64,000 nucleotides of DNA from Diacronema lutheri (Eukaryota > Haptophyta > Pavlovophyceae > Pavlovales > Pavlovaceae), in assembly GCA_019448385.1 (NCBI GenBank), contig JAGTXO010000053.1, positions 62,001-126,000 of the forward strand, in the 5' to 3' direction. Under the pieces are notes generated by a model. The model searched no databases and was not told the DNA's origin. It worked only from the letters and a program-made list of their open reading frames with translations. Each line of letters starts with the position of its first letter. Within the stretch, counting starts at the first letter, position 1. Both the position numbers and the translations under genes were made by a program. Of this stretch, positions 1 through 64,000 are shown piece by piece.

Positions 1-1378
1 TCAAGTTTGACCGCAAAGTCCTGCAGGTGCGGTAGGTAGGCGGCGCACACGATGGTCCTCAACTGCAGCTTGCTGATTTCCGGCGGCACGACAGCGCCAG
101 CGGGCTGTGAGTAAGGCTCCAACAACGCGGAGGTGTAGTGCGCCTGCGCCGCCTTGAACACGGCGCCCTCGTTCGTCGATCCACAGGTGTAGATTGCGGT
201 CGCCAGGCATTCCACCGCAAGCGCGCGCTCCGCTCGCGACGGATATCGCAGCTCGACAGCCTTGGTACTGGATTGGAAGAGGTGGCCCTGCGCGGCTTTT
301 GCGTGCAGGCTCTGCTTGCCGGCGCACGGCTGCAGCGAGGACGGCTGCGGCTGCTGCGAGGGCGGCGGCTGCTGCTGCGAGGAAGGGCTCTGCTGCTGCG
401 AGGGCGGCTGCGACGCTGCGAGGGCGGCCACGGCAGCTGCGAGGGCGGCTGCGGCTGCTGCGACTGCGAGGGCGGCTGCTGCGAGGGCGGCGGCGGTTGC
501 CGCCAGGGCGGCTGCGGCTGCTGCGAGGAAAGGCTCTGCTGCTGCGAGGGCGGCTGCGGCGATTCAGAAGAGAGCGGTGATGCCTGCAACGCCGCAAGCC
601 CCATGTGCGCCCGCGCCTCCACGAGCTCGTCAAACTCGCGCCGCGCCGCACGATTGACCGGCTCGTACTGCCAGTCCATCGGCTCGTAGTGGGCGTGGCC
701 CGCACCAATGCCACCCGCAGGATCGGGAAAAGACGCCACCCAAAGCTCATCGAAGGCGGTCGCGAGGCCGTCCACTGCCACGACCGCGAGTGGGTCGTGC
801 GCCACCAGGACACTCGCCGGTGTTGGCCACCAGGCGGAAAAAGGTGCGGCAGTGAAGCACGAGACAATAGACCATCGACGAGCATGGCCATACACCGTAC
901 GAGCATGCCAGTTTTGTACGCGTGCCTGACGGGGATGCACGTCTCGGTCGGCGGGACTCAAAGGTGCCGAGGACACGGCCAACCCCCCTTTCCTTGGAGT
1001 AGGGCAGAGGCGACAAAACAGGCTGCTCATTCGTGAAGATCGTCCACTTGAGCTCGAGCGCGTCCAGCTACGCCGCAGCCTCATCCGGACCGCACGATCC
1101 CTGCTGTACTCGCGAAGGTTGGACATCACAGACGCCTTCGCCGTCACCACGTCGCTGCGCTCCTGCAGAGCCACGTGCTGCGCGACGGCATCGACGTCCG
1201 GCATGTGCGCCTCGAATTGCCGCTCGAAGGCGGTCGCGTTCCCTTGATTGGCAACGTGGAGCGTGTCACCGGTGCGCTTGCAAGCGTCGAAGAGGTCAAG
1301 CAAAGGGCGCCGCGTGACGTTCTCGAAGAAGTCGACCAGAATGCCATCCCCTTGATGCCGAGCTCCCCTTGATGGCAT
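1..1378 (-). pseudogene. Decayed transposon-type gene, copy A (runs off the left edge)
   Basis: A minus-strand coding remnant that starts near 1378 and leaves the window at 1. Its first 70 or so codons hold LFDACKRTGDTL, ANQGNAT and PDVDAVAQ, which line up with DIFHALKRICDTL, TNQSYAT and PDVQAVAL at the end of the plus-strand gene at 44373-46038, so the two loci form one family. A middle block (about 600-830) reads DELWVASFPDPAGG and HYEPMDWQYEPVNR. The last block (1-265) reads AERALAVECLATAIYT and PPEISKLQLRTIVCAAY. The blocks lie in different frames, with a Gln/Pro-rich low-complexity stretch between them, so the gene is broken or carries small introns. Repeat R1 abuts its 5' side, as it does at the 44-kb copy. 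Family function is not recognised; a DNA-transposon accessory gene is my inference. Confidence 0.45.
335..585. repeat. GCTGCTGCGAGGGCGGCTGC low-complexity tract
   Basis: Imperfect 15-21 bp repeats of a GCTGCGAGGGCGGCTG theme. In the minus strand they encode a Gln/Pro/Ser-rich linker (SQQPQPPWRQPPPPSQQ) inside the decayed gene. Open frames on both strands here are a by-product of the repeat. Confidence 0.8.
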
Positions 1379-1567
1379 GGTATCACGCGTCGCGCCACCG
1401 CATGCGTCGTGGGTACACGATCTCAGACTGCAAATTCCAATTGTATACTGGAACGTGCAGTCTGAGATCGTGAGGACGGCAGGGTATAACGTGTCGCGCC
1501 ACCGCCTGAAAGCCGCACGAGAGCCGAAACCCCCCTACGCCGCCACCGCACCACCAAAACAGCGTCC
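1376..1567 (+). repeat. Dispersed repeat R1, copy 1, with a 17-bp inverted repeat
   Basis: R1 recurs at 44234-44330 (+) and 57109-57210 (-). The shared core runs from TGGAACGTGCAGTCTGAGAT through GGTGGCGCGACAC-type sequence (inverse strand) to a GAAACCCCCCTACGCCGCC motif. In this copy 1416-1432 and 1456-1472 are exact 17-base reverse complements (CACGATCTCAGACTGCA and its complement) around a 23-base loop. On the left arm the sequence again reaches a GGTATCACG-CGTCGCGCCACCG motif. This looks like two element ends lying head to head. Confidence 0.75.
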
Positions 1568-1855
1568 GCCGACCCCCTGCGCCATGAGCGCCACCTCAAG
1601 CGAGCGCATGGGAGAACACACTGCGCGCGGGCGCGCGACTGGACGCGCGCTGCGCGGCGAGTGGAGCGATGAATCGCAGGCGCGCGTGGATGAGCTGCGC
1701 ATGGCCTCGCGCGGCCATCGCGCCGACGTTCCAATATACGACATTGGGTACAATATGGAATTCCCGTTAAGCGTCGTTTGTATCATCACCTGGAGCCTGT
1801 GGGTCCGGACACTCCGGGCCCCACCGACTTTCGCCTCTCACTTTTGCGCGCTCCG

Positions 1856-4800
1856 ATGAGGCCGCTCCCCGCGGTCGCGGCGTGCGCGCTGCTCGTCGCC
1901 GCAGCGTCCGGGTTTGGCGAGGTGGGCTCACCCGCGGAGTGCTCGTGCCCCGCACCCGCGCCTCCCGCCTACGTCGTCGACCCCGGCTGGGCCACGCACA
2001 CGTGCTCGCGCTCGTTCAAGTACGGGACCGCGACGTGCCACCCAGTGCCCACCGACCAGGTGAACGGGCTCTTCTCGATGGAGGTGCTGCGCACGCGGGT
2101 CGAGCAGACGAGCGCGCGCGTCTCTCGCGAGCTGCTCGCGACCGCCACGCATGCGTCTGCGCTAGGCGTCGCGCTGCAGGCCACGCCGTGCCGCGCCGGC
2201 GCAAATTCGCCGCCCCACCCCGACCCGCCTCCGCCGCCTAGCCCGCCGCCGCCGCTTCCGCCCGCTCCACCGCCGCCGAGCCCATCGCCGAGCCCACCAC
2301 CTCCGCGCCCGCCGCCGCCCTCGCCACACCCGCCGCCCAGCCCGTCGCCGCCGCGCGCGCGCCGGCTCGCCGACTCGGGCGCGCGCGCGCGCGCGAGCGC
2401 CGACGATGCTCTGTGGCTCGATACGAGCGCGCAGCTCGACGACCGCTCGGCCGAGCCGCGCTCGCGTGCGCCGCGCACCAAGGACCCTGCGCGCGTGCAC
2501 GCGTCGCTCGAATCGCTCGCTGGCACGCCCGCCGAGGGGGACGGCGACGCACCGAGCGCCCAAGAGCTGGAGAAGCGCGGCGGCGGCGCTGCGGGCCATG
2601 CCGAGATCATTGTCTCAAAGGCACTCCACCTGCCCGACGGCATCGAGCGCATCGACCGCCAGCCAGACGCGTACATCGTCGCGCGGATCATGCACGCGAC
2701 CGGCGCGGACACGCTGTGCGAGCTGCTCAACTATGAGGACGGTGCGCACGTCGCGAAGGTGCACATCAACGAGGAGTTCCCCATCTACCACCCCGAGCTG
2801 GTCTTCGGCTGCGACAAGACGTTTGCGCACGGTGATGAGGTCATTTTTGAGATCTACGACTACAACTTTGGCGCCAAGGAGGACCGACTGCTCGTGGAGC
2901 TGAGCGCCTGTCCGGCCATGTCGGGCATGCACCCGCGCACCGGGCTGATCACGTGCTCGGTGCCTCGGCCGTTTGGTGAGCCCGGCGAGAAGACGCAGGT
3001 GGTGTACACCGTGCTGAACAAGCACTACTACAAGGAGCCCTCGCCGCCGCCGCCCGCGCCGAGCCCGCCGCCGCCCAGCCCGAGCCCGCCGCCGCCGCCG
3101 GGCGGCACGCGGTACGACGGCCCCGAGCTGTGCCTGCCCGACTACTCGGCCGCGACGCCGCCCGTCTTCGAGGCCGTGCAGGTGGCGGTCGGCTTCAACT
3201 ACACGTGCGCGCTCACGATGGACGCGCGCGTGCGCTGCTTTGGCGCGAACACGTTCGGCCAGCTCGGCGGGGGCCACGCGGACGAGTGGGCCGCCATCTC
3301 GCACGAGTACGTGGACCTCGGGCACGTGCACGTCGGCGCGAACTTCCACATGGGCGACCGAGCGCATCCCAACCACATCTCGCCCGGGCTCAACGTGCCG
3401 GTGCGCGTCCGGATGGTCTCGTCGTCGCACTCGCACTCGTGCGCCATCACGTGCGAGGGCCTGGTCAAGTGCTGGGGCGCGAACGCGCTGGGCCAGCTCG
3501 GGTACGGCGACACCATGAATCGCGGCTTCACCCGCGCCGAGATGGGCGACAACCTGCCCTACGTCAAGTTTGGGCACGACCCGTGGCTGGGCACGCCGAG
3601 TGGTCGCGGGCACTACACGCACCCGCAGGCCATCCAGATCTCCGCGGGCGGCGGCACGTGCTCGCCGCACGAGTGGCCGTTCGAGCCGCAGGGGCGGACG
3701 TGCGCGGTCAACTCGAACTACGAGCTGCAGTGCTGGGGCGACAACACGTGCGGCTACCTGCCGCATCCGCCCGCCGGCGGCGTGTGCGCGCAGCGGCTGA
3801 ACGCGCACGCGGAGATCGCGGCGGGGCGGCACCACCCGTGCGCAGCGATCGGCGACCAGCCGTGGGAGATGGACCACCACTTGCCCGTCGTGCAGCTGCA
3901 CCACGACGCCAAGTTCACGTACGCCGTGTCCGTCGGCACCACATTCACGTGCGCCATCTCCGCGTCGAACGACCCGCCCGAGATGATGTGGTCGCCGGAG
4001 GCCAACGCGCTGCGCGGCGGCGGCAAGCTCAAGTGCTGGGGAGACAACTCGATGGGCCAGCTCGGCCAGGGCAACCACAAGCCCATCAAGTACACGCTCT
4101 CCGCACCGCGCGGCACGCCCGACTACTCCGAGTGGATCGATCTGCCCGGGCACGCGCTGCAGGTCTCCGCCGGCTTCACGCACGCGTGCGCCGCCGTGCA
4201 GCTCTTCGAGAGCGCGCAGGTGCGCCTCTTCTGCTGGGGCGAGAACGCGGCGGGACAGCTCTTCCTCGCGCCGAACGCGGACGACTTCACCTACGTCGGC
4301 GACGATCCGGGCGAGATGGGCAGCGCGATGAAGCCCGTGCCGCTCGGCCAGACGCGCGCGCTGCGCGACGCCGCCGCGTCCTCGCTCGAGGTGGACGAGT
4401 CGTACCTCGCGCCCGCGGTGATCGCGGGCAACAAGAACCCGACGGTGTGCCCAGACGACGGCGCGGCCACGTGCGTCATGCGCTCGGGCGACGTCGCCGA
4501 CGGCGTGTGCGTCGGCGACCACTTCAACTTTGAGCCCGGCTCGACGCCCGCGCCGGTCGGCCACGGCGTCCACCTGCGCAAGGTGACCGGCACGGGCGGC
4601 GAGGAGCGGTGCATCGCGGTGCTGAGGAGCTCGACCAGCCCGAGCGCGCTCACCAACGCGGCGTGCGACCCGCACGACGAGCGGCAGCTTTGGGCCTTCG
4701 ACCACGAGCTGAGGGCGTGGCAGTCCGTCTACCACGCCGCGCAGAGCCTCTGCCTCTCCCTCTCGCGCGGCGCCGCCTCCGGCACGGACGAGCTGAGCCT

Positions 4801-7800
4801 CGAGCCGTGCAGCGCGGCGCGCAAGTTTGACCTCGACGTGGGCAAGCAGGTGCCCTACTGCCAGAAGCCGCACGACCAGCACCCGGCCGTCGTCGCCACG
4901 CTGGACCCGCAGCGCGCAAAGTGCCTCGAGGTGGTCAAGGGCGACTTCTCGTGCGAGCGGCGGCTGTGCACCGAGAAGCCCTACATCAACTGCGAGCCGA
5001 TCCCGGATCCGAGCCCGCCGCCGAGCCCGGCGCCGCTCTCGCCGCCCCCCGCGCCGCCGGCAGAGCAGCAGTGCGAGCGGCTCAACCCGGCGCCGCATTG
5101 CAACGAGCGCTTCTTCCGCGCGCTCCTGCGCAAGAAAAAGAAGGTGCGCCGCCGCGCGCCGCGTGCTCGCGGCGGCGCGCCCGCCTCACGCCCGCCTCGG
5201 CGCTCGCTCGCCACGCCCCCTCCGCCCGCCCGGCAGATGAGCCTCCCGCCCGAGTGCAACTGCAACTCGGACCCGCTCTCCGAGTGCAACTGGGAGCAGT
5301 TCAACAGCTACGGCTGCCGCGACGCGATGCAGCGCGACACCTTCCTGCGCTGGGAGTGCCTCGCGCACGCCCTCTCGCCCGTGGCGCGCTTCATGAACAA
5401 GGACTGCCTGCACAACTGGCACCCGTTCGAGCAGACGCGCCCCGACCAGGCGCAGCTCGCAAAGTGCGAGGCCATGGGCTACCCCGCCGAGCTCATGCAC
5501 TCCGAGCCGTGCTCCGAGGACGAGCGCGATTGCTGCCTCGAGTTCATCGAGTGCACGCTCGACACGTCCGAGACGGCGGGCAACCACCCGCTCAAGACGA
5601 CCAAGTGCCACAACGACAACGACCGGCAGTGCTGGTACCGCTCGACGCTCGTGTCCTCGGCGATGCACGAGTCGGGCAAGCACGGCGAGTACTACTCGGC
5701 CTTTTACGAGGAGCACAAGGCGCGGCACGGCTGGAACCCGATCCGGCAGTGCCTCGTGACGCCGGCGCAGTCGCGCGCCAACGTGGCGCGCGAGTCGGGC
5801 AACGAGGTGCCCGAGGCGCTCTACCAGACGTGGGAGTGCTCGGGCGACATCTCGCAGGTGTGGCTCTTCGACGGCGTGCTGCCCACGACCGTCAGCTACT
5901 ACATGGACGTCGCGCGCCACTGCCACGGCGACTCGGTGCACTGCCCGGCCGACTACGACGAGCACGACGCCGGGCGCCACTTTTGCGAGGCCTTCCGCGA
6001 CTTTGAGCACCACAACACGGTCGCGGCGGAGCAGAAGCTGCACCGCTGCCCGGAGATGATGCGCAGCTGCGACGCGATGATCCGCGGCTTCGACGCGGGC
6101 GGCTACTACCAGCGCAACCCGGGCGTCGAGCAGTGCCCCGACCGCGACGACTTCAACCGCACGCTCATGCCCGATAGCGTCGCCATCTTCGGCACGCACT
6201 GCCACCACGTGCCGCGCGACTGGATGCACCGCTGGGAGGAGCAGTACCCGTGGATCATGCAGTGCAACCAGGAGCACTCCAACTACTGCGTCCTGCCGCA
6301 CCGCGTCTTCTACCACGGGCACGACGCGCCGCCGCCCCCGCCAGCGAGCCTGATCGCGCCGCCGCCGGCGTCGTTCCACGTCAACGTGGCCCACCACCCG
6401 CCGCCCGCGATGCCGCCGAACCCGCCACCGCCCCCTCCGCCGCCCGACGACCAGTGCTCGCGCATGGCCCCCGCGCCGCACTGCAACGAGCGCAACTTTC
6501 GGTACCAGATCAAGGAGCGCTATGGCCTCGAGATGCCCGCCGAGTGCTCCAACCGGCTGGACGCGATGAAGCCCGCGGGCGACCTCGTGTACAGCTCGGA
6601 GGCGTGCAAGCTCGCCCTCAACGCCTCCGATTTCCTGCGCTGGGAGTGCCTCGCGCACGCGCTCACGCCGGTGATGCGCTTCATGAACAAGGACTGCCTG
6701 CACAACTGGCACCCCGTCCTGATGGCCGACTCGACGATGCAGTACGACACGGCGGCGCAGATCTGCGGCGCGCAGGGCTACCCGGAGGAGCTGATGCACA
6801 CCGAGTGGTGCATGGAGGACCACCACGACTGCTGCCTCGAGTACGTCGATTGCCACTTTGGCGTCTTCCAGATGGGCGCGAACCACCCGCTCAAGTCGAC
6901 CAAGTGCGACTCCAACCAGGACCGGCAGTGCTGGTACCGCAACTCGCTCGACCGGCACGCCAACGGGCGCTCGTCCGAGAACTTCTACTCGGCCTTCTAC
7001 GAGTCGGTCAAGCGCGAGCGCGGCTGGAACCCGGTTCGGCAGTGCCTCACCTCGCCCTTCGACTTTGAGGGCGACGCGTCCGCGCGCGAGGTGGTGGACA
7101 CGCCCGAGTCGGCCTACGGCACGTGGGAGTGCTCCGGCGAGATCGAGCAGCAGTGGTCGCCAAACAACATCATGCCGTCGTACATCCAGTTCTGGCACGA
7201 CGCGGTCGAGCGGTGCGACCTCGAGCCGTCGACGTGCCCACGGAGCTTCACGGCCGAGGAGGCGGGGCTCGAGTACTGCACAAAGTTCAACGAGTTCATT
7301 GACGAGCAGACGGCGATCGCGGAATCTCGGCTCAGCCGCTGCCCCGCGCAGATGCACACATGCGAGGACCGCAAGTCGAACGCGTTCCGCACGTCCGACC
7401 TCACGATCGAGTGCCCCGACCCGGACGACTTCAACCGCACCTTGCTGCCGGACATGGAGGCCATCTTTGGCAAGGACTGCGCCCGGGTGCCGCTGCACTG
7501 GGAGTACAAGGTGACGGGCCAGTACGAGTGGAAGATGCTGTGCAACGAGAACCACTCGCCCGTCTGCGTGATGCCGCACCGCACGCAGTTCCGCCACCCC
7601 GGCCCTCGACCCGACGCGCCGCACCCTCCTCCAGCGCCGCCGCCCGGCGCCCCGCCGCATCCGCCGCCGAGCCCGCCGCCGCCGAGCCCGTCGCCAGCGC
7701 CGCCGCCCTTCACGCCGCCTGCACCCGCCCCCCACCCGCCGCCGAGCCCGCCGCCGCGGCCGCCGCCCAGCCCGCCGCCGCCGCTCGCGCCAACCTACAA

Positions 7801-9137
7801 GACCGTCTGCATGCCGGACGCGCCCTCCGAGGGCTGTGCGCACGCCGAGTGCACGCTCGAGTCGCCCTGCCGGCTGCGCGCGCATGATCCCGGCGCGCCA
7901 TCGCCCGACGCGCACGACGACTGCGTGGACACGCGCGACTGGCGCAACGCGCTGCCTGCGCGCGGCGCGCGCAAGCCTCCGTCGAGCGCACTCACGTGCG
8001 AGGTGTGCGCTCCCTCCCCTGCCCTCTCGGCGGGGCACGCGCGACAGGTTGGCTGGCCTCCCCTCGCGCGCGCGCCCTTCCCCCTCCCCCCTCCCAAACC
8101 TCCTGGCCCCCAATCCCCCCTACTCACCTCCGTTTCGTCGACAGGACTACACGGACATGGGCTACTGCTTCCAAGGCAAGCTCATTCGAGCAGCGATGGG
8201 CGGCGCGCCGTTCGTGCACCCGGAGCACAACTGCTGCGATTGCGGGAAGAGCGCGCACGTTGGCCTCCCCTCGACGACCGGTCTGCAGTGCCTCGTGTAC
8301 ACGATCACCAACAAGCGGCAGCACCGCCTCTCTGCGGTCCGCGCACAGGCCCTGCCACCCAAGCGCGCGACGCGCGCTCGCACGGCGCCCAGATCTTCGT
8401 TCGCGCACGTGCGCGTGCACTGCCCCTCACCCGCGCGTCGCGCTGCGCGCCATCGCCGCGCGCGCGCTCGGCCCGATCGCAGGAGCCGTGCGACTCTGCC
8501 GGCGAGAGCGAGTGGAGCAACCTCGGAGCGTCCGCCGAGCAAAAGTTCGCAGCGTGGGCGATCATCGATGGTCTCGTGCGCCCGGTACGCCGCCGCTGCG
8601 TCGTGCAGCAGCTCTACGCGGCCCCTCACCCACGCGCGCGCGCGCACACACATTCACGCGCTTGCTTGCGCCCAACAGGTGAACCCGGCCACGCGCCAAA
8701 TCGCGGTGGACGACTTTTGCCTCGATGGTGACCTCGAGCTCGTCCAATGCCACGATCTCGAGCCCTTCTACCCCGTGGTGCCCTACCACACGCAAACGTT
8801 CATGTGCTTTGACGGCGTCGAGCACCACTCCACGGGCGCCGTGTGCGTCTCGCCCGTCGACATGACCGGCCAGCGCGTCGGTGCGCGTGCATCCGGTCGA
8901 CTACCCGCGTACGAAGGCAGCCTGTGGCCGCTCGAGCACGCGCGTCGCACGGGCGCGGCAGCAGCGTTGGCGACCGTTGTGCCCGCGCAACGCTCTCCAT
9001 CCAGCGCGTATCAGCTCCGCGCGTCCGTGCTGATGGTAGGCGCCGGGTTGGCTGTGCTCGTTCTGGCGATCGCCTCCTTACGCGCCCGTGCGTCGCGCGT
9101 GAGCGCGGGCGTGACGTGCAGCTCCGAACTGCTTTGA
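1856..9137 (+). CDS. Secreted multidomain protein: Pro-rich, C2-like, RCC1-type repeats, lectin-like, two Cys-rich repeats, C-terminal TM
   Basis: Proposed exons 1856-5143, 5237-8002, 8145-8336 and 8679-9137 give about 2,234 residues. The ATG at 1856 is chosen because it opens a signal peptide (MRPLPAVAACALLVAAASGF). Then follow: a pherophorin-like Pro-rich block (about 2217-2350); a C2-like domain (about 2605-3035; DAYIVARI, FEIYDYNFGAKEDRLL); RCC1/ATS1-type repeats (about 3160-4300; CALTMDARVRCFGANTFGQL, VKCWGANALGQLG, LKCWGDNSMGQLG); a ricin-B-like stretch (about 4540-4960; RQLWAFD); and two homologous Cys-rich repeats (about 5080-6320 and 6460-7600; both contain FLRWECLAHAL and MNKDCLHNWHP). 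Pro-rich linkers separate these. A Cys-rich end and a TM helix (about 9022-9090; VLMVGAGLAVLVLAIASL) close it. A wall or surface glycoprotein is likely. The donor of intron 3 could instead be a GC site after 8348. Function in the cell is unknown. Confidence 0.8.
5144..5236 (+). other. Probable 93-bp in-frame intron inside Cys-rich repeat A
   Basis: The stretch starts AAG/GTGCGC and ends in a pyrimidine-rich CCCGCCCGGCAG. Its length is a multiple of three and it has no stop, so it translates as a basic insert (VRRRAPRARGG). Repeat B of the same protein has nothing there: FFRALLRKKKK joined to MSLPPEC aligns with NFRYQIKERYGLEMPAEC. The internal duplication therefore supports splicing. Confidence 0.7.
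8003..8144 (+). other. Intron 2 of the secreted-protein gene
   Basis: Donor GAG/GTGTGC and acceptor TCGACAG/GACTAC, phase 0, 142 bp, with a long C-rich pyrimidine stretch before the acceptor. The frame changes across it, which requires removal to join the Cys-rich end. Confidence 0.75.
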
Positions 9138-9540
9138 TCGTCCGCGCAGCCTGCCGCATCAGCTGACCAACATGCCCTTGGCAGCTGGGTGTGGCGCTTG
9201 AGCCGCCCCATCATGCCCGAGCCCGAGGCTCGCTGCGGCTGAACCGTGTGGGGGGGGGTTAGGGTGTAATAAAGTAGCTCGGCCAAGGGAAAGTACCGCA
9301 GAATTCGCCGCAGCGAGCTGAGCCGCCAGCGCAGGCCATTTTGGCAGAGCGCCGCAGCGTGCGCGACGCCAGTTGCTGTTCGGAGTCGGATCATTCACCC
9401 CTCTGACTCGGGCACTCCGTCGACCGCGCTCGACTTCGGCCGCTTATGGGCAAAGGGAAAAATTCCTTATATTTAAATGGTCCTGGACTTCACTCATACC
9501 CCTCGAGTGCTCATTCGCTGGCCTCGATTGCTTGATTTCA

Positions 9541-9578
<38 letters not shown>

Positions 9579-10743
9579 TTTTCCTATCTTTTCCCCCCCG
9601 GTCGAACCTTCAATGCGATTCTACAAGAGCGGGTGCCGGCCCGCCCGCGCCAACTCGCCACGCCAGGCCCACAATTTCACGATTTCGAGGCAAGCTACAT
9701 CAGTGTAGGAGTGCGACGGATAGGTTTAAAGCCAAAAAAGTGATCCGTAGCAAGCTACATGTTGTCATTGAAGCGATGTGCAGAGCGCCGCGGTTGATCG
9801 TGGTAGGCTTTGCGTGCCAATCTTTGCCTGGTCTGCACGTCGTGGCACCTAAATCCCTCCCCAAAGGCCTCGGCTTCTATCCACGCCACACTTTGGTAAA
9901 TCTATCGTGCTGCATCACCACACGCTCGAATCTGGTGAACGGTGTTGAGCTCTCGACTCATAAACCTTATCGGGCGCTTACTTTAAGCTGTAAATTATGC
10001 ATTTTCAACCACCTCGCGCATGCCCTCGTGGGCGTCCGGTACAATGCTAGACCCGCATTTTATTCAATGCTGTCGTAGTACTCAAAGCGCCGGCGCTCGA
10101 AATCGAGGGCGCACTGGGCCCTATGGAATCCTCGAGCATGGCAGCAGCAAAACAGAAGCTACCGTTAGGCTTATGACCGTTGGGCTTATGACGAACGTTT
10201 TCGACTTCTAACGGGTTGATGAACAGAGCACGAGGCGAATTACGCCAATACTTGGGCAGGCGCCGCATATGACCCATACACGCCGCTGCAATTCGAGATC
10301 TGAGCATATCACCCTCTGCCATTTAAGCGCGATCGCACGCACCTGTAAGTGATGCCGCGTCTTCCTGCCTGCTGCCACAGTGCGCAAGCTCATCCGATGA
10401 TGACCCTCAGCTGCTACGGACTGAATGTAAACGATATGCATTTTAAGCGAATCATAGTGCCCAGGCCTGAAAAAAGAGCGCACAATGTCTGCGAACAACA
10501 AACGAAGAGGACTGTCTAGCTGCTAACCGAACCCCCTACTGCGGTGCGGACAGCACCGTTGAGGGGCCCGCCGTCCGCCGCCGGCATCACCAAGGAATCG
10601 TCAATCGAGCTGCCGCCAACGTCATCGAGCGCTGCGAGCATAAAGGGGAAGAGGACCGAGGGAGCACGAAGGGGAAGAAGGTCTAACGGTGAGCGCGAAG
10701 TGAAGGAGGAGGAGCTGGTTGAGGACAGACCGAATAGAGCCAT
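9138..10743. other. Gene-poor stretch after the secreted-protein gene
   Basis: Lower GC than the flanks and only short unsupported frames. The first part is presumably 3' UTR. It holds a diverged R2-like sequence and a 37-C run. GCAAGCTACAT occurs twice (about 9690 and 9750). I see no gene. Confidence 0.6.
9290..9578 (+). repeat. Diverged R2-like sequence ending in a 37-C run
   Basis: GCCGCAGCGAGCTGAGCCG, then GCGCGACGCCAGTTGC, then ACCCCTCGAGTGCTCATTCG and GATTGCTTGATT resemble, in order, the R2 copies at 43 and 55 kb. C at 9542-9578 is unbroken. The order differs from R2, where the C-run comes before the CTCGAG part. Confidence 0.45.
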
Positions 10744-11448
10744 CTAGGCCGGGATGGTGAAGCATCCCACTCCCGCTGCGCTCGCAACCGACCTGAGGGT
10801 GGGTCGGCCAGCGCTGCTGGATGGGGCGCGCGCAGCCAGACGCGACGAGCGGCGATGAGTCTGCGTGGGCGCAGCGCCTGGCAGTCCCTTTGCGTGCCGC
10901 GCTGGCGCCTGACGATGGGCATCCATTGGCTCGCCGCGCGCAGTGGCTCTGCTGCCGGGCGGCAGGAGGACGATGCTGACGATCGGGTTGGGGAGCGGTC
11001 CGAGCACTGCCGTGGCGAGAGCCATCGCTGTCCCCGCCTGCCGCGCGCCGGCAGGGGTCGTCTGTGCGATGGGCGTTTGGGCGAGTGGGAGGCCGTGGCG
11101 GTGCTGGCGGCGCCTCGCGTCCGAGGCCGCCTTGCGCGCAGCGTTCTGCTTGGCCAACATGGCCTTGCGGAAGTCGAGCAGGCAGAGCCCTGCCTGGGTG
11201 GCTCCCGCGCGCATCTTGGGCTGGCGATGCTGTGGGCGAGCACTGTCGATTGGATGTGCCCGGTGGCGCGCACCTGCACCTGCGCGGGCTGGACGCCGAG
11301 CGCGTGCGCTTTGTCCGCGCGTATGCTCTCGCGGGCGCCTGCGGCGATTTGCCCGGCGAAGTAGTCTGGTCGTGCGAGGACCGCGCCTGTTGTCGCTTCG
11401 ATGGACGTCGACCCGAAGCACCGCTGGCGAAAAAGGTAAGATCGCCAA
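10744..11448 (-). CDS. Hypothetical protein, weak candidate
   Basis: Not recognised. A minus-strand frame of 234 codons ends at 10744 and contains LCLLDFRKAMLAKQNAARKA and TAMALATAVLGPLP. Just upstream a second frame (about 11240-11390) reads more like protein than the first (RPDYFAGQIAAGARESIRAD), so a frame change or an intron is needed near 11220-11240. Without homology this could be chance in GC-rich DNA; the mixed amino-acid composition is the only argument for it. Confidence 0.25.
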   Translation of the reverse strand: MAILPFSPAVLRVDVHRSDNRRGPRTTRLLRRANRRRRPREHTRGQSARARRPARAGAGARHRAHPIDSARPQHRQPKMRAGATQAGLCLLDFRKAMLAKQNAARKAASDARRRQHRHGLPLAQTPIAQTTPAGARQAGTAMALATAVLGPLPNPIVSIVLLPPGSRATARGEPMDAHRQAPARHAKGLPGAAPTQTHRRSSRLAARAPSSSAGRPTLRSVASAAGVGCFTIPA

Positions 11449-11626
11449 TTGCGCATAACGCGTTTTCGCGACTTTCTATGGCCGATCTCATGCGCGTTCA
11501 AAACAAATCGCGGTTACAAAGGCGCAAAACATTGCACATACGCGGAGCTACAACCCACAACATGTCTCACCAATGACAATGTTTTTCTGTCACTCCTCTG
11601 CCCCCGCAAACCCGCCCTCAACCCCG

Positions 11627-11627
<1 letters not shown>

Positions 11628-11664
<37 letters not shown>
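11628..11664 (+). repeat. 37-base C homopolymer
   Basis: An unbroken C-run followed by TCCCTTTCCCTTC. No gene is recognised on either side, so it cannot be placed in an intron. Confidence 0.95.
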
Positions 11665-11667
<3 letters not shown>

Positions 11668-11980
11668 CTTTCCCTTCAAACCCCCATATTCCTATGGAAA
11701 CCTCAATCACACGCAAGCCAATCTTTTGTGATGAGAACACACATTACACGAGTGGCTCATCGCTCATTGCGCTTCCATGCCCAAGGGGCAGGGTGCCACG
11801 GTAAGGTCGTGCAATAAGTATCACGCCCATCGAAACTGTCTCCCTCCGGCGCCCGCCTCGAGCTCGCACTGCACGGCTAGTGTCGTTAGGGATTTGCAGC
11901 CGCGATTGAAGGACGACTCAGCTCAGGATTTTTGGTTTAGCATAGTTAAAATCTTGCCAAGACCATTTGCACGGCTGTTA

Positions 11981-12382
11981 CTACGCGTTGGGTTGGGGAA
12001 GTCCACTCGCGGAAAAAAAGGAAAAGCAGCCGAGCCCGGGAAGAGATGTCACGCACGTGTGCCGGCGGGCGCGCGGGCGGCGGGCCGGAGCTCGCAGTGG
12101 CCGATGCGGCCTATGCGCGTGCCGCTTGCTCGGCTCCGGGTGCACAGGGTGATGATGCACCTACAGCCGAGCGGGCGACACGCGCTTCGGCCGACTCACC
12201 GACTTCCGTATCGGAAGGCGCGCCGGCGGATGCGCCGGTGCGCGCGCCGGCCGCGCTCGACTCCTAGGCGCGTTTCTGCAAGGTGCGCATGCTAGGCGGC
12301 CAGGAAGAACGAGAGCCATCCTGATTAAGAGTGAGACAGAGCTCACCGCGCGCTTGCGGATCCTGGTTGCACCCCTCTCCAT

Positions 12383-12418
<36 letters not shown>

Positions 12419-12882
12419 GCTTCCTTTCCCCCCGAGATGAAGACCAGGGGCACCGGCCTTCCCGATCCGATCCCACCCACCGGTATACCCAAACGTGCAT
12501 GAGCTGCCCGCCCACGGTCGCCGGGCCGCCTAGCATGCGCAACATGCAGAAACGCGCCGTCGCCGTCATGAGCATCACCGTCCGATGCGCTCGAAGCGTC
12601 GAGCGCGGCCGGCGCGCGCACCGGCGCATCCGCCGGCGCGCCCTCCAATGCGAAAGTCAATGAGTCGGCCGAAGCGCATGTCGCCCGCTCGGCTGTAGGT
12701 GCATCATCAGCCGATGCACCCGGAGCCAAGCTAGCGACACGCGCATCGGCCGCATTGGCCACTGCGAGCTCCGGCCCGCCGCCCGCGCGCCCACCGGCAC
12801 ACGTGCGTGACATCCTCTCCCGGGCTCGGCTGCTTTTCCTTTTTTTCGCGAGTTGACTTCCCCAACCCAACGCGTAGTGAAC
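11981..12882. repeat. Large inverted repeat (arms about 300 bp) with a C-run in the loop
   Basis: The left arm, about 11981-12301, begins ACTACGCGTTGGGTTGGGGA and ends GCATGCTAGGCGGCC. The right arm, about 12526-12882, is its reverse complement with scattered changes and one short insertion near 12560-12600. Both arms share GAGATGTCACGCACGTGTGC-like and GGAGCTCGCAGTGGCC stretches. The 0.2-kb loop holds a 33-C run (12384-12416). This could be a fold-back transposon or a non-autonomous TIR element. No flanking duplication was identified. Confidence 0.8.
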
Positions 12883-14220
12883 GTGGAGCTTGCAAAGAGA
12901 CATTTTGATTTCAGGGGGGCGCCGTCGCATGACACGCCCGTACACACCTGCTGTTTTGTGGAGAGGAGTTCCGAGATCGCCTCTGCACAATATGTGCGTG
13001 CTTACGCAGGGCACGCACAACGACGTGCTCAACACTTTTAAGGTTGCACCCTTGCGGTCTATGTCCTGGACGCGGCAAGGCGGACGAGCTTGGGACGTCT
13101 GTGATAGTGGTCACTGCGCCGCCATTCGCAGCACCACTCGCACCGGTATTCGCAACGCTAAGCTGGTCTTAACGAAAAACGGCGCAGCGCAGACGGCATT
13201 GGAATATCCTGAATCTTGTTACTCGAATGCTTGGACTCTCACCGCCATGCGACATCTCCAGCAGCAGTAGCACGCCGTCGAGGAGCATTTGCTTGTTTTG
13301 GCGCCCGCGAACGACCACCAATAACGCTCGCGCGAGTCTTCAGTCTGCATTTAGTACTCGCAGTCGATCATCGCCGTCGATTGGTGGTGCTCCTCGCAAA
13401 CTTTGCATTCGACTGGTGGTGGTGCCGCGAAGGTGGTCGCCAATTCATGTCAACGCTCTGCTCACGCCAGCCCTCGGGCGTGCCATGCTTCCGGGACCCG
13501 CCCGCTGCTCGCTGACCCAAGCTCACGGGTCGCGGAAGCGACGCGTCATCACCTCGCAAATCTTCACTTCTAAGTGCGGCAACCCAACGCGTTTTCGCCG
13601 TTACGGTCGCGAACGCATTGAAGAGGTGGCCTGGTGAACTCTCTACACACGCCCTTGCATTCGGCCTCTTCAAGACGTTCACGCACGATCACGCTCAGCA
13701 ATTCCTTGCGCGGGCGTGCATAAGATGCTGCTTTACGCTGCCGCTGTGCCTTGCGGACCAAACGGCACAGGCCGAGGTTAATCAATTAAGGCAGCTTCAC
13801 AGCTTGATGTCGCGGCGTAGTTGTAAGACGAACGGCAAAATATGCTTTTAGTTCTATCACGGCAGGACCCCGCCCTGCCGACGCGCGCGGGGCGCGATGT
13901 TGGCCACACCTGTCGGGGGCGCGATGTTGTAGGCATTCGTCAAGCGTGACGCGTTGTTTGCCCAAATGGTGCTCGACCCAATCGACCTCGCCTGCTGTTC
14001 GGCAGCAATGACACAATCCGGTACGTGACGAGTGTTTCGAACCGAGCGACCCAACCGACGGCGTCTTGCGCACATTGGCAGCACTTGGCGCACGTGACGC
14101 GATAGAATCTTCGATCAGGGCCGCGCCGCCGCCGTCCGTTGCCTGCTGCTCGATGGTGTCGCCTTGCGCGCGACCGCAACGAGTGCCGTGTGCGACGGCG
14201 CGTGGCGGCGGCGCGATGGG
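12883..14220. other. Stretch with no recognised gene
   Basis: Only short open frames without convincing composition. Nothing recognised on either strand. Confidence 0.5.
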
Positions 14221-14241
14221 GAGAGCAGGCTCAGGGGGAGG

Positions 14242-14272
<31 letters not shown>

Positions 14273-14330
14273 AAGGGGGGGGGGAGGGGGGGAGGGGGGG
14301 AAGAGGGGGGTTGTCGATCCCAGGCCTACG
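14221..14330 (+). repeat. Polypurine G-rich tract
   Basis: An unbroken 28-G run (14245-14272) embedded in about 80 bases of almost pure G with a few A. It is capable of triplex or quadruplex structure. Confidence 0.9.
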
Positions 14331-14929
14331 CCGATATTGGCCAAAGCAGAGGTCTGGTATTAAAAACAATGTGGGCACAATTTGTGTTGCTCCTACATGG
14401 TCTTGGACCCAAAATGGGAGCGCGCACCGCGCTTGACGGCGGAGGCCTCACCCTTCTCACAATTTAACGGGGACAGCACCTGCTTATCGCGCTCGTCGCT
14501 CACCCTCGGCCACGCCGTCATCGGGAGCGTGCCGTCCATCCTTGCGGATCGTACCATGCATGTGCGCCGACAGTGCTTACTAATCGCGCTGTGCGATGGC
14601 TGCTGCGCCGGATCGAGCGTCTTGTCGGTCAACCACGTGCGACTGCTGATGAAGTCAGGAAGCCGAGCTGCACAGGTCGGTTGAGGATTGTCGCTGCGCG
14701 AGTAAGCTGCCGCGTTGCGAAACGTGAAAGGCTGCCGCGCTGTTGACAAACAGTTGCTATTGCCGCGCTGTATGCAGCTGACTCTCGCGCACGACGATGG
14801 ATGGCAGCGCGAAGTGGGCTCGAATGGCCGTGCCTACCGGCGCGTGGAATAACCTGCCCTCGAAGACGGCGTGGTTGGAAGTTCGATGCCTTGCGCTTTG
14901 CCATGCAGTAGCGTGGCACGAACGAAATC

Positions 14930-15290
14930 AAGTCGTCTGTTCCAGTGCTCAGGCTTGTTGAACAAGCCCTGGACAAGGTTTCAGTGCTCAACGTGGCACT
15001 GGAACAGACCCTGAACCTTAGATCACGTCGTCTGTTCCAGTGATCGGACCCTGAACCTTAGATCTTCACGGCTCCAAGATTGGAACAGAAAGCCGCTGTG
15101 CTGACGGCGATCGACACATGGCCAATCGTAGATATGGTTTTCGCATGCGTGGCCACGGCATTAGTTTAAGACGCGTGACTATCTAGCGGTTTCCTGCGCT
15201 GTTTCGTGGTCGCGTTCTAAGGGTTGGCAAGGATGTCAAGGCAGAGGTTCGCTTTTGCATGCGCGACTATCTAGCGGGTTTCGGCGCTCC
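14930..15290. repeat. Cluster of short direct and inverted repeats
   Basis: CGTCTGTTCCAGTG occurs at about 14935 and 15030, with its near reverse complement GCACTGGAACAGAC at about 14996. GACCCTGAACCTTAGATC occurs at about 15007 and 15049. GACTATCTAGCGG occurs at about 15178 and 15268. No gene seen. Confidence 0.6.
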
Positions 15291-15900
15291 TAAGTGGTTG
15301 CGTTTCAAGGGCTGCTCGCCGCCTTTGCTCTGTGCCACACATGGCTGCAAGTTTGACTCGCAACCGTTGGGCATCGTAGGGTTAGGGTATATAGGTGTGT
15401 ATTTATATTATCCCTTGCCTCCAGAACGTGCAGTTTGAGTTTTATGCACCCGCGCGCGACGCCCATTGCAGAAACGCGGGTTCGACGCACTCTGTGTGCC
15501 AGTGAGATCAGCTTTTCAACATACTTGCAGATAAAGCTTTTCAACGAAAGGGCGTCAACTCAGAGCAGCGCGCCTTTGATGGTCTTTATCAGCACGCGCA
15601 TCCGCACACTATTCATGCGTTGCTTTTGCTTCAAGTCGAGACGCCGGATTCGCAGCTTTGAAGCAACGGCAAGGGCCCATTGCCACTCCGGGAACCACGA
15701 CTGTTGACCGGGCCGTCCAATCCCAGACATAATTATTGCACGAAACGCACGCTTCCCCCTCTGACGCCACCGGCAGGTCAATAGCCCAATTGCGGATGTA
15801 GCAGGACAGAGTGCCAATTTCGAAAACACGCGCCGGTCATTGTGCGACCATCGCACGTCGTGACGCGGTCCTCGCGATCCTTGTCGCTGGCGAGACTGAT

Positions 15901-16185
15901 TCACATGTGGTGAGAACCGTGGTCCAGCCACCAGCCCTCGATCGCGCTAGCGCGCGCGCTCGCAGCGCTGCCCAGGACGTGGAGAAAGGGTATATACGGT
16001 TTGCCCGTATCCGACGACGGCTCATCGAAAGCCATCAGCAGCGCGCACTTGGGCCCAGGCTTGTGCCCGGCGGTGTACGCGCTATTCGGATGCGGGTGCC
16101 CGTAGATACGCTCGAAGATCGAGTCGGCCTCGCGCTCTTGCCTGCGCGGCGTCGCGCTCAGGTCGGGTCGCGCGACAGCGTCCGC
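15901..16185 (-). CDS. Unrecognised C-terminal coding fragment
   Basis: A minus-strand frame ending at a TGA (15901-15903) reads with normal protein composition: ADSIFERIYGHPHPN, then AGHKPGPKCALLMAFDEP, ending DHGSHHM. It is better balanced than the surrounding Ala/Arg frames. The upstream part (RPALADAVA) is shared at DNA level with 23402-23427. No family is recognised. It abuts the dehydrogenase remnant, so it may be a different gene fused by rearrangement, or a downstream exon. Confidence 0.35.
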   Translation of the reverse strand, partial: ADAVARPDLSATPRRQEREADSIFERIYGHPHPNSAYTAGHKPGPKCALLMAFDEPSSDTGKPYIPFLHVLGSAASARASAIEGWWLDHGSHHM

Positions 16186-16191
16186 CAGCGC

Positions 16192-16228
16192 CGGCCGCGC
16201 GCGCGCAGCGCGCGCGTCACGCCGACGA
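16192..16228 (-). repeat. Short exact match to the Fanzor gene
   Basis: About 34 bases here are identical to about 24539-24573, where they encode GVTRALRARG of the Fanzor frame. Part of the match is CG-rich, but CAGCGCGCGCGTCACGCCGA is specific. It joins directly to a dehydrogenase remnant on one side and, on the other, to sequence shared with 23402-23427. Confidence 0.6.
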
Positions 16229-16740
16229 GGATGGCGACGGGCAGGCTGGCGAGCTCAGAGCAGAGAGACGCCACGTCGTCGGGCTTGGAGAGGTCGTACG
16301 GGAACATGCGCACGTCCGCCTTGCGCTTGGCGTGGACGAGCGACAAGGCCTGCAGCTCCTGCTGCAGCGCCGCGAGCCTGTCGCCGCGGCGCGCGACGAG
16401 GATCAGGTCGAAGCCGCGGCACGCGAGCTTTCGCGCGATCTGAGCGCCGATGCCGGACGAAGCTGGCGCTGCAGCAGGCAGAGCGCGGCCTTGCACGCGT
16501 ACAGTGTGGGCGGGATGTCGCCGGAGAAGGGCCAGCGGTATCTGCACGCGTACAGTGTGGGCGCGGCCTTGCACGCGAGGAGGATCGACGCGAAGAAGGA
16601 CCAGAGAGCGAACGCGCCCACACTGTACGCGAGGACCAGCAGCGTGGCGAATGGAGAGGTCGAAGGGATCTTGAGCGGCGCCGTCTCGGCCGGAGCCGAG
16701 GCGTGCTGGTCGTTCGAGCGAGAGTCGGGCGGCCACTCAA
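16229..16740 (-). pseudogene. Short-chain dehydrogenase/reductase fragment (3-ketoacyl reductase-like)
   Basis: Reads SSGIGAQIARKLACRGFDLI, ARRGDRLAALQQEL and FPYDLSKPDDVASL, ending LPVAILV. These are the glycine-rich NAD(P)-binding loop, the second strand and the acidic-loop region of the SDR fold, as in membrane-bound very-long-chain 3-oxoacyl-CoA reductases. Upstream, in another frame, a hydrophobic helix (FATLLVLAYSVGAFALWSFF) fits the N-terminal membrane anchor of that group. The fragment stops just where NNVG would follow and continues into Fanzor-matching DNA. The catalytic Ser-Tyr-Lys half is missing. Small duplications (TLYACKAA) sit between anchor and Rossmann part. Probably a broken gene copy. 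Confidence 0.6.
16487..16635. repeat. Short local duplications within the dehydrogenase remnant
   Basis: GCACGCGTACAGTGTGGGCG occurs at about 16494 and 16543 and as an inverted CCCACACTGTACGCG at about 16617. They lie between the membrane-anchor part and the nucleotide-binding part, which suggests a patchwork of small duplications. Confidence 0.7.
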
Positions 16741-16824
16741 TCTCGGATGCGTGTTCCGTCCGGCCAGCCAAGATTGGCCACTCAATCTTGGTTGAGCAAG
16801 ATTGGCAAACCCTCCTGTGGCTAC

Positions 16825-16950
16825 ACTTTTCGAGTCCGTACAGTACACAGCCCCCTGGCGCCGGCTGTCCGTACAGCCGAGTCCGTACAGCGGCTGTCGT
16901 GGCGCGAGTCCGTACCGTACACGGGTCGAGTCCGTACAAGAGACCGTGCA
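16825..16950. repeat. CGAGTCCGTAC short repeats
   Basis: CGAGTCCGTACAG-type units occur four to five times, some truncated to CTGTCCGTACAG, over about 125 bases. No coding role seen. Confidence 0.7.
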
Positions 16951-17033
16951 GCAGTCCGGCCAGAGTCCGGGAGTGGGCGCGGTGCGCCGGGCTGCGCGCG
17001 CGTCCGCGCAGGCAACCTGCGCCCTCAAGCTGC

Positions 17034-17488
17034 TCACGCGCTCGCCGGTGCTCCCTCCTCGTCCGGCTCCTCATCAAGCTGGAACTCGTCGCACCCATTG
17101 TCGAAGATGGGGTCCTCCTCCTCATTGACCTCGATGTCCTCGTCGACGAGGCCAAAGGCATACCTTGAGGAGTTGTGCAGGCCATGGTTGATGCACGGCA
17201 CCCAATCGATGCCCTTCTCCTTGGCGAGGTCGATGCAGCACTTGCGCACGTTCGCGCCCGAGTCGGTCGCGATAGACGCGATGTCCGAGTTAGTGAGGCC
17301 AAACTCTTGGAAGCGAGACTCGAGGTGCTCCTTGATCCCGACAGCTGTGTGCGCGCCGAAAAACTTGACGACACCCAGCTTGAGCGTCTCGAGCTCGCCA
17401 GTCTGCGGATCGGCAAAGCGCAGCGCCAACGAACTGTATGCGTCGCCGGAGTGGCGCGCGGTCCACATGTCCGTCGTCGCGTGCGCCC
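17034..17488 (-). pseudogene. hAT-family transposase fragment
   Basis: Reads TTDMWTARHSGDAYSSLALR, then HTAVGIKEHL, IASIATDSGANVRKCC and WVPCINHGLHNSSRYAFG, followed by an acidic stretch. This is the RNase H-like core of hAT transposases. The first catalytic Asp lies in TDMWT, the second acidic position in TDSGANV, and CINH matches the usual C..H.L motif. The BED finger on the N-terminal side and the dimerisation domain on the C-terminal side are absent. The frame itself is uninterrupted, so this is a truncated copy rather than a heavily mutated one. A different hAT copy lies at 21200-23010. Confidence 0.75.
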
Positions 17489-17494
17489 ACGCCA

Positions 17495-17680
17495 GGCCGC
17501 TGTACGAGCTCTATGCGAAGCGCCTGCGCGAGTTCACCAAGGACGACGAGCTCTGCCAGAAGATCCCCGCGCTCTCGCAGGGCGCGCGCCGTGGAGATCG
17601 AGAACCTGTGGGCGGATGACGAGGACGATGTGCCCGCAGCTGATGCGCCGCCCGAGAGTCCGAGTGCAGAGGCCGAGTGA
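17495..17680 (+). pseudogene. C-terminal coding fragment, unrecognised
   Basis: On the plus strand LYELYAKRLREFTKDDELCQ is followed, after a frame change near 17585, by AVEIENLWADDEDDVPAADA and a stop (TGA at 17678-17680). The composition is protein-like and ends in an acidic tail. No family recognised. It lies back to back with the hAT fragment. Confidence 0.3.
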
Positions 17681-17724
17681 TCGGCTCCGGCGGCTGCTTC
17701 TGCTGCTGTCGTGCTGGATTGGCA

Positions 17725-17907
17725 GAGATCAGGTACTGACCCATCTCAGCCGCCGCTGCAAAGCGCACCGCCGCCCGCCGCCAGCGTGGTAAGCGCCGCG
17801 ATGCCGCCCGCGTGGCCGCGCACGCGCGCCTCGCCGCCCCCAAACCCACCGACCGGGGCGAAAAGTACGTTGTTCGTGGTGCCGGCGCAGTCGATGAGCA
17901 GGGGCGG
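17725..17907 (-). repeat. Single diverged unit of the 189-bp repeat family
   Basis: Read on the minus strand it starts CCGCCCCTGCTCATCGACTG and contains CAACGTACTTTTCGCCCCGG, then GGTGGGTTTGGGGGCGGCG. This matches the last unit of the array at 49044-49988, including its divergent continuation (ACCACGCTGGCGGCGGG). Confidence 0.85.
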
Positions 17908-18093
17908 CGGGGCGCGCGGAGCGCGGCCACCAGAGCGCGAGGGCGCAGCCGTCGCAAGCAGAGCAATCGTCGGAGAACAGGCCACGTGGCAAATGTGAAC
18001 GCACGGATACCGCGAGAGCTGCAAAGCCGGGCAGCAGGTGTAGTCGGCCAGGCTTACCTTCCATGTCTCCGTCGAATGGCCCAGCCTGCCCAC

Positions 18094-18574
18094 CTACCAA
18101 ACACCGTCACCCAGAGCCCGCGCCCGCGTACTGCTCATCTTGGTCGCGAGCGCGCGCGTGTCCTTCAAACGCTTGACCACATCTGGCGGAACCCCGGGCA
18201 TCACAATCTCCAAGATTTGGTTCGGGTCCAATGCGTCCAGTGATTCGTCGTGACTCGTGAGCCAGAGCTCGCCCAAGGGCCGATTCGCACAGGGCGCGCT
18301 AGTCCTCACGTCCTTGGACCACAGTACCTGCTTAGCGTCGCGTCATCTCCATACGCGTGTTCCGGTTCACCGAGTGGAATGTGGCAGCCACCTGACGGAG
18401 GTGAGCCGGCGAAAGCCGGATGTAGCTCAGCGCAAGAGCAAACGAGAGAGCAGCCGGAAAGCAGTCACCGTCGTCGGTGGTTTTCAGCTCCGTCAACCCA
18501 TAGTCCTCGTGCAGCAAAAGAAGCACAGCTTGGAAGCAGAAGACCACGTTGTCCATCTTTGCGCGCGCGCGCAT
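18094..18574 (-). pseudogene. OTU-like cysteine protease fragment
   Basis: Reads LTELKTTDDGDCFPAALSFA and SPAHLRQVAATFHS; DGDC with the following hydrophobic helix and LR..V matches the nucleophile region of OTU deubiquitinases. A second frame (18094-18309) continues with DALDPNQILEIVMPGVPPD and a stop. The His-bearing C-terminal part is not visible. A second, larger OTU-like reading frame lies at 32285-36588, so this may be debris of a similar element. Confidence 0.45.
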
Positions 18575-18579
18575 CCGTC

Positions 18580-19329
18580 ACTCGAGGGGCAGCTGCGGCG
18601 TGTCACCTGGCGTGTTGGCTGGCGCCAATGCCGGCTTGGCGAGAGGTTTGCTCCTGCGAGCCATCCGGGCACTGGCGCGGGCCGGGGCAGGGCAGCGAGA
18701 GTCGAATTAATCGAGGCAGCCGTGGCGGCGGTGGATCTCGTCCCCCGCCAGCCTGCCCGCCAAGCTTTGCCAGCACCTCAGTGCACATCGCGGCCGTTCG
18801 CGCGCGCCGCGCGCCGATGGGATGCGGGGCCGCGCGCCGATGGGAGGCGGGCAGCCAAAGGCGTGCGGTGCGCCGAACAGGGCAAGGCAGGCAGAAGAAA
18901 ACGGGGAATGGCGACGGCGGCAGGCCCGTACTCACCCAGCCCCGCTTGCCAAGCCCCGCCCAGCCCCTCACACGTTAAGCACGGCGCGCGCCTCTGGTCT
19001 AGCCGTTTTGCTCGGCGCCGCGCGCGCCGATAGGCGGCGGGCAGCCAAAAACGTGCAGCTTTGCACGGCGCGCAGATGTCAAACGCGGGCTTGTTAACGA
19101 TGCAACCCCCTTCCCGCTCCCGTCCCGCTTCGCGCGCGTCGGCCACGCGTCGCGCGCACCAATGTGGTCTCGGGAAACGCGCGCGCAGCCGAAAACTGCG
19201 TGCCTGCAGCTGGACCGTGTTCCCCGTCGATCTTGTCGTCGTGCTCAATGGCATGGGCTTGGCGCCCCAGCTCGCGCAGACGCCGTGCGAGCTCAAGTCG
19301 ACTGCATACTGCCCTACGCGCTGCGGCCA
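18580..19329. other. Gene-free stretch with a direct repeat
   Basis: GCGCGCCGATGGGAGGCGGG at about 18832 recurs, with small changes and the following CAGCCAAA-CGTGC, at about 19023. No gene recognised. Confidence 0.5.
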
Positions 19330-20857
19330 CAGGCCGCTGAGCGGCGGGCGGCGGCCGTCGGCGGCGGGCGGCGGCCGTCGGCGGCGAGCGGCGGCGCGCG
19401 TGCGCCCAGATCGACGGGGTGCCCTTCGACTTGCAGCCGGGCCAGGTGGGCCCAACGCAGGCGCGCCTTAACTCGTTCCTGCCGGTCCGCGCGCTGGTGC
19501 GAGCTGCGCCGCGCTCTCGATCGCGTCGGCGCCGCGCGCTCGCACCCGTCGGCGCCGCGCGCTCGCACCCGTCGCGCAGCGCGACCGGCGGCGGCGAGCG
19601 CGGCGCGCGCGCTCTCGCGCCGCAGCGCGTGCGCGCCTGTCACGGCGAACGTCGCGGCGCGCAGCCGCGCGCGCGCCGGGACGCGCACGTCGGCGCGCCG
19701 ACGATCGCCGCGAGCGCATCCGCCGCGCCGCGCGTTTCGCCGTCGCGGAGCAGCACGAGCGCGCGCTGCAAGGTCGCCACCTGCCGCCAACCGCGCGCCA
19801 CATTTGCGCCCGCGTCCAGCTCTGCCTTCGTGCGCACGTTGGCGGGCCGAGCGGCATTTGACTCGTCGGATGCACCTTCTGGCCCGAGCGCACGCGCGTC
19901 GTGGCCGCGCGCGAGCGCGACGACGGCGTGCGTGATCGCGCCGCGCAGCCGCTCCGCCGCCTCGGCGTGCTCGCCGCGCTATAGGAGACGGAGCGCAAGC
20001 GCAGCTTCGCCGCCACCGCCGCCGCCGCCGCCGGCCAGGCGTTCGCGCTGCTCGTCTGCGGACGGAGCGTCGGCGGCGGCGTCGAGCGTCGCGGCCGAGC
20101 GCGCCACGTCGCTCGCCGCGCACTGGCGCAGCGCCTCGCGCGCGGCGCGCGCGGCGACGCTCGCGCTCACCGCGGCGCCGACTGGCGCGCCGTCGATGCC
20201 GGCATCGTCACCGGCACCGACGAGTTGGCGCGTGTGTGTCGCGAGCGCCTGCACGCGTTGCGTGCGCTCCGCGGCGGAGAGGGAGAGGAGGAGCTGCGCG
20301 GCCGAGCGCGGTGCGGCGCCGAGCCCGCATGCGCCATCCGCGCCGGCCGAGCCGAGCGCACGCAGCGTGGCGGACGCGTCGCCGTCGTTGGCCGCGCACG
20401 CGGCTGCGCGCAGCGCGGCGGCGGCGGGCAGCGCGGCGGCGGCCTCGGCGGCGGTCGAGATGGCCGGCGCGCCTGCGCCGTCCGCGCCGTCCGCCGCGAG
20501 CTCGGCGAGGGTTGCGAACCGCACGGCCGCGCCGTCGAGGTCGCCCGCGATAATCCGCGCGATCGCGCAGCGCGGCGCGCGGCGGCGGCGCGCTGGCCAC
20601 GGAGGGGAAGCCTGCGGCGAGCGCTCCGGCGAGCGCGGCACGCGCGTCGGCGCACGTGCCAACGGGGGCGTCGGCGTCGAGCGCGCGCGCGGCGCGGCGC
20701 GCGACGTCGGCCGCGCGCGCGCGGCCGAGCGCGTCCGAGCGGCGCGCGGACTCAAAGCCGAACGTCTCGGCACACGCCGTGCACACCTCGGCGATGCGCG
20801 CGAGCTCGGCGCGCGCATCGGCCGACGCACCGTGCGCGCCGGGCGCGTCGGCTTGAC
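19330..20857 (-). pseudogene. Ala-rich hypothetical gene remnant
   Basis: Successive minus-strand frames read ACAETFGFESARRSDALG, IARIIAGDLDGAAVRFATLA, LLLSLSAAERTQRVQALATH and, in another frame, AELDAGANVARGWRQVATLQ. Each piece looks like helical protein but the frame changes at least twice. No family is recognised. A GGGGGGGG Gly run and a 20-bp tandem (GCGGCGGGCGGCGGCCGTCG, about 19335-19395) lie near its end. It could be part of a decayed transposon cargo gene. Confidence 0.3.
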
Positions 20858-20974
20858 ATGGACGCCTGCGGCGGCGTTGTGGACGGCGCTTGCCGCCGGC
20901 GCGGCGGCGGCTGCGACGGCGGGCGGATCGCGGTGCGGGGTAGGTGCGTGGGGGTGTCCACCTCTACCGCGTCA

Positions 20975-21060
20975 TGCCGCGTCCTTGCCGCTCCTGTCGT
21001 CCCCGCTGCCGGCGTGCACAGGGTCATCGCTCTGCCTGCGGACGTGCGCTGCGCGCTCTG
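20975..21060 (+). repeat. Dispersed repeat R4, copy 1
   Basis: GCCGCGTCCTTGCCG and CCCCGCTGCCGGCGTGCACA GGGTC recur at 54965-55012, followed in both by a GCGCGCTCT...CGCTCGCT-type stretch. Confidence 0.75.
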
Positions 21061-21199
21061 TGCCGCTCGCTACGTTCGTTGCCCCGCGGCCAAGTTGACC
21101 GCCCATCGCGAAATGAAAGCGTCGTCAGGCAAAGACATCACAGTGCTCGACTGCACAGCGGGAGCAGAAGCAGGGCGCAGAGCGAGGAGTCACCGAATC

Positions 21200-23010
21200 T
21201 AACTAATGACAACACTCCTTGGCCCGACCTTGGGGTAGGCGCGTCGTCACCCGCTCGCGCAGCGCGTGCTCGAGCGCGGCGTGATTGGTCTGCTCGTCGG
21301 ACAGCTGCGCCCGCGCGAGCGGCGTCCAACTACTCTCGAGCACATGCGGCGCGGCGCGCGTTGGCGTGGGCGGCACGCTCGCGGCTGCTGGGCAGGCAGC
21401 AGCTGCTGGAAGGGGCGCAGCAGCGGCAGCGGCCGCTTCCGCGTTTAACTTGTCGACCTGCGTCTCGAACTTGATCATCTCATTGATGAGGAGCGCGCGC
21501 GCAGCTTTTCGCTCGCCGTCGGAGAGGTGGCTGCAGCCCTTGGTGCGCACGTCCAGCACAGAGGCGAGCAGCTCGCGCGGTGTGATGGTGATCCGCGCGT
21601 CGGAGACTGGCTCCTCGATGTCCTTGCCGCAAAACCGGCGCTCGCTGATATTCGACGAGTGCGCGCTTCCGGCACTCCTTGCCAAGCGGCGTCATGTCCG
21701 GGACGTCGCGCTGCTTCGAGCTTGAGAAGCACGAGGGGGACGTGCGGGCCCACACACATCTTCTCCTTCTGCGCGAGCGTGGTCAGGTGCTTGGTCTCGT
21801 TGAGGACGGCCTCGAACTCGCGAGCAGTCTGCCAGTGTTCGTCAGACAGCTGCGGGCACGTGTCCTTGACCTGGCCAAACTGGCTCATGTGCGTCGCGAG
21901 CGGGCGCTCCATCCGCACGACTGAGTTGAGGAGCATGAGGCGTGAGGCGACTCGCGTCGTGTTGAGGTCGATCGCCAGCTTGATTTCGGGCGCCTTAAGG
22001 GATAGAAAGGGGCGATTCGTCGCAAATCAGTTCACGCCGCACACGTCGCGTCGCGCGCGCGGCCTTTGCTGGGAGCGCGCCGCACCTTCAGTACGCGCGC
22101 CATGTCGTGGAGGACCAACGTTTGCGTGCTGGCTTGACCAATGAGCTCGCCGAGCTCAATTGCGGCAAGCGTCTCGATGCGCGACTGCAGCGTGTCCGCG
22201 GCGGTCACGTTGGTGTTGTCCCTGTCGTGCCGGACGAACACGATCGCGACGACCATGATGCTGTTAAAGTCGGGCCGGACACCGGCCGCCTGATGCTTGA
22301 CGTGATTGGCGAGAGTGCCGCCGTCGTGGATGAGCTGCGTGAACGGGTTGCCCTTAGCCTCTTCGTGCATCTTCTTAACGAGGAAGATGAGGTACGCTTT
22401 GAAGCACGAAGTCGGTGAGCTGCTTAAACGTGAGCAAGGCAGGTTTGTGCCCGTCGATACTGAACAGCGAGAGCATCGTCTCATACTCCTCGGCGTCGAA
22501 CGTGCGCTTCGAGGTGAGCTGCGGCGTGTACATGTAGAATCGCGCCTGCCCCGCGAGCTGCCTGCGCGCGCGGTCCGCCGCGAAGTGCGCGTCAAGCTTT
22601 CCCTGGGAGCGCATGCCCAGCGCGGTGAGGCTTAAAAAAGCCGCGCCGCCCGCACGTGCGCCCGCGCTCCCGAGCGCCTCCATGTCCGACGTGAACCTCG
22701 CTCTCTTGGCGTCAAAGCGCGCCGCGCCCGCCGCGACCCCGTCCGTCGTGGCCGGGTAGCAATTACGTCGGTGCTGACCGGCGACCGAGGTGACAAACCG
22801 ATTGTTCTTCTAGGCAATCGAGCAACGCAAGATGGTGTTGCACCTCTTGTCGCGCCCGACGACCACGTTGCAGATGCAGTTGCCCACCCTGCGCCACGAG
22901 TTCGGCGCGTCGTCGGCGAGCAGCTTGACGTCGTCCCACACCTTGGAATTGACGCCGACGGCGGCGCGTGGACGTAGAGCGATGAAACAGGTGGACCATT
23001 GCGCTCGGGC
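21200..23010 (-). pseudogene. hAT-like transposase, several frame breaks
   Basis: In minus-strand order: a BED-finger-like start (SKVWDDVKLLADDAPNSW, CICNVVVGRDKRC); LTALGMRSQGKLDAHFA; FKQLTDFVL; IHDGGTLANHVKHQAAGV, which matches the first catalytic region of hAT enzymes; SDEHWQTAREFEAVLNETKH; and ELLASVLDVRTKGCSHLSD, the typical LL.S.LDPRTK block before the dimerisation domain. The pieces change frame at least four times, so the gene is inactive. The C-terminal dimerisation domain is not complete. It is a different subfamily from the 17-kb fragment. Confidence 0.65.
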
Positions 23011-23019
23011 AGCGGCGCA

Positions 23020-24045
23020 TCCGCCGCTGCCGCCGGCGCTGCCGCCGCCGCCGCCGTTCATTTGCCTTCCATAATTCCTGCCCCCGATCTCAAGTTTCCT
23101 CCATCCAGCGTCATTTTTCAACCTTCGTTCATCTTGACCGCACGGAGTGCTGTGCCAGCACTCCGCCCGGAACGGGACACCGCCGGGCGAGAGATGACGT
23201 GACAGACGGATTTTTCCAGCACAGCTTGTCACCCGAGACGCCCGAGCTGGGTAAGACTCGGCGCGTTCGTCACCTGCGCGGCCAACGTGTCCCTCCCAGT
23301 GGGACTGCTCCCACCTAGTGGAGAGCACTGGTCCCGCCCCGCCGGACTGATCCCAAAGACATGCGTGTCCCAAGATTCGAACTCGCGCCGTGTTGGTCAG
23401 CGACAGCGTCCGCCAGCGCCGGCCGCGTGCGCACGAGCGCGCACCCCGGTACGCGGTACGCCCGGCCCAATGGCCTCCCGCGCAGCACGCCGCTGCTGCC
23501 GGTGCGAGCGCCCGTCAGTGCGGCGCCTGAGCACGCCGAGCTCGCTTAGCCCGTCGACGCAGAGCGCGCAGGCAGAGCACCTGCGGCGCGCCGCGCCGCA
23601 CGGAGCCGCGCGCGTTGCGCGCGGTGCGGCGTGGCGCGGCGCGGCGCGCAATGCAGCTCGCCACGGGCGCGCGCACTCGCACCTGTCCGCATCGGCGCGC
23701 TGGCGATCGTCCGAGCACACGTCGCCGTTGGCCGTCGTGGCGCGTGCACCCTTCCCCCGTTCCCACGCCGAGCCCCGCACCATGCCCATGCCCCATGTCA
23801 ACCCCGACCCACTGCACCCTCTCCCTTCGCCGATCCCCGCGCCCTGCCCACGATCCGCGTAGCCTTGGCGAGCCACCCCCCGCCTATTACGCCCGCGCTG
23901 CGGTCGCGGGGCGCGGCGCCGGCGCTTCGCGCACGCCGACGAGGCGAGCGGCCGCGCTGCATGCAGAGCGCCAGACGCGGCGGCCGGCCGCGCGCTCGCG
24001 ACCCACGACCAGGCGAGTGTGCGGCGCCAGCGGCCAGCGCCAGGC
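23020..24045. other. No gene recognised; tail region of the Fanzor locus
   Basis: Ala/Arg-rich shadow frames only. GACAGCGTCCGCCAGCGCCG at 23402-23421 is shared with about 16174-16193. A T-arm-like sequence near 23370 was examined and rejected as tRNA. Confidence 0.45.
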
Positions 24046-24063
24046 TCACTGGCTGCCGACGCG

Positions 24064-24100
<37 letters not shown>

Positions 24101-27100
24101 CCGTCGTCGTCGCCGTCGTCGCCGTCGTCGTCGGCGCCGTCGTCGCCGCCGCCGTCGTCGTCGTCGTCGTCATCGTCGCCGTCGTCGCCGCCGCCGTCGT
24201 CGGCACGCGCCTCCCACACGGCTCGCACCAGCTCCCAGCGATCGGGCGTCGAGGTGATGTCGTCGGCCCGCCCGTCGAGCTGCGCGATCATGTCGAGCAC
24301 GTCGTGGTAGATGCCGCGCCCGCCCGCCAGCTCGCGATGCTCCACCTTGCGCCCGCCGTCGCATCGCTGGCAGCGCAACAGCGCGTGCACCGTCCGCGCC
24401 GAGCCGTCCGCCGCGGGCAGGTAGTCCTGCTCGACGACCGCGCAGCAGCGCTGCAGCTTGCCCGGCGCGACCTCGCGCACGCGCGAGCAGTGCATGCTCG
24501 TGTACGGTCGGGCACGTAGACCGCCGCCACGCCGCGCGCGCGCAGCGCGCGCGTCACGCCGACGAGGAAGGCGGGCGGCGCGCCCTTCGGGTGCGCGCCC
24601 GGCCGCCGGCGGCCGCGCACGCGGCCGGCGCGCTGGTCGTGCAGCCAGTCGCCGACGCAGACGAGCAGCTGCGACGTCTTCACGCCGTCGACGCAGTGCG
24701 CCTTGATGATCGCCTCCGCCGCGTGCGCCGCCGCACAGCCGCGCGCCGCGCCGTCGCTGCGCCAGCGCTCGCGCCGCCGCGAGCGCGGGAGGTAGACGTC
24801 CGCGCCCGCACGATCGCGCACCGCCTGCCTAGCGTCGCGGCCGTGGAGGAACTCGTCCTTGTCCACGGCGTTGGCGCTCGGCAGGTCCCCCAGCGCCGCC
24901 TCGAGCGCCTCGACGACGAATTCGCCCTGCGCGTCCGTGCGCGTCGCGCGCCGCGCGTTGAAGGTCGCGCCCGCGCGCCGCGCAAAGCCGGCGCCGTGCG
25001 CGCGCTGCCGCTGCGTCATCTGCGTGCTGATCGCGCCGCGCCACGGGAGGCGCGAGAAGGTCGTCAAGCCGCACGGCCCGGGGTCGCCGCCGACGACGTG
25101 GCGCAGGCCCGCGCACCACAGCTGGTGCAGCTGCCGGGCCGACGCGCGCAGCAGCGGAGCGCGCGGCTCGCGGCAGCGGCGCGCGAGCCGCTCGCCCTCG
25201 CGCGCGTCGGCGGCGGCGGCGTCGTCCGCGTCCGCACCGTCCGTTGCCGGCGCCGCGCCGTCCGACGGCTCGACGGGCGCAGGCACGGACACATCGCAAA
25301 ACGTGTGCACGCCGACGACGTCGGTCACGGCCGACGTGACGGGCGCTCGGCCCGGCAGTCGCGCGGCTGGCAGCGGCGTGCAGCCGACCCACGTCCGCCG
25401 CGCGTCGGCGGTGAGGCCGGCGGGCGGCCGCTCGCGCCCCGCGTAGTCGAAGGCGCGGTTGGAGATGTCGAATACGAGCGCAAAGACGCGGTACCTCATC
25501 CGCTCGTCGGTCACCATCGGCGTGCCATTCGCTTGGAACGTGACGGCCGGCTTGCCGTCGTGGTTGGGCAGCCCGCGCGCCCAAGCCCGCACGGCGTCTT
25601 GGTCCGTCTCGCTCGCGCTGGCCCAAATTGCACCCGCGTCGAGGCGCACGTTGCGCGGCACCTGCGCCTGGCGCCGCGGCAGGATGCCGTACGGCGGCGC
25701 GGTGCCCGTCAGCTCGGTGTAGATGCCCGCGAGCCGGCGCAGCAGCGCGTGGCCCTCTGGCCAATACGCCTCGCGCTTGAGGAAGTAGTTGGTGTAGTGG
25801 CGGGTGCCTGCCCACTCCTCGGTCGGTGCGCACGTGTAGTTGACGCCCTTGAGGACCATCGCGCCCAGGTGCGGCTTGAGCGCCAGCGGCACGCTGCCCG
25901 CCGCGCCGCTCGCGTCGCCCGTGAGCAGCCGCGTCGAGAGCGCCTTGGCCAGCTTGGCGCGCTCCTCGCGCCTGCGTGGCGCACCCGCGTCCCGCTCGAC
26001 AGCGCAGCGCACGATCGCCTGGAGCAGCGGCGACAGGACGCGCCGCGGGTGCTCGGTGCACGCCGTCGCCACTTGCGTCGCCGACGCGAGCATCGCAAGA
26101 GAAAGACGCTTCTGGCTGCACGGCCGGTTGGCGTCCATCACGCGGCGGCATGCATCCTCGTACGCGCGCCGGAGACGATCGCTCGGGCCGCTGAGGTTAT
26201 CCCTCGCGCCACCGATGCTCGAAAAGACGGCTCGCACCACCTCAAGGTCTGGGACGGTCGTCTCGTGCTGCGTCTCGACGCGCGCCTTGTAGTTGAGCGC
26301 GTCGTACACGCGCACCACCGTCTGCTGCACCTCCACAACGATCGCGTTGATCCAGTCGCGCGCCTCGTCGTGCACCGCGTGCGGCCCCGTGTTGCGCGTC
26401 GAGCCGCGACCGCCCTTCGCGCGGGCGGCGCGGCCCACGTTGCGCGCGCCCTCCTCGTCCCCCGCGACGGCGCCGCCCCGGTCGGGCGCGGGCGTCGCCG
26501 AGCGGCCGCGGCCGCGGCCGCGCGCCGGTTGGGGCGGCGCCGAGCGGCCGCGACCGCGCGCCGAGGCTCCGCGCGCCGGCGAGCGGCCGCGGCCGCTCGG
26601 CGAGCGTCCGCGCGCCGGCCGTGGCTGCGCGGCCGGCAGCCGCTCGTCCGGCGGCTCTCCGGGCGGCGGCAACGCGTCGGGCATCATCTCGTCTGGCTGC
26701 TCGTCGGGCGGCGGCGGCGCGTCGACCATCTCCGCGTCGGGCTGCGCGGCCGCCGGCTGGAGCGGCACGCCGGCCGCCGCCGCCGCGCGCTCTGCGAAGC
26801 CGGCGCACGCGTGGCCGTCGCCGTCCGGGACGCGCGCCGCCTGCAGGCCGCGGCCGTCGCCAATGCCGTGCTCGCCGATGCTGCGCGTCATCAGCCCGTG
26901 CAGGCAGTCGAGCACCGCCGCGCAGCGCGCCGCGCGGACGCCACCCTCGCCCCCGCGGGCGCGCACGAGCAGCTCGACGTGCCCCTCGCGCAGCGCAGCT
27001 GGCCGCGCGCCCGCGTGCTCAGGCGCAGCGCCGAGCTCGTCGGCGAGGCCCCGGGCGAGGGCGCACGTCGCGTCCGCCTCGCCTGCAAAGGCGTAGCACA

Positions 27101-30100
27101 CGAAGTTCGCCGCCGCCTCGCCGCGGTCGCGCCTCGGCCGATCGGCGACGAGCAGCCCAGCGGGCGCGTCGGCGTCCGCAGGCCACAGCACGACGGCGAG
27201 CAGCGCGCACGCGCCGCCCAGCGCCGCGCGCCCGCGGGGCGCGAGCCCCTGCCCGACGACCGGCGCGAGCGCCACGCGCAGCGTCCGCTGCCGCGACGAG
27301 TGCCGCGTGAGCCACGCGCACGCCGCCGCGAACGCGTCGGCGCCGACGTTGCCGCCGAGCGCCGCCATTTGCGCGAGCAGCGCGTCGTACGCGGCGCGCG
27401 CGGCGTCGGCGACGCTCTCCACGCTGGGCCCGGCCGCGGCGCCCTCGTCGGTAGCATCGGCGTCGGCGCGCGCCAGCGCCACGGCACCGTCGGCGAGCAC
27501 CCACTCGACCACCGCCCCGAGCTGCCGCCGCACCGCGTGCAGGCCGCAGTCGACGCCGTGCGCGTCCGCGAGCGCGGCGACCGCGTCGACGCCGCCCTCG
27601 GCGTCGGCGGCGGTCGCGACGCGCTCGAGGCAGAGCAGCGCGGCGACGCGCGAGTTGGACGCGCGGATCGGTAGCGGCGCGCGCTGCACGCCGAGCAGGA
27701 CGTTCGGCGCGAGCAGCCGCGCCGCGCGCTGCAGCGCGTCGTGCGCGCGCGCGTGCGCGCGCCGCGGCTCGCCGGTCGCCGGATGCGCCGCGCGCGTCGT
27801 CACAAAGCCGTTCGCGCGCGCCACCACGCCGTCGGCGCCGACGTGCAGCGCGAGCAGCGCCGCGCCCACCTGGCATGCGGCGATGGGCACGAGCACGAGC
27901 GCCGGCCTGCCCGCCGCGTCCGCGGCGCGGAGCGCGCGCGCGAGCGCGGGCTCGGCCGGCGCGGCGGCCGTCGCCGCCGTGGCCGCCGCCGCGCTAGCGG
28001 CCTCGAGCGCGCGGAGCTGGCCGGGCGCGAGCACCACGCACGCCCGGTCCGCCAAGGTCTGGTCCGTCGCGATGCGCGCCGCCTCCGCAGCGAAGACCGC
28101 GTGCGGCAGCTCGGGCCCGCGCTGTTGCGCGATGGCGCGCCGCTGGCGCTCGGTGAGGGGCGCGCCGCGGTACCGCGCCTCCTCGCGCCCGCCGAGCGAC
28201 GCGTCGTACGCGACGGCGAACGCCGCCGCGCGCGCGGCGCGCGCGTGCGGCGGCGCGGGTAGGTGCGCGAGCACCCCGGCGCTCGGCGCGGCGCGCGCGC
28301 GGCGCTGCGCCACCGCGCGCGCGTCGCCCGCGGCGCGCTCCGCGCTCAGCCGCCGCGCGTAGTCGGGAGTCGGGCGGCTCGCCGCGCGCCGCGCGGCGGC
28401 GGCGCGCGCGCCGTCCGAGCCGGGCATGTCCACGCCGTCGCGCCAGTCCCTCTTGGCCGAAAACGGGTCCACGGGCGCGTCCGCGAGCCGCGCCGATCGG
28501 CGGCGCGCGGTGGGCGGCTCGACGTCCGACTCGCTGCCCGAATCGCTGTCCAAGTCGCTGTCCGGCTCGCCGTCCGGCGGCTCGCCGCACGCTCCGCCCG
28601 CTGCACCGGCGGCCTCGCCCTCGCGCGCGCGCTTGCCGCTCGCGCCCGCGCCGCCCGCGCCGCCGCCGCCGCTCGCGCGCGCGCCGCTCGGGCCCGCGCC
28701 GCCGCCCGCTCCGGCCGCCGCGCCGCCCGCCGCTCGAGCCGGCGCCTTCTCCGGCCGTTCGACACGCTCGTAGAGCAGCGCGTACGGCTCCCACCCGCCG
28801 TCGTCGGCGCCGCCGCCGCCCGCGACTGCGTCCGCCACGTCCGACCAGCCCGCGGCCTTCGCCAGGCCGCCTGCAAAGCGCATCCAGATGCCGTCGTGTC
28901 GCGCGAAGGCCACCACCCGCGCCGGCGCCCGGCGGCTGCGCACGAGCACGCCGCGGAGCAGCATCAGCGTCTTCACGCGCTCGGCGGGCCCGCCCGCGTC
29001 CTCACCGATTGCCAGCGCCTCGGCCGGCGCACCTGCGCCGCCGCCGCCTCGATCGTCGAGCCGCACGCCGCCCGCGAGCGGCACCGGCGCGTGCTCGTGC
29101 TGCGCGAAGCTGACGACGACCATGCGGCCCGGCTCGGAGGGCCCACCAAGCGCGTCTTCGCCGCACAGCTCGTCCCGCAGCCAGTCAGCGAACGCCTGGG
29201 GCGTGTCCAGCCGCGCGACGGCGGGCGACGGGTACTGCACGGTGGTGGCCGCGAAGTCGTCGCCCAGCAGCTCACCGGCGAGCTGCGCGACGAGCGCGGC
29301 GGGATCGACCGCGTCCGACGCGGTGCCGTCTGTCGCGAGCTTGCCTGCGAGCTCGGCCGCGGCGGCCTGCGCCGCGCCCTCTGCCGCTCTCTCCTCTGCG
29401 ATCGTTGCCTTCGGATCGTCCGCGTTGAGCGCGGGCGCGCGCAGGTGGCGCAGCACGCGCCACACGCACTCGGCGATGGCGGCGCCCGTACTGCCGGTCT
29501 CGCCGGCGGCTGCCCCGCCGGCTGCAACGACGCCATCGAGCGCAACGCTGGTGCCGAGCAGCGCGTGCAGCGCCGCGCCGAGCGGTGCGGTGACCCTGTC
29601 GCTCGCCAGGAGCGCGAGCGGCCGCCGGCTCGCGCCGATCGCCACGCCTCGCGGCACGTTGCGCAGGCGCTCGTACTTGCGGCGGCTGTGGCTCGCTCGT
29701 GGCTTGCGCCGCTCCGCAACGGCCGCCGCGAGCGCGAGCTGCGCACGGTGCGCGCGCGCGAGGCTCCAGAACCGCGCGACGCGAGGCAGCGCGATGTCGA
29801 TCCACCGCGCGTCCTTGCGCACGACGTGCGCCACTTGCCGGCGGGCCATCGGTTTGTCCGGATCGTCCTGCACGTAGACGCACGAGGCGACGCCGTGGCA
29901 GAGCATGCCGAGCTGCAGCTGCGCCATGTGCACGCGCGGCGGTCCGCGGGAAAGTACGTTCTGGGTCGTCTTGACCTCAACTTTGCGCAGCGTGTTGTCG
30001 TCGGGCGGGAGCCACAGCGCGTCCGCCGAGTGCGCCAGCGGCGCGCGCGGCGGCGCGTCCTTCCACGGCACGAGCGGCAGGTTGCGCACGATCGTGCCGC

Positions 30101-30485
30101 CGTGGTCCCGGACGAACCGCTCGAGCGCGATCGGCTCGTTGACGCGGCCCCTCTCCATGGCGGGCGACGTGTAGCCCCGGACCACCGCGCCGCGCGCGAA
30201 CTGTTCGACGAGGCGGTCGAACATCGCGCCGTCGCCCCCAATGACGCTGTGCACGATGCTGCCGGTTGTGTAGTTGAGGCGCTCCGCGAGCCACGCGGTG
30301 GTGTTCTGCGCGGGCGCGTTGGCGTCGAGCCGCGCCAGCACCGCTCGCAGCGGCGTCGCACCGCCGCCATCGCGCTCGAGGTCGGCCGCCAGCTTCTCGA
30401 GCGCGGCGCGATCGTTGAAGGCGTCGATGATGACGCCAGCCGCCTGGCCGCGCCTGGCGGCTGATGGTGGCGCGAGCGCCGACAC
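24046..30485 (-). CDS. YqaJ nuclease + USP-like + Ulp1-like + Fanzor (TnpB-like) fusion, copy 1
   Basis: One frame of 2,065 codons opens at 30485. Residues about 100-240 are YqaJ/lambda-exonuclease-like: E111 and E117 (ERGRVNEPIA), D155 (SADAL), E170-x-K172 (KVEVKTT), Q189/Q191 (AQLQLGML). A USP-type C-terminal half follows (RMVVVSFAQHEHAP, then DGIWMRFAGG and YALLYERVE), then an Ulp1-like region (LVLVPI, H near 881, VDCGLHAV with Cys near 980). After an RG-rich linker the rest is Fanzor-like: RuvC-I GGDPGPCGLTTF (Asp near 1801), LLVCVGDWLHDQ, and VGVTRALRARGVAAVYVPD. The zinc finger (C..C, RCQRC) and the RuvC-III region lie in another frame (24046-24495), with a one-base shift near 24508, in the codon that is Glu in copy 2. 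RuvC-III reads HRELAGGRG instead of HRDYNAARN, so DNA cleavage is probably lost. Upstream is the OTU-like frame. Confidence 0.7.
24064..24200 (+). repeat. GTC triplet repeat encoding an acidic tail
   Basis: GTC/GCC triplets, giving a run of Asp with a few Gly and Ala on the minus strand at the C-terminus of the Fanzor frame. The second Fanzor copy has a similar Asp/Gly/Glu tail at about 47960-48050. Confidence 0.9.
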
Positions 30486-31084
30486 GTCCGCCTCGGCGGT
30501 GGGCGCATCGCTCGGACGAGCGGCGCGCGCGCCGCCTCGCGCGGCGCGCGCGCCGCCGCCGTCGCCGAGCGTCCCTCCGCCGCGCGCGCCGCCGCGGCCA
30601 CCGCCGTGCGCACCGCCGCCGCTGGGGCGGCGGCCACGCGCGCGGCTCGGCGCGTGGTCCTCGTCCTGTGGCGCGCGCGCGCGCGCGCGCCGCGTGGGCG
30701 TCGCGTCGCTCGCCGCAGCGCGCTCAGCGCTTGGTCTCTCGCGCGCGCGCCACGCCAGGCGCGCGCACTCGCGCGGGCCAGCGCGCGCGCGCGCGACACC
30801 CAGCGCCCTCCGTGTGCGCCGCCGCGCTGCGCACGCGCGCGGCGCGCGCGCAGCGCGCGGCGGCGGCGCGCGCGCACCTCCTCCGCTCCCGCCTCGGCCC
30901 TGGCGCCCGCCGGACCCGCCGCGGCGGTGGCGCCAGCGGCCTCGACGTTTGCCCCGCCAGAGCCGCTCGGTCCAGCAAGCGCCTCGGCGCCCGTCCGTGC
31001 GGACGGACGGTCGTCAGCCTGTCGCGCACGCGCGCGCAGGGACAAGGGAGCGTCCGTGGGCGCAGGCGCGCGGAAGGGGGGGAA
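30486..31084 (-). other. Arg/Ala-rich linker region upstream of the YqaJ module
   Basis: One minus-strand frame reads ADDRPSARTGAEALAGPSGS just after a possible acceptor (GCGACAG/GCTGACG near 31014), then turns Arg-rich. It may be an exon joining the OTU-like frame to the YqaJ frame. Confidence 0.3.
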
Positions 31085-31116
<32 letters not shown>

Positions 31117-31479
31117 TGCGTGGGTGGGTGGGTGGGTGGGTGGGTGGGTGGGTGCGTGCGTGTGTGCGTGTGTGCGTGTGTGCGTGCGTGTGTGCGTGCG
31201 TGTGTGCGTGTGTGCGTGTGTGCGTGTGTGCGTGGGTGGGTGCCTGGGTGGGTGTTTGGGTGGGTGGGTGCGTGGGTGCGGGCGTGGGTGGGTAGGTGGG
31301 TGGGTGGTTGGGTGCGTGGTTGGGTGCGTGCGTGCGTGCGTGGGTGGGTGGGTGGGTGCGTGTGTGTGTGGGTGGATGGATGCGTGGGTGGGTGGGTGCG
31401 TGGATGGATGCGTGGGTGGGTGGGTGCGTGGGTGTGCGCGTGCGTGCGTGCGTGCGCGAGGGGGCGGTTGGGTGCGTGG

Positions 31480-31518
<39 letters not shown>

Positions 31519-31698
31519 TTCGTGCGTGCGTGCGTGCGTGCGTGCGTGCGAGCGTGCGCCCGTGCGCCCGTGCGTGCGCCCGTGCGTGCGCCCGTGCGTG
31601 CGTGCGCCCGTGCGCCAGTGCGTTCTTGCGTGCGTGCGTGTGTGCGTGCGTGCGCGCATGTGTGCGTGCGTGCGTGCGTGCGCCCGTGCGTGCGCCCG

Positions 31699-31740
<42 letters not shown>

Positions 31741-31742
31741 CG

Positions 31743-31819
<77 letters not shown>

Positions 31820-31878
31820 GCGTGCGTGCGTGCGTGCGTGCGTGCGCCCGTGCGTGCGCCCGTGCGCCCGTGCGCCCG

Positions 31879-31924
<46 letters not shown>

Positions 31925-31959
31925 CGTGCGCCCGTGCGCCCGTGCGTGCGCCCGTGCGC

Positions 31960-31992
<33 letters not shown>

Positions 31993-32120
31993 CGTGCGTG
32001 CGCCCGTGCGTGCGTGCGCTCGTGCGTGCGTGCGTGCGTGCGTGCGCGCGTGTGTGCGTGCGTGCGCGCGTGTGTGCGTGCGTGCGTGCGACCGTGCGTG
32101 CGTGCGCCCGTGCGTGCGCC

Positions 32121-32152
<32 letters not shown>

Positions 32153-32237
32153 CGTGCGCGCGTGCGTGCGCCCGTGCGCCCGTGCGTGCGTGCGTGCGTG
32201 CGTGCGTGCGGATTTCTCGGGGTGGTGGGGGGGTTGT

Positions 32238-32269
<32 letters not shown>
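31085..32269. repeat. TGCG/TGGG tetranucleotide satellite bounded by two G-runs
   Basis: Starts with 31 G (31085-31115) and ends with 32 G (32238-32269). Between them lie about 0.4 kb of GGGT/GTGT-rich repeats and then about 0.75 kb of (GTGC)n broken by GTGCGCCC units. All six frames are open (Thr-His-Ala-Arg or Cys-Val-Arg repeats), which is an artefact of the repeat. The alternating purine-pyrimidine part is strongly Z-DNA-prone. It lies between the OTU-like and YqaJ frames and may be an intron. Confidence 0.95.
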
Positions 32270-32270
<1 letters not shown>

Positions 32271-32284
32271 CTTGGGCGCGCACA

Positions 32285-35200
32285 TCGTCGTGCGTCGAGT
32301 CGTGTGCGGCAGGTGTCGGCGGTTGCGGCGCGAGGTTGCCCAGCCTCTCGCCGGCCCACACGCGCGTCGCGTCCGCCAGCCCTCGCGATCCGGCGCCCGG
32401 CTTGTTGCCCGCGCGCCCTGCCGTCGCCGCCTTGACGGCGTCGAGTGCGTCGTGCGCAGCGCGCGCGAGCAGCTCCATGCTGCGCCTCATGGACTCGAAC
32501 GCGTCGACGTCGCGCCCGCGCAGCGCGCAGCAGAGGTGCGGCGTGCGCACGGAGACGATGGCGCCGCGCTCTCCCTCGGCGGGCCAGAAAGCGAGCGTGC
32601 CGACGCCGCCCGCGTCGCAAAGCGGCGCGACCGCGCCCGGCAGCTGCTCGCCCTCGTCGCGGGGGCGTGCCACGCGGCCGAGTAACCACCGGCCGCTGTC
32701 GCGCCCACCGGCAAACTCGAACGTTGCGGCGAGGGGGTAAGACGTGCACACGGCCGCGAGCACCGTCGCGTTGATGGCGCCCGCCGTGGCGTCGCCCCTC
32801 CGAGCGCTCGCCACGCTCGCCGCGTCGTCACCGCCGCCCGTGTCCACGGCGGCGGCCGCGTCCGCGCCCGCGCCCGCGCCGCCGCCGACCGCACGCCCCC
32901 CTGCCGCGTCGCGAGCGCGTCCGCCGTCGCACGGGCATGCCTGCCGCGTGACCGCGCCGTCGCGCGCGCAGTGCAGCGCCTGCAGCTGCGGGCAGAACCA
33001 GAGCGGATTGGCCGCCTCGAGGCAGAGCGCGACGATGCCGCGCCCCCACCCGCGCTGCGCGTCGTCGAGCAGGTGCTGCGCGAGCTTCGACGTCTGCGCG
33101 TCCGCGCGCGCGTGGCCGCCCGCGCCCTCGGTAAAGAGGCCGCCCGCCACGGCGGGGCTCGGGCAGCGGCCGAGCATGACGAGCAGCGGCGGCGGCGACT
33201 GGGGCGGGTCGAGCAGGAGCTCGGCTGGCCGCACAAACGTGCGCTCGCCGCCTGGCTCGCAGTGCACGAGCGCCGCGCAGCATTGCGCGCCCGTGAGCAG
33301 CGCGACGGCCGCGAGCGCGTGCGCGAGCCTGTCGCCGGCGGTCGCCGCGCTGGCGGGCGGCGCGAGGCGCTGCAGCTGCGCGTCGTCCAGCTGCAACGTG
33401 CCCGGCCGCGCCGACAGGATGGCCACGTAGTAGGCGCGCAGCAGGTCGCGCGGCAGCTGCCGCGCCGCCCGCTCGGCCAGCGCAGCCTTGCAGCCGGCGA
33501 CGTTGCCATCCAGCGTCGCGGCGCGCCCGCCGCTGATCAGCGACACAGGCGCGTCGGCCAACGCGTCGAGCGCACACGCGGCCGCGGTGATGCCCGCTCG
33601 TCCGCGCACGATGCGGTCGATGTCGTGCGCGGCGAGCGCCAGCTCCTCGTCGCTGGCGTCGAGCCGCCCGGCCGGCGCGCCGGGCGCCACGCCACCCGAG
33701 CGCGCCACGCCCAGCGCGCGCGCGGCCATTGCGCGCGCCGCGTCGCAACCGGCGGCGGCGGCCGCCGCGCGTGCGAGCGAGGTCAACGCGCGGTAGCGCG
33801 TGCGCGCCGCGACGATCGCGAGGACCACGGCGGTTGGCATATCGAGCGCGGCCTCGACGACGACGACGGCCTCCTGCAGCATGAACGCGTCGTGGTCGGT
33901 CGGGAAGGCGACGCCGAGCGCGGCGCGCACGAGAGCGCCTCTGTGCGCCGTGCCGCTGTCCGGCGCCGCATCGCTGGCCGCGACGCGCCACACGTGCACG
34001 ACGGTCGACGGCTTGGCGATGTCGCGTTGCACCGCGAACACCTCCGGCGGCAGAGCGCCGCTGGCCGCGTCCGAGCGCGCGCAGACGACGACGGCCTGCA
34101 GCCCGTCGCGCAGCGCGTTAACCACGGCCTTGGCGGCCGCCTGATCGACGCCAGCCGCGCGCGCGCGGGCGGCGGGCGCCTTGCCCGCCCTGGCGCGGGC
34201 AGGCGCCGCCTCGACTCGCTCGGTGCACACGATGGCCGCGCCGTGCACGGCCATCGTGCGGCTCGCCGCGCCGAGGACGTCGCGCGCGGCCGCCGCCAGG
34301 TTGGTCGCGCCGGCGCTCGAGCCGGCGCCCGAGCCGCGCGCCGCGTCGCCACAGGCGCGCTCGACCATCGCCGACCACAGCGCGTCGCTCGTCGCCGCGA
34401 TCGGCGCGCAGCTCGGCGGCGCCTTGCGCGCGGCCTCGGCGAGCGCCTTCGCGCTCGCGTCGTCCGGCCGCCGGTACGCGACCAGCAGCTCGACGAGCGC
34501 CTGCTGCACGTCGGCGAGCGCGCGCGCGGGAGGGGCGGCGGCCGGGCTCGCCGCCGTGCCGCCGCCGCTCGAGGCGTACTGTGCCAGCCGGTGCGCGAGC
34601 GCAAGCCGGCCGCCTTGGACGACCTCGTCGCCGCCGGTCGCCCCCGGCTGCGCCGCACCTTCGGCGGGAGTCGCGGCACGGCGCATGCTCGCGAGCACGT
34701 CGGCCTCCGCACCCGCCGCGTGCTCGGTGCACACCGTGCGCACGAGCGGCTGATTGCCGTGCGCGCTCGCAGCATCGGCCGCAGCCGCGGCCCGAGCGCC
34801 GCCCGCTGCGCGCGCGCGCGCGCCCGCGGCGGGCAGCTCGCCCGACACCACGAGCGCGCGCGCGTGCTCTGCGCCGTCGAGGCTCACCGCGATCAGCATG
34901 TAGGCGCTCCGCTTGACCGCGCGCGCCTCGCGCTGCGTGCGCAGCAGCTGCTCGGCGATCTGCGCGTCACGGTCGCCGCCCGCCTTGGCGAGCTCCTCGC
35001 ACACGCGTGCGCCGAGCACGACGACGTGCGGTCGCTCGGCCGCGTCTGTGCGCGCGCGCCGCTTCTTGGATGGTGGCGCGGCCGCCTCCGCCACGCCGGT
35101 TCGCGCGAGGTGAAAGGCGACGTCGAATGCGACGGCGTCGAGCGCGCCGGCGGCCGCCGACGCGAGCGCGCACACCGCATCGGGCAGCCGGCGCGCGCAC

Positions 35201-36588
35201 TGCCGCGCCACGCGGAGGGTAAGGGTAGGCACGCCGTCGGCGGCGCGCGCCGCGAGGCATGCCGAGTCGAGACGGTGGAGCGGGTCGCCGCCGGATTTGC
35301 CAGCCGCCAGCGCGTCCGACGCCTCCCTCGCGCGCGCGGCGGCCGCGCCCAGCAGCGCCGCGCGATCCGCGCGGCTGGGCGCCTGCACGGCAGCCGCGGC
35401 CGGCGCGGCCACCGCCGACGCCACGTTCGCGCCGGTTGGGTCGCGCGCGCCGCGGCGCGTCTTCGCCACGCCGACGAGCACGTCGTCGTCACGCAGAAGG
35501 CGGCTCGGCGGCGCGCCGACCGGCCGCGCGTCGGCCGCCAAATTGCGCCCCCACGCCCACGGCGTAGCATGGCCGGTCGACTCGGCGCGGCCACCGCCCG
35601 CACCGCCGCGCGGGCGCCGCGCGGCCGGCGGCACCCTCGCGCACACGGCGGCCAGCGGGGGCGGGCCGCGGGCGTCCGCCGCGCCGCGGCCGCCGGCGGC
35701 GTGCAGCGTCCACTCGACGTCCGCGCGCCCGCGCGCGACCGCGAGCAAAATGTCGATCTCGAAGGCGCCGGCAAGCGCCGCACTCGCGAGCTGCGCCGGC
35801 AGCGGCCGGCCGCGCGCGCCACCCTCGCGCAGCGCGTCAATCTCCTCGGCCGTCCAGCCTTCGTGCACGTGCGCGTTGGCGCCGAGCCACTCAACCAGCG
35901 CGACGCGCATCGCGCCCGCAGGGCCGAAGCGCGCCGCCGTCGCAGCAGGCAGCGCGGCAAGGACGGCAACGAGCAGGCAGTCGTTGCCCACGTGCGCCGC
36001 GCCGCCGCCGGCGTCGGCGCCGTGTGCGGGCGGCGACTGCGCGGCGAGCGCGCGCGGCCGCGCGGCCGCGCCGGCGTACGCAGCGAGCGCGGCGAGCTCG
36101 CCGCGCGCGCCGCCGTCTGCGGCTGGCGCGGTCTTCGGCTGCACGACAGCGGCCGGGGCAGCGCAGCCCCCGCATGTGTGCAGCACGCACGGCGAGATCG
36201 CCGTCGCGCGGCGAGTCGCGGCCACGCCGCTCGCCACGCCTTCGCCGCACGGCGCGCGCACGACTGGCGACAGGTCGTTGACGCCGTCGGCGCCGCCGCG
36301 GGTGGGCTCGCCCGCAGGTGCGGGCGCGTCGGTAGCGCATGCCGCGCGCAGCTCGTTCGGCGGCGCGCGCACGCGACGCCGAGCCAGGTAGTAGGCGCGC
36401 CGATCGGCGCGCGGTCCGCCGCACAGACGCGCGCCTTTCCTGCGCAGCGCGCGTGGGAATGCCGCCGGGCGCAGTGCGGGCTCTGCGGCGGCGGCGACGG
36501 CGGCGGCGCGCCGGCTGCGTGGGCAGGCGGCGACGTGGCGCCATCGTCGGAGGCACCGCCGTCGGTGGCGGGCGTTCCGACAGCGCAC
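32285..36588 (-). CDS. Large OTU-like protein, first half of the nuclease/protease locus
   Basis: A minus-strand frame of about 1,430 codons before it enters the satellite. Near residue 200 HVGNDCLLVAVLAALPA resembles an OTU nucleophile helix; VEWLGANAHVHEGWTAEEID and AFEIDILLAVARG follow as the next OTU blocks; STGHATPWAWG near residue 340 could carry the His. Later parts include ARDVLGAAS and HDAFMLQEAVVVVEAAL, which share a pattern with the 63-kb region of the right-hand locus. Composition is extremely Ala-rich. At its end GAT/GTGCGC is a possible donor leading into the satellite, so this and the YqaJ-Fanzor frame may be one gene. Enzyme activity is unproven; the OTU call is by pattern only. 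Confidence 0.45.
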
Positions 36589-36660
36589 GCCGCCGCGGCC
36601 GCGCGGCGCGCCGCCCGCGCCGCGCCCGCTCTCGCCGCGTCCGGCAGGCGCCCAAGAAGA

Positions 36661-36689
36661 AGGGGGGGGGGGGGGGGGGAGGGGGGGGG
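36661..36689 (+). repeat. G-run (18 G, A, 9 G)
   Basis: A C-rich pyrimidine tract on the coding (minus) strand, placed between the two frames at 36748-38045 and 32285-36588, where an intron would be needed to join them. Confidence 0.9.
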
Positions 36690-36747
36690 AACGCGGTCGC
36701 GACGCCGGCCGCCCAGCGCGCGCACGCCGGCGCCGCGCGGGCTGCGC

Positions 36748-38045
36748 TCACGAGCGTGACGGGGAGCGGCAGGCAGCCCACCGCGCGGGCCACCGTCGAG
36801 CGGCACGCCGCGCGCGTCCTCGCCGACGCGCGCCGCGCGCCGCGCCGCCGCCACCGCCGCCGCCGCCGCTGCCGCCGAGCCGGCAGCAGCCGTCGCGCGC
36901 GCCGCCGCCGCGGCGTTGGCTTCGGGCGCGCGCGCGGTCGCGCGCGTCACCGCCGCGCTGCGCGCCCAGCCGCTCACCGCCCACGCGCTCGCCGCCGCGC
37001 AGCTCCCCACCGCGCAGGCCGCAGCCCCGCGCGCCGGGCCCATCGTCCACACGCAGCCAAGGGAGCAGGCCGCCGCGCAGAGCGCCGCCCACGCTCGCCG
37101 GCGCCGAGCGCGCCGCTCTGGCGCCCACGAGCGGGAGCGCCGCTGCACTGCCCGCCGTCGCGCAGGCCGCAGCAGCGCAGACCGTGCCCATCGGCGCCGC
37201 GCACACGGCGGCGTTCACCGCCGCCACGAGCAACACCGCGCAGATCGCCGCGCCGGCCGCCAGGCCGGCCACCACCGCACAACGCGCCGCCGAGCCACGC
37301 GCGCGCGCGCCCGCCGCTCGACCCCTGTGCCCGCCGGCGGCGCGCACGGCGAGGACGCGGCCGCCCCGACGACGAGCGCCGCCGTGCAGACCGCCGCCGG
37401 TCGGCACCCACGACGCGTCCGAACCCGCCGCGCTCGCCGCGCGCGCGGCCGCGACGAGCGCCACCGCGCAGCCTGCCGCGCCGGCCGCCGCCGCCGCGCG
37501 CGTTGTCGTGCGCGGCGGCCTGGTGCCGCCCGCCGCCCGGTCGCTCGCGTCCTCGAGCCCCGCCACGCGCGGGGGCTGCGCGCCGTGCCGCCACGTGCGC
37601 CGCGGTCCGCGCGCGCGCTGGCGCGGTGGCTGCTGCGCGGGCTGGTTGCCCGGCAGTTGCCGCGCACGCCGCGCCGCGTCCGCGTGGTGCAGCTTCGCGA
37701 GCCGCTCGTCCACGCCATCGTCCGCGAGCGGACTGAAGCGAATGCGACCCGGTGGGCTTGCGGGCGAATTGGGCGCGGGCTGAAGCGCCGTCGGGCCGCT
37801 TTGGTCCGCCTCGCGCGTCCTTGCGTCCTCGCGCGCCTTGTCCGCCATGCCCTTGGCTGTGCGGTCGCGCTCATCTTCCGCGGTGTACTGCGCGTGCAGC
37901 TCAGCGGCGTACTCCGCGTCGCCGCGTGTGTCCGGTGGCGCAGCCGCGCGCTGCGCCTGTTGCGCTGCCTTGCGCATCGCCCGGCGCCAACGACGCTTGC
38001 GGCATCGCGCAAACTCGGCGAGCGCGGTGCGAGCAAAGTCGCGAG
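36748..38045 (-). CDS. Hypothetical Ala-rich protein with a charged helical start
   Basis: The frame enters near 38045 and reads YARDFARTALAEFARCRKRR, then an ATG at 37977 followed by GDAEYAAELHAQYTAEDERD and RFSPLADDGVDERLAKLHHA. The first 100 or so residues look like real charged helices; the remainder is Ala/Gly/Arg low complexity. No family recognised. It lies directly upstream of the OTU-like frame on the same strand and directly downstream of the NOT1-like gene, so it may belong to either. Confidence 0.35.
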
Positions 38046-38109
38046 CATACTCACGAGCGCAATCCTCCTCCTATCACTGTGCCGCGCCATGGACAGCCTC
38101 GAGCTGGCC

Positions 38110-38433
38110 GCGCAGCACGTGGACGAGATGTGCACGTGGAGCGGCAAGGAGCCGCACTGCCCCTTGAGGTACCGATCGGCTAACGTGTTGGGCGCGCGCA
38201 TCATCTGCCTGAAGGTCTCCTCCTCTTGGCGCGACTGCGCGTCGAGCTCGCGGCGCGACTGTGCGGCACGGGCGCAAACGCGGCGCGGGCGGGGCGCGGG
38301 CGCGGCGCGGGCGCAGCGCGCATTGAGCCCATCAGCGGTGGGCGTCCGCGCGCGCGCGCGCTGGGGGGTGGGGGCGGGTGTGGCAGGTGCGCGCACGCCC
38401 ATCGCGCGGGCGCGAACGCGCGCGCGCGCGACG

Positions 38434-38470
<37 letters not shown>

Positions 38471-40060
38471 AGCCGCGCGCACGCGCTGGCCCGCAGCTAG
38501 CGCACGCGCGCGCACGTGCGCGCGCGCGCGCACGCGCCGATGCCCCACTGGCCGCGGAATGCCGATCGGCCGGCCGGATGGCGGGCCGCGGGCGCGCGCG
38601 CGCGCACACGTCGCCATGCTCGTTTGGCGGCGCGCTGAAGAGCGGACGGAGGGTGGCGTCCGCGCGGAGCATCTCGGTGAGCCACAGCGCGAGCGGCACA
38701 AGGTCGCGCTTTGGATCGGCCCCTGCGAGTAGGCCCGTCGCCTGCCGCGCGCGCGCTGCGGCGATCAGGTGGAGCGGCCAGCAGACGGCGCGGGCGCCGC
38801 GTGCGCGCGCGCACCTGCGCCACGGCGCGCGTGCGCTCCCGACTGGTCGCGGACGCAGGCCCGCTCGCGCCCCCCGCGCCCCTGACGCCTTGCGACATCT
38901 CGCGCGCGCTCGCTTGCTCGTCGCGGGGCGGGCGCGGGACGAAGAAGTCGTTGCCGCGCACGTCGGCGGCGGGTCCGACGTCGACGAGCGGCGCGCGCGC
39001 GTTCGGTTCGGGGCCAACGAGCAACGCGTTGTTTGCATCGACCAGACGCGGAATGACCGCGCGGCGCGCCGCGTCGGTCGTCGCGCACGCCCGCGCACAG
39101 TGGCCAGCGCGATGCCGCGCGCCGCGCACAGCGCGTGGATGTCGAGCTGCCGGCGGCGGAAGAGCCCGGGCATAGCGCACAGCTTGGCGAACAGCCCGAG
39201 CAGCGCGAGGAGCCACGGGTGCGGCAGCCGGAAGACGCGCGAGAAGCGGCACGGGTCGAACACCGCGGCGACGAATGGGATACGGCGGATAGCGCGCCGC
39301 GCGCAAGCGCCTCCACGTCGCGGCGGCGGCCGAAGAGCCACTCGAGGTGCAGCACGCCGGTGCGCGCGCACAGCTGCGCTGCTTCGGGCGCGTGCGCGTC
39401 GAGGCCGATGCGCCGCGCGAAATCGAGGAGCGTCGGGATGAGCTCCGGCGTACGCGCAGCGCGCCACGCAGCCGTCAGGCTGACATAGAGGGGCGCGAAT
39501 GCGTTGGCACCGGCGGAGCCGGCGCCGCGGTAAATGGACACGAGGCGCTCGGCGTCCGTCGCGCCCGAGTCGAGGCTCTCGCGCACGGCCTTGGCGCACG
39601 CACCAGCCTCGCGCACGGCCTTGCCCGTGCCGTGCGCGAGGGGCCGCTCGCGCCTGCTGATGGGGCGGCGGCGCGCGCCGCGGAGGCGGAGGCGGCGGCG
39701 CGAGCTTCGCGGGGTCAACCGCGCGAGCTTCGCGGGGTCAACTGGCGTGTGTCGCGAAAATCCGCTTGCGATGAGTCGGGCACCCACGCCCCGACCCTTA
39801 AGGTCGAGGCACAGCGAGAACTTGAGCGCGCGGGGCCCGCCCGGCCTGGGCGCAACCGCGGTCGAGCCGCCTGAGTTGATGACGGCGCAGGTCTGGATGA
39901 CGACTACCTCGAAGACGTCAGGGCCAAGCACGTGCTCGAGGAAGGCAGAGGTGGCGTTGTGCGCACTCGGCGAGCGGTTGGACGGCGGCTCGGCGCTCCG
40001 AGCAAGCCCGTCCGGGCGGCGGCCGGGCAGCGGCGTGCGCACCTTGGAGGCGACTAGCAC
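38110..40060 (-). CDS. NOT1/CNOT1-like gene (CCR4-NOT scaffold), partial
   Basis: The key block (about 39130-39290) reads IPFVAAVFDP, then RVFRLPHPWLLALLGLFAKL, then LDIHALCAARGIAL. It matches the NOT1 signature PFVAKVLE, VFRPPNPW...LAEL and FEIEVLCKNL at the end of the MIF4G-like domain, which binds the CAF1 deadenylase. Upstream pieces (from an ATG at 40058-40060) read FEVVVIQTCAVINSGGS and AERLVSIYRGAGSAG; downstream pieces read RDLVPLALWLTEMLRADATL and DAQSRQEEETFRQMMRAP. They lie in different frames. One join is explained by the intron at 38259-38609; another near 38727-38897 fits an acceptor CTCGCAG/GGGCC. The switch near 39300 is unexplained. NOT1 is normally about 2,000 residues, so this is partial, diverged or a decayed copy. 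Confidence 0.45.
38259..38609 (-). other. Probable intron with a 33-C pyrimidine tract
   Basis: On the minus strand the donor is GGCGAC/GTGTGC and the acceptor GCCGCACAG/TCGCGC, phase 0, 351 bp. The tract 38435-38467 is 33 C on the coding strand. Removal joins PPNEHGD to SRRELDAQ. Confidence 0.6.
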
Positions 40061-40180
40061 GGCCTGCGCGTCACCGGGCGTCGCAAGGCGCGCCTGCTGC
40101 GAGGTGACCGGCTGGAGAATAAGGAGAGGGCGCTACGGGTCGGGGTTGGGCGTACGTGGCCGGCGTCACGCGCAAGTTGG

Positions 40181-41038
40181 ATGGCACAGCCGAGCGGGGG
40201 TGGGCGAAAGGGTCGGTCGGCGAGAGAGGGAGCAATGCGATCCGGACAGGCGCTTCGCTTGAATACCCCCATACGGCTGTGTGCGTCGCGCACGCGCGCG
40301 CGCGCACCTAGCGTGTGGCGATATCGCAACTTGTTACGCAGCTTGTTACGCACGCCACGCGCGCGTCCGGGTTTCCCCACCGCGGCGTCGCATCTCACTA
40401 GTACTGCCGCCCTTGCCCGAGTCGACCGCTTTGTCCCCGTGCTCCGCTCGCCCTCCGACCTCGCGGCGATCGCGGACAGCCTCCTCGCCGGCGACGGCGC
40501 GCGCGACGATTTCCTTTCGCGCCACGCGGTCTTCGCCATCGCGCACTGCCCGACGCTCGCCGCGGCCCTCCTCGCCGACGGCGCCGGCGCCCGTCGCCTC
40601 GCTCTGCGCGGCCTGCGGTCCATCCTCGCCGACCTCGGACTGCAGCCCCCCTCCGACTCGGACGGCGGCCGCGTCCTTCACGTGGCGGACGCGAAGTTCG
40701 CGGCCACCGTCCACGGCCTGGCCCCTGCCTCCGGAAAGGCGCTCGTGGCGCAGCTCTCCTGCCGGCTGCTCGACATGTCTGCCGGAGCGCCTCGCGCCTC
40801 CGACGTTCCTGCTCCCACGCACGTCATGCTCGCGTCGCCCGGCTGGCGCCAGCTCACCGACAGCCTCGCCGCGGACCCCGCCGCCGCTGCTCCCATCCTC
40901 CTCGACGCTGGCCTCGTCTCCGTTCAGAAGCTCATGGCCGTTGGCAAGCTTCGCTCCGGCCAGGACCCTGTGCACCTCGCCGCGCGCGCCTCACACTGCC
41001 TCCTTTTTAACGCGCTCTCCACGATGCTGCGCCGGAAC
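40181..41038 (+). CDS. Hypothetical helical protein, cut off by a palindrome
   Basis: From the ATG at 40181 the frame reads an Arg-rich start, possibly a targeting peptide, then a helical region: VDRFVPVLRSPSDLAAIADS, HAVFAIAHCPTLAAALLADG, RVLHVADAKFAATVHGLA and DPVHLAARASHCLLFNAL. No family is recognised; the spacing of Leu/Ala helices suggests a HEAT- or ARM-like solenoid (inference). The frame runs on into the palindrome at 41039, so the native C-terminus is lost. It is divergent from the NOT1-like gene, whose start lies 120 bp away, so the gap may hold a two-way promoter. Confidence 0.5.
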
Positions 41039-41328
41039 GCTCCGCCAACGTGTCAGTGCCGCTCTCCGCGAGCATCGACCTCACCGCCGCCGACTGCTCC
41101 GCGTCGCCCGACGTATGGTCGCCCCGCCCTCCTGCCCTACTCCTGGTGCTCATTCAGTCAGGGGCGTGCCCACCATCTCCTCGCGAGGAGATGGTGGGCA
41201 CGCCCCTGACTGAATGAGCACCAGGAGTAGGGCAGGAGGGCGGGGCGACCATACGTCGGGCGACGCGGAGCAGTCGGCGGCGGTGAGGTCGATGCTCGCG
41301 GAGAGCGGCACTGACACGTTGGCGGAGC
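41039..41328. repeat. Perfect 290-bp palindrome without a spacer
   Basis: 41039-41183 and 41184-41328 are exact reverse complements by eye, centred on TCTCCTCGCGAGGAGA. The right-hand arm breaks at GTTGGCGGAGC/CCTACTCC. The last codons of the upstream gene are mirrored on the other strand. Confidence 0.9.
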
Positions 41329-41425
41329 CCTACTCCTGGTCCTCGCGCCCCGGGTACGCCGATCCCGTGTTGCAAAGTTCGCAACTGACCAGCTAGTGCT
41401 CTGAAAGGCGCCATGCTCCGTGGCG

Positions 41426-41733
41426 CTGCTTTTCAAAAGGGTGTAGTGTGTAGGGTGTAGGATGCAAAACAAGCCCTCCCTACATTTGGGCCCGACGTCA
41501 TTCCTTCTTTCGTCACGACGTCATTCCTTCTCCCCCTATGGGACTCTCATCACCGTACTTATCCTACACCCTACACTATGTAAATACTTAGAGAATATAT
41601 ACATCCTACACTAAGTAAATGTACTCACATGTGAGTAACGTCACGGCTTCGAAGAAGGAATGACGTCGGGCCCAAATGTAGGGAGGGCTTGTTTCGCAAC
41701 CTACACCCTACACCCTACACCCTTTTGAAAAGC
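41426..41733. mobile_element. MITE-like element with about 85-bp terminal inverted repeats
   Basis: The left end reads GCTTTTCAAAAGGGTGTAG, then GTGTAGGATGCAAAACAAGC, CCTCCCTACATTTGGGCCCG and ACGTCATTCCTTCT. The right end is the same in reverse complement with few changes. The core is AT-rich (CTTAGAGAATATATACATCC) and carries no gene. GGCGC on both flanks is a possible 5-bp target duplication. The superfamily cannot be set from the ends alone. Confidence 0.8.
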
Positions 41734-41859
41734 GGCGCCGAAGGTGGGAGGAATCCACCCGTATGAGCGCGTCTGAACGTGCGCGGACGGCCGTTGGCTC
41801 CGCGCCCTTTCACCCACGGTTTGCGCGCCAACGGACCCTCCCTCCGCAGGCGCCGCGCA

Positions 41860-43216
41860 TCGTCTCAGAGGCGGTCGGTGTGGTACGCCGCGCGCATCGT
41901 CAGCGCCGCGGCGTCGAGCTCGGCGGGCGAGGGCGCGTACGTGACGCCGCTCAGCACCTCGTCCGCGCCCGCCCTCGTCGCGCTCGCCGTCTCCGCAGTG
42001 CACGAAGGCGGCGTCGTGACACGCGAGGCTACACGCGCTGCAGGTGCCTTCGCGCGCTGCATCGTCCGTCTGCCGGTCCGAGGGCACGCTCGCACAACAT
42101 GTACCCCTAGATTTTCTCTGAGCTGCTGCCCGACGAGATCTTCGGCGGCTGCTCGTCGACGGGCACTACCGCGTGCGCATCCTGCGGCGCGTCGCCCGCC
42201 GCCGCCATGCGGCCGAGGCCAACTTTTGGCTCGACGGCGGCCCCGCCGACTCGGTGCGTCCTCGCTTGAACGTCCCCACCATCTGCCCCGAGCGCATCTC
42301 CGAATACTCGCCCACCGCCCTTCGGACGCCGTGGCGGCGCTGCTCAAGGTGCGCGAACCCGCACTACGCGTACCTCCCTTCGGACGCCGTGGCGGCGCTG
42401 CTCAAGGTGCGCGATGAGATCCTCTACGCAAGCCACGAGCTCTTCTCCATCAAGCGCCGCATTTACGAGCTCCGCCACCAGCTCGGCGGCTCCATCGCCG
42501 CGCTCAATTACCTTGTGACGAGGCCCTTCGGCTGCGACGGCAGGTGCACGCGCGGCGTGTCGCTCTCCGATGACCTCGCGAACTCGCGCGAGCACATCAA
42601 GACGCTCTACGACGATCTCGCGTGGTACGACGAGCGCCTCCTCATGAAGGGCGCATCCATCGAAGCGCTCAAGAACCAGATCGCGCAGATGCAGCACGAG
42701 ATCTGCGTGCTCCACGCCGAGATGTCATCACACGCTCCGAGTTCGCCCAAGGTCTACACGAACGACAGCGAGGCCACCAACGCCATGGATCACTGCCAGT
42801 GCACCGAGCTCGACGCCCACAACCGCCTCGAGGTCGCGCCCGCGCCCGCGCCCGTGCCCGAGATGCCCGCGCCCAAGGAGCCCGTGCCCGCGCAGGCCAA
42901 GCCGGGCAGCGAGTCCGAGAGCGTCGCGGCGCAACCCGCGCAGGCAGAGCCGCGCACCGAGCCCAAGTGCGCCAACGTGTCGCCCAACTCGCCCAAGCAC
43001 TCGTCGGTCGACAGCCAGGCCACTGATTGCAAGACCTAATACGGACTCACCAGGGTCGCCGCCTGCAAGCGCCTCGAGTTCGCGTCCGCGCCCAAGTCCG
43101 TGCAGGCCGAGGTCGCCAAGTCCAAGCGCGCCAAGATGCCGGCCACTGGCGGATCGACTCGCTGGCTGCGCAACACGGCCGCGCGCAACACCCGCAGCTC
43201 GGCCAAGGGCAAGTAG
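41860..43216 (+). CDS. Repeat-unit gene, copy 1 (coiled coil plus basic tail)
   Basis: Paralogue of the minus-strand gene at 55432-56730. Shared blocks in order: an upstream region about 200 bp long (GTCAGCGCCGCGGCGTCGAG), RVRILRRVARRR with NFWLDGG.ADSV, an Ala/Pro/Glu linker (PRTEPKCANV, SVDSQAT), and a basic tail (RAKMPATGGSTRWLRNTA, RSSAKGK). This copy alone shows a coiled-coil block, DLANSREHIKTLYDDLAWYD and IEALKNQIAQMQHEICVLHA. A TAA at about 43036 stops the frame some 60 codons before the end used by the other copy; the tail remains readable. The 5' part also changes frame near 42110-42170. Function unknown. The 3' side runs without a break into repeat R2. Confidence 0.5.
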
Positions 43217-43361
43217 CGCTGCCCGAGCAGCAGCGGCGCACGGTATGCCGCAGCGAGCTCAGCCGCGAACACTGTCCGAGGCCGCGCCTTCCAAGGGGTG
43301 CACGCGCACTCGGCGCGGTCCGGTCAGTCAGAGCGCCTCAGCTTGCGCGATGCCAGTTGCG

Positions 43362-43413
<52 letters not shown>

Positions 43414-43640
43414 AATCCGCCATCCAATTCTACTGGGCGTCAATCACTCGAGCCCTTCTCGTCGCCCGCATTCCGGGGTCGGACCCCCCGTCGGCCCGGC
43501 TCGGGTCCTCCGTCCGCCGCGCCCGCTCGACCCCGAATTCTACTCAAAATCGACCGGCCAGGGGGGGCTCCAGTCCCGGATTCGTCTTGAACCTCGCTCC
43601 GACCCCTCGGGCGCTGATCGGCTGGCCTTAAACCCGTGAT
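43217..43640 (+). repeat. Repeat R2, copy a, with a 49-C run
   Basis: GCACGGTATGCCGCAGCGAG, then CAGTCAGAGCGCCTCAGCTT, C at 43363-43411, GGAATCCGCCAT, AATCACTCGAGCCCTTCTCG, CATTCCGGGGTCGGACC and CGACCCCTCGGGCGCT. The same order is seen at 55087-55431 (minus); parts occur at 48962-49038 and 50313-50524. It is contiguous with the upstream gene, so its first part is probably that gene's 3' UTR. Confidence 0.85.
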
Positions 43641-43688
43641 TTTTTTTATTTTTATTTTTTTGTACGGCCCGGGTCGTACTCCTGGCCG

Positions 43689-43717
43689 GACCGGCCCGGA
43701 CCGCGCCGTATATAGAC
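43689..43717 (+). promoter_or_regulatory. GCCCGGACCGCGCC-TATATAG core, copy at R2a
   Basis: GGCCGGACCGGCCCGGACCG is followed by CGCCGTATATAGACGG. The same core is at 50501-50523 and, on the minus strand, upstream of elongation factor 2 at 53840-53871. A T-rich stretch (43637-43660) precedes it. No gene start is recognised just downstream. Confidence 0.6.
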
Positions 43718-44233
43718 GGATTCGTACTGCCGTTGCATGTCGCTCAGCACCCAAACCCGGGCAGAGCGCTGCTCAAGCCCCATCGCGCGCGCCGGCTGCT
43801 CGTGATCGTCGATCACCACGCTCACTTCGCCTGGCGCTGACTAACGTTGTTGCGCCGTTCGTGCGTTCGTGCTCGCCAGCAGACCGCTGACTCGCACCGA
43901 TGACCATCGGAACGCGGCCTGGCACGGCGAGCAGCCTGCACACCTTCTCGACGGCGGTAAAAGGTCCCGAGCCGGCACGTTGTATTGCCGCTGGTTAAAC
44001 TTGGAGCATCTGCAGCAGCTCGCTCGTGCTTTACGCCTTGCGCCGTATTATGTGCCGGCGATAAGCAGTGCATGGCTCGCACCGCGGAGCAGGAGACGGG
44101 TTGCGGGCACTTGCAAAGGCTAGGACCAGGGGTCGAGCACGACCTTGCCGCCGTTGCAGCACAGCGCCTTGCTTTCGGCGTCAAGGGAGAACGCGACTTT
44201 CCGACAAATTATGTCATTGAACATCGTGCATAT
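43718..44233. other. No gene recognised
   Basis: Only short frames, no repeats recognised apart from the promoter-like core at its left and R1 at its right. Confidence 0.5.
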
Positions 44234-44330
44234 TGGAACGTGCAGTCTGAGATCGTGAGGACGGCATGGTATCACGTGTCGCGCCACCGCCTGAAGCCGC
44301 ACAATAGCCGAAACCCCCCTACGCCGCCGG
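44234..44330 (+). repeat. Repeat R1, copy 2
   Basis: TGGAACGTGCAGTCTGAGAT, GGCATGGTATCACGTGTCGC and AAACCCCCCTACGCCGCC, matching copy 1 closely. It lies 40-140 bp upstream of the gene at 44373-46038. Confidence 0.85.
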
Positions 44331-44372
44331 GCACGCCAAAGCTCTATCATCGGGCACGCCAAAAACTTAAAC

Positions 44373-46038
44373 GTGTCCGAGTGCCCGTGCCAGAGGCGCG
44401 GCTCCGAGGGCGCCGTGCGCGCGCGCGGCGTGCAGCGCGATGGACCTCCACGAGCTCTTCCACGTCGCCAATCAGGAAACTGCACGCCGACGCTCAACAA
44501 CCACGCCGAGCGCAAGCGCCGGTGCATCACCGCGATCCGGTCGCGCGCCGCCGCGCGCATCCGCGCAAGGCCGCGCCACCCTCGCGCGGCCGCGCCGCAC
44601 CAGCGATGGCAGCGGACGCGCGCCGCGAGCCACGCGCAGCCCGTGCGCTCTTTGCCGCAGCAGACGGATTCACTTCCGCGCCACCTGCCACGCACCGCGC
44701 GCCCAACGCCGCCGCCGCTTAGTTCGGAGTACCGCTCGCAGCAGCCGGTGCCCACCGCCTCGCCGTTCGCCTCACAGCCTCACGCCAATTGTGGCATGAG
44801 CACGCAGCAGACCCCACCGCGGTCAATCGGCAGCGGCTGCGCAGTGACCGTGGACCTCACGTCGCCCTCACCGCCACAACGGGAGCTGGCCGGAGCGCAC
44901 GCGCGCGCGCCATCCGGCGCAGCTGGCGAGCAGCGCTCGGAGCCTGCCTCGGCAGGCGGATCAGCTTCATGGCCAGGTGCTGCTGATCCGCCCTTCATGC
45001 TCACGCACGAAGACGAGCGACGGCTGGGCGTCCGATTGCGGCAGGCGGTCAAAGACATGCTCGGCGGCTCTTTCTCGCGAGTCGAGCTGGATGGCATCGG
45101 ACGCGGGATGCTCTACCTCGGGGCTCTGAGCGGCGAGGCTGCAGAAAGAAAGCTCACCCGGCTCATGCCCAACGCGCCCTATTTCACTCCGCCGAGCCGG
45201 GCCACGTTGGCGCAGCAGTACAAGCCGGAGGGAGGCTGCCAGGCTGGGACTTTGAGTCGATGCGGGCCGCGCGCGATGCGTTTTCAACGCCCGCGATGAC
45301 GCTGATTCTCGTCGCGCCGCACCTACTGCACCGGAAAGAGTGTGCCGATGATGTGCGCTTTCCTGTCGGCGACGATACGTCGCTCGTCGTCTGCCCGTGC
45401 CCGCATTGCAAAAGCACCAAGTCGATCACTCGCGCATTCACGCCTTTCATTATACTTACGGCGCTTACGTCAGGACAGCGCGGCCTCGGTGGCGTGATCT
45501 GCCTCATCAGCGAGGAAATTTACTGCAAGTCCTGCGCGAAGAAGCTCAGCGCGGTCCTCGACGACCACGGCTACTTCCCCGCAGCCATGCGCAACAAGTT
45601 CGCGGACCTCGTGCTTATGCACGTCGGCGCCATTACGTCGCAGCTCGCGCATCACCTCTTCGTCTCGACCAGCCCGATGTCCAAGCTTGCCGAGCAGCAT
45701 GCCGCGCATTTCATGCACAGCGCACTATTCGCGCGCGCCGATTACGCTCACTTCGTCGCGCGAGAGCAGTCGGTGTCGGCACCTCGCCACCCTCTTCCCA
45801 AAAATCGAAAATCGACCGCTGCCCGCGGCTCGACATCTTCCACGCGCTGAAGCGAATTTGCGACACGCTCCGCGCCACCAACCAGAGCTACGCGACCGCA
45901 GCCAAGCGGGACTTAGCCGGCGCGCTCTTGGAACTGCACGAGCCTGACGTACAGGCCGTTGCGCTCTACGCGGCCCGCAAGCACAGCCTCGACGAAACCG
46001 CCGCGCGCGAGCACGTGTTCGAAAACCTCGCGAAGTAG
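44373..46038 (+). pseudogene. DUF6729-like zinc-ribbon transposon gene, copy B
   Basis: The N-terminal part (to about 45240) holds LTHEDERRLGVRLRQAVKDM and LTRLMPNAPYFTPPSRATLA. After a frame change near 45240 the next part reads APHLLHRKECADDVRF, then a zinc ribbon: CPCPHCKSTKSI...TSGQRGLGG...EEIYCKSCAKK, i.e. two CxxC knuckles about 40 residues apart around a short strand-rich block. This pattern is that of DUF6729-type domains found in algal and fungal transposon proteins (family knowledge). A further frame change near 45800 leads to DIFHALKRICDTLRATNQ and a stop at 46036-46038. Copy A at 1-1378 shares that last part. The frame changes suggest decay, although small introns are possible. 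Confidence 0.5.
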
Positions 46039-47223
46039 CGGGCACGATTCGGACGGCGACTCGCACGCCTGCTGCTGCGGCCACCGAGATGGAGGAAGTT
46101 CTTTGCAAGTGGCAGCGCTTTGAGACGGAGCAGCCGAGCTCGTCGCCGCTTCGCCCGGGCAGTCGCGAAAGCGGGGCTCTCAGGCGCGTTATCGGCACAG
46201 TCGAGCAGGGACAACTCGTTTTGAAATGCATACTCCAGGGCTGCCTGCCGCAGGTGGGCGAGTCGCGCGCGCCGCAGCCGCAGTCACGCTCGCGCGGCGA
46301 CCTCAAGCAGGAGTCAACTCGCAGGGCAGTGCATTAAGACCGCAATCCTGGCTGGGGCTCCGACGAGCGACACGGCAATGTTTACGGCGGCCCAAGCGGC
46401 GTTCAGGGCGACGCTGTTCGAGCACTTCGCGAACTCTGGGGCCCAGGAGTCGCCGCCTCTTCTCAATGTCCCAAGCCTTGCTGCTTTCCGCGCGATCTCG
46501 CTGCAGGCCTCGCAGCGCCACGCAGCAGCGACCGTCGAGGCATGCATGGCACGCAGCTCACTTAGCGCGGCGCCGACCGAAGGTACGCCCACTTGTGTGG
46601 CGCGTGTGTATGTGCGCGTGCTTATTCCTCCTGCGCGTCGCGCCACAGCTGCGCAGAGGACGTGGCAGGCGGCGGCAACACGCGCGCCGGGGGTGCGTTT
46701 GATGCGCCTGTGCTTGCGCAGCCTGTGCAGCCGATGGTCGGAGGTGCTTGCCTCCCCACTCAAGGCACGCTGCGAGCGCCGTGCGACCAATCGACGAGTC
46801 ATCCACCCCGCTCTGCACCGTCTTCCCCTCCCGCAACTGAAGGCTTTTGCCTTGCGTTTCCGCAGCAGATCGCATCACCGCACACCAGCCAGCCGACCGT
46901 GGCGTTCCCGCTCGGCGGCATGGGCCTTGCGACGAATATTCTCGCGACGCCTGGGGCCAATCTCGGTATGCTCGCCTCTGCCCTTGTCCATCGCCTTTCG
47001 GCGCGCCCGCGCCCTCCAAATCACACACGCGCTTCCCTTCGCACGTATTCGCCTTTCCCGTCGGCGCCGTGCCGCCTGCCCACAGGTGCGCGAGCGCACC
47101 TACACGCGCACCCGTCGACGAGCGGCGTCCCGCGCGCGCAGCACGTCGCAGCTCATCTCCACATGGACTTGGACCAGAGTGCGTCAATCTTTTGCGGCGA
47201 TGCAGGGCGCGACCTAGCCGGAG
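46039..47223 (+). other. Weak coding remnants between two transposon-type frames
   Basis: One frame (46378 onward) starts MFTAAQAAFRATLFEHFANS and LLNVPSLAAFRAISLQASQR, which looks protein-like for about 80 codons before dissolving. Another frame near 47160 ends HMDLDQSASIFCGDAG. No family recognised; possibly continuation of the copy B element. Confidence 0.3.
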
Positions 47224-47520
47224 ATGCCACGCCCTTGCTCTAGAGTCGTCCACAGTCTCAACAGGGGAAAGCTACGCGCGCTCGTCACCTCGTGGGGCGT
47301 CACGCAGCCCTGCAGGTCTACAGAACAGCTCAAGAGAGACATCATGGTCGAGCTTGGCCGTGCGCCTTCACCTGCGCAGGCGCCCGCGCTCGCGCCCGCG
47401 CCCGCGACACAGGCCGCGACACAGGCCGCGACACAGGCCGCGGACTCCGGCGTGCGTGTAAGCGGCCACAGCGAGGAGCTCGCCGTGTTGGCTGCATGGG
47501 GCGACCCCTCCATGGGGTGA
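47224..47520 (+). CDS. Small SAP-like protein
   Basis: A 98-codon frame. SLNRGKLRALVTSWGVTQPC followed by STEQLKRDIMVELGRA fits the SAP DNA-binding motif: two helices with the pattern L..LR.L...G....S...LK.DI...L. An Ala/Pro/Gln repeat (ATQAATQAATQAA) follows. SAP modules are frequent in DNA-transposon proteins. The upstream frame end HMDLDQSASIFCGDAG is only a few codons away in another phase, so this may be the end of a longer broken protein. Confidence 0.4.
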   Translation: MPRPCSRVVHSLNRGKLRALVTSWGVTQPCRSTEQLKRDIMVELGRAPSPAQAPALAPAPATQAATQAATQAADSGVRVSGHSEELAVLAAWGDPSMG

Positions 47521-47575
47521 TCGCGGACGGTAGTGATCGCGGACGGTAGCTACAAGGGGTGATCGCGGACGGTGG
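47511..47575 (+). repeat. Three copies of GTGATCGCGGACGGTAG
   Basis: GTGATCGCGGACGGT(A/G)G occurs at about 47517, 47534 and 47559, at the end of the SAP-like frame. Confidence 0.85.
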
Positions 47576-47701
47576 TGGCGCGCGTCGGCTCGCATTTCTC
47601 GGAGCTGCCGGCAAGCGGGCCGGCGGCGGCGTCGGCGTTCGCAACGTTGGCGGCGACGGGCTCGGCGTGGCCGAGGACGCGATACACGCGCTTGGAGTTG
47701 T

Positions 47702-48960
47702 TCAAGTAAGCGAGGGCCTGGTCGCCGTTGGTGTAGCTCCAGCGCTGAACGGGGATCCAGCGTGGGTTGCACGTTGCGGCTGTGCGAGGCTGTGCACGTC
47801 GCGCACGCGCGCTGTGATTGGCGCGTACGAGTCTCCAACGCGCACGAGCAGGTTGACGGGCGGCTTGGCGTCGAGGCGGGCGAGCGCGCCGGCGTCGACG
47901 ACCATCCAGTGGTTGTTGGGCAGGTGATCGAGCTGCCAGCGGACGTACGCCGCGTCGGGGTCGCCGCCGTCGCCGCTGCCGTCGTCGTCGTCGTCGTCGC
48001 CCTCGTCGTCGCCGTCGCCCTCGTCGTCGCAGTCGTCGCCCTCGCCGTGCACCATGCGCTCCTCACGCTCCCACACCTCGCCGCGCGCCCACCAGGCGAG
48101 CACGAGGCCAAAGCGCTCAGGCGTCGACGTGGTGTCGCGCCCGGCCGCGTGCGCCGCAATGTCGTGCACGTCATAGAAGATGTTGCGCGCGGCGTTGTAG
48201 TCGCGGTGCACGGGCTTCTTGCCGCCGTTGCACGCCGGGCAGATGACGAGCGCGTGCACCGTGCGCGTGCCGCCCTTTGCCACGGGCAGGCGCGGGTTCT
48301 GCGCGAGCACCGCGCCGCAGCGCTGCAGCCTGCCGCCCTTGGCGAGCCGCGGCATCGAGCAGTGCATCGACGTGTACGGCTCGGGCACGAAGACGGCCGC
48401 GACGCCGCGCCGCCGCAGCTCGCGCAGCAGCCCCACCTGGAAGGTCCGTGCCCTTGTGGTCGTGCAGCCACTTGCCCAAGCACACGAGCAGCCGGTCGCG
48501 CGTCACGCCGTCGACGCAGTGCGCCGCGATGAGCGCCTCGGCGACGCGCGCCGCGTTGGACCGCCCGCCGCTGTCGCGCCGCCAGCGCTCCTTCCGGCGC
48601 GCTGGCGCGTCGTACACGTGCTCGGCGGCGCGCTCGCGCACCCGCGCGCTCTCGCGGTGGAAGGCGAGGAGTTCGCCCTCGCCGAGCACCTTGGCGCTGT
48701 GCATCTCGCCAAGCCGCGCCTCGTCCGCCTCCACGCTGAGCTCCTCGCGGCGTCCGACGATGCGCACGTGCCGCCGCGCCGCGTTGGTCTGGGCCGTCTC
48801 GCGCCCGAAGCCCGCGGCGCGCGCGCGCGCGCGCTGCGTGAACTGCCGCCAGACGGCCGCCCGCCCGACGTGCGCAGAGTAGGTGGTGATGTTGCCCATG
48901 TTCGGGTCGGCCGCGACGACGACCGCCTCCTCCTCATCGATCGCCCGCCGCAGCTCGGAG
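47702..48960 (-). pseudogene. Fanzor (TnpB-like) nuclease, copy 2, 5'-truncated
   Basis: Minus strand. RuvC-I reads VVVAADPNMGNITTYSAHVG. Then come ALIAAHCVDGVTRDRLLVCL with GKWLHDHKG, LRRRGVAAVFVPEPYTSMHC, and a zinc-finger region with Cys pairs (HC, RC, ICPAC). RuvC-III reads HRDYNAARNIFYDVHDI, the canonical D.NAA.NI of TnpB and Fanzor. The Glu in VPEPYTS is where Fanzor proteins are known to place the relocated RuvC-II acid. All three acids are therefore present, unlike copy 1. An Asp/Gly tail and a 75-residue end (LPNNHWMVVDAGALARLDAK) follow. The frame changes once near 48440. The 5' side stops at R2 sequence near 48960, so the N-terminal half, including the guide-binding lobes, is missing. 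Confidence 0.75.
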
Positions 48961-48961
48961 C

Positions 48962-49038
48962 CGGTCCGGTCAGTCAGAGCGAGCGCCGCAGCTTGCGCGA
49001 TGCCAGTTGCGACCCCCCCGGAATCCGCCATTCGATTC
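48962..49038 (+). repeat. Repeat R2, copy b, with only 7 C
   Basis: GGTCCGGTCAGTCAGAGCG, CTTGCGCGATGCCAGTTGCG, then CCCCCCC (49013-49019), GGAATCCGCCATTCGATTCT. Copy a has 49 C and copy d 31 C at the same position. It ends where the 189-bp array begins. Confidence 0.85.
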
Positions 49039-49043
49039 TACTG

Positions 49044-49988
49044 CCGCCCCTGCCCATCGACTGCGCCGGCACCGCGAACAACGTACTTTTCGCCCCAGGC
49101 GGTGGGTTTGGGGGTGGCGGGGCGCGCGCGCACGGCCGCACGAGCGACGGCGGCGTGGCCTCCTCTACGACGAGACCTTCGCTTGCGACGGCTGCGCCCT
49201 CGCGCTCCGATGGCCGCGCTCCGCGCGCCCCGCCGCCCCTGCCCATCGACTGCGCCGGCACCGCGAACAACGTACTTTTCGCCCCAGGCGGTGGGTTTGG
49301 GGGTGGCGGGGCGCGCGCGCACGGCCGCACGAGCGCCGGCGGCGTGGCCTTCTCTACGACGAGACCTTCGCTTGCGCCGGCTGCGCCCTCGCGCTCCGAT
49401 GGCCGCGCTCCGCGCGCCCCGCCGCCCCTGCCCATCGACTGCGCCGGCACCGCGAACAACGTACTTTTCGCCCCAGGCGGTGGGTTTGGGGGTGGCGGGG
49501 CGCGCGCGCACGGCCGCACGAGCGCCGGCGGCGTGGCCTCCTCTACGACGAAACCTTCGCTTGCGCCGGCTGCGCCCTCGCGCTCCGATGGCCGCGCTCC
49601 GCGCGCCCCGCCGCCCCTGCCCATCGACTGCGCCGGCACCGCGAACAACGTACTTTTCACCCCAGGCGGTGGGTTTGGGGGTGGCGGGGCGCGCGCGCAC
49701 GGCCGCACGAGCGCCGGCGGCGTGGCCTTCTCTACGACGAAACCTTCGCTTGCGCCGGCTGCGCCCTCGCGCTCCGATGGCCGCGCTCCGCGCGCCCCGC
49801 CGCCCCTGCCCATCGACTGCGCCGGCACCGCGAACAACGTACTTTTCGCCCCGGTCGGTGGGTTTGGGGGCGGCGGGGCGCGCGTGCGCGGCCACGCGGC
49901 CAGCATCGCGGCGCTTGCCACGCTGGCGGCGGGTGGCGGTGCGCTTCGTGGCGGCGGCAGGGGGCTGCGACGCGCGGGGAGGGCGGCG
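49044..49988 (+). repeat. 189-bp tandem array, five units
   Basis: Units start at 49044, 49233, 49422, 49611 and 49800 with CCGCCCCTGCCCATCGACTG; the spacing is exactly 189 each time. The first four are nearly identical; the fifth diverges after GGTGGGTTTGGGGG. Because 189 is 63 codons, several frames stay open on both strands; one plus frame reads PIDCAGTANNVLFAPGGGFG. Related single or double units lie at 17725-17907 (-) and 54081-54350 (+). There is no evidence that any frame is translated. Confidence 0.95.
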
Positions 49989-50312
49989 GCTCGCTGGCGG
50001 CGGGCGTCGCGCTCTGCAGCGGCGGCGGGCGGCTTGGCGACGTGGCAGGCGGCGGCTCGGGGGCGGCGGTTGTCGCCGACGATCTTCGGGCCTCGGCGTG
50101 CGCGTGCGCGTCGGCCGGTGGTGTGGTTGACGGCGGCCACCGGTGCGGCGGCGCGCGGGCGGCGGCGCGCGGTGGCTAGGCGCGTGTGGGCCTTTGGGCC
50201 TGCTCCGCCTGGCGCCTCGCTGCGCACTTCCTGACCCCGCCCTTCCTGACCCCATCGGCCATCTGTTGACCCGTCGGAAGCGTCGTTAGTATTTTACGGG
50301 GAGGGGGGAGGG
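49989..50312. other. GC-rich flank of the 189-bp array
   Basis: Simple GGCGG-rich sequence without a recognised gene. TGACCCGTCGGAAGCGTCGT near 50268 resembles TGACCCGCCTGTAAGCGTCG near 55078, at the edge of another R2 copy. Confidence 0.5.
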
Positions 50313-50524
50313 GTGTGCAATCACTCGAGCCCTTCCGGTCGCCCGCATTCCGGGGTCGGACCCTCCGTCGGCCCGGCTCGGGCCCTCCGTCCGCGGCGCT
50401 CGCCCAACCCGAAGTTCTACTCAACACGACCGGTCACAGGGGGTCCTTGGTCCTGGACTCGTCCTGGACCTCGATCCGACCCCACGAGCGCTCATTGGCT
50501 GGCCCGGACCGCGCCCTATATAGA
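50313..50524 (+). repeat. Repeat R2, copy c (3' half, no C-run)
   Basis: GCAATCACTCGAGCCCTTCC, CGCATTCCGGGGTCGGACCC, TCGGCCCGGCTCGGGCCCTC, then GACCCCACGAGCGCTCATTG. It aligns with 43437-43620. It lies in the 3' flank of elongation factor 2. Confidence 0.85.
50494..50523 (+). promoter_or_regulatory. CCAAT box (inverted) and TATATAG core
   Basis: ATTGG (50494-50498), GGCCCGGACCGCGCCC, TATATAG (50517-50523). The spacing is that of a compact core promoter. The only recognised gene downstream is elongation factor 2 on the opposite strand, so any transcript would be antisense or non-coding. Confidence 0.5.
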
Positions 50525-50605
50525 ACTTCGGTCTGGTAGGAGCTGCTGCAGCGGCTGCAACGGCGCTCCATACAGAGGCCTCGGCGCGTTGCAACACGTG
50601 CTTCC

Positions 50606-53600
50606 TCAGAGCTTGTCCTCGTAGTTGTTGAGAGCGGGAATTTCCTCCTTCAGGCCCTTGCGCTTGCGGATGCCTGCACGGGCGCGCGCCGAGCCACGAG
50701 CGTAGGGGCGGTGAGGCGGGCGGCGCTCAGGGGCGCGCTGGGCAGGAAGAGGGGCGGATGGCGGCAGCAGCTGCCGTATCGGAACGCAGGCGCACCTGTA
50801 ACCATGTCGATCGTCTTCTGGTCGGAGAGCGGGTCGCCAGGCATGGTCGACCAGTGATCGAAGACCATCTGCGGGAAGGCCTGCCCTGCGGTGGCCTGGC
50901 GCAGCGCGCCTGTGAAGCCGAATGACTCCATGACCGGCAAGTGGGCCTTGATGTTGTACAGGGGAGTGCCCGGGCGCTGCACCTCCTCCACGACCGTGCC
51001 CCGGCGCCGGTTGAGACAGTTGTACACGCCACCAATCGCAGACTCTGGGCACTGGATCTCCACGAGGAAGACCGGCTCCTGCAGGCGCGGCTGCGCAGTC
51101 AAGACGCCGGCGTAGCACGCACGGCGCGACGTCGGGATGATCTGCCCACCGCCGCGGTGGATCGCGTCGGCGTGCAGCACGACATCCATGATGTCGATGC
51201 GCACCCCGCGCATGTTCTCCTCGCACACCGGCCCCTCTTTGGTGGCCCACTGCCACGCCGCGACGACCGAGTCCTTGATCTCGTTGAGGTACTGCACCGC
51301 CTTCGTCGCGTCGACCACAATGTTCGGACCGGTGCCGTCGGGCCCAAAGCACCACAGCTTGCGCGTCTCCTCCTTGTCCCAGCCGTGGTTGTCGACGAGC
51401 GCGCGCGCACGGTCCTTGGCCTCCATCGCGGGCGTGATCTGCGCGCGCGCACGCGTTGCGGACGCGCGTGAGCGAGGGCGGTGGCGGCGCCGCGCACGTC
51501 GGCGGCACGGGCAGTGCGCGCCTCGCCTTGTCGGCCTCAATGTCCGCGCAGAGCTCGTCGCCGACGGGCTTGGCGATGACGTAGACGCGGTTGTGCTTGT
51601 TCGGGCTCTTGGCCATGACCGTCCGCTCCGACTCGGCGGTGACGGTCTCGCGGTAGGAGACCACCGGGTCGGAGATCACGATCGGGGCGTTGGGCATGAA
51701 GTCCTCCTGCAGGTCCTTGAGGCAAATCTGAGACGGGCGAGCGCCGGGGGAGTGGGGCGCGCCTGAGCGCCGAAACAGATGGCGCGCGACGCATCCGCGC
51801 ATCCGCGCCACTGCACCTCAATGTGCAGCTCGCCGCAGCCCGCAACGATGTGCTCGCCCGTCTCCTCGATCGAGCACTGCACGAGAGGGTCGCTCTTGGA
51901 GAGCCGTTTGAGGCCCTCGACGAGCTTGGGAAGGTCGTTCGGGTTCTTGCACGAGACCGCGACGCGCACGACGGGCGAGACGGAGTACTTCATCGTACGG
52001 ATCGGGTGGAAGTCGGTGTCGGCGTCGGTGATCGTCCCCGCCTTGACGAGGTACTGGTCGATGCCGACGAGCGCCATCGTGTTGCCGCACGGGACCGCGT
52101 CGACGGCCTCCTGCTTGCGGCCCATCATCAGGAGCGTGCGCTGGATGTTCTTAATGTACATGTCCTCCTTCTTGCCGTACACAAAGTTTGGGCCCATGAT
52201 CTTCACCTTGGCGCCCGTGCGGATCGTGCCCGAGTAGACCCGCCCGAACGCGAAGAAGCGGCCCTTGTCGGCCGTGGGGATCATCTTGGAGATGTAGACG
52301 GCGAGAGGGCCGTTCGGGTCGCACGCTTTGATCGACGTCGCGAGGGCGTCGTCCATGGGCCCCGTGTAGAGGTTCTCGCAGCGGTACTTCTGGGAGTGCG
52401 CGGGCGAGGGCAGGTGCTGGACGATCATCTCGAGCAGCGCCTCGTGCGCGGGCAGCCACTTTTGCATGCAGCGCTTGAGCAACGCCTTCAGGCGGAGCTC
52501 CTTGTCCTCCTTGTTCAGCTTGACACCCACCGCCGAGAGCATCTTGTCCACCGCCTCGTACTTTTCGTTCATGCAGTTGTCAAACACCTGCGCACAGGGG
52601 CGCGGGGGCGCGGGCGGGGGAAGGGGGGGGGGGGGGGGGGGGGGGGGGAGGGGGGCGCCGTCGCCTCCGACGCTCCGATCGTCGCCGCAAGTGCGCGCAC
52701 ACGGGGCGCACACACCTTGCGGATCGGCTCGATGCAAAACTGCACAAACGCGCGCACGGCGCCGTCCTCCGCGGTCTTCTGCCACTTCTTGCTCGTCGCG
52801 TTGAAAAAGTTGTCGCCCCACAGCTTTGCCATCATCTTGTCCTCGTCGATGCCAAACTTCTTCGCATACCTGGCGAGTGGCACGCAGAGCTCGGCGGCGG
52901 CGGCGCACATGAGGTCGCGCCAGCAGCACGCACGGCGTGGACGCGCAAGCGTACATGCGCGAGAACTTGGTGAGCGTGAATGCCCAGCCCTGCAGGCCCG
53001 CAGAGAACGAGACGGTGCCCTTGGCTGGGTCGACCTGAATCTCGCCCATCGCCTCGTCGACGTACGTCGCGATGACGACGTTGACGTTCTCGAGGTGCTT
53101 CTGAAAGTTGAGGAACATCTCCTCACCAGGCAGCTGCAGCTCGAGGAAGCCGCGGTCGAGCTTGTTGATCGTGACAATGGGGCGGATGCGCTCCGCGAGG
53201 GCCTGTCGGAGCACGGTCTCTGTCTGCACGCACACGCCCTCGACGCAGTCGACGACGACGAGCGCGCCGTCGGTGACGCGCAGCGCAGCCGTGACCTCCG
53301 ACGAGAAGTCCACGTGCCCGGGCGAGTCGATGAGGTTGATGAGAAACTCGCGGCCATCCGACTCCTTCGGGATCCTCATCGATTCCTCCGCGACGAAGTG
53401 GAGCGAGATGCCCGTCGACTTGATCGTAATGCCACGGTCCTGCTCATCCTGCCGCGTGTCAGTCAGCCGCGCGTCGCCGGCCGACGAGGCGGAGATGATC
53501 CCTGCCGCGGCGACGAGGGAGTCGGTCAGCGTCGACTTGCCGTGGTCCACGTGCGCGATCACCGACATGTTGCGGATGTTCCATGGCTTCTTCTGGATGC

Positions 53601-53793
53601 TCTGCAGCTCGTCGACGGTAAAATTGACCTGCGCATGGGGAGCGCGCGCCAGCATGGTGAAAGACGGCGCGCGAGCCGCGCGCGCGCGCCATCCATACCG
53701 CACGTCCGCGTGCGCCGTGGCCAGCAGCGCGCCCGAAAGAACGCACGCTCGCAGCAAGGGGATGTTCGCGGCTCACGGGCCCCTCCCTACCAT
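50606..53793 (-). CDS. EEF2: Elongation factor 2 (eEF2), complete, 7 exons
   Basis: The GTPase that moves the ribosome during translation. Exons on the minus strand: 53793-53791 (the ATG only), 53628-52955, 52869-52716, 52587-51817, 51727-51527, 51438-50796 and 50673-50606. They sum to 2,514 nt, 837 residues, close to the usual 840-860. Each join restores the known protein. Visible: P-loop AHVDHGKST (residues 26-34), switch [31 protein letters not shown], and the diphthamide loop [11 protein letters not shown]. The C-terminus is [19 protein letters not shown], as in all eEF2. Introns are 162, 85, 128, 89, 88 and 122 bp; five are GT-AG and one GC-AG. Start context GAC-ATG. No defects seen; this is the best-supported gene here. 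Confidence 0.97.
51439..51526 (-). other. EEF2: GC-AG intron of elongation factor 2
   Basis: Donor GACAAG/GCGAGG, acceptor GCGCGCAG/ATCACG. Removal gives [15 protein letters not shown], the conserved eEF2 sequence, and no GT donor nearby does so. Confidence 0.9.
52588..52715 (-). other. EEF2: Intron of elongation factor 2 with a 26-C tract
   Basis: Donor CGCAAG/GTGTGT, acceptor TGTGCGCAG/GTGTTT, joining IRK to VFDN. A run of 26 C on the coding strand (52623-52648) lies 33-60 bases before the acceptor, in the place of the pyrimidine tract. Confidence 0.93.
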
Positions 53794-53839
53794 GTCTTTC
53801 GGCGACGAGCCTTCCGGAGTCGAAGTCTGCGTCCGGTGG

Positions 53840-53871
53840 CTATGTATGGCGCGGTCCGGGCTGGTCCGGCC
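53840..53871 (-). promoter_or_regulatory. Core promoter of elongation factor 2
   Basis: On the minus strand: GGCCGGACCAGCCCGGACCG, CGCC, then ATACATAG ending 47 bases before the ATG. The GC-rich 14-mer GCCCGGACCGCGCC plus TATA-like box is shared with 43694-43715 and 50502-50523. Confidence 0.6.
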
Positions 53872-53893
53872 AAAAGGGGCTGAGAGTCACGAT

Positions 53894-54080
53894 CCGGGTC
53901 TTACAATCAAGCTGTAAACACGTTTGAACGCTGCGAGGCCCCGTGGTCCCCATCGGCGCGGCGCGCGCCCGCGCGGCCGCGCCGGCCGGAGGCTTCGGAA
54001 TGCCGGCCGCCTCGACGACGTTTGCCTTGATCGTCTCGGCTGCGTTTTCGCGTTCTGCCGGCCGCGCTCCGCGCGCCCCG
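53894..54080. other. Flank between elongation factor 2 and the 189-bp units
   Basis: AGCTTGATTGTA on the minus strand near 53910 resembles the TGCTTGATTGTA at the R2 copy d edge. No gene. Confidence 0.4.
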
Positions 54081-54350
54081 CCGCCCCTGCCCATCGACTG
54101 CGCCGGCACCACGAATAACGTACTTTTCGCCCCGGTCGGTGGGTTTGGGGGCGGCGAGGCGCGCGCGCGCGGCTGCGCGGGCGACGGTGGCGTGGCCTGT
54201 TCTCCGACAATTGCTCTGCTTGCGACGGCTTCGCCCTCGCGCTCTGCTGGCCGCGCTTCGCGCGCCCCGCCGCCCCTGCCCATCGACTGTGCCGGCACCA
54301 CGAACAACGTACTCTTCGCCCCGGTCATCGGTTTTGGGGCGGCGAGGCGC
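54081..54350 (+). repeat. Two units of the 189-bp family
   Basis: Starts at 54081 and 54270, again exactly 189 apart; both read CCGCCCCTGCCCATCGACTG. The second ends early. These are more diverged from the 49-kb array than its own units are from each other. Confidence 0.9.
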
Positions 54351-55086
54351 GCGCGCGCGGCTCGGGCGCCCTCGGTGGCGCGCTCGTCGGCCGGCGCTCT
54401 GCTTTTTCCAAGACCCTCAAGACCCTCAAGTTCCTTGCTCACGGCCCGCTCGACGGGCGGCTGCGTCCGCGCGTTGCGCTTTCGTTTGTTCGTGGGATGA
54501 GGGGACCATGCGGGCCGCACTGGCACCTTCTAACACCAAACCCGCGGCTTCGCATCGTGAGATGCCCTCAATTGTCCCCAGTCTCGCGCTTCAGGCTACC
54601 TCTCCTTTGTCTGCTCCCGCCTCTGCCTTTGCAAGCGGATCGGTGGGCTCTGCGGGGGGGCGGCCGCGATGCGCATTGCTCCGCACGCGCCGCACGCGCC
54701 GCGGTGCCCTTCGGTGGGTGGGCGCCGCGCTTCGCCCCTGTGGTCGGGCACGCTCGTTGGCGTGGCGCCCGGAGGCGCCGGGCCGGGCGGTGGCGGCGGG
54801 CCGCGCGGTGGCGTGGCGGGCCGCGCCGTGCTGGCTAAGGGCGGCGGTGCACCCGACGGCGACGACTGGCTGCTGGGCGGCATCCGGCGTCCGTCGCTTC
54901 GCGACCTCGACGTGCGCCTTCTGGCGTGGGGTGGATAGGCGCGGCGGGGGTTGGCACGCCCCCGCCGCGTCCTTGCCGTCCCGGCCGTCCCCGCTGCCGG
55001 CGTGCACAGGGTCGACGCCCTGACTTCGGCCCGACGTTGCGCGCTCTCTTTCGCTCGCTCCGTTTGTCCCCCCCTGCTGACCCGCC
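54351..55086. other. GC-rich stretch without a recognised gene, containing R4 copy 2
   Basis: CCGCGTCCTTGCCGTCC and CCCCGCTGCCGGCGTGCACA at 54965-55010 match R4 at 20975-21060. Other frames are low complexity. Confidence 0.5.
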
Positions 55087-55255
55087 TGTAAGCGTCGTTA
55101 GTACAATCAAGCAATCATTGCCAGCCATTGAGCGCTCGAGGGGTCGGAGCGAGGTGCAGGACGAGGCCGGGTTGAGCGAGCGCGGACCCGGGGGTTGACG
55201 GAGGGGGTCCGACCCCGGAATGCGGGCGACGCGCAGTCGAATTAAATGGCGGATT

Positions 55256-55289
<34 letters not shown>

Positions 55290-55431
55290 CGCAATTGGCA
55301 TCGCACAAGCCGAGGCGCTCTGAGCAGCTGGCTCTGAGCAGCCGAGTGCGCGTGCACCCCGTGGAGGTCGCGGCCTCGGACAGTCTTCGCGACTGAGCTC
55401 GCCGCGGCATACCGTGCGCTGCGCTTGCGCG
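55087..55431 (-). repeat. Repeat R2, copy d, with a 31-C run (coding strand)
   Basis: Read on the minus strand: GCGCACGGTATGCCGCGGCG, CAGAGCGCCTCGGCTTGTGC, 31 C (55258-55288), GGAATCCGCCATTTAATTCG, CGCATTCCGGGGTCGGACCC, CGACCCCTCGAGCGCTCAAT. It is contiguous with the tail of the gene at 55432-56730, as copy a is with its gene. Confidence 0.85.
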
Positions 55432-56730
55432 CTACTTGCCGTTGGCCGAGCTGCGGGTGTTGCGCACGGCCGTGTTGCGCAGCCAGCGCCTCGATGCGCC
55501 GGTGGCCGGAACCTTGGCGCGCCTGGACTCGGCGACCTCGGCCTGCGCAGACTCGAACGCGTGCGTGAACACGAGGCGCTTGCAGGCGGCGAACACGGTG
55601 AGTTCGTAGTAGGTCTTGTGCTCGGTGGCCTGGCTGTCGACCGACAAGAGCTTGGGCGAGTTCGGCGGCACGTTGGCGCACTTGGGCTCGGTGCGCGGCT
55701 CTGCCGGCGCGGGCGCGGGCGCGGGCGCGACGTTATCGGACTCGCTGCCCGGCTCTGCCTGTGCGGGCGCGGTGCACTTGGACTCGATGCTCGGCTCTGC
55801 CTTCGTGGGCGCGGTCGCGGGCACGGGCGCGCCCTCGACCTCGTCGCGGTTGAAGACACCGATCTCGACGCACACGCCGCGGTCCTTGTAGTCGGTGGCC
55901 TCGCTGTCACTCGCGTAAACCTCGGGCGAGCTCGCAACAAGCGTGGAGGCGCTCGCTGCGCCACACCAGATAGCCATCGAGCTTGTAATGAGGGGGGGGG
56001 GGGGGGGGGTGGCGTGCACGTGCGCCCGTACGAGCTCCTTGGAGAGCGCATCGGCGCGCGCGCACATGCCGTCGCGTGATTTGGCCGGTGTCATGCTGTG
56101 CTTTAAAGCCCTGCCGCTCAATCACCTGCAGCACCCGCGCGACGCCGCGGTCGCCGACGATGCGCTGGAGCACGTGGCCCACGAGGTGCGCGCGGCACGT
56201 GCCGAGCGCGACATTCTTGCGCAGCAGCGCGACGATCCGGGCGCCGCGCACGAGCCGGCCCACGCACTCGAGCGCGTAGACCCGGCCGCACATGCACGCG
56301 CCGACGACCGAGTCGGCGTGCCCGCTGTCGAGCCAAACGTTGGCGTCGGCCGCATCGCGGCGGCGGGCGATGCGCCGCAGGATGCGTACGCGGTAGTGCC
56401 GGGCGACGAGCAGGTCGTCGCCGAAGATCACGTCGGCCAGCAGCTCGGAGACGTTCTGGGTGTACATGTTGTGCGAGCGTGTCCGAGATCTCGGGCGTGC
56501 CGCCGGTTCAGAGCGCGTCGGACCGAGTTTCGGACGATGCAGCGCGCGAATGCACCTGCACCGCGTGTGGCCTCGCGCACGAAGCCGCCTGCGCGCGGAG
56601 ACGGCAAGCGCGACGAGGGGCGGCGCGGACGAGGCGGTCGGCGTCGCGTACGCGCCCTCGCCCGCCGAGCTCGACGCCGCGGCGCTGACGATGCGCGCGG
56701 CGTATCACACCAACCGCCTCTGAGACGACG
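55432..56730 (-). CDS. Repeat-unit gene, copy 2
   Basis: Paralogue of 41860-43216. From an ATG at 56467 it reads MYTQNVSELLADVIFGDDLL and RVRILRRIARRRDAADANVW, then VGRLVRGARIVALLRKNVAL and VLQRIVGDRGVARVLQVIER. After an 18-C tract (55992-56009) a second frame carries SSPEVYASDSEATDYKDRG, an Ala/Pro linker with PRTEPKCANVPPNSPKLLSV, and the basic tail RRAKVPATGASRRWLRNTA ending NTRSSANGK. The stop is TAG at 55432-55434. The C-tract is absent from copy 1, so it may be an inserted intron. Homology to copy 1 continues upstream to about 56730. The first half does not resemble a named family. Function unknown. Confidence 0.5.
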
Positions 56731-57108
56731 CTGGCGGGCTTGGCTGGACCGGTCCGTTAGCGCGCAGGCCGGTTGAGAAAATAATGGCAAAAATGCTGGG
56801 ATAAAGCAGCCGCTAACTAGTACGTATCAGCTACTCCGATACGTATTATCGGCTCATCACGTATTATCGGCTGCTTGATGCCAGCATAACCCGAGTTCGA
56901 TGTTGGCATTATGCCGGGCGCGAGCTGATCCGTATTACCGGTGTTGGCATCGCGTCTGTGTTGCATGTGTTGCATGTGTGTGCGTGTGAGGCGCATGGCG
57001 GACGTCCGTCCGAGGACCCCGGCGATCCGGCGTTTTCCAAACCCCCCCGCTCGCCGGGGGGCTATGTGGCGGATGTCAGTTGGATACTCGCGCAGGGGGC
57101 CGGCGGGC
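56731..57108. other. AT-richer stretch with short repeats
   Basis: ACGTATTATCGGCT occurs twice (about 56842 and 56860), and GTTGCATGT twice near 56960. No gene seen. Confidence 0.5.
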
Positions 57109-57210
57109 GCTGTTTTGGTGGTGCGGTGGCGGCGTAGGGGGGTTTCGGCTCTCGTGCGGCTTTCAGGCGGTGGCGCGACACGTGATACCATGCCTTCCTC
57201 ACGATCTCGG
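57109..57210 (-). repeat. Repeat R1, copy 3
   Basis: On the plus strand GCTGTTTTGGTGGTGCGGTG, GGCGTAGGGGGGTTTCGGCT and GCGACACGTGATACCATGCC, then TCACGATCTC. It is the reverse complement of copy 1 and matches its distal part, including the CCACCAAAACAGC end. Confidence 0.85.
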
Positions 57211-58742
57211 GATCGCGGCGCGCACGCCGCGCGCGGGCACCACCGCCTGACTCGCGCTCGGCCGAGCGCGCGGGCACGCCTGCGCCGCGGACACGCCTAC
57301 GCCTGCGATTACGCCGCCGCCGTGCGCGCGCTCCCGCTCGGACCGCGACTGCCTGGACGCCACGCTTGCCCGCCTCCCAGCACCTGGCCCTGCGCCCGCC
57401 GCCGGCCCTCGCCTCGCACCCGGCTGGCCACCTGGACCCGGTCCTGCATCGGCCGCGCCGGCCCTCGCCACTTCCGCACGCCGAGACGGCCAGACGCCTC
57501 GGAGTCGCAGACCCGGCCGGCGAGCCTCGGCCCCAATCCCTCGACCCTCGAGTCCGTGTCGTCGTAAATTGCAAGTTCTTCTCGCCGTCGTGGCGCGCGC
57601 CCTTCCGCGCGCCGTCGCACCATACGGTCTCGACGACGCGGCGCTCTGCTCGACGTCGGCGGCGAAGCGCACCCGCCGGTCCACGCCGACGTGCCCGGCG
57701 TAGCCGGCGGCGGCTTGCGCAGGCGGCAGCGATCGCCGGCGGCTGCGCGGCGCGCATGCGACTCCGAGGAGTACAGCCACACCCCGTCGCGCATCCACAA
57801 CGCCATCGCCACGTGCACCGCCCCTTGCCTTTCCTGGGCGCGGCGAGCGCACGTACAAGCCCGTGCTCGGCGAGGCCGGCGGCCTCAACTGCGTCCGCTT
57901 CGCGTCGCGCGTGCCGCACGAGTTGTGCACGGGCCCACCGCCCTGCTTTGGCAGCCAGGCCTCCTGTGCCGCGTCACGACGCACGCGCACGCGCGCCACT
58001 TCCGCGAGCCGCACTGGCGCACATTTCGCGGCCCCGTTGGCGACACCGAACTCTCGCTTGTTCACGCCGTCACGCCGGCGCGGGCGCGTGGTGCGCGCGC
58101 GTTGGGTGAGTGTTTGTCTCGAGCAGCGTGCCCAGTCGCAGTGCGGGTGCGTGGCCGTCTGTCTCAATACGCCACGTGGAGGGGAAGGCGCGGGGCAGGC
58201 TCGCCGAGGAGTTGTTGCCGCTCGCTGCCACCCGGCGCGGGCTCGGTGCAGCCGTCTTCGGGTGCCGCGCTCTTCGCGCCATGCACGAACGTTCCGTCGC
58301 GCTCGCAGCGCGCGAGCGCACACAGAGAGCGCGCGGCGACCCCGGCGGGGGCAGTGCGTCCCAGTGGCACCCGCGGGCGCGCGCCTGGCCTGGGCGCAGC
58401 TATGCGCGCTGCCGCCCGCGCGCTTCGCCGCGCGCGTGCGCCCTGCATGCACGCGCACAGCGCGCGGCGGCTCGGCGCGGCGCAGAGCAGAGCGTGCTGC
58501 AACGGTTGCGAGGGCGCGCACGCGCGGCGCGGCGCGCCCCTGTGTGGTCGCCTGCGCGCGGCGCGTGGTCCGGACGCAGCTGGGTGGCGAGCTGCCGTTT
58601 GTGCAGCACAGTGCGCGCGAGAGCCGCACGTGCACATCTGCAGTGCAATGCGGCTCTGCGCGCGTTGCGTGGGCGGAGCTCGGCCGGATGTGCTTCAGCT
58701 CACGCAGCATGCCGCCCGCCGCGCGCTGTGCGGCGCAGCGAG
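57211..58742 (+). other. Decayed coding remnants, unrecognised
   Basis: On the plus strand EEYSHTPSRIHNAIATC, RTYKPVLGEAGGLNCVRFAS and HFREPHWRTFRGPVGDTELS (about 57760-58070) have protein-like composition but lie in three frames. After 58100 the frames are Arg/Ala-rich noise. No family recognised. Confidence 0.3.
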
Positions 58743-58777
58743 TCGGCTATGCCCCTGATCTTCATCTCCGGGGGCTA

Positions 58778-58807
<30 letters not shown>
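58743..58807 (-). repeat. 30-C run with a GAGATGAAGA-CAGGGGCA flank
   Basis: On the minus strand 30 C (58807-58778) are followed by TAGCCCCCGGAGATGAAGAT and CAGGGGCA. At 12384-12455 a 33-C run is followed, after TCGCTTCCTTT, by CCCCCCGAGATGAAGACCAG GGGCA. The two share the flank, not only the C-run. Confidence 0.75.
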
Positions 58808-58808
<1 letters not shown>

Positions 58809-58857
58809 CGGGAGAGGGGGCGGCTGCTGGACGGCAGCCTGCGATCCAAAAAGCTGG

Positions 58858-59403
58858 TTAAGGCCGCAGCGCCCGTGGGCCGTTCTCCTTCCTCAAGAGG
58901 GAGGAGGTCGAGGAGCAGCGGCTCGAGCTCGCCGCTTCGAGGGTGCATTTATCGAGCAACGACCAGTAGCGCGCTTCGCTCGGCAGCGCGCCCTCGTCGA
59001 CATTGCCCGGGCGGTGCGTGCCCCCGCGCACGGCACCAGCGTCAGAGCCGCCAATGAGAGCCCGCGGCGGCACGACTGCCCACCGCGCGGTGGTCGTCCG
59101 GTGGGGAAGGGATGGCGGACGACGGTCGGCGCGCGGCGGGTTGACCGGCAATTGGCCGCGACCTTCGCCCGAGGGCGGCACGCATCGTCGAGCGCATCGG
59201 CAGCGGCGCCGTCGGCCGTCGCCGTCGGCTCCCGTCTGAATCCCGCGCCGAGCCGATTTCGCCACGCGGGCCGGTGGCGCCGCTGCTTGACGGCGCCGAG
59301 CCGGCCGGCTCCGAGCGCCAATGTGGCCACCGCGTGTGCGAGCACGCAGAGCGTGGCGGCTTGCCAGCAGGCGAGGACCTACCTCACAAGACGTGATCTT
59401 CAT
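58858..59403 (-). CDS. Weak hypothetical frame
   Basis: A 181-codon minus frame ending at 58858. Only its last part (NVDEGALPSEARYWSLLDKC, SSLLRKENGPRALRP) looks like protein; the rest is Arg-rich. Not recognised. It lies head to head with the plus-strand gene at 59480. Confidence 0.2.
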   Translation of the reverse strand: MKITSCEVGPRLLASRHALRARTRGGHIGARSRPARRRQAAAPPARVAKSARRGIQTGADGDGRRRRCRCARRCVPPSGEGRGQLPVNPPRADRRPPSLPHRTTTARWAVVPPRALIGGSDAGAVRGGTHRPGNVDEGALPSEARYWSLLDKCTLEAASSSRCSSTSSLLRKENGPRALRP

Positions 59404-59479
59404 TCTTCAAAAGCGTCCAGTGTGAGCGCCGGACCCGGACCTCGTCTGCTGGGCTCTGTGGACACGTCCATCCGGACGC

Positions 59480-61919
59480 ATGGGGGACCCTCCCCGCGCC
59501 AACTGCCACGCGGCGTCGCACCAGGGCCCTGACAAGGCCTGCTCCGAAGCGCTCGCCACGGCCGACGATTCGAGCGACGCGGCTTCGCAGGCGCTCGAGC
59601 GCGCCGTGGTTGCAATGGCCGCGCATGCCGCTGCGCCGGACGTCCAGCACGGCGCGCAGCCGCGCGAGGGGGCCGCACCCATCGGCGGCCAGGCGGCGGC
59701 GGCAGCAGGCGCGACGACCGTCGGAGCGGCGACCGCAGACGCACCGCCACGCGCGCGTGGCAACGCGCCCGCGCAGCCGCCGCCGGGCGGAGGTGGCCGC
59801 GTCAACGGCGGCGACCGCGTTGGCCGCAACCGCGGCCGTGGCGGTGGCCGCGGCCGTGGTGGGCCACCCGGCCGCGGCGGTCGTGCCAGTGGCGCCGACT
59901 GCGATGGCGGCGGTCGCGGGGCCGGCGAGAATGACGTCGTCGCCGCCGACGACGCTGACGGAGGCGAGTCGGCGCCTGTGCCAGAGGACTACGCGTTGAG
60001 CGGCCTCCAGGCGGCGCTGGAGCTGTTGGCGGCGTGCGCGCCCGCGGTCGAGCGGCTGCTCGACTTGCTGCGCACCGCCGGCGCGCCGGGCAGCTGGCGC
60101 CCAATCCGAGATTGTCCGCGCTTCGAGCTGCTGCGTGGCCTGATGCTGCGCGCGTCGCGGCCGCCAGGCGAGCGCGCGCAGCCGTGCGACAGGCTGCTGC
60201 GTCTCGCGCAGCAGGGCGCGGGCGGCGGGCGTAGCTCGCGCGCCCGGCGGACGGACGCGCCGAGGGACGCGAGCCGCAATGTCGAGTGGCTCTTGGCCGA
60301 GATCGACCGCGCCTTTGCCCTGGCGCCGGTCTTCGCCGGCGCGCCCGCCGCCGCCGCCGCGTGGCCGCTGGCGCGCGCGGCGTCGCGCCCGCTGCCGCGC
60401 GTCCGCGCCGACAAGGGCAGCATCGAGGCGCAGCTTGCCGCCGTGCCGCCGTGGCGCGCGCAGCACGCGCTCGCCGTCGCCGTCGACCCCCTCCCCGCGC
60501 GCGCGCGGGCGGGCGCAGCCACGCTCGTCGGCGAGCCGCGCGCCGCCGGCGCTGGCGGCACGCTGCGCCTCGTGACGACCGACGCTGGCAGCGTGGCGTA
60601 CGTGCTGTGCGGCGCGATCGTCCAGCGCACCGTCGGTGCGTGCGCCATGCTCGCACGCGGCGCGAACGTCGTCTGGCGGCGGGTGGACGGCGGCGGCTGG
60701 CGGCGGGTGGACGGCGGCGGCGCGTACGCCGTCAGCGCCGGCGAGGCGGTGGTCGAGGTGAACGAGCGCGCCGTGGCGCTGCTGTACGTGCGCGGCGAGC
60801 CGGTCGCGCCGGCGCGCGCGGCCACGGGCGGCCCTGTTGACGTTGTCGCCCCGCCGCTCCTGCGCACCGGCGCGGACGTTGTCGACGCGCACGACGCGCA
60901 CGGCGCTCGTGCGCGCCGAGCTCGCCGCGCTCGTCGCCGCCGGCGAGCGCGCCGAGGGCGCGTGGGTCGTCCGCGACGGCGATGCGCTGTGCGCCGAGGC
61001 CGGCGCGCGGGCAGGCGCCGCCAACGGCGGCACCGGACCGCCGAGTCGCGATGGGGAGCACGTCGAGGATTGCGTGCGGTATGCGCCGCGCGACGACGAG
61101 GAGCTGGGCGGCTTCGTCGCCGCATCCATGGACGCGCTCCTGTTCGTCGAGGCGCCGCGCGGCGCGGCGCTGTCCGAGCCGCTGGAGGTCAAGAACGTGT
61201 CCTTCTGCGGCACGGCGGAGGAGGCGATGCGCTTCGCACTGCAGCTGCGCGTGAAGCCCGAGTGGAACGCGCAGCTGCAGTTCTACATCTTCCTTCACAA
61301 GGCGGCTGGCAGCCGGCTGCTCGTGTACGTCACGCCCGACGAGCCCAAGGGCAGCCCCGACTTTTCGCCGCTGTGCGTCATGTTTTACGTGCCCGCCACG
61401 CCGGGGTGGCGCGACTTGGCCGCGCCGAAGCTCATGCAGAGCCAGCGCATGATTGAGGAGGCGCGCGCGCGCGCGGAGGCGGAGGGCGTGCCGCCGCACC
61501 TCGCCTACACGCTCCACCCGGCGTACGACGGCAAGGCGTTGGGCAACGGCAAGCGCGTGCCCGAGCTCGTCGGCATGCGCGGCGCGTCGGAGGCGCCCGC
61601 GCTCGCAGCGCTCGTGCCGGCGCTCGCGTTCGTGCAGGACTGGTGGTGCGCCGTGCGTGACGCCGAGCGCGCCGTCGGCGGCGAGGCGCCGCTGGAGGCC
61701 CGAGCGGTCGAAGTGGTGCGCGAGCTGGCGCGTATGAACGATGCGATCACGTCCGGCAGCGCGGCGCCGAGCGTCGAGCCGCTCGCCCGTGCGGTCGAGC
61801 GCGCGAGCGACCAACCGCCCAACGCGCAGCGGTCGACGTCATTCGAGAGCGCGCTGCGTGCGCTGCTCGACGCGCTGCACGCGGGCGGCGCGGGCGCCGC
61901 GCTCGAGCGCATGCTGCTG

Positions 61920-61954
<35 letters not shown>

Positions 61955-64000
61955 AGGCGGTCAGCCGACGCCGAGCGCGGACGGCGCGCGGCTCGTCGCC
62001 GCGGCCACCTGGCCACTCGTCGAGCTGCACGGCGGCGTGGGCGCGCTGGGCGGCAAGCACGCCGTGAGCGCCGCCGTGTCGCGCCAGCTCACGGCGCTGG
62101 GGCTGCGCGGCCCGCCGCCGTTCGTCGTCGTGCACGCCGCACACGCGAGCACGCCGCTGCGCGACTTGCCCGAGCGGCTCGAGCTGAGCGTGGTGGCGGC
62201 GAACGGCGCGAACGCGACCGGCGTCGCGTACGTACGGTGCGCGGCCGTGCTGCGCGACCCAAACCCCGAGCAGGCGCGGCTCGTCGGCTGCGCCGCCGTC
62301 GCATCCGGCGCGCGCGCCTGGGCGCGGATCGCCGGCGAGAACGTGCGCGTGTGCACCGAGCAGGCTGTGCGTGCGGGCGAGCCGCTGCTCGTCGTGTACG
62401 CGGCGCATCGGCGCGGCGCGCGCGCTGGCGGCCAGCCGAGCGCGCGTGCCGAGCCAACGGGCGCGTCGGCGGCCGGCGCGCCGCCGGCGGAGCCGGCCGG
62501 CGAGCGGCCGCGTCTGCACGGCGCGCCGCACGTGCAGCCCCGCCCCGCGCCGTGCAATGCGGCGGCGTACGGAGCGCACGCGACCGACGTGGCGTGCGTG
62601 CTGGCAGCAGGGCGCGCGCGCGCCACGAACGCGGCGGGGCGCCCCCGTACGCGCTCTACGGCACGAGCCTGTCGGCGTACAAGATGGGCGCGCTGCAGGG
62701 CGCGTTGACCGAGGTGCCGCGGAAGATCGTCGGGCTGGAGCTGCGCGCGATTGCCAAAGCCGCGGCCGAGCAGGGGCGCCCGTGGACGACGGCGCCTCTC
62801 GAGGTCGCGCGCGACGTGCTGGACGCCGCGTCGAGCGGCACGAGCAAGAAGCGCGCCGTCGACGCACGCGTGCGGTGCGCGTGGGCCGACAAAGGCCTCG
62901 ACGAGAAGGCGCGCGTCGCGCTGCTCGTCATGCGCCCCGAGCGCACGATCGGCGCGGCGGTCGTGGCCGTTGTGCGCAGCACGCCAGAGGCGCGCGGGTG
63001 GGTGCAGCTCTTCAACCCGACGGGTAGGCCGAAAGCCGCATCCGAGGTGGCCGGCGTCGCGCAAAAAATCGTCGCGCCGCTCGCGAGCGCGCTCGACGTG
63101 GACGAGTTGCCGCCCGTCGGGGGGCAGGCGCGCGACGAGCCGCGCGCGGCCGAGCCCGGCGGCGGCGGCGGCTACCGCACCGAGCGCGCGGCGGACGCGC
63201 GCGCCGTGTGCCTCGTCGTCGTCTCCTGGCTCGCGCTCGTCGGAGGCGCGGATGCCGAGGCGGGCGCGGACGCCGGCGCGCGCGCCGGCGCCCGCGTCGT
63301 CGGGCGCGGCGAGACGAGCGAGCTCGCGCGCGCGGCGAGCACGCTCGCGCGCAGCCCGCTGCACACGGCTCGCCTCGCAACCTACCGTTGCGACGTGCAC
63401 GCCCTCGTCGTCGCCGAGACGGCGCGTGCGCTGCGAACGGCCGAGGCGGCGGCGCAGACGGCGGCGTCGGCGTCGGCGGCGCAGCCGTCGGCGGCGGCGG
63501 CCGCGGGTGCGGACGCGGACACGACGGCTGGCCACGCGGCCGCGCGCTGCCTGGACGAGCTCGTTGAGTCGAACGGCGCGCGCGCGGACGTGCCGGACGG
63601 CGCCTTCGACGCCGCGCTCGCCACGCTGCGCGACTCGGCGCGCGAGTGCCGCCGCTTCTTCGGCCTGCGCGAGACGCGCGCGCTGCTCGCGCAGAAAGGG
63701 GCCGAGTACAGCGCGGCACGCGCGAGGCTGCGCGCCGCGCTCGACGACGGCACGTGCGACGCGCTGCTGCTCGCGCATGCGCCAGCCGAAGGCGCCGACC
63801 CGGAGCTGCTGCTCGTGCTCACCCGCGCGAGCGGGGGGCTCAGCCTGCGCGTGCTCGAGCGCGAGCCGGCGTGCGCGGCGCGAGGCGCGGCGGCGCCGCC
63901 GCGCTGGGCGGAGCAGCTCGCCGAGCGCCACATCGCGCGCGGCCTGACCGTCGAGCGGCTGCAGCGGGCGGAGCGGTCGCGCGCGCACGTGCCGCCCGCC
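59480..64000 (+). CDS. Second nuclease/protease locus: USP-like - YqaJ - USP-like - protease-like (runs off the right edge)
   Basis: From the ATG at 59480: an Ala-rich start, an RG-rich segment (GRNRGRGGGRGRGG), a helical part (LSGLQAALELLAACAPAVER), then a USP-like C-terminal half (SVAYVLCGAIVQ, NVVWRRVDGG, AVALLYVRGE). After a frame change near 60900, YqaJ: SMDALLFVEAP (Asp), LEVKNVSF (E-x-K) and AQLQFYIFLHKA (Gln), about 61120-61310. A 15-Gly run and a second USP-like half follow (GPPPFVVVHAAH, GVAYVRCAAVLRD, PLLVVYAAH). From about 62640 the first frame resumes (VPRKIVGLELRAIAKAAAEQ, ARDVLDAASS, AVCLVVVSWLALVGG) and stays open to 64000. ARDVL.AAS is shared with the OTU-like frame at 32-36 kb. 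The frame changes mean it is decayed, or spliced in a way not evident. No Fanzor part is in view; it may lie beyond the window. Confidence 0.55.

What the first reader, a model, noticed from the sequence alone, without database searches (positions are those of the whole stretch)
24046..30485. A Fanzor nuclease in one frame with a YqaJ nuclease and USP-like and Ulp1-like modules
Seen: a single 2,065-codon frame carries a YqaJ pattern (D155, E170-x-K172, Q189/Q191), a USP-like half, an Ulp1-like H/C pair and a Fanzor RuvC-I, with the zinc finger just beyond in another frame. Known: Fanzor proteins are RNA-guided TnpB relatives carried by eukaryotic transposons, and YqaJ enzymes are phage-type exonucleases. 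Inference: this is a composite mobile-element polyprotein pairing a guided nicker or cutter with an exonuclease and ubiquitin/SUMO-type proteases. I do not know a described protein with this order.
Basis: partly seen in the sequence, partly recalled or inferred. Interest (0 to 1): 0.85.

Follow-up and report, generated by a model that had tools for sequence, protein, structure and literature searches.

The report
Exonuclease fused to a worn Fanzor
In the DNA of an unnamed complex-celled organism, one long reading frame joins a DNA-chewing enzyme of a phage-like type to a worn copy of Fanzor, an RNA-guided DNA cutter of jumping genes; such a natural pairing would be new, but it was seen at one place only.

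Summary
The frame is real: 2,241 open codons on the minus strand (31013-24288), with coding-type base periodicity in one frame from about 30450 to 24510. Its upstream end holds a RecE/YqaJ-type exonuclease (PHROG 434, E=4.7e-17) with aligned active-site residues. Its downstream end holds a Fanzor-derived part: RuvC-I "DPG" in the long frame, C4 zinc finger and RuvC-III stretch in the next frame. It is homologous to a second Fanzor fragment in the window (47840-48938), whose zinc finger passes the Pfam cut-off. In the first copy the frame changes at the catalytic glutamate codon and RuvC-III "RD" reads "RE": probably a decayed copy, though an assembly error at the frame change cannot be excluded. 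The USP-like and Ulp1-like modules found no profile or solved-structure support. No relative with the same order was found in capped searches; the one database relative covers the Fanzor part alone, and the own genome could not be searched. Best reading: the polyprotein of a large eukaryotic mobile element coupling an RNA-guided cutter to an end-resecting exonuclease. The fusion is fairly likely; the mechanism is inference.

The parts
24288..31013 (-). Open frame of 2,241 codons (2,065 from the GTG at 30485) carrying YqaJ and Fanzor-derived regions ('exon B')
   Evidence: codon-position G+C; 0 of 300 Markov resamples as long
29760..30320 (-). RecE/YqaJ-type exonuclease domain; MERGxxxEP 30158-30132, D 30023, E-x-K 29978/29972, Q 29921
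   Evidence: PHROG 434 E=4.7e-17, PHROG 149 E=4.7e-10; TIGR03033 E=0.0015, below cut-off; Pfam YqaJ E=0.0026, below cut-off; PDB 3syy E=0.0015 with aligned active-site residues; positions
28752..29093 (-).
   Evidence: no Pfam hit; PDB search of 28752-29696 gave only a TAL-effector repeat protein (no single stretch passing) and a reductase; AlphaFold pLDDT 40.5
27402..28226 (-).
   Evidence: no C48 hit in Pfam and no PDB hit
26400..26750 (-). Low-complexity R/G/P/S linker before the Fanzor-derived part; in-frame ATG at 26729 could start a Fanzor-only isoform
24510..26390 (-). Fanzor-derived region in the long frame, RuvC-I 'VGGDPG' with D at 25085
   Evidence: 79% identity over 292 aa to P0002; 41-45% to copy 2 RuvC region, E about 1e-8; positions; no Pfam or PDB hit of its own
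24508..24513 (-). Frame change at the codon aligned with the alternative RuvC glutamate of copy 2 (VPEPYTS)
24046..24507 (-). C4 zinc finger (YTSMHC..QRC..CQRC), RuvC-III-like 'HRELAGGRG', acidic tail and stop, in another frame
   Evidence: 52.5% identity, E=1.6e-28 to copy 2; alignment; coding periodicity
32343..36390 (-). Upstream coding stretch ('exon A') of about 1,350 codons with similar third-position G+C; no known domain; possibly spliced to exon B
   Evidence: codon-position G+C; Pfam on pieces gave nothing better than Urease_beta E=0.27; no PDB hit for 35100-36390
31117..32210 (.). Tandem (CGTG)n-type repeat flanked by poly-C tracts (minus strand) between exons A and B, intron-like
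   Evidence: EF-2 intron with GT..poly-C..AG for comparison
47840..48938 (-). Second Fanzor fragment (copy 2): RuvC-I 'AADPNMG' in frame 48174-49037, zinc finger and 'HRDYNAARN' in frame 47705-48502; no YqaJ motif beside it by a crude pattern
   Evidence: PF07282 E=4.9e-7, 30.2 bits vs cut-off 26.3; NCBIfam guided_TnpB E=0.0038, below cut-off

Best explanation
The locus is a partly decayed copy of a large eukaryotic mobile element. Its protein carries, in one reading frame, a RecE/YqaJ-type exonuclease (active-site residues kept) and, about 1,630 residues further on, a Fanzor (TnpB-type RNA-guided nuclease), with poorly characterised alanine-rich regions between. Proposed mechanism (inference): the Fanzor, loaded with a guide RNA from the element's end, cuts an empty or homologous site, and the tethered exonuclease resects the broken ends, favouring repair from the element-bearing copy, a cut-and-resect version of the cut-and-copy proposed for TnpB. 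Shown: the shared frame, the exonuclease family and residues, the Fanzor homology, the altered Fanzor site here. Inferred: one mRNA and protein, splicing to exon A, mobility, and the coupled action. My probabilities: shared protein about 0.7, mobile-element origin about 0.8, cut-and-resect mechanism about 0.3.
For: One uninterrupted coding-type frame from about 30450 to 24510. Exonuclease at E=4.7e-17 with MERGxxxEP, D, E-x-K and Q aligned, while the three other segments of the same protein in the same call gave nothing better than E=0.25. Fanzor part homologous to copy 2, whose zinc finger passes PF07282. RuvC-I DPG, and D-to-TSxxC spacing of about 195 residues, within the published 125-275. 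A 79%-identical relative of the Fanzor part elsewhere and a second fragment nearby fit a repeated element. YqaJ exonucleases are already known as transposon partners, as a separate ORF of ISL2EU (PMC4482050, passages).
Against: Seen at one locus; no relative with both domains in protein searches (about 8,000 candidates scored in each) or in viral-contig scans (0 of 4 gave a confirmed relative). Copy 2 and P0002 show Fanzor sequence without YqaJ, but both are fragments. No transposase hit in the segments scanned; no terminal inverted repeats stood out (one search shows only the 25 longest of 412 pairs). No RNA evidence. The frame change, and RE in place of RD, argue that this copy cannot cut. 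Copy 2 is DPN and P0002 DAG at RuvC-I, so those copies deviate too.
Confidence: 0.55

Rival explanations
1. Two neighbouring or nested mobile genes: a YqaJ-bearing element gene and a Fanzor gene starting at the in-frame ATG at 26729, in the same frame by accident or as separate transcripts.
For: An in-frame ATG at the start of the low-complexity stretch that precedes the Fanzor part; YqaJ and Fanzor were described separately in the transposon papers whose passages I read; copy 2 and P0002 have Fanzor sequence without YqaJ.
Against: No stop codon and no loss of coding periodicity between the two parts, apart from a weakening in the low-complexity linker at 26400-26639, where separate genes would have a stop and untranslated sequence.
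Confidence: 0.25
2. A fused protein in which the Fanzor part is no longer a cutter but an RNA-guided or DNA-binding anchor that brings the intact exonuclease to DNA.
For: Exonuclease active-site residues kept while the RuvC glutamate codon and RD are altered; the zinc-finger cysteines aligned with copy 2 are kept.
Against: The frame change also removes the zinc finger from the long frame, more like decay than adaptation. pN/pS near 1 between copies 1 and 2 is uninformative: a comparison pair from an RCC1-repeat gene gave the same ratio.
Confidence: 0.12
3. Chance open frame or assembly artefact joining unrelated pieces.
For: G+C near 78% makes long open frames common: another frame of this stretch reaches 1,138 codons. 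Indel errors are possible in such DNA.
Against: Length beyond all 300 resamples and strong periodicity in one frame; profile hit at the upstream end and homology at the downstream end.
Confidence: 0.06

Closest known systems
Fanzor1/Fanzor2 (eukaryotic TnpB relatives)
   Same: RuvC-I DPG, TSxxC C4 zinc finger, spacing, association with mobile DNA (PMC3627910 and PMC10711439, passages read)
   Different: Catalytic glutamate codon disrupted, RD reads RE, and joined in frame to an exonuclease; 'exonuclease' does not occur in the main texts of PMC3627910, PMC10711439 and PMC10432273
YqaJ / RecE / lambda-exonuclease family
   Same: Profile match and aligned active-site residues
   Different: Phage members are stand-alone or in recombination operons (recalled); here it sits in a giant eukaryotic frame, below the curated Pfam and NCBIfam cut-offs
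ISL2EU (PHIS) transposons
   Same: A eukaryotic DNA transposon with a YqaJ exonuclease ORF (PMC4482050, passages)
   Different: There YqaJ is a separate ORF beside a DDE/THAP transposase, and the paper's main text has no 'Fanzor'; no DDE transposase hit in the segments scanned here
Engineered Cas-exonuclease fusions
   Same: RNA-guided nuclease tethered to an exonuclease, giving larger deletions (PMC11471210, passages)
   Different: Man-made, with Cas nucleases; here a natural arrangement with a TnpB-type nuclease

Membership tests
Fanzor | RuvC-I aspartate, near-exclusively DPG | tested here: met
   VGGDPG, D at 25085; copy 2 is DPN, P0002 is DAG
Fanzor | Alternative RuvC glutamate six residues before the zinc finger | tested here: not met
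   Copy 1 changes frame at that codon; copy 2 has VPEPYTSMHC with E in place
Fanzor | [TS][TS]xxC C4 zinc finger (PF07282) | tested here: inconclusive
   TSMHC...C...CxxC present in copy 1 but in another frame, with no Pfam hit of its own; copy 2 passes PF07282; the two align at E=1.6e-28
Fanzor | D to TS spacing 125-275 residues | tested here: met
   about 195, counted across the frame change
Fanzor | RD (RuvC-III) after the zinc finger | tested here: not met
   HRE in copy 1, HRD in copy 2
Fanzor | Guide (omega) RNA | not tested
   Rfam gave 0 matches at gathering scores in the window, which does not test for a new guide RNA
YqaJ/RecE/lambda exonuclease | Profile similarity | tested here: inconclusive
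   PHROG 434 E=4.7e-17; below the curated cut-offs of Pfam (18.5 vs 22 bits) and NCBIfam (18.7 vs 68.05)
YqaJ/RecE/lambda exonuclease | Active-site D, E-x-K and Q in order | tested here: met
   aligned to 3syy; positions
USP (C19) | Profile match and Cys/His boxes | tested here: not met
   no Pfam hit; no C19 chain in the PDB search; the boxes were judged by eye only
Ulp1 (C48) | Profile match and His/Asp/Cys | tested here: not met
   no C48 hit in Pfam, no PDB hit; a DCG motif alone
ISL2EU transposon | DDE/THAP transposase, terminal repeats, 2-bp AT target-site duplication | tested here: inconclusive
   no transposase Pfam hit in the segments scanned; no terminal repeats stood out; target-site duplications not searched

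The most novel reading that the evidence does not exclude
A natural one-protein 'cut and resect' homing machine: a eukaryotic mobile element whose polyprotein fuses an RNA-guided Fanzor nuclease to a RecE-type exonuclease, so that each guided break is processed for copying the element by homologous recombination; active copies exist elsewhere in this genome.
Probability: 0.25. Interest if true: 0.88.

Novelty: new variant of a known kind. Interest (0 to 1): 0.6.

Why it matters
What Fanzors do for their elements is open. A natural fusion to a resecting exonuclease would point to recombination-based copying and make it testable, and would be a natural counterpart of engineered nuclease-exonuclease fusions.

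Tried and rejected
USP and Ulp1 modules: no support in Pfam or PDB; single-sequence AlphaFold on 28752-29696 failed (pLDDT 40.5). AlphaFold on the Fanzor part with 3 sequences failed too (pLDDT 35.3), so no fold search was run. Two short pieces (28752-28950 and 27490-27690) were sent in a wrong frame; I noticed on re-checking, do not count them, and repeated them in the right frame (frames printed).

pN/pS between the two Fanzor copies (near 1) was rejected as evidence of neutrality, because an RCC1-repeat pair gave the same ratio; the comparison is uninformative at this third-position G+C.

Terminal inverted repeats for the 24-36 kb element: none stood out (one search shows only the 25 longest of 412 pairs). 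Target-site duplications were not searched for. Coding-frame scores used a table trained partly on exons A and B, so they are not independent for those; the raw codon-position G+C is. The tblastn without composition correction was swamped by low-complexity matches, and only hits repeated with correction are used.

Literature (open-licence papers only): 'Fanzor' with 'YqaJ' 0 papers; 'Fanzor' with 'haptophyte' 1, not opened; 'YqaJ' with 'transposable element' and 'eukaryot' 13, one read in passages; 'Fanzor' with 'transposon' and 'eukaryot' 60, of which 30 listed and 5 read in passages, one of them also found; 'YqaJ' with 'Ulp1' and 'transpos' 1 giant-virus paper, not opened; 'Fanzor' with 'lambda exonuclease' 2, one read in passages; 'YqaJ' with 'ISL2EU' 2, one read in passages; 'Fanzor' with 'Ulp1' 1, not opened. 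No paper was read whole.

Full report
What is there. On the minus strand one open frame runs from 31013 to 24288, 2,241 codons (2,065 from the GTG at 30485). In DNA of about 78% G+C long open frames are cheap: another frame of this stretch reaches 1,138 codons. But none of 300 first-order resamples of 24046-31013 reached 2,241 (mean 662, largest 1,581), and about 16 stops would be expected in the coding part of the frame if codon positions were independent. Third-position G+C of about 0.9 with lower second-position G+C holds in the same frame from about 30450 to 24510, weaker in the low-complexity linker at 26400-26639, then passes to another frame down to the stop at 24046. Above about 30450 the frame shows no such signal, and the first in-frame ATG, at 30224, lies inside the exonuclease domain. 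The start is therefore probably in an upstream exon. A stretch with the same kind of periodicity lies at about 36390-32343 on the same strand, separated by a tandem repeat bounded by poly-C tracts. The EF-2 gene of the window shows an intron with GT, a poly-C tract and AG, so splicing across the repeat is plausible but not shown.

The exonuclease. The segment 29664-30392 matches PHROG 434, RecE-like recombination exonuclease (E=4.7e-17), and PHROG 149, exonuclease (E=4.7e-10). It also matches the NCBIfam lambda-exonuclease family TIGR03033 (E=0.0015, 18.7 bits against 68.05), Pfam YqaJ (E=0.0026, 18.5 bits against 22) and the solved exonuclease 3syy (E=0.0015). In the printed alignment to 3syy, AMERGRVNEPIA, the SAD aspartate, E-x-K and QLQ fall on like residues of the solved enzyme; that these form the active site is recalled family knowledge. 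Three other segments of the same protein gave nothing better than E=0.25. The exonuclease looks intact.

The Fanzor part. The segment 24291-26390 has no Pfam or PDB hit of its own. Its identity comes from three things. First, a second fragment in the window, copy 2 (47840-48938 minus): its zinc-finger piece passes Pfam PF07282 (30.2 bits, cut-off 26.3). It aligns with the copy-1 zinc finger at 52.5% identity (E=1.6e-28) and with the RuvC region at 41-45% (E about 1e-8); the DNA of the two aligns at 67% over 967 columns. A crude six-frame pattern for the TSxxC finger found these two places only. Second, the motif order of Bao and Jurka (PMC3627910, passages): D, then 125-275 residues, then [TS][TS]xxC and a C4 finger; here D at 25085, about 195 residues, TSMHC. 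Third, RuvC-I reads DPG, which Yoon et al. call near-exclusive to Fanzors (PMC10711439, passages). One relative was found in the 5.8-billion-protein collection, where 7,993 candidates were scored: P0002, 389 aa, 79% identical over 292 aa of the Fanzor part, on a contig of 2,523 bases in ENA. Its last hundred or so residues leave the frame, and 23 of them resemble 23289-23221, downstream of this locus (70% identity), as in a deletion copy.

State of the Fanzor site. In copy 2 the sequence VPEPYTSMHC carries the alternative glutamate six residues before the first zinc-finger cysteine, and HRDYNAARN carries the RuvC-III aspartate. In copy 1 the frame changes at that glutamate codon, and the RuvC-III stretch reads HRELAGGRG. 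So copy 1 fails two defining features and is filed as Fanzor-derived, not as a working Fanzor. Two cautions. An indel error of the assembly cannot be excluded for the frame change. And GtFz1 works with N in place of the third catalytic D (PMC11423790, passages), so E there is not proof of inactivity. Copy 2 has its own frame change and is DPN at RuvC-I.

The other modules. The USP-like and Ulp1-like readings found no C19 or C48 match: Pfam on long pieces at E up to 5-10 and on shorter pieces at E up to 1, PDB sequence searches (a TAL-effector repeat protein and a reductase; nothing), and a failed AlphaFold model for the USP-like stretch (pLDDT 40.5). They may be highly diverged, but nothing here supports them.

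Mobile element or not. For: two Fanzor-type loci in 64 kb, a diverged relative elsewhere, and the known habit of Fanzors and of YqaJ genes to ride on transposons. Against, or missing: no transposase hit in the segments scanned with Pfam, no terminal repeats that stood out, no search for target-site duplications. The own genome could not be searched.

How it may work. TnpB is thought to cut the sister chromosome so that the insertion sequence copies itself back by homologous recombination, and the same has been suggested as possible for Fanzors (PMC10432273, passages). A tethered RecE-type exonuclease would resect the break and favour that repair. Engineered Cas-exonuclease fusions show that tethering changes the outcome, with larger deletions (PMC11471210, passages). 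This is inference: neither the guide RNA nor any activity was tested. Rivals are two genes in one frame or a Fanzor-only isoform from the ATG at 26729, a guided but non-cutting anchor for the exonuclease, and an artefact.

Novelty. In the open-licence library no paper holds both 'Fanzor' and 'YqaJ'. YqaJ as a separate ORF of ISL2EU transposons is known (PMC4482050). The fusion would be a new variant of a known kind. It rests on one locus, hence interest 0.6.

Noticed in passing
window 60151-63990 plus: A stretch with coding-type bias in frames +2/+0/+2, running off the window end; by eye it has YqaJ-like and Ulp1-like motifs, but profiles and shuffles did not support this.
   Followed up: partly
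window 24531-24568 and 16194-16231, both minus: A 38-base exact match with sharp edges between Fanzor copy 1, just before its frame change, and the end of a short-chain-dehydrogenase-like piece (PF00106 E=4.6e-7); no such match in 100 shuffles. Possibly a copied repair patch.
   Followed up: partly
window 39102-39284 minus: CNOT1 CAF1-binding-like exon (Pfam PF16415 E=2.6e-6, below cut-off) upstream of exon A on the same strand.
   Followed up: partly
window 50653-53757 minus: Elongation factor 2 gene (Pfam) with a GT..poly-C..AG intron; marks the window as nuclear DNA of a eukaryote.
   Followed up: partly
window 1778-8728 plus: 2,317-codon frame with RCC1 repeats (PF13540 E=2.8e-21) and an internal 0.5-kb duplication.
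   Followed up: no
window 49043-49893: 189-bp unit in about 4.5 tandem copies, 98% matches, just upstream of Fanzor copy 2; related copies at 53954-54380 and inverted at 17749-17986.
   Followed up: no
window 41039-41328: Perfect 290-bp palindrome without spacer; hairpin, recent inversion or assembly artefact.
   Followed up: no
window 41822-43393 and 55258-56766: Inverted repeat of about 1.5 kb in two aligned pieces, about 80% alike, enclosing EF-2 and Fanzor copy 2.
   Followed up: no
window 17037-17498 minus: Stretch that looks like a hAT transposase by eye ('ATTDMWTA', recalled motif); Pfam gave only DUF659 E=0.13, below cut-off.
   Followed up: partly
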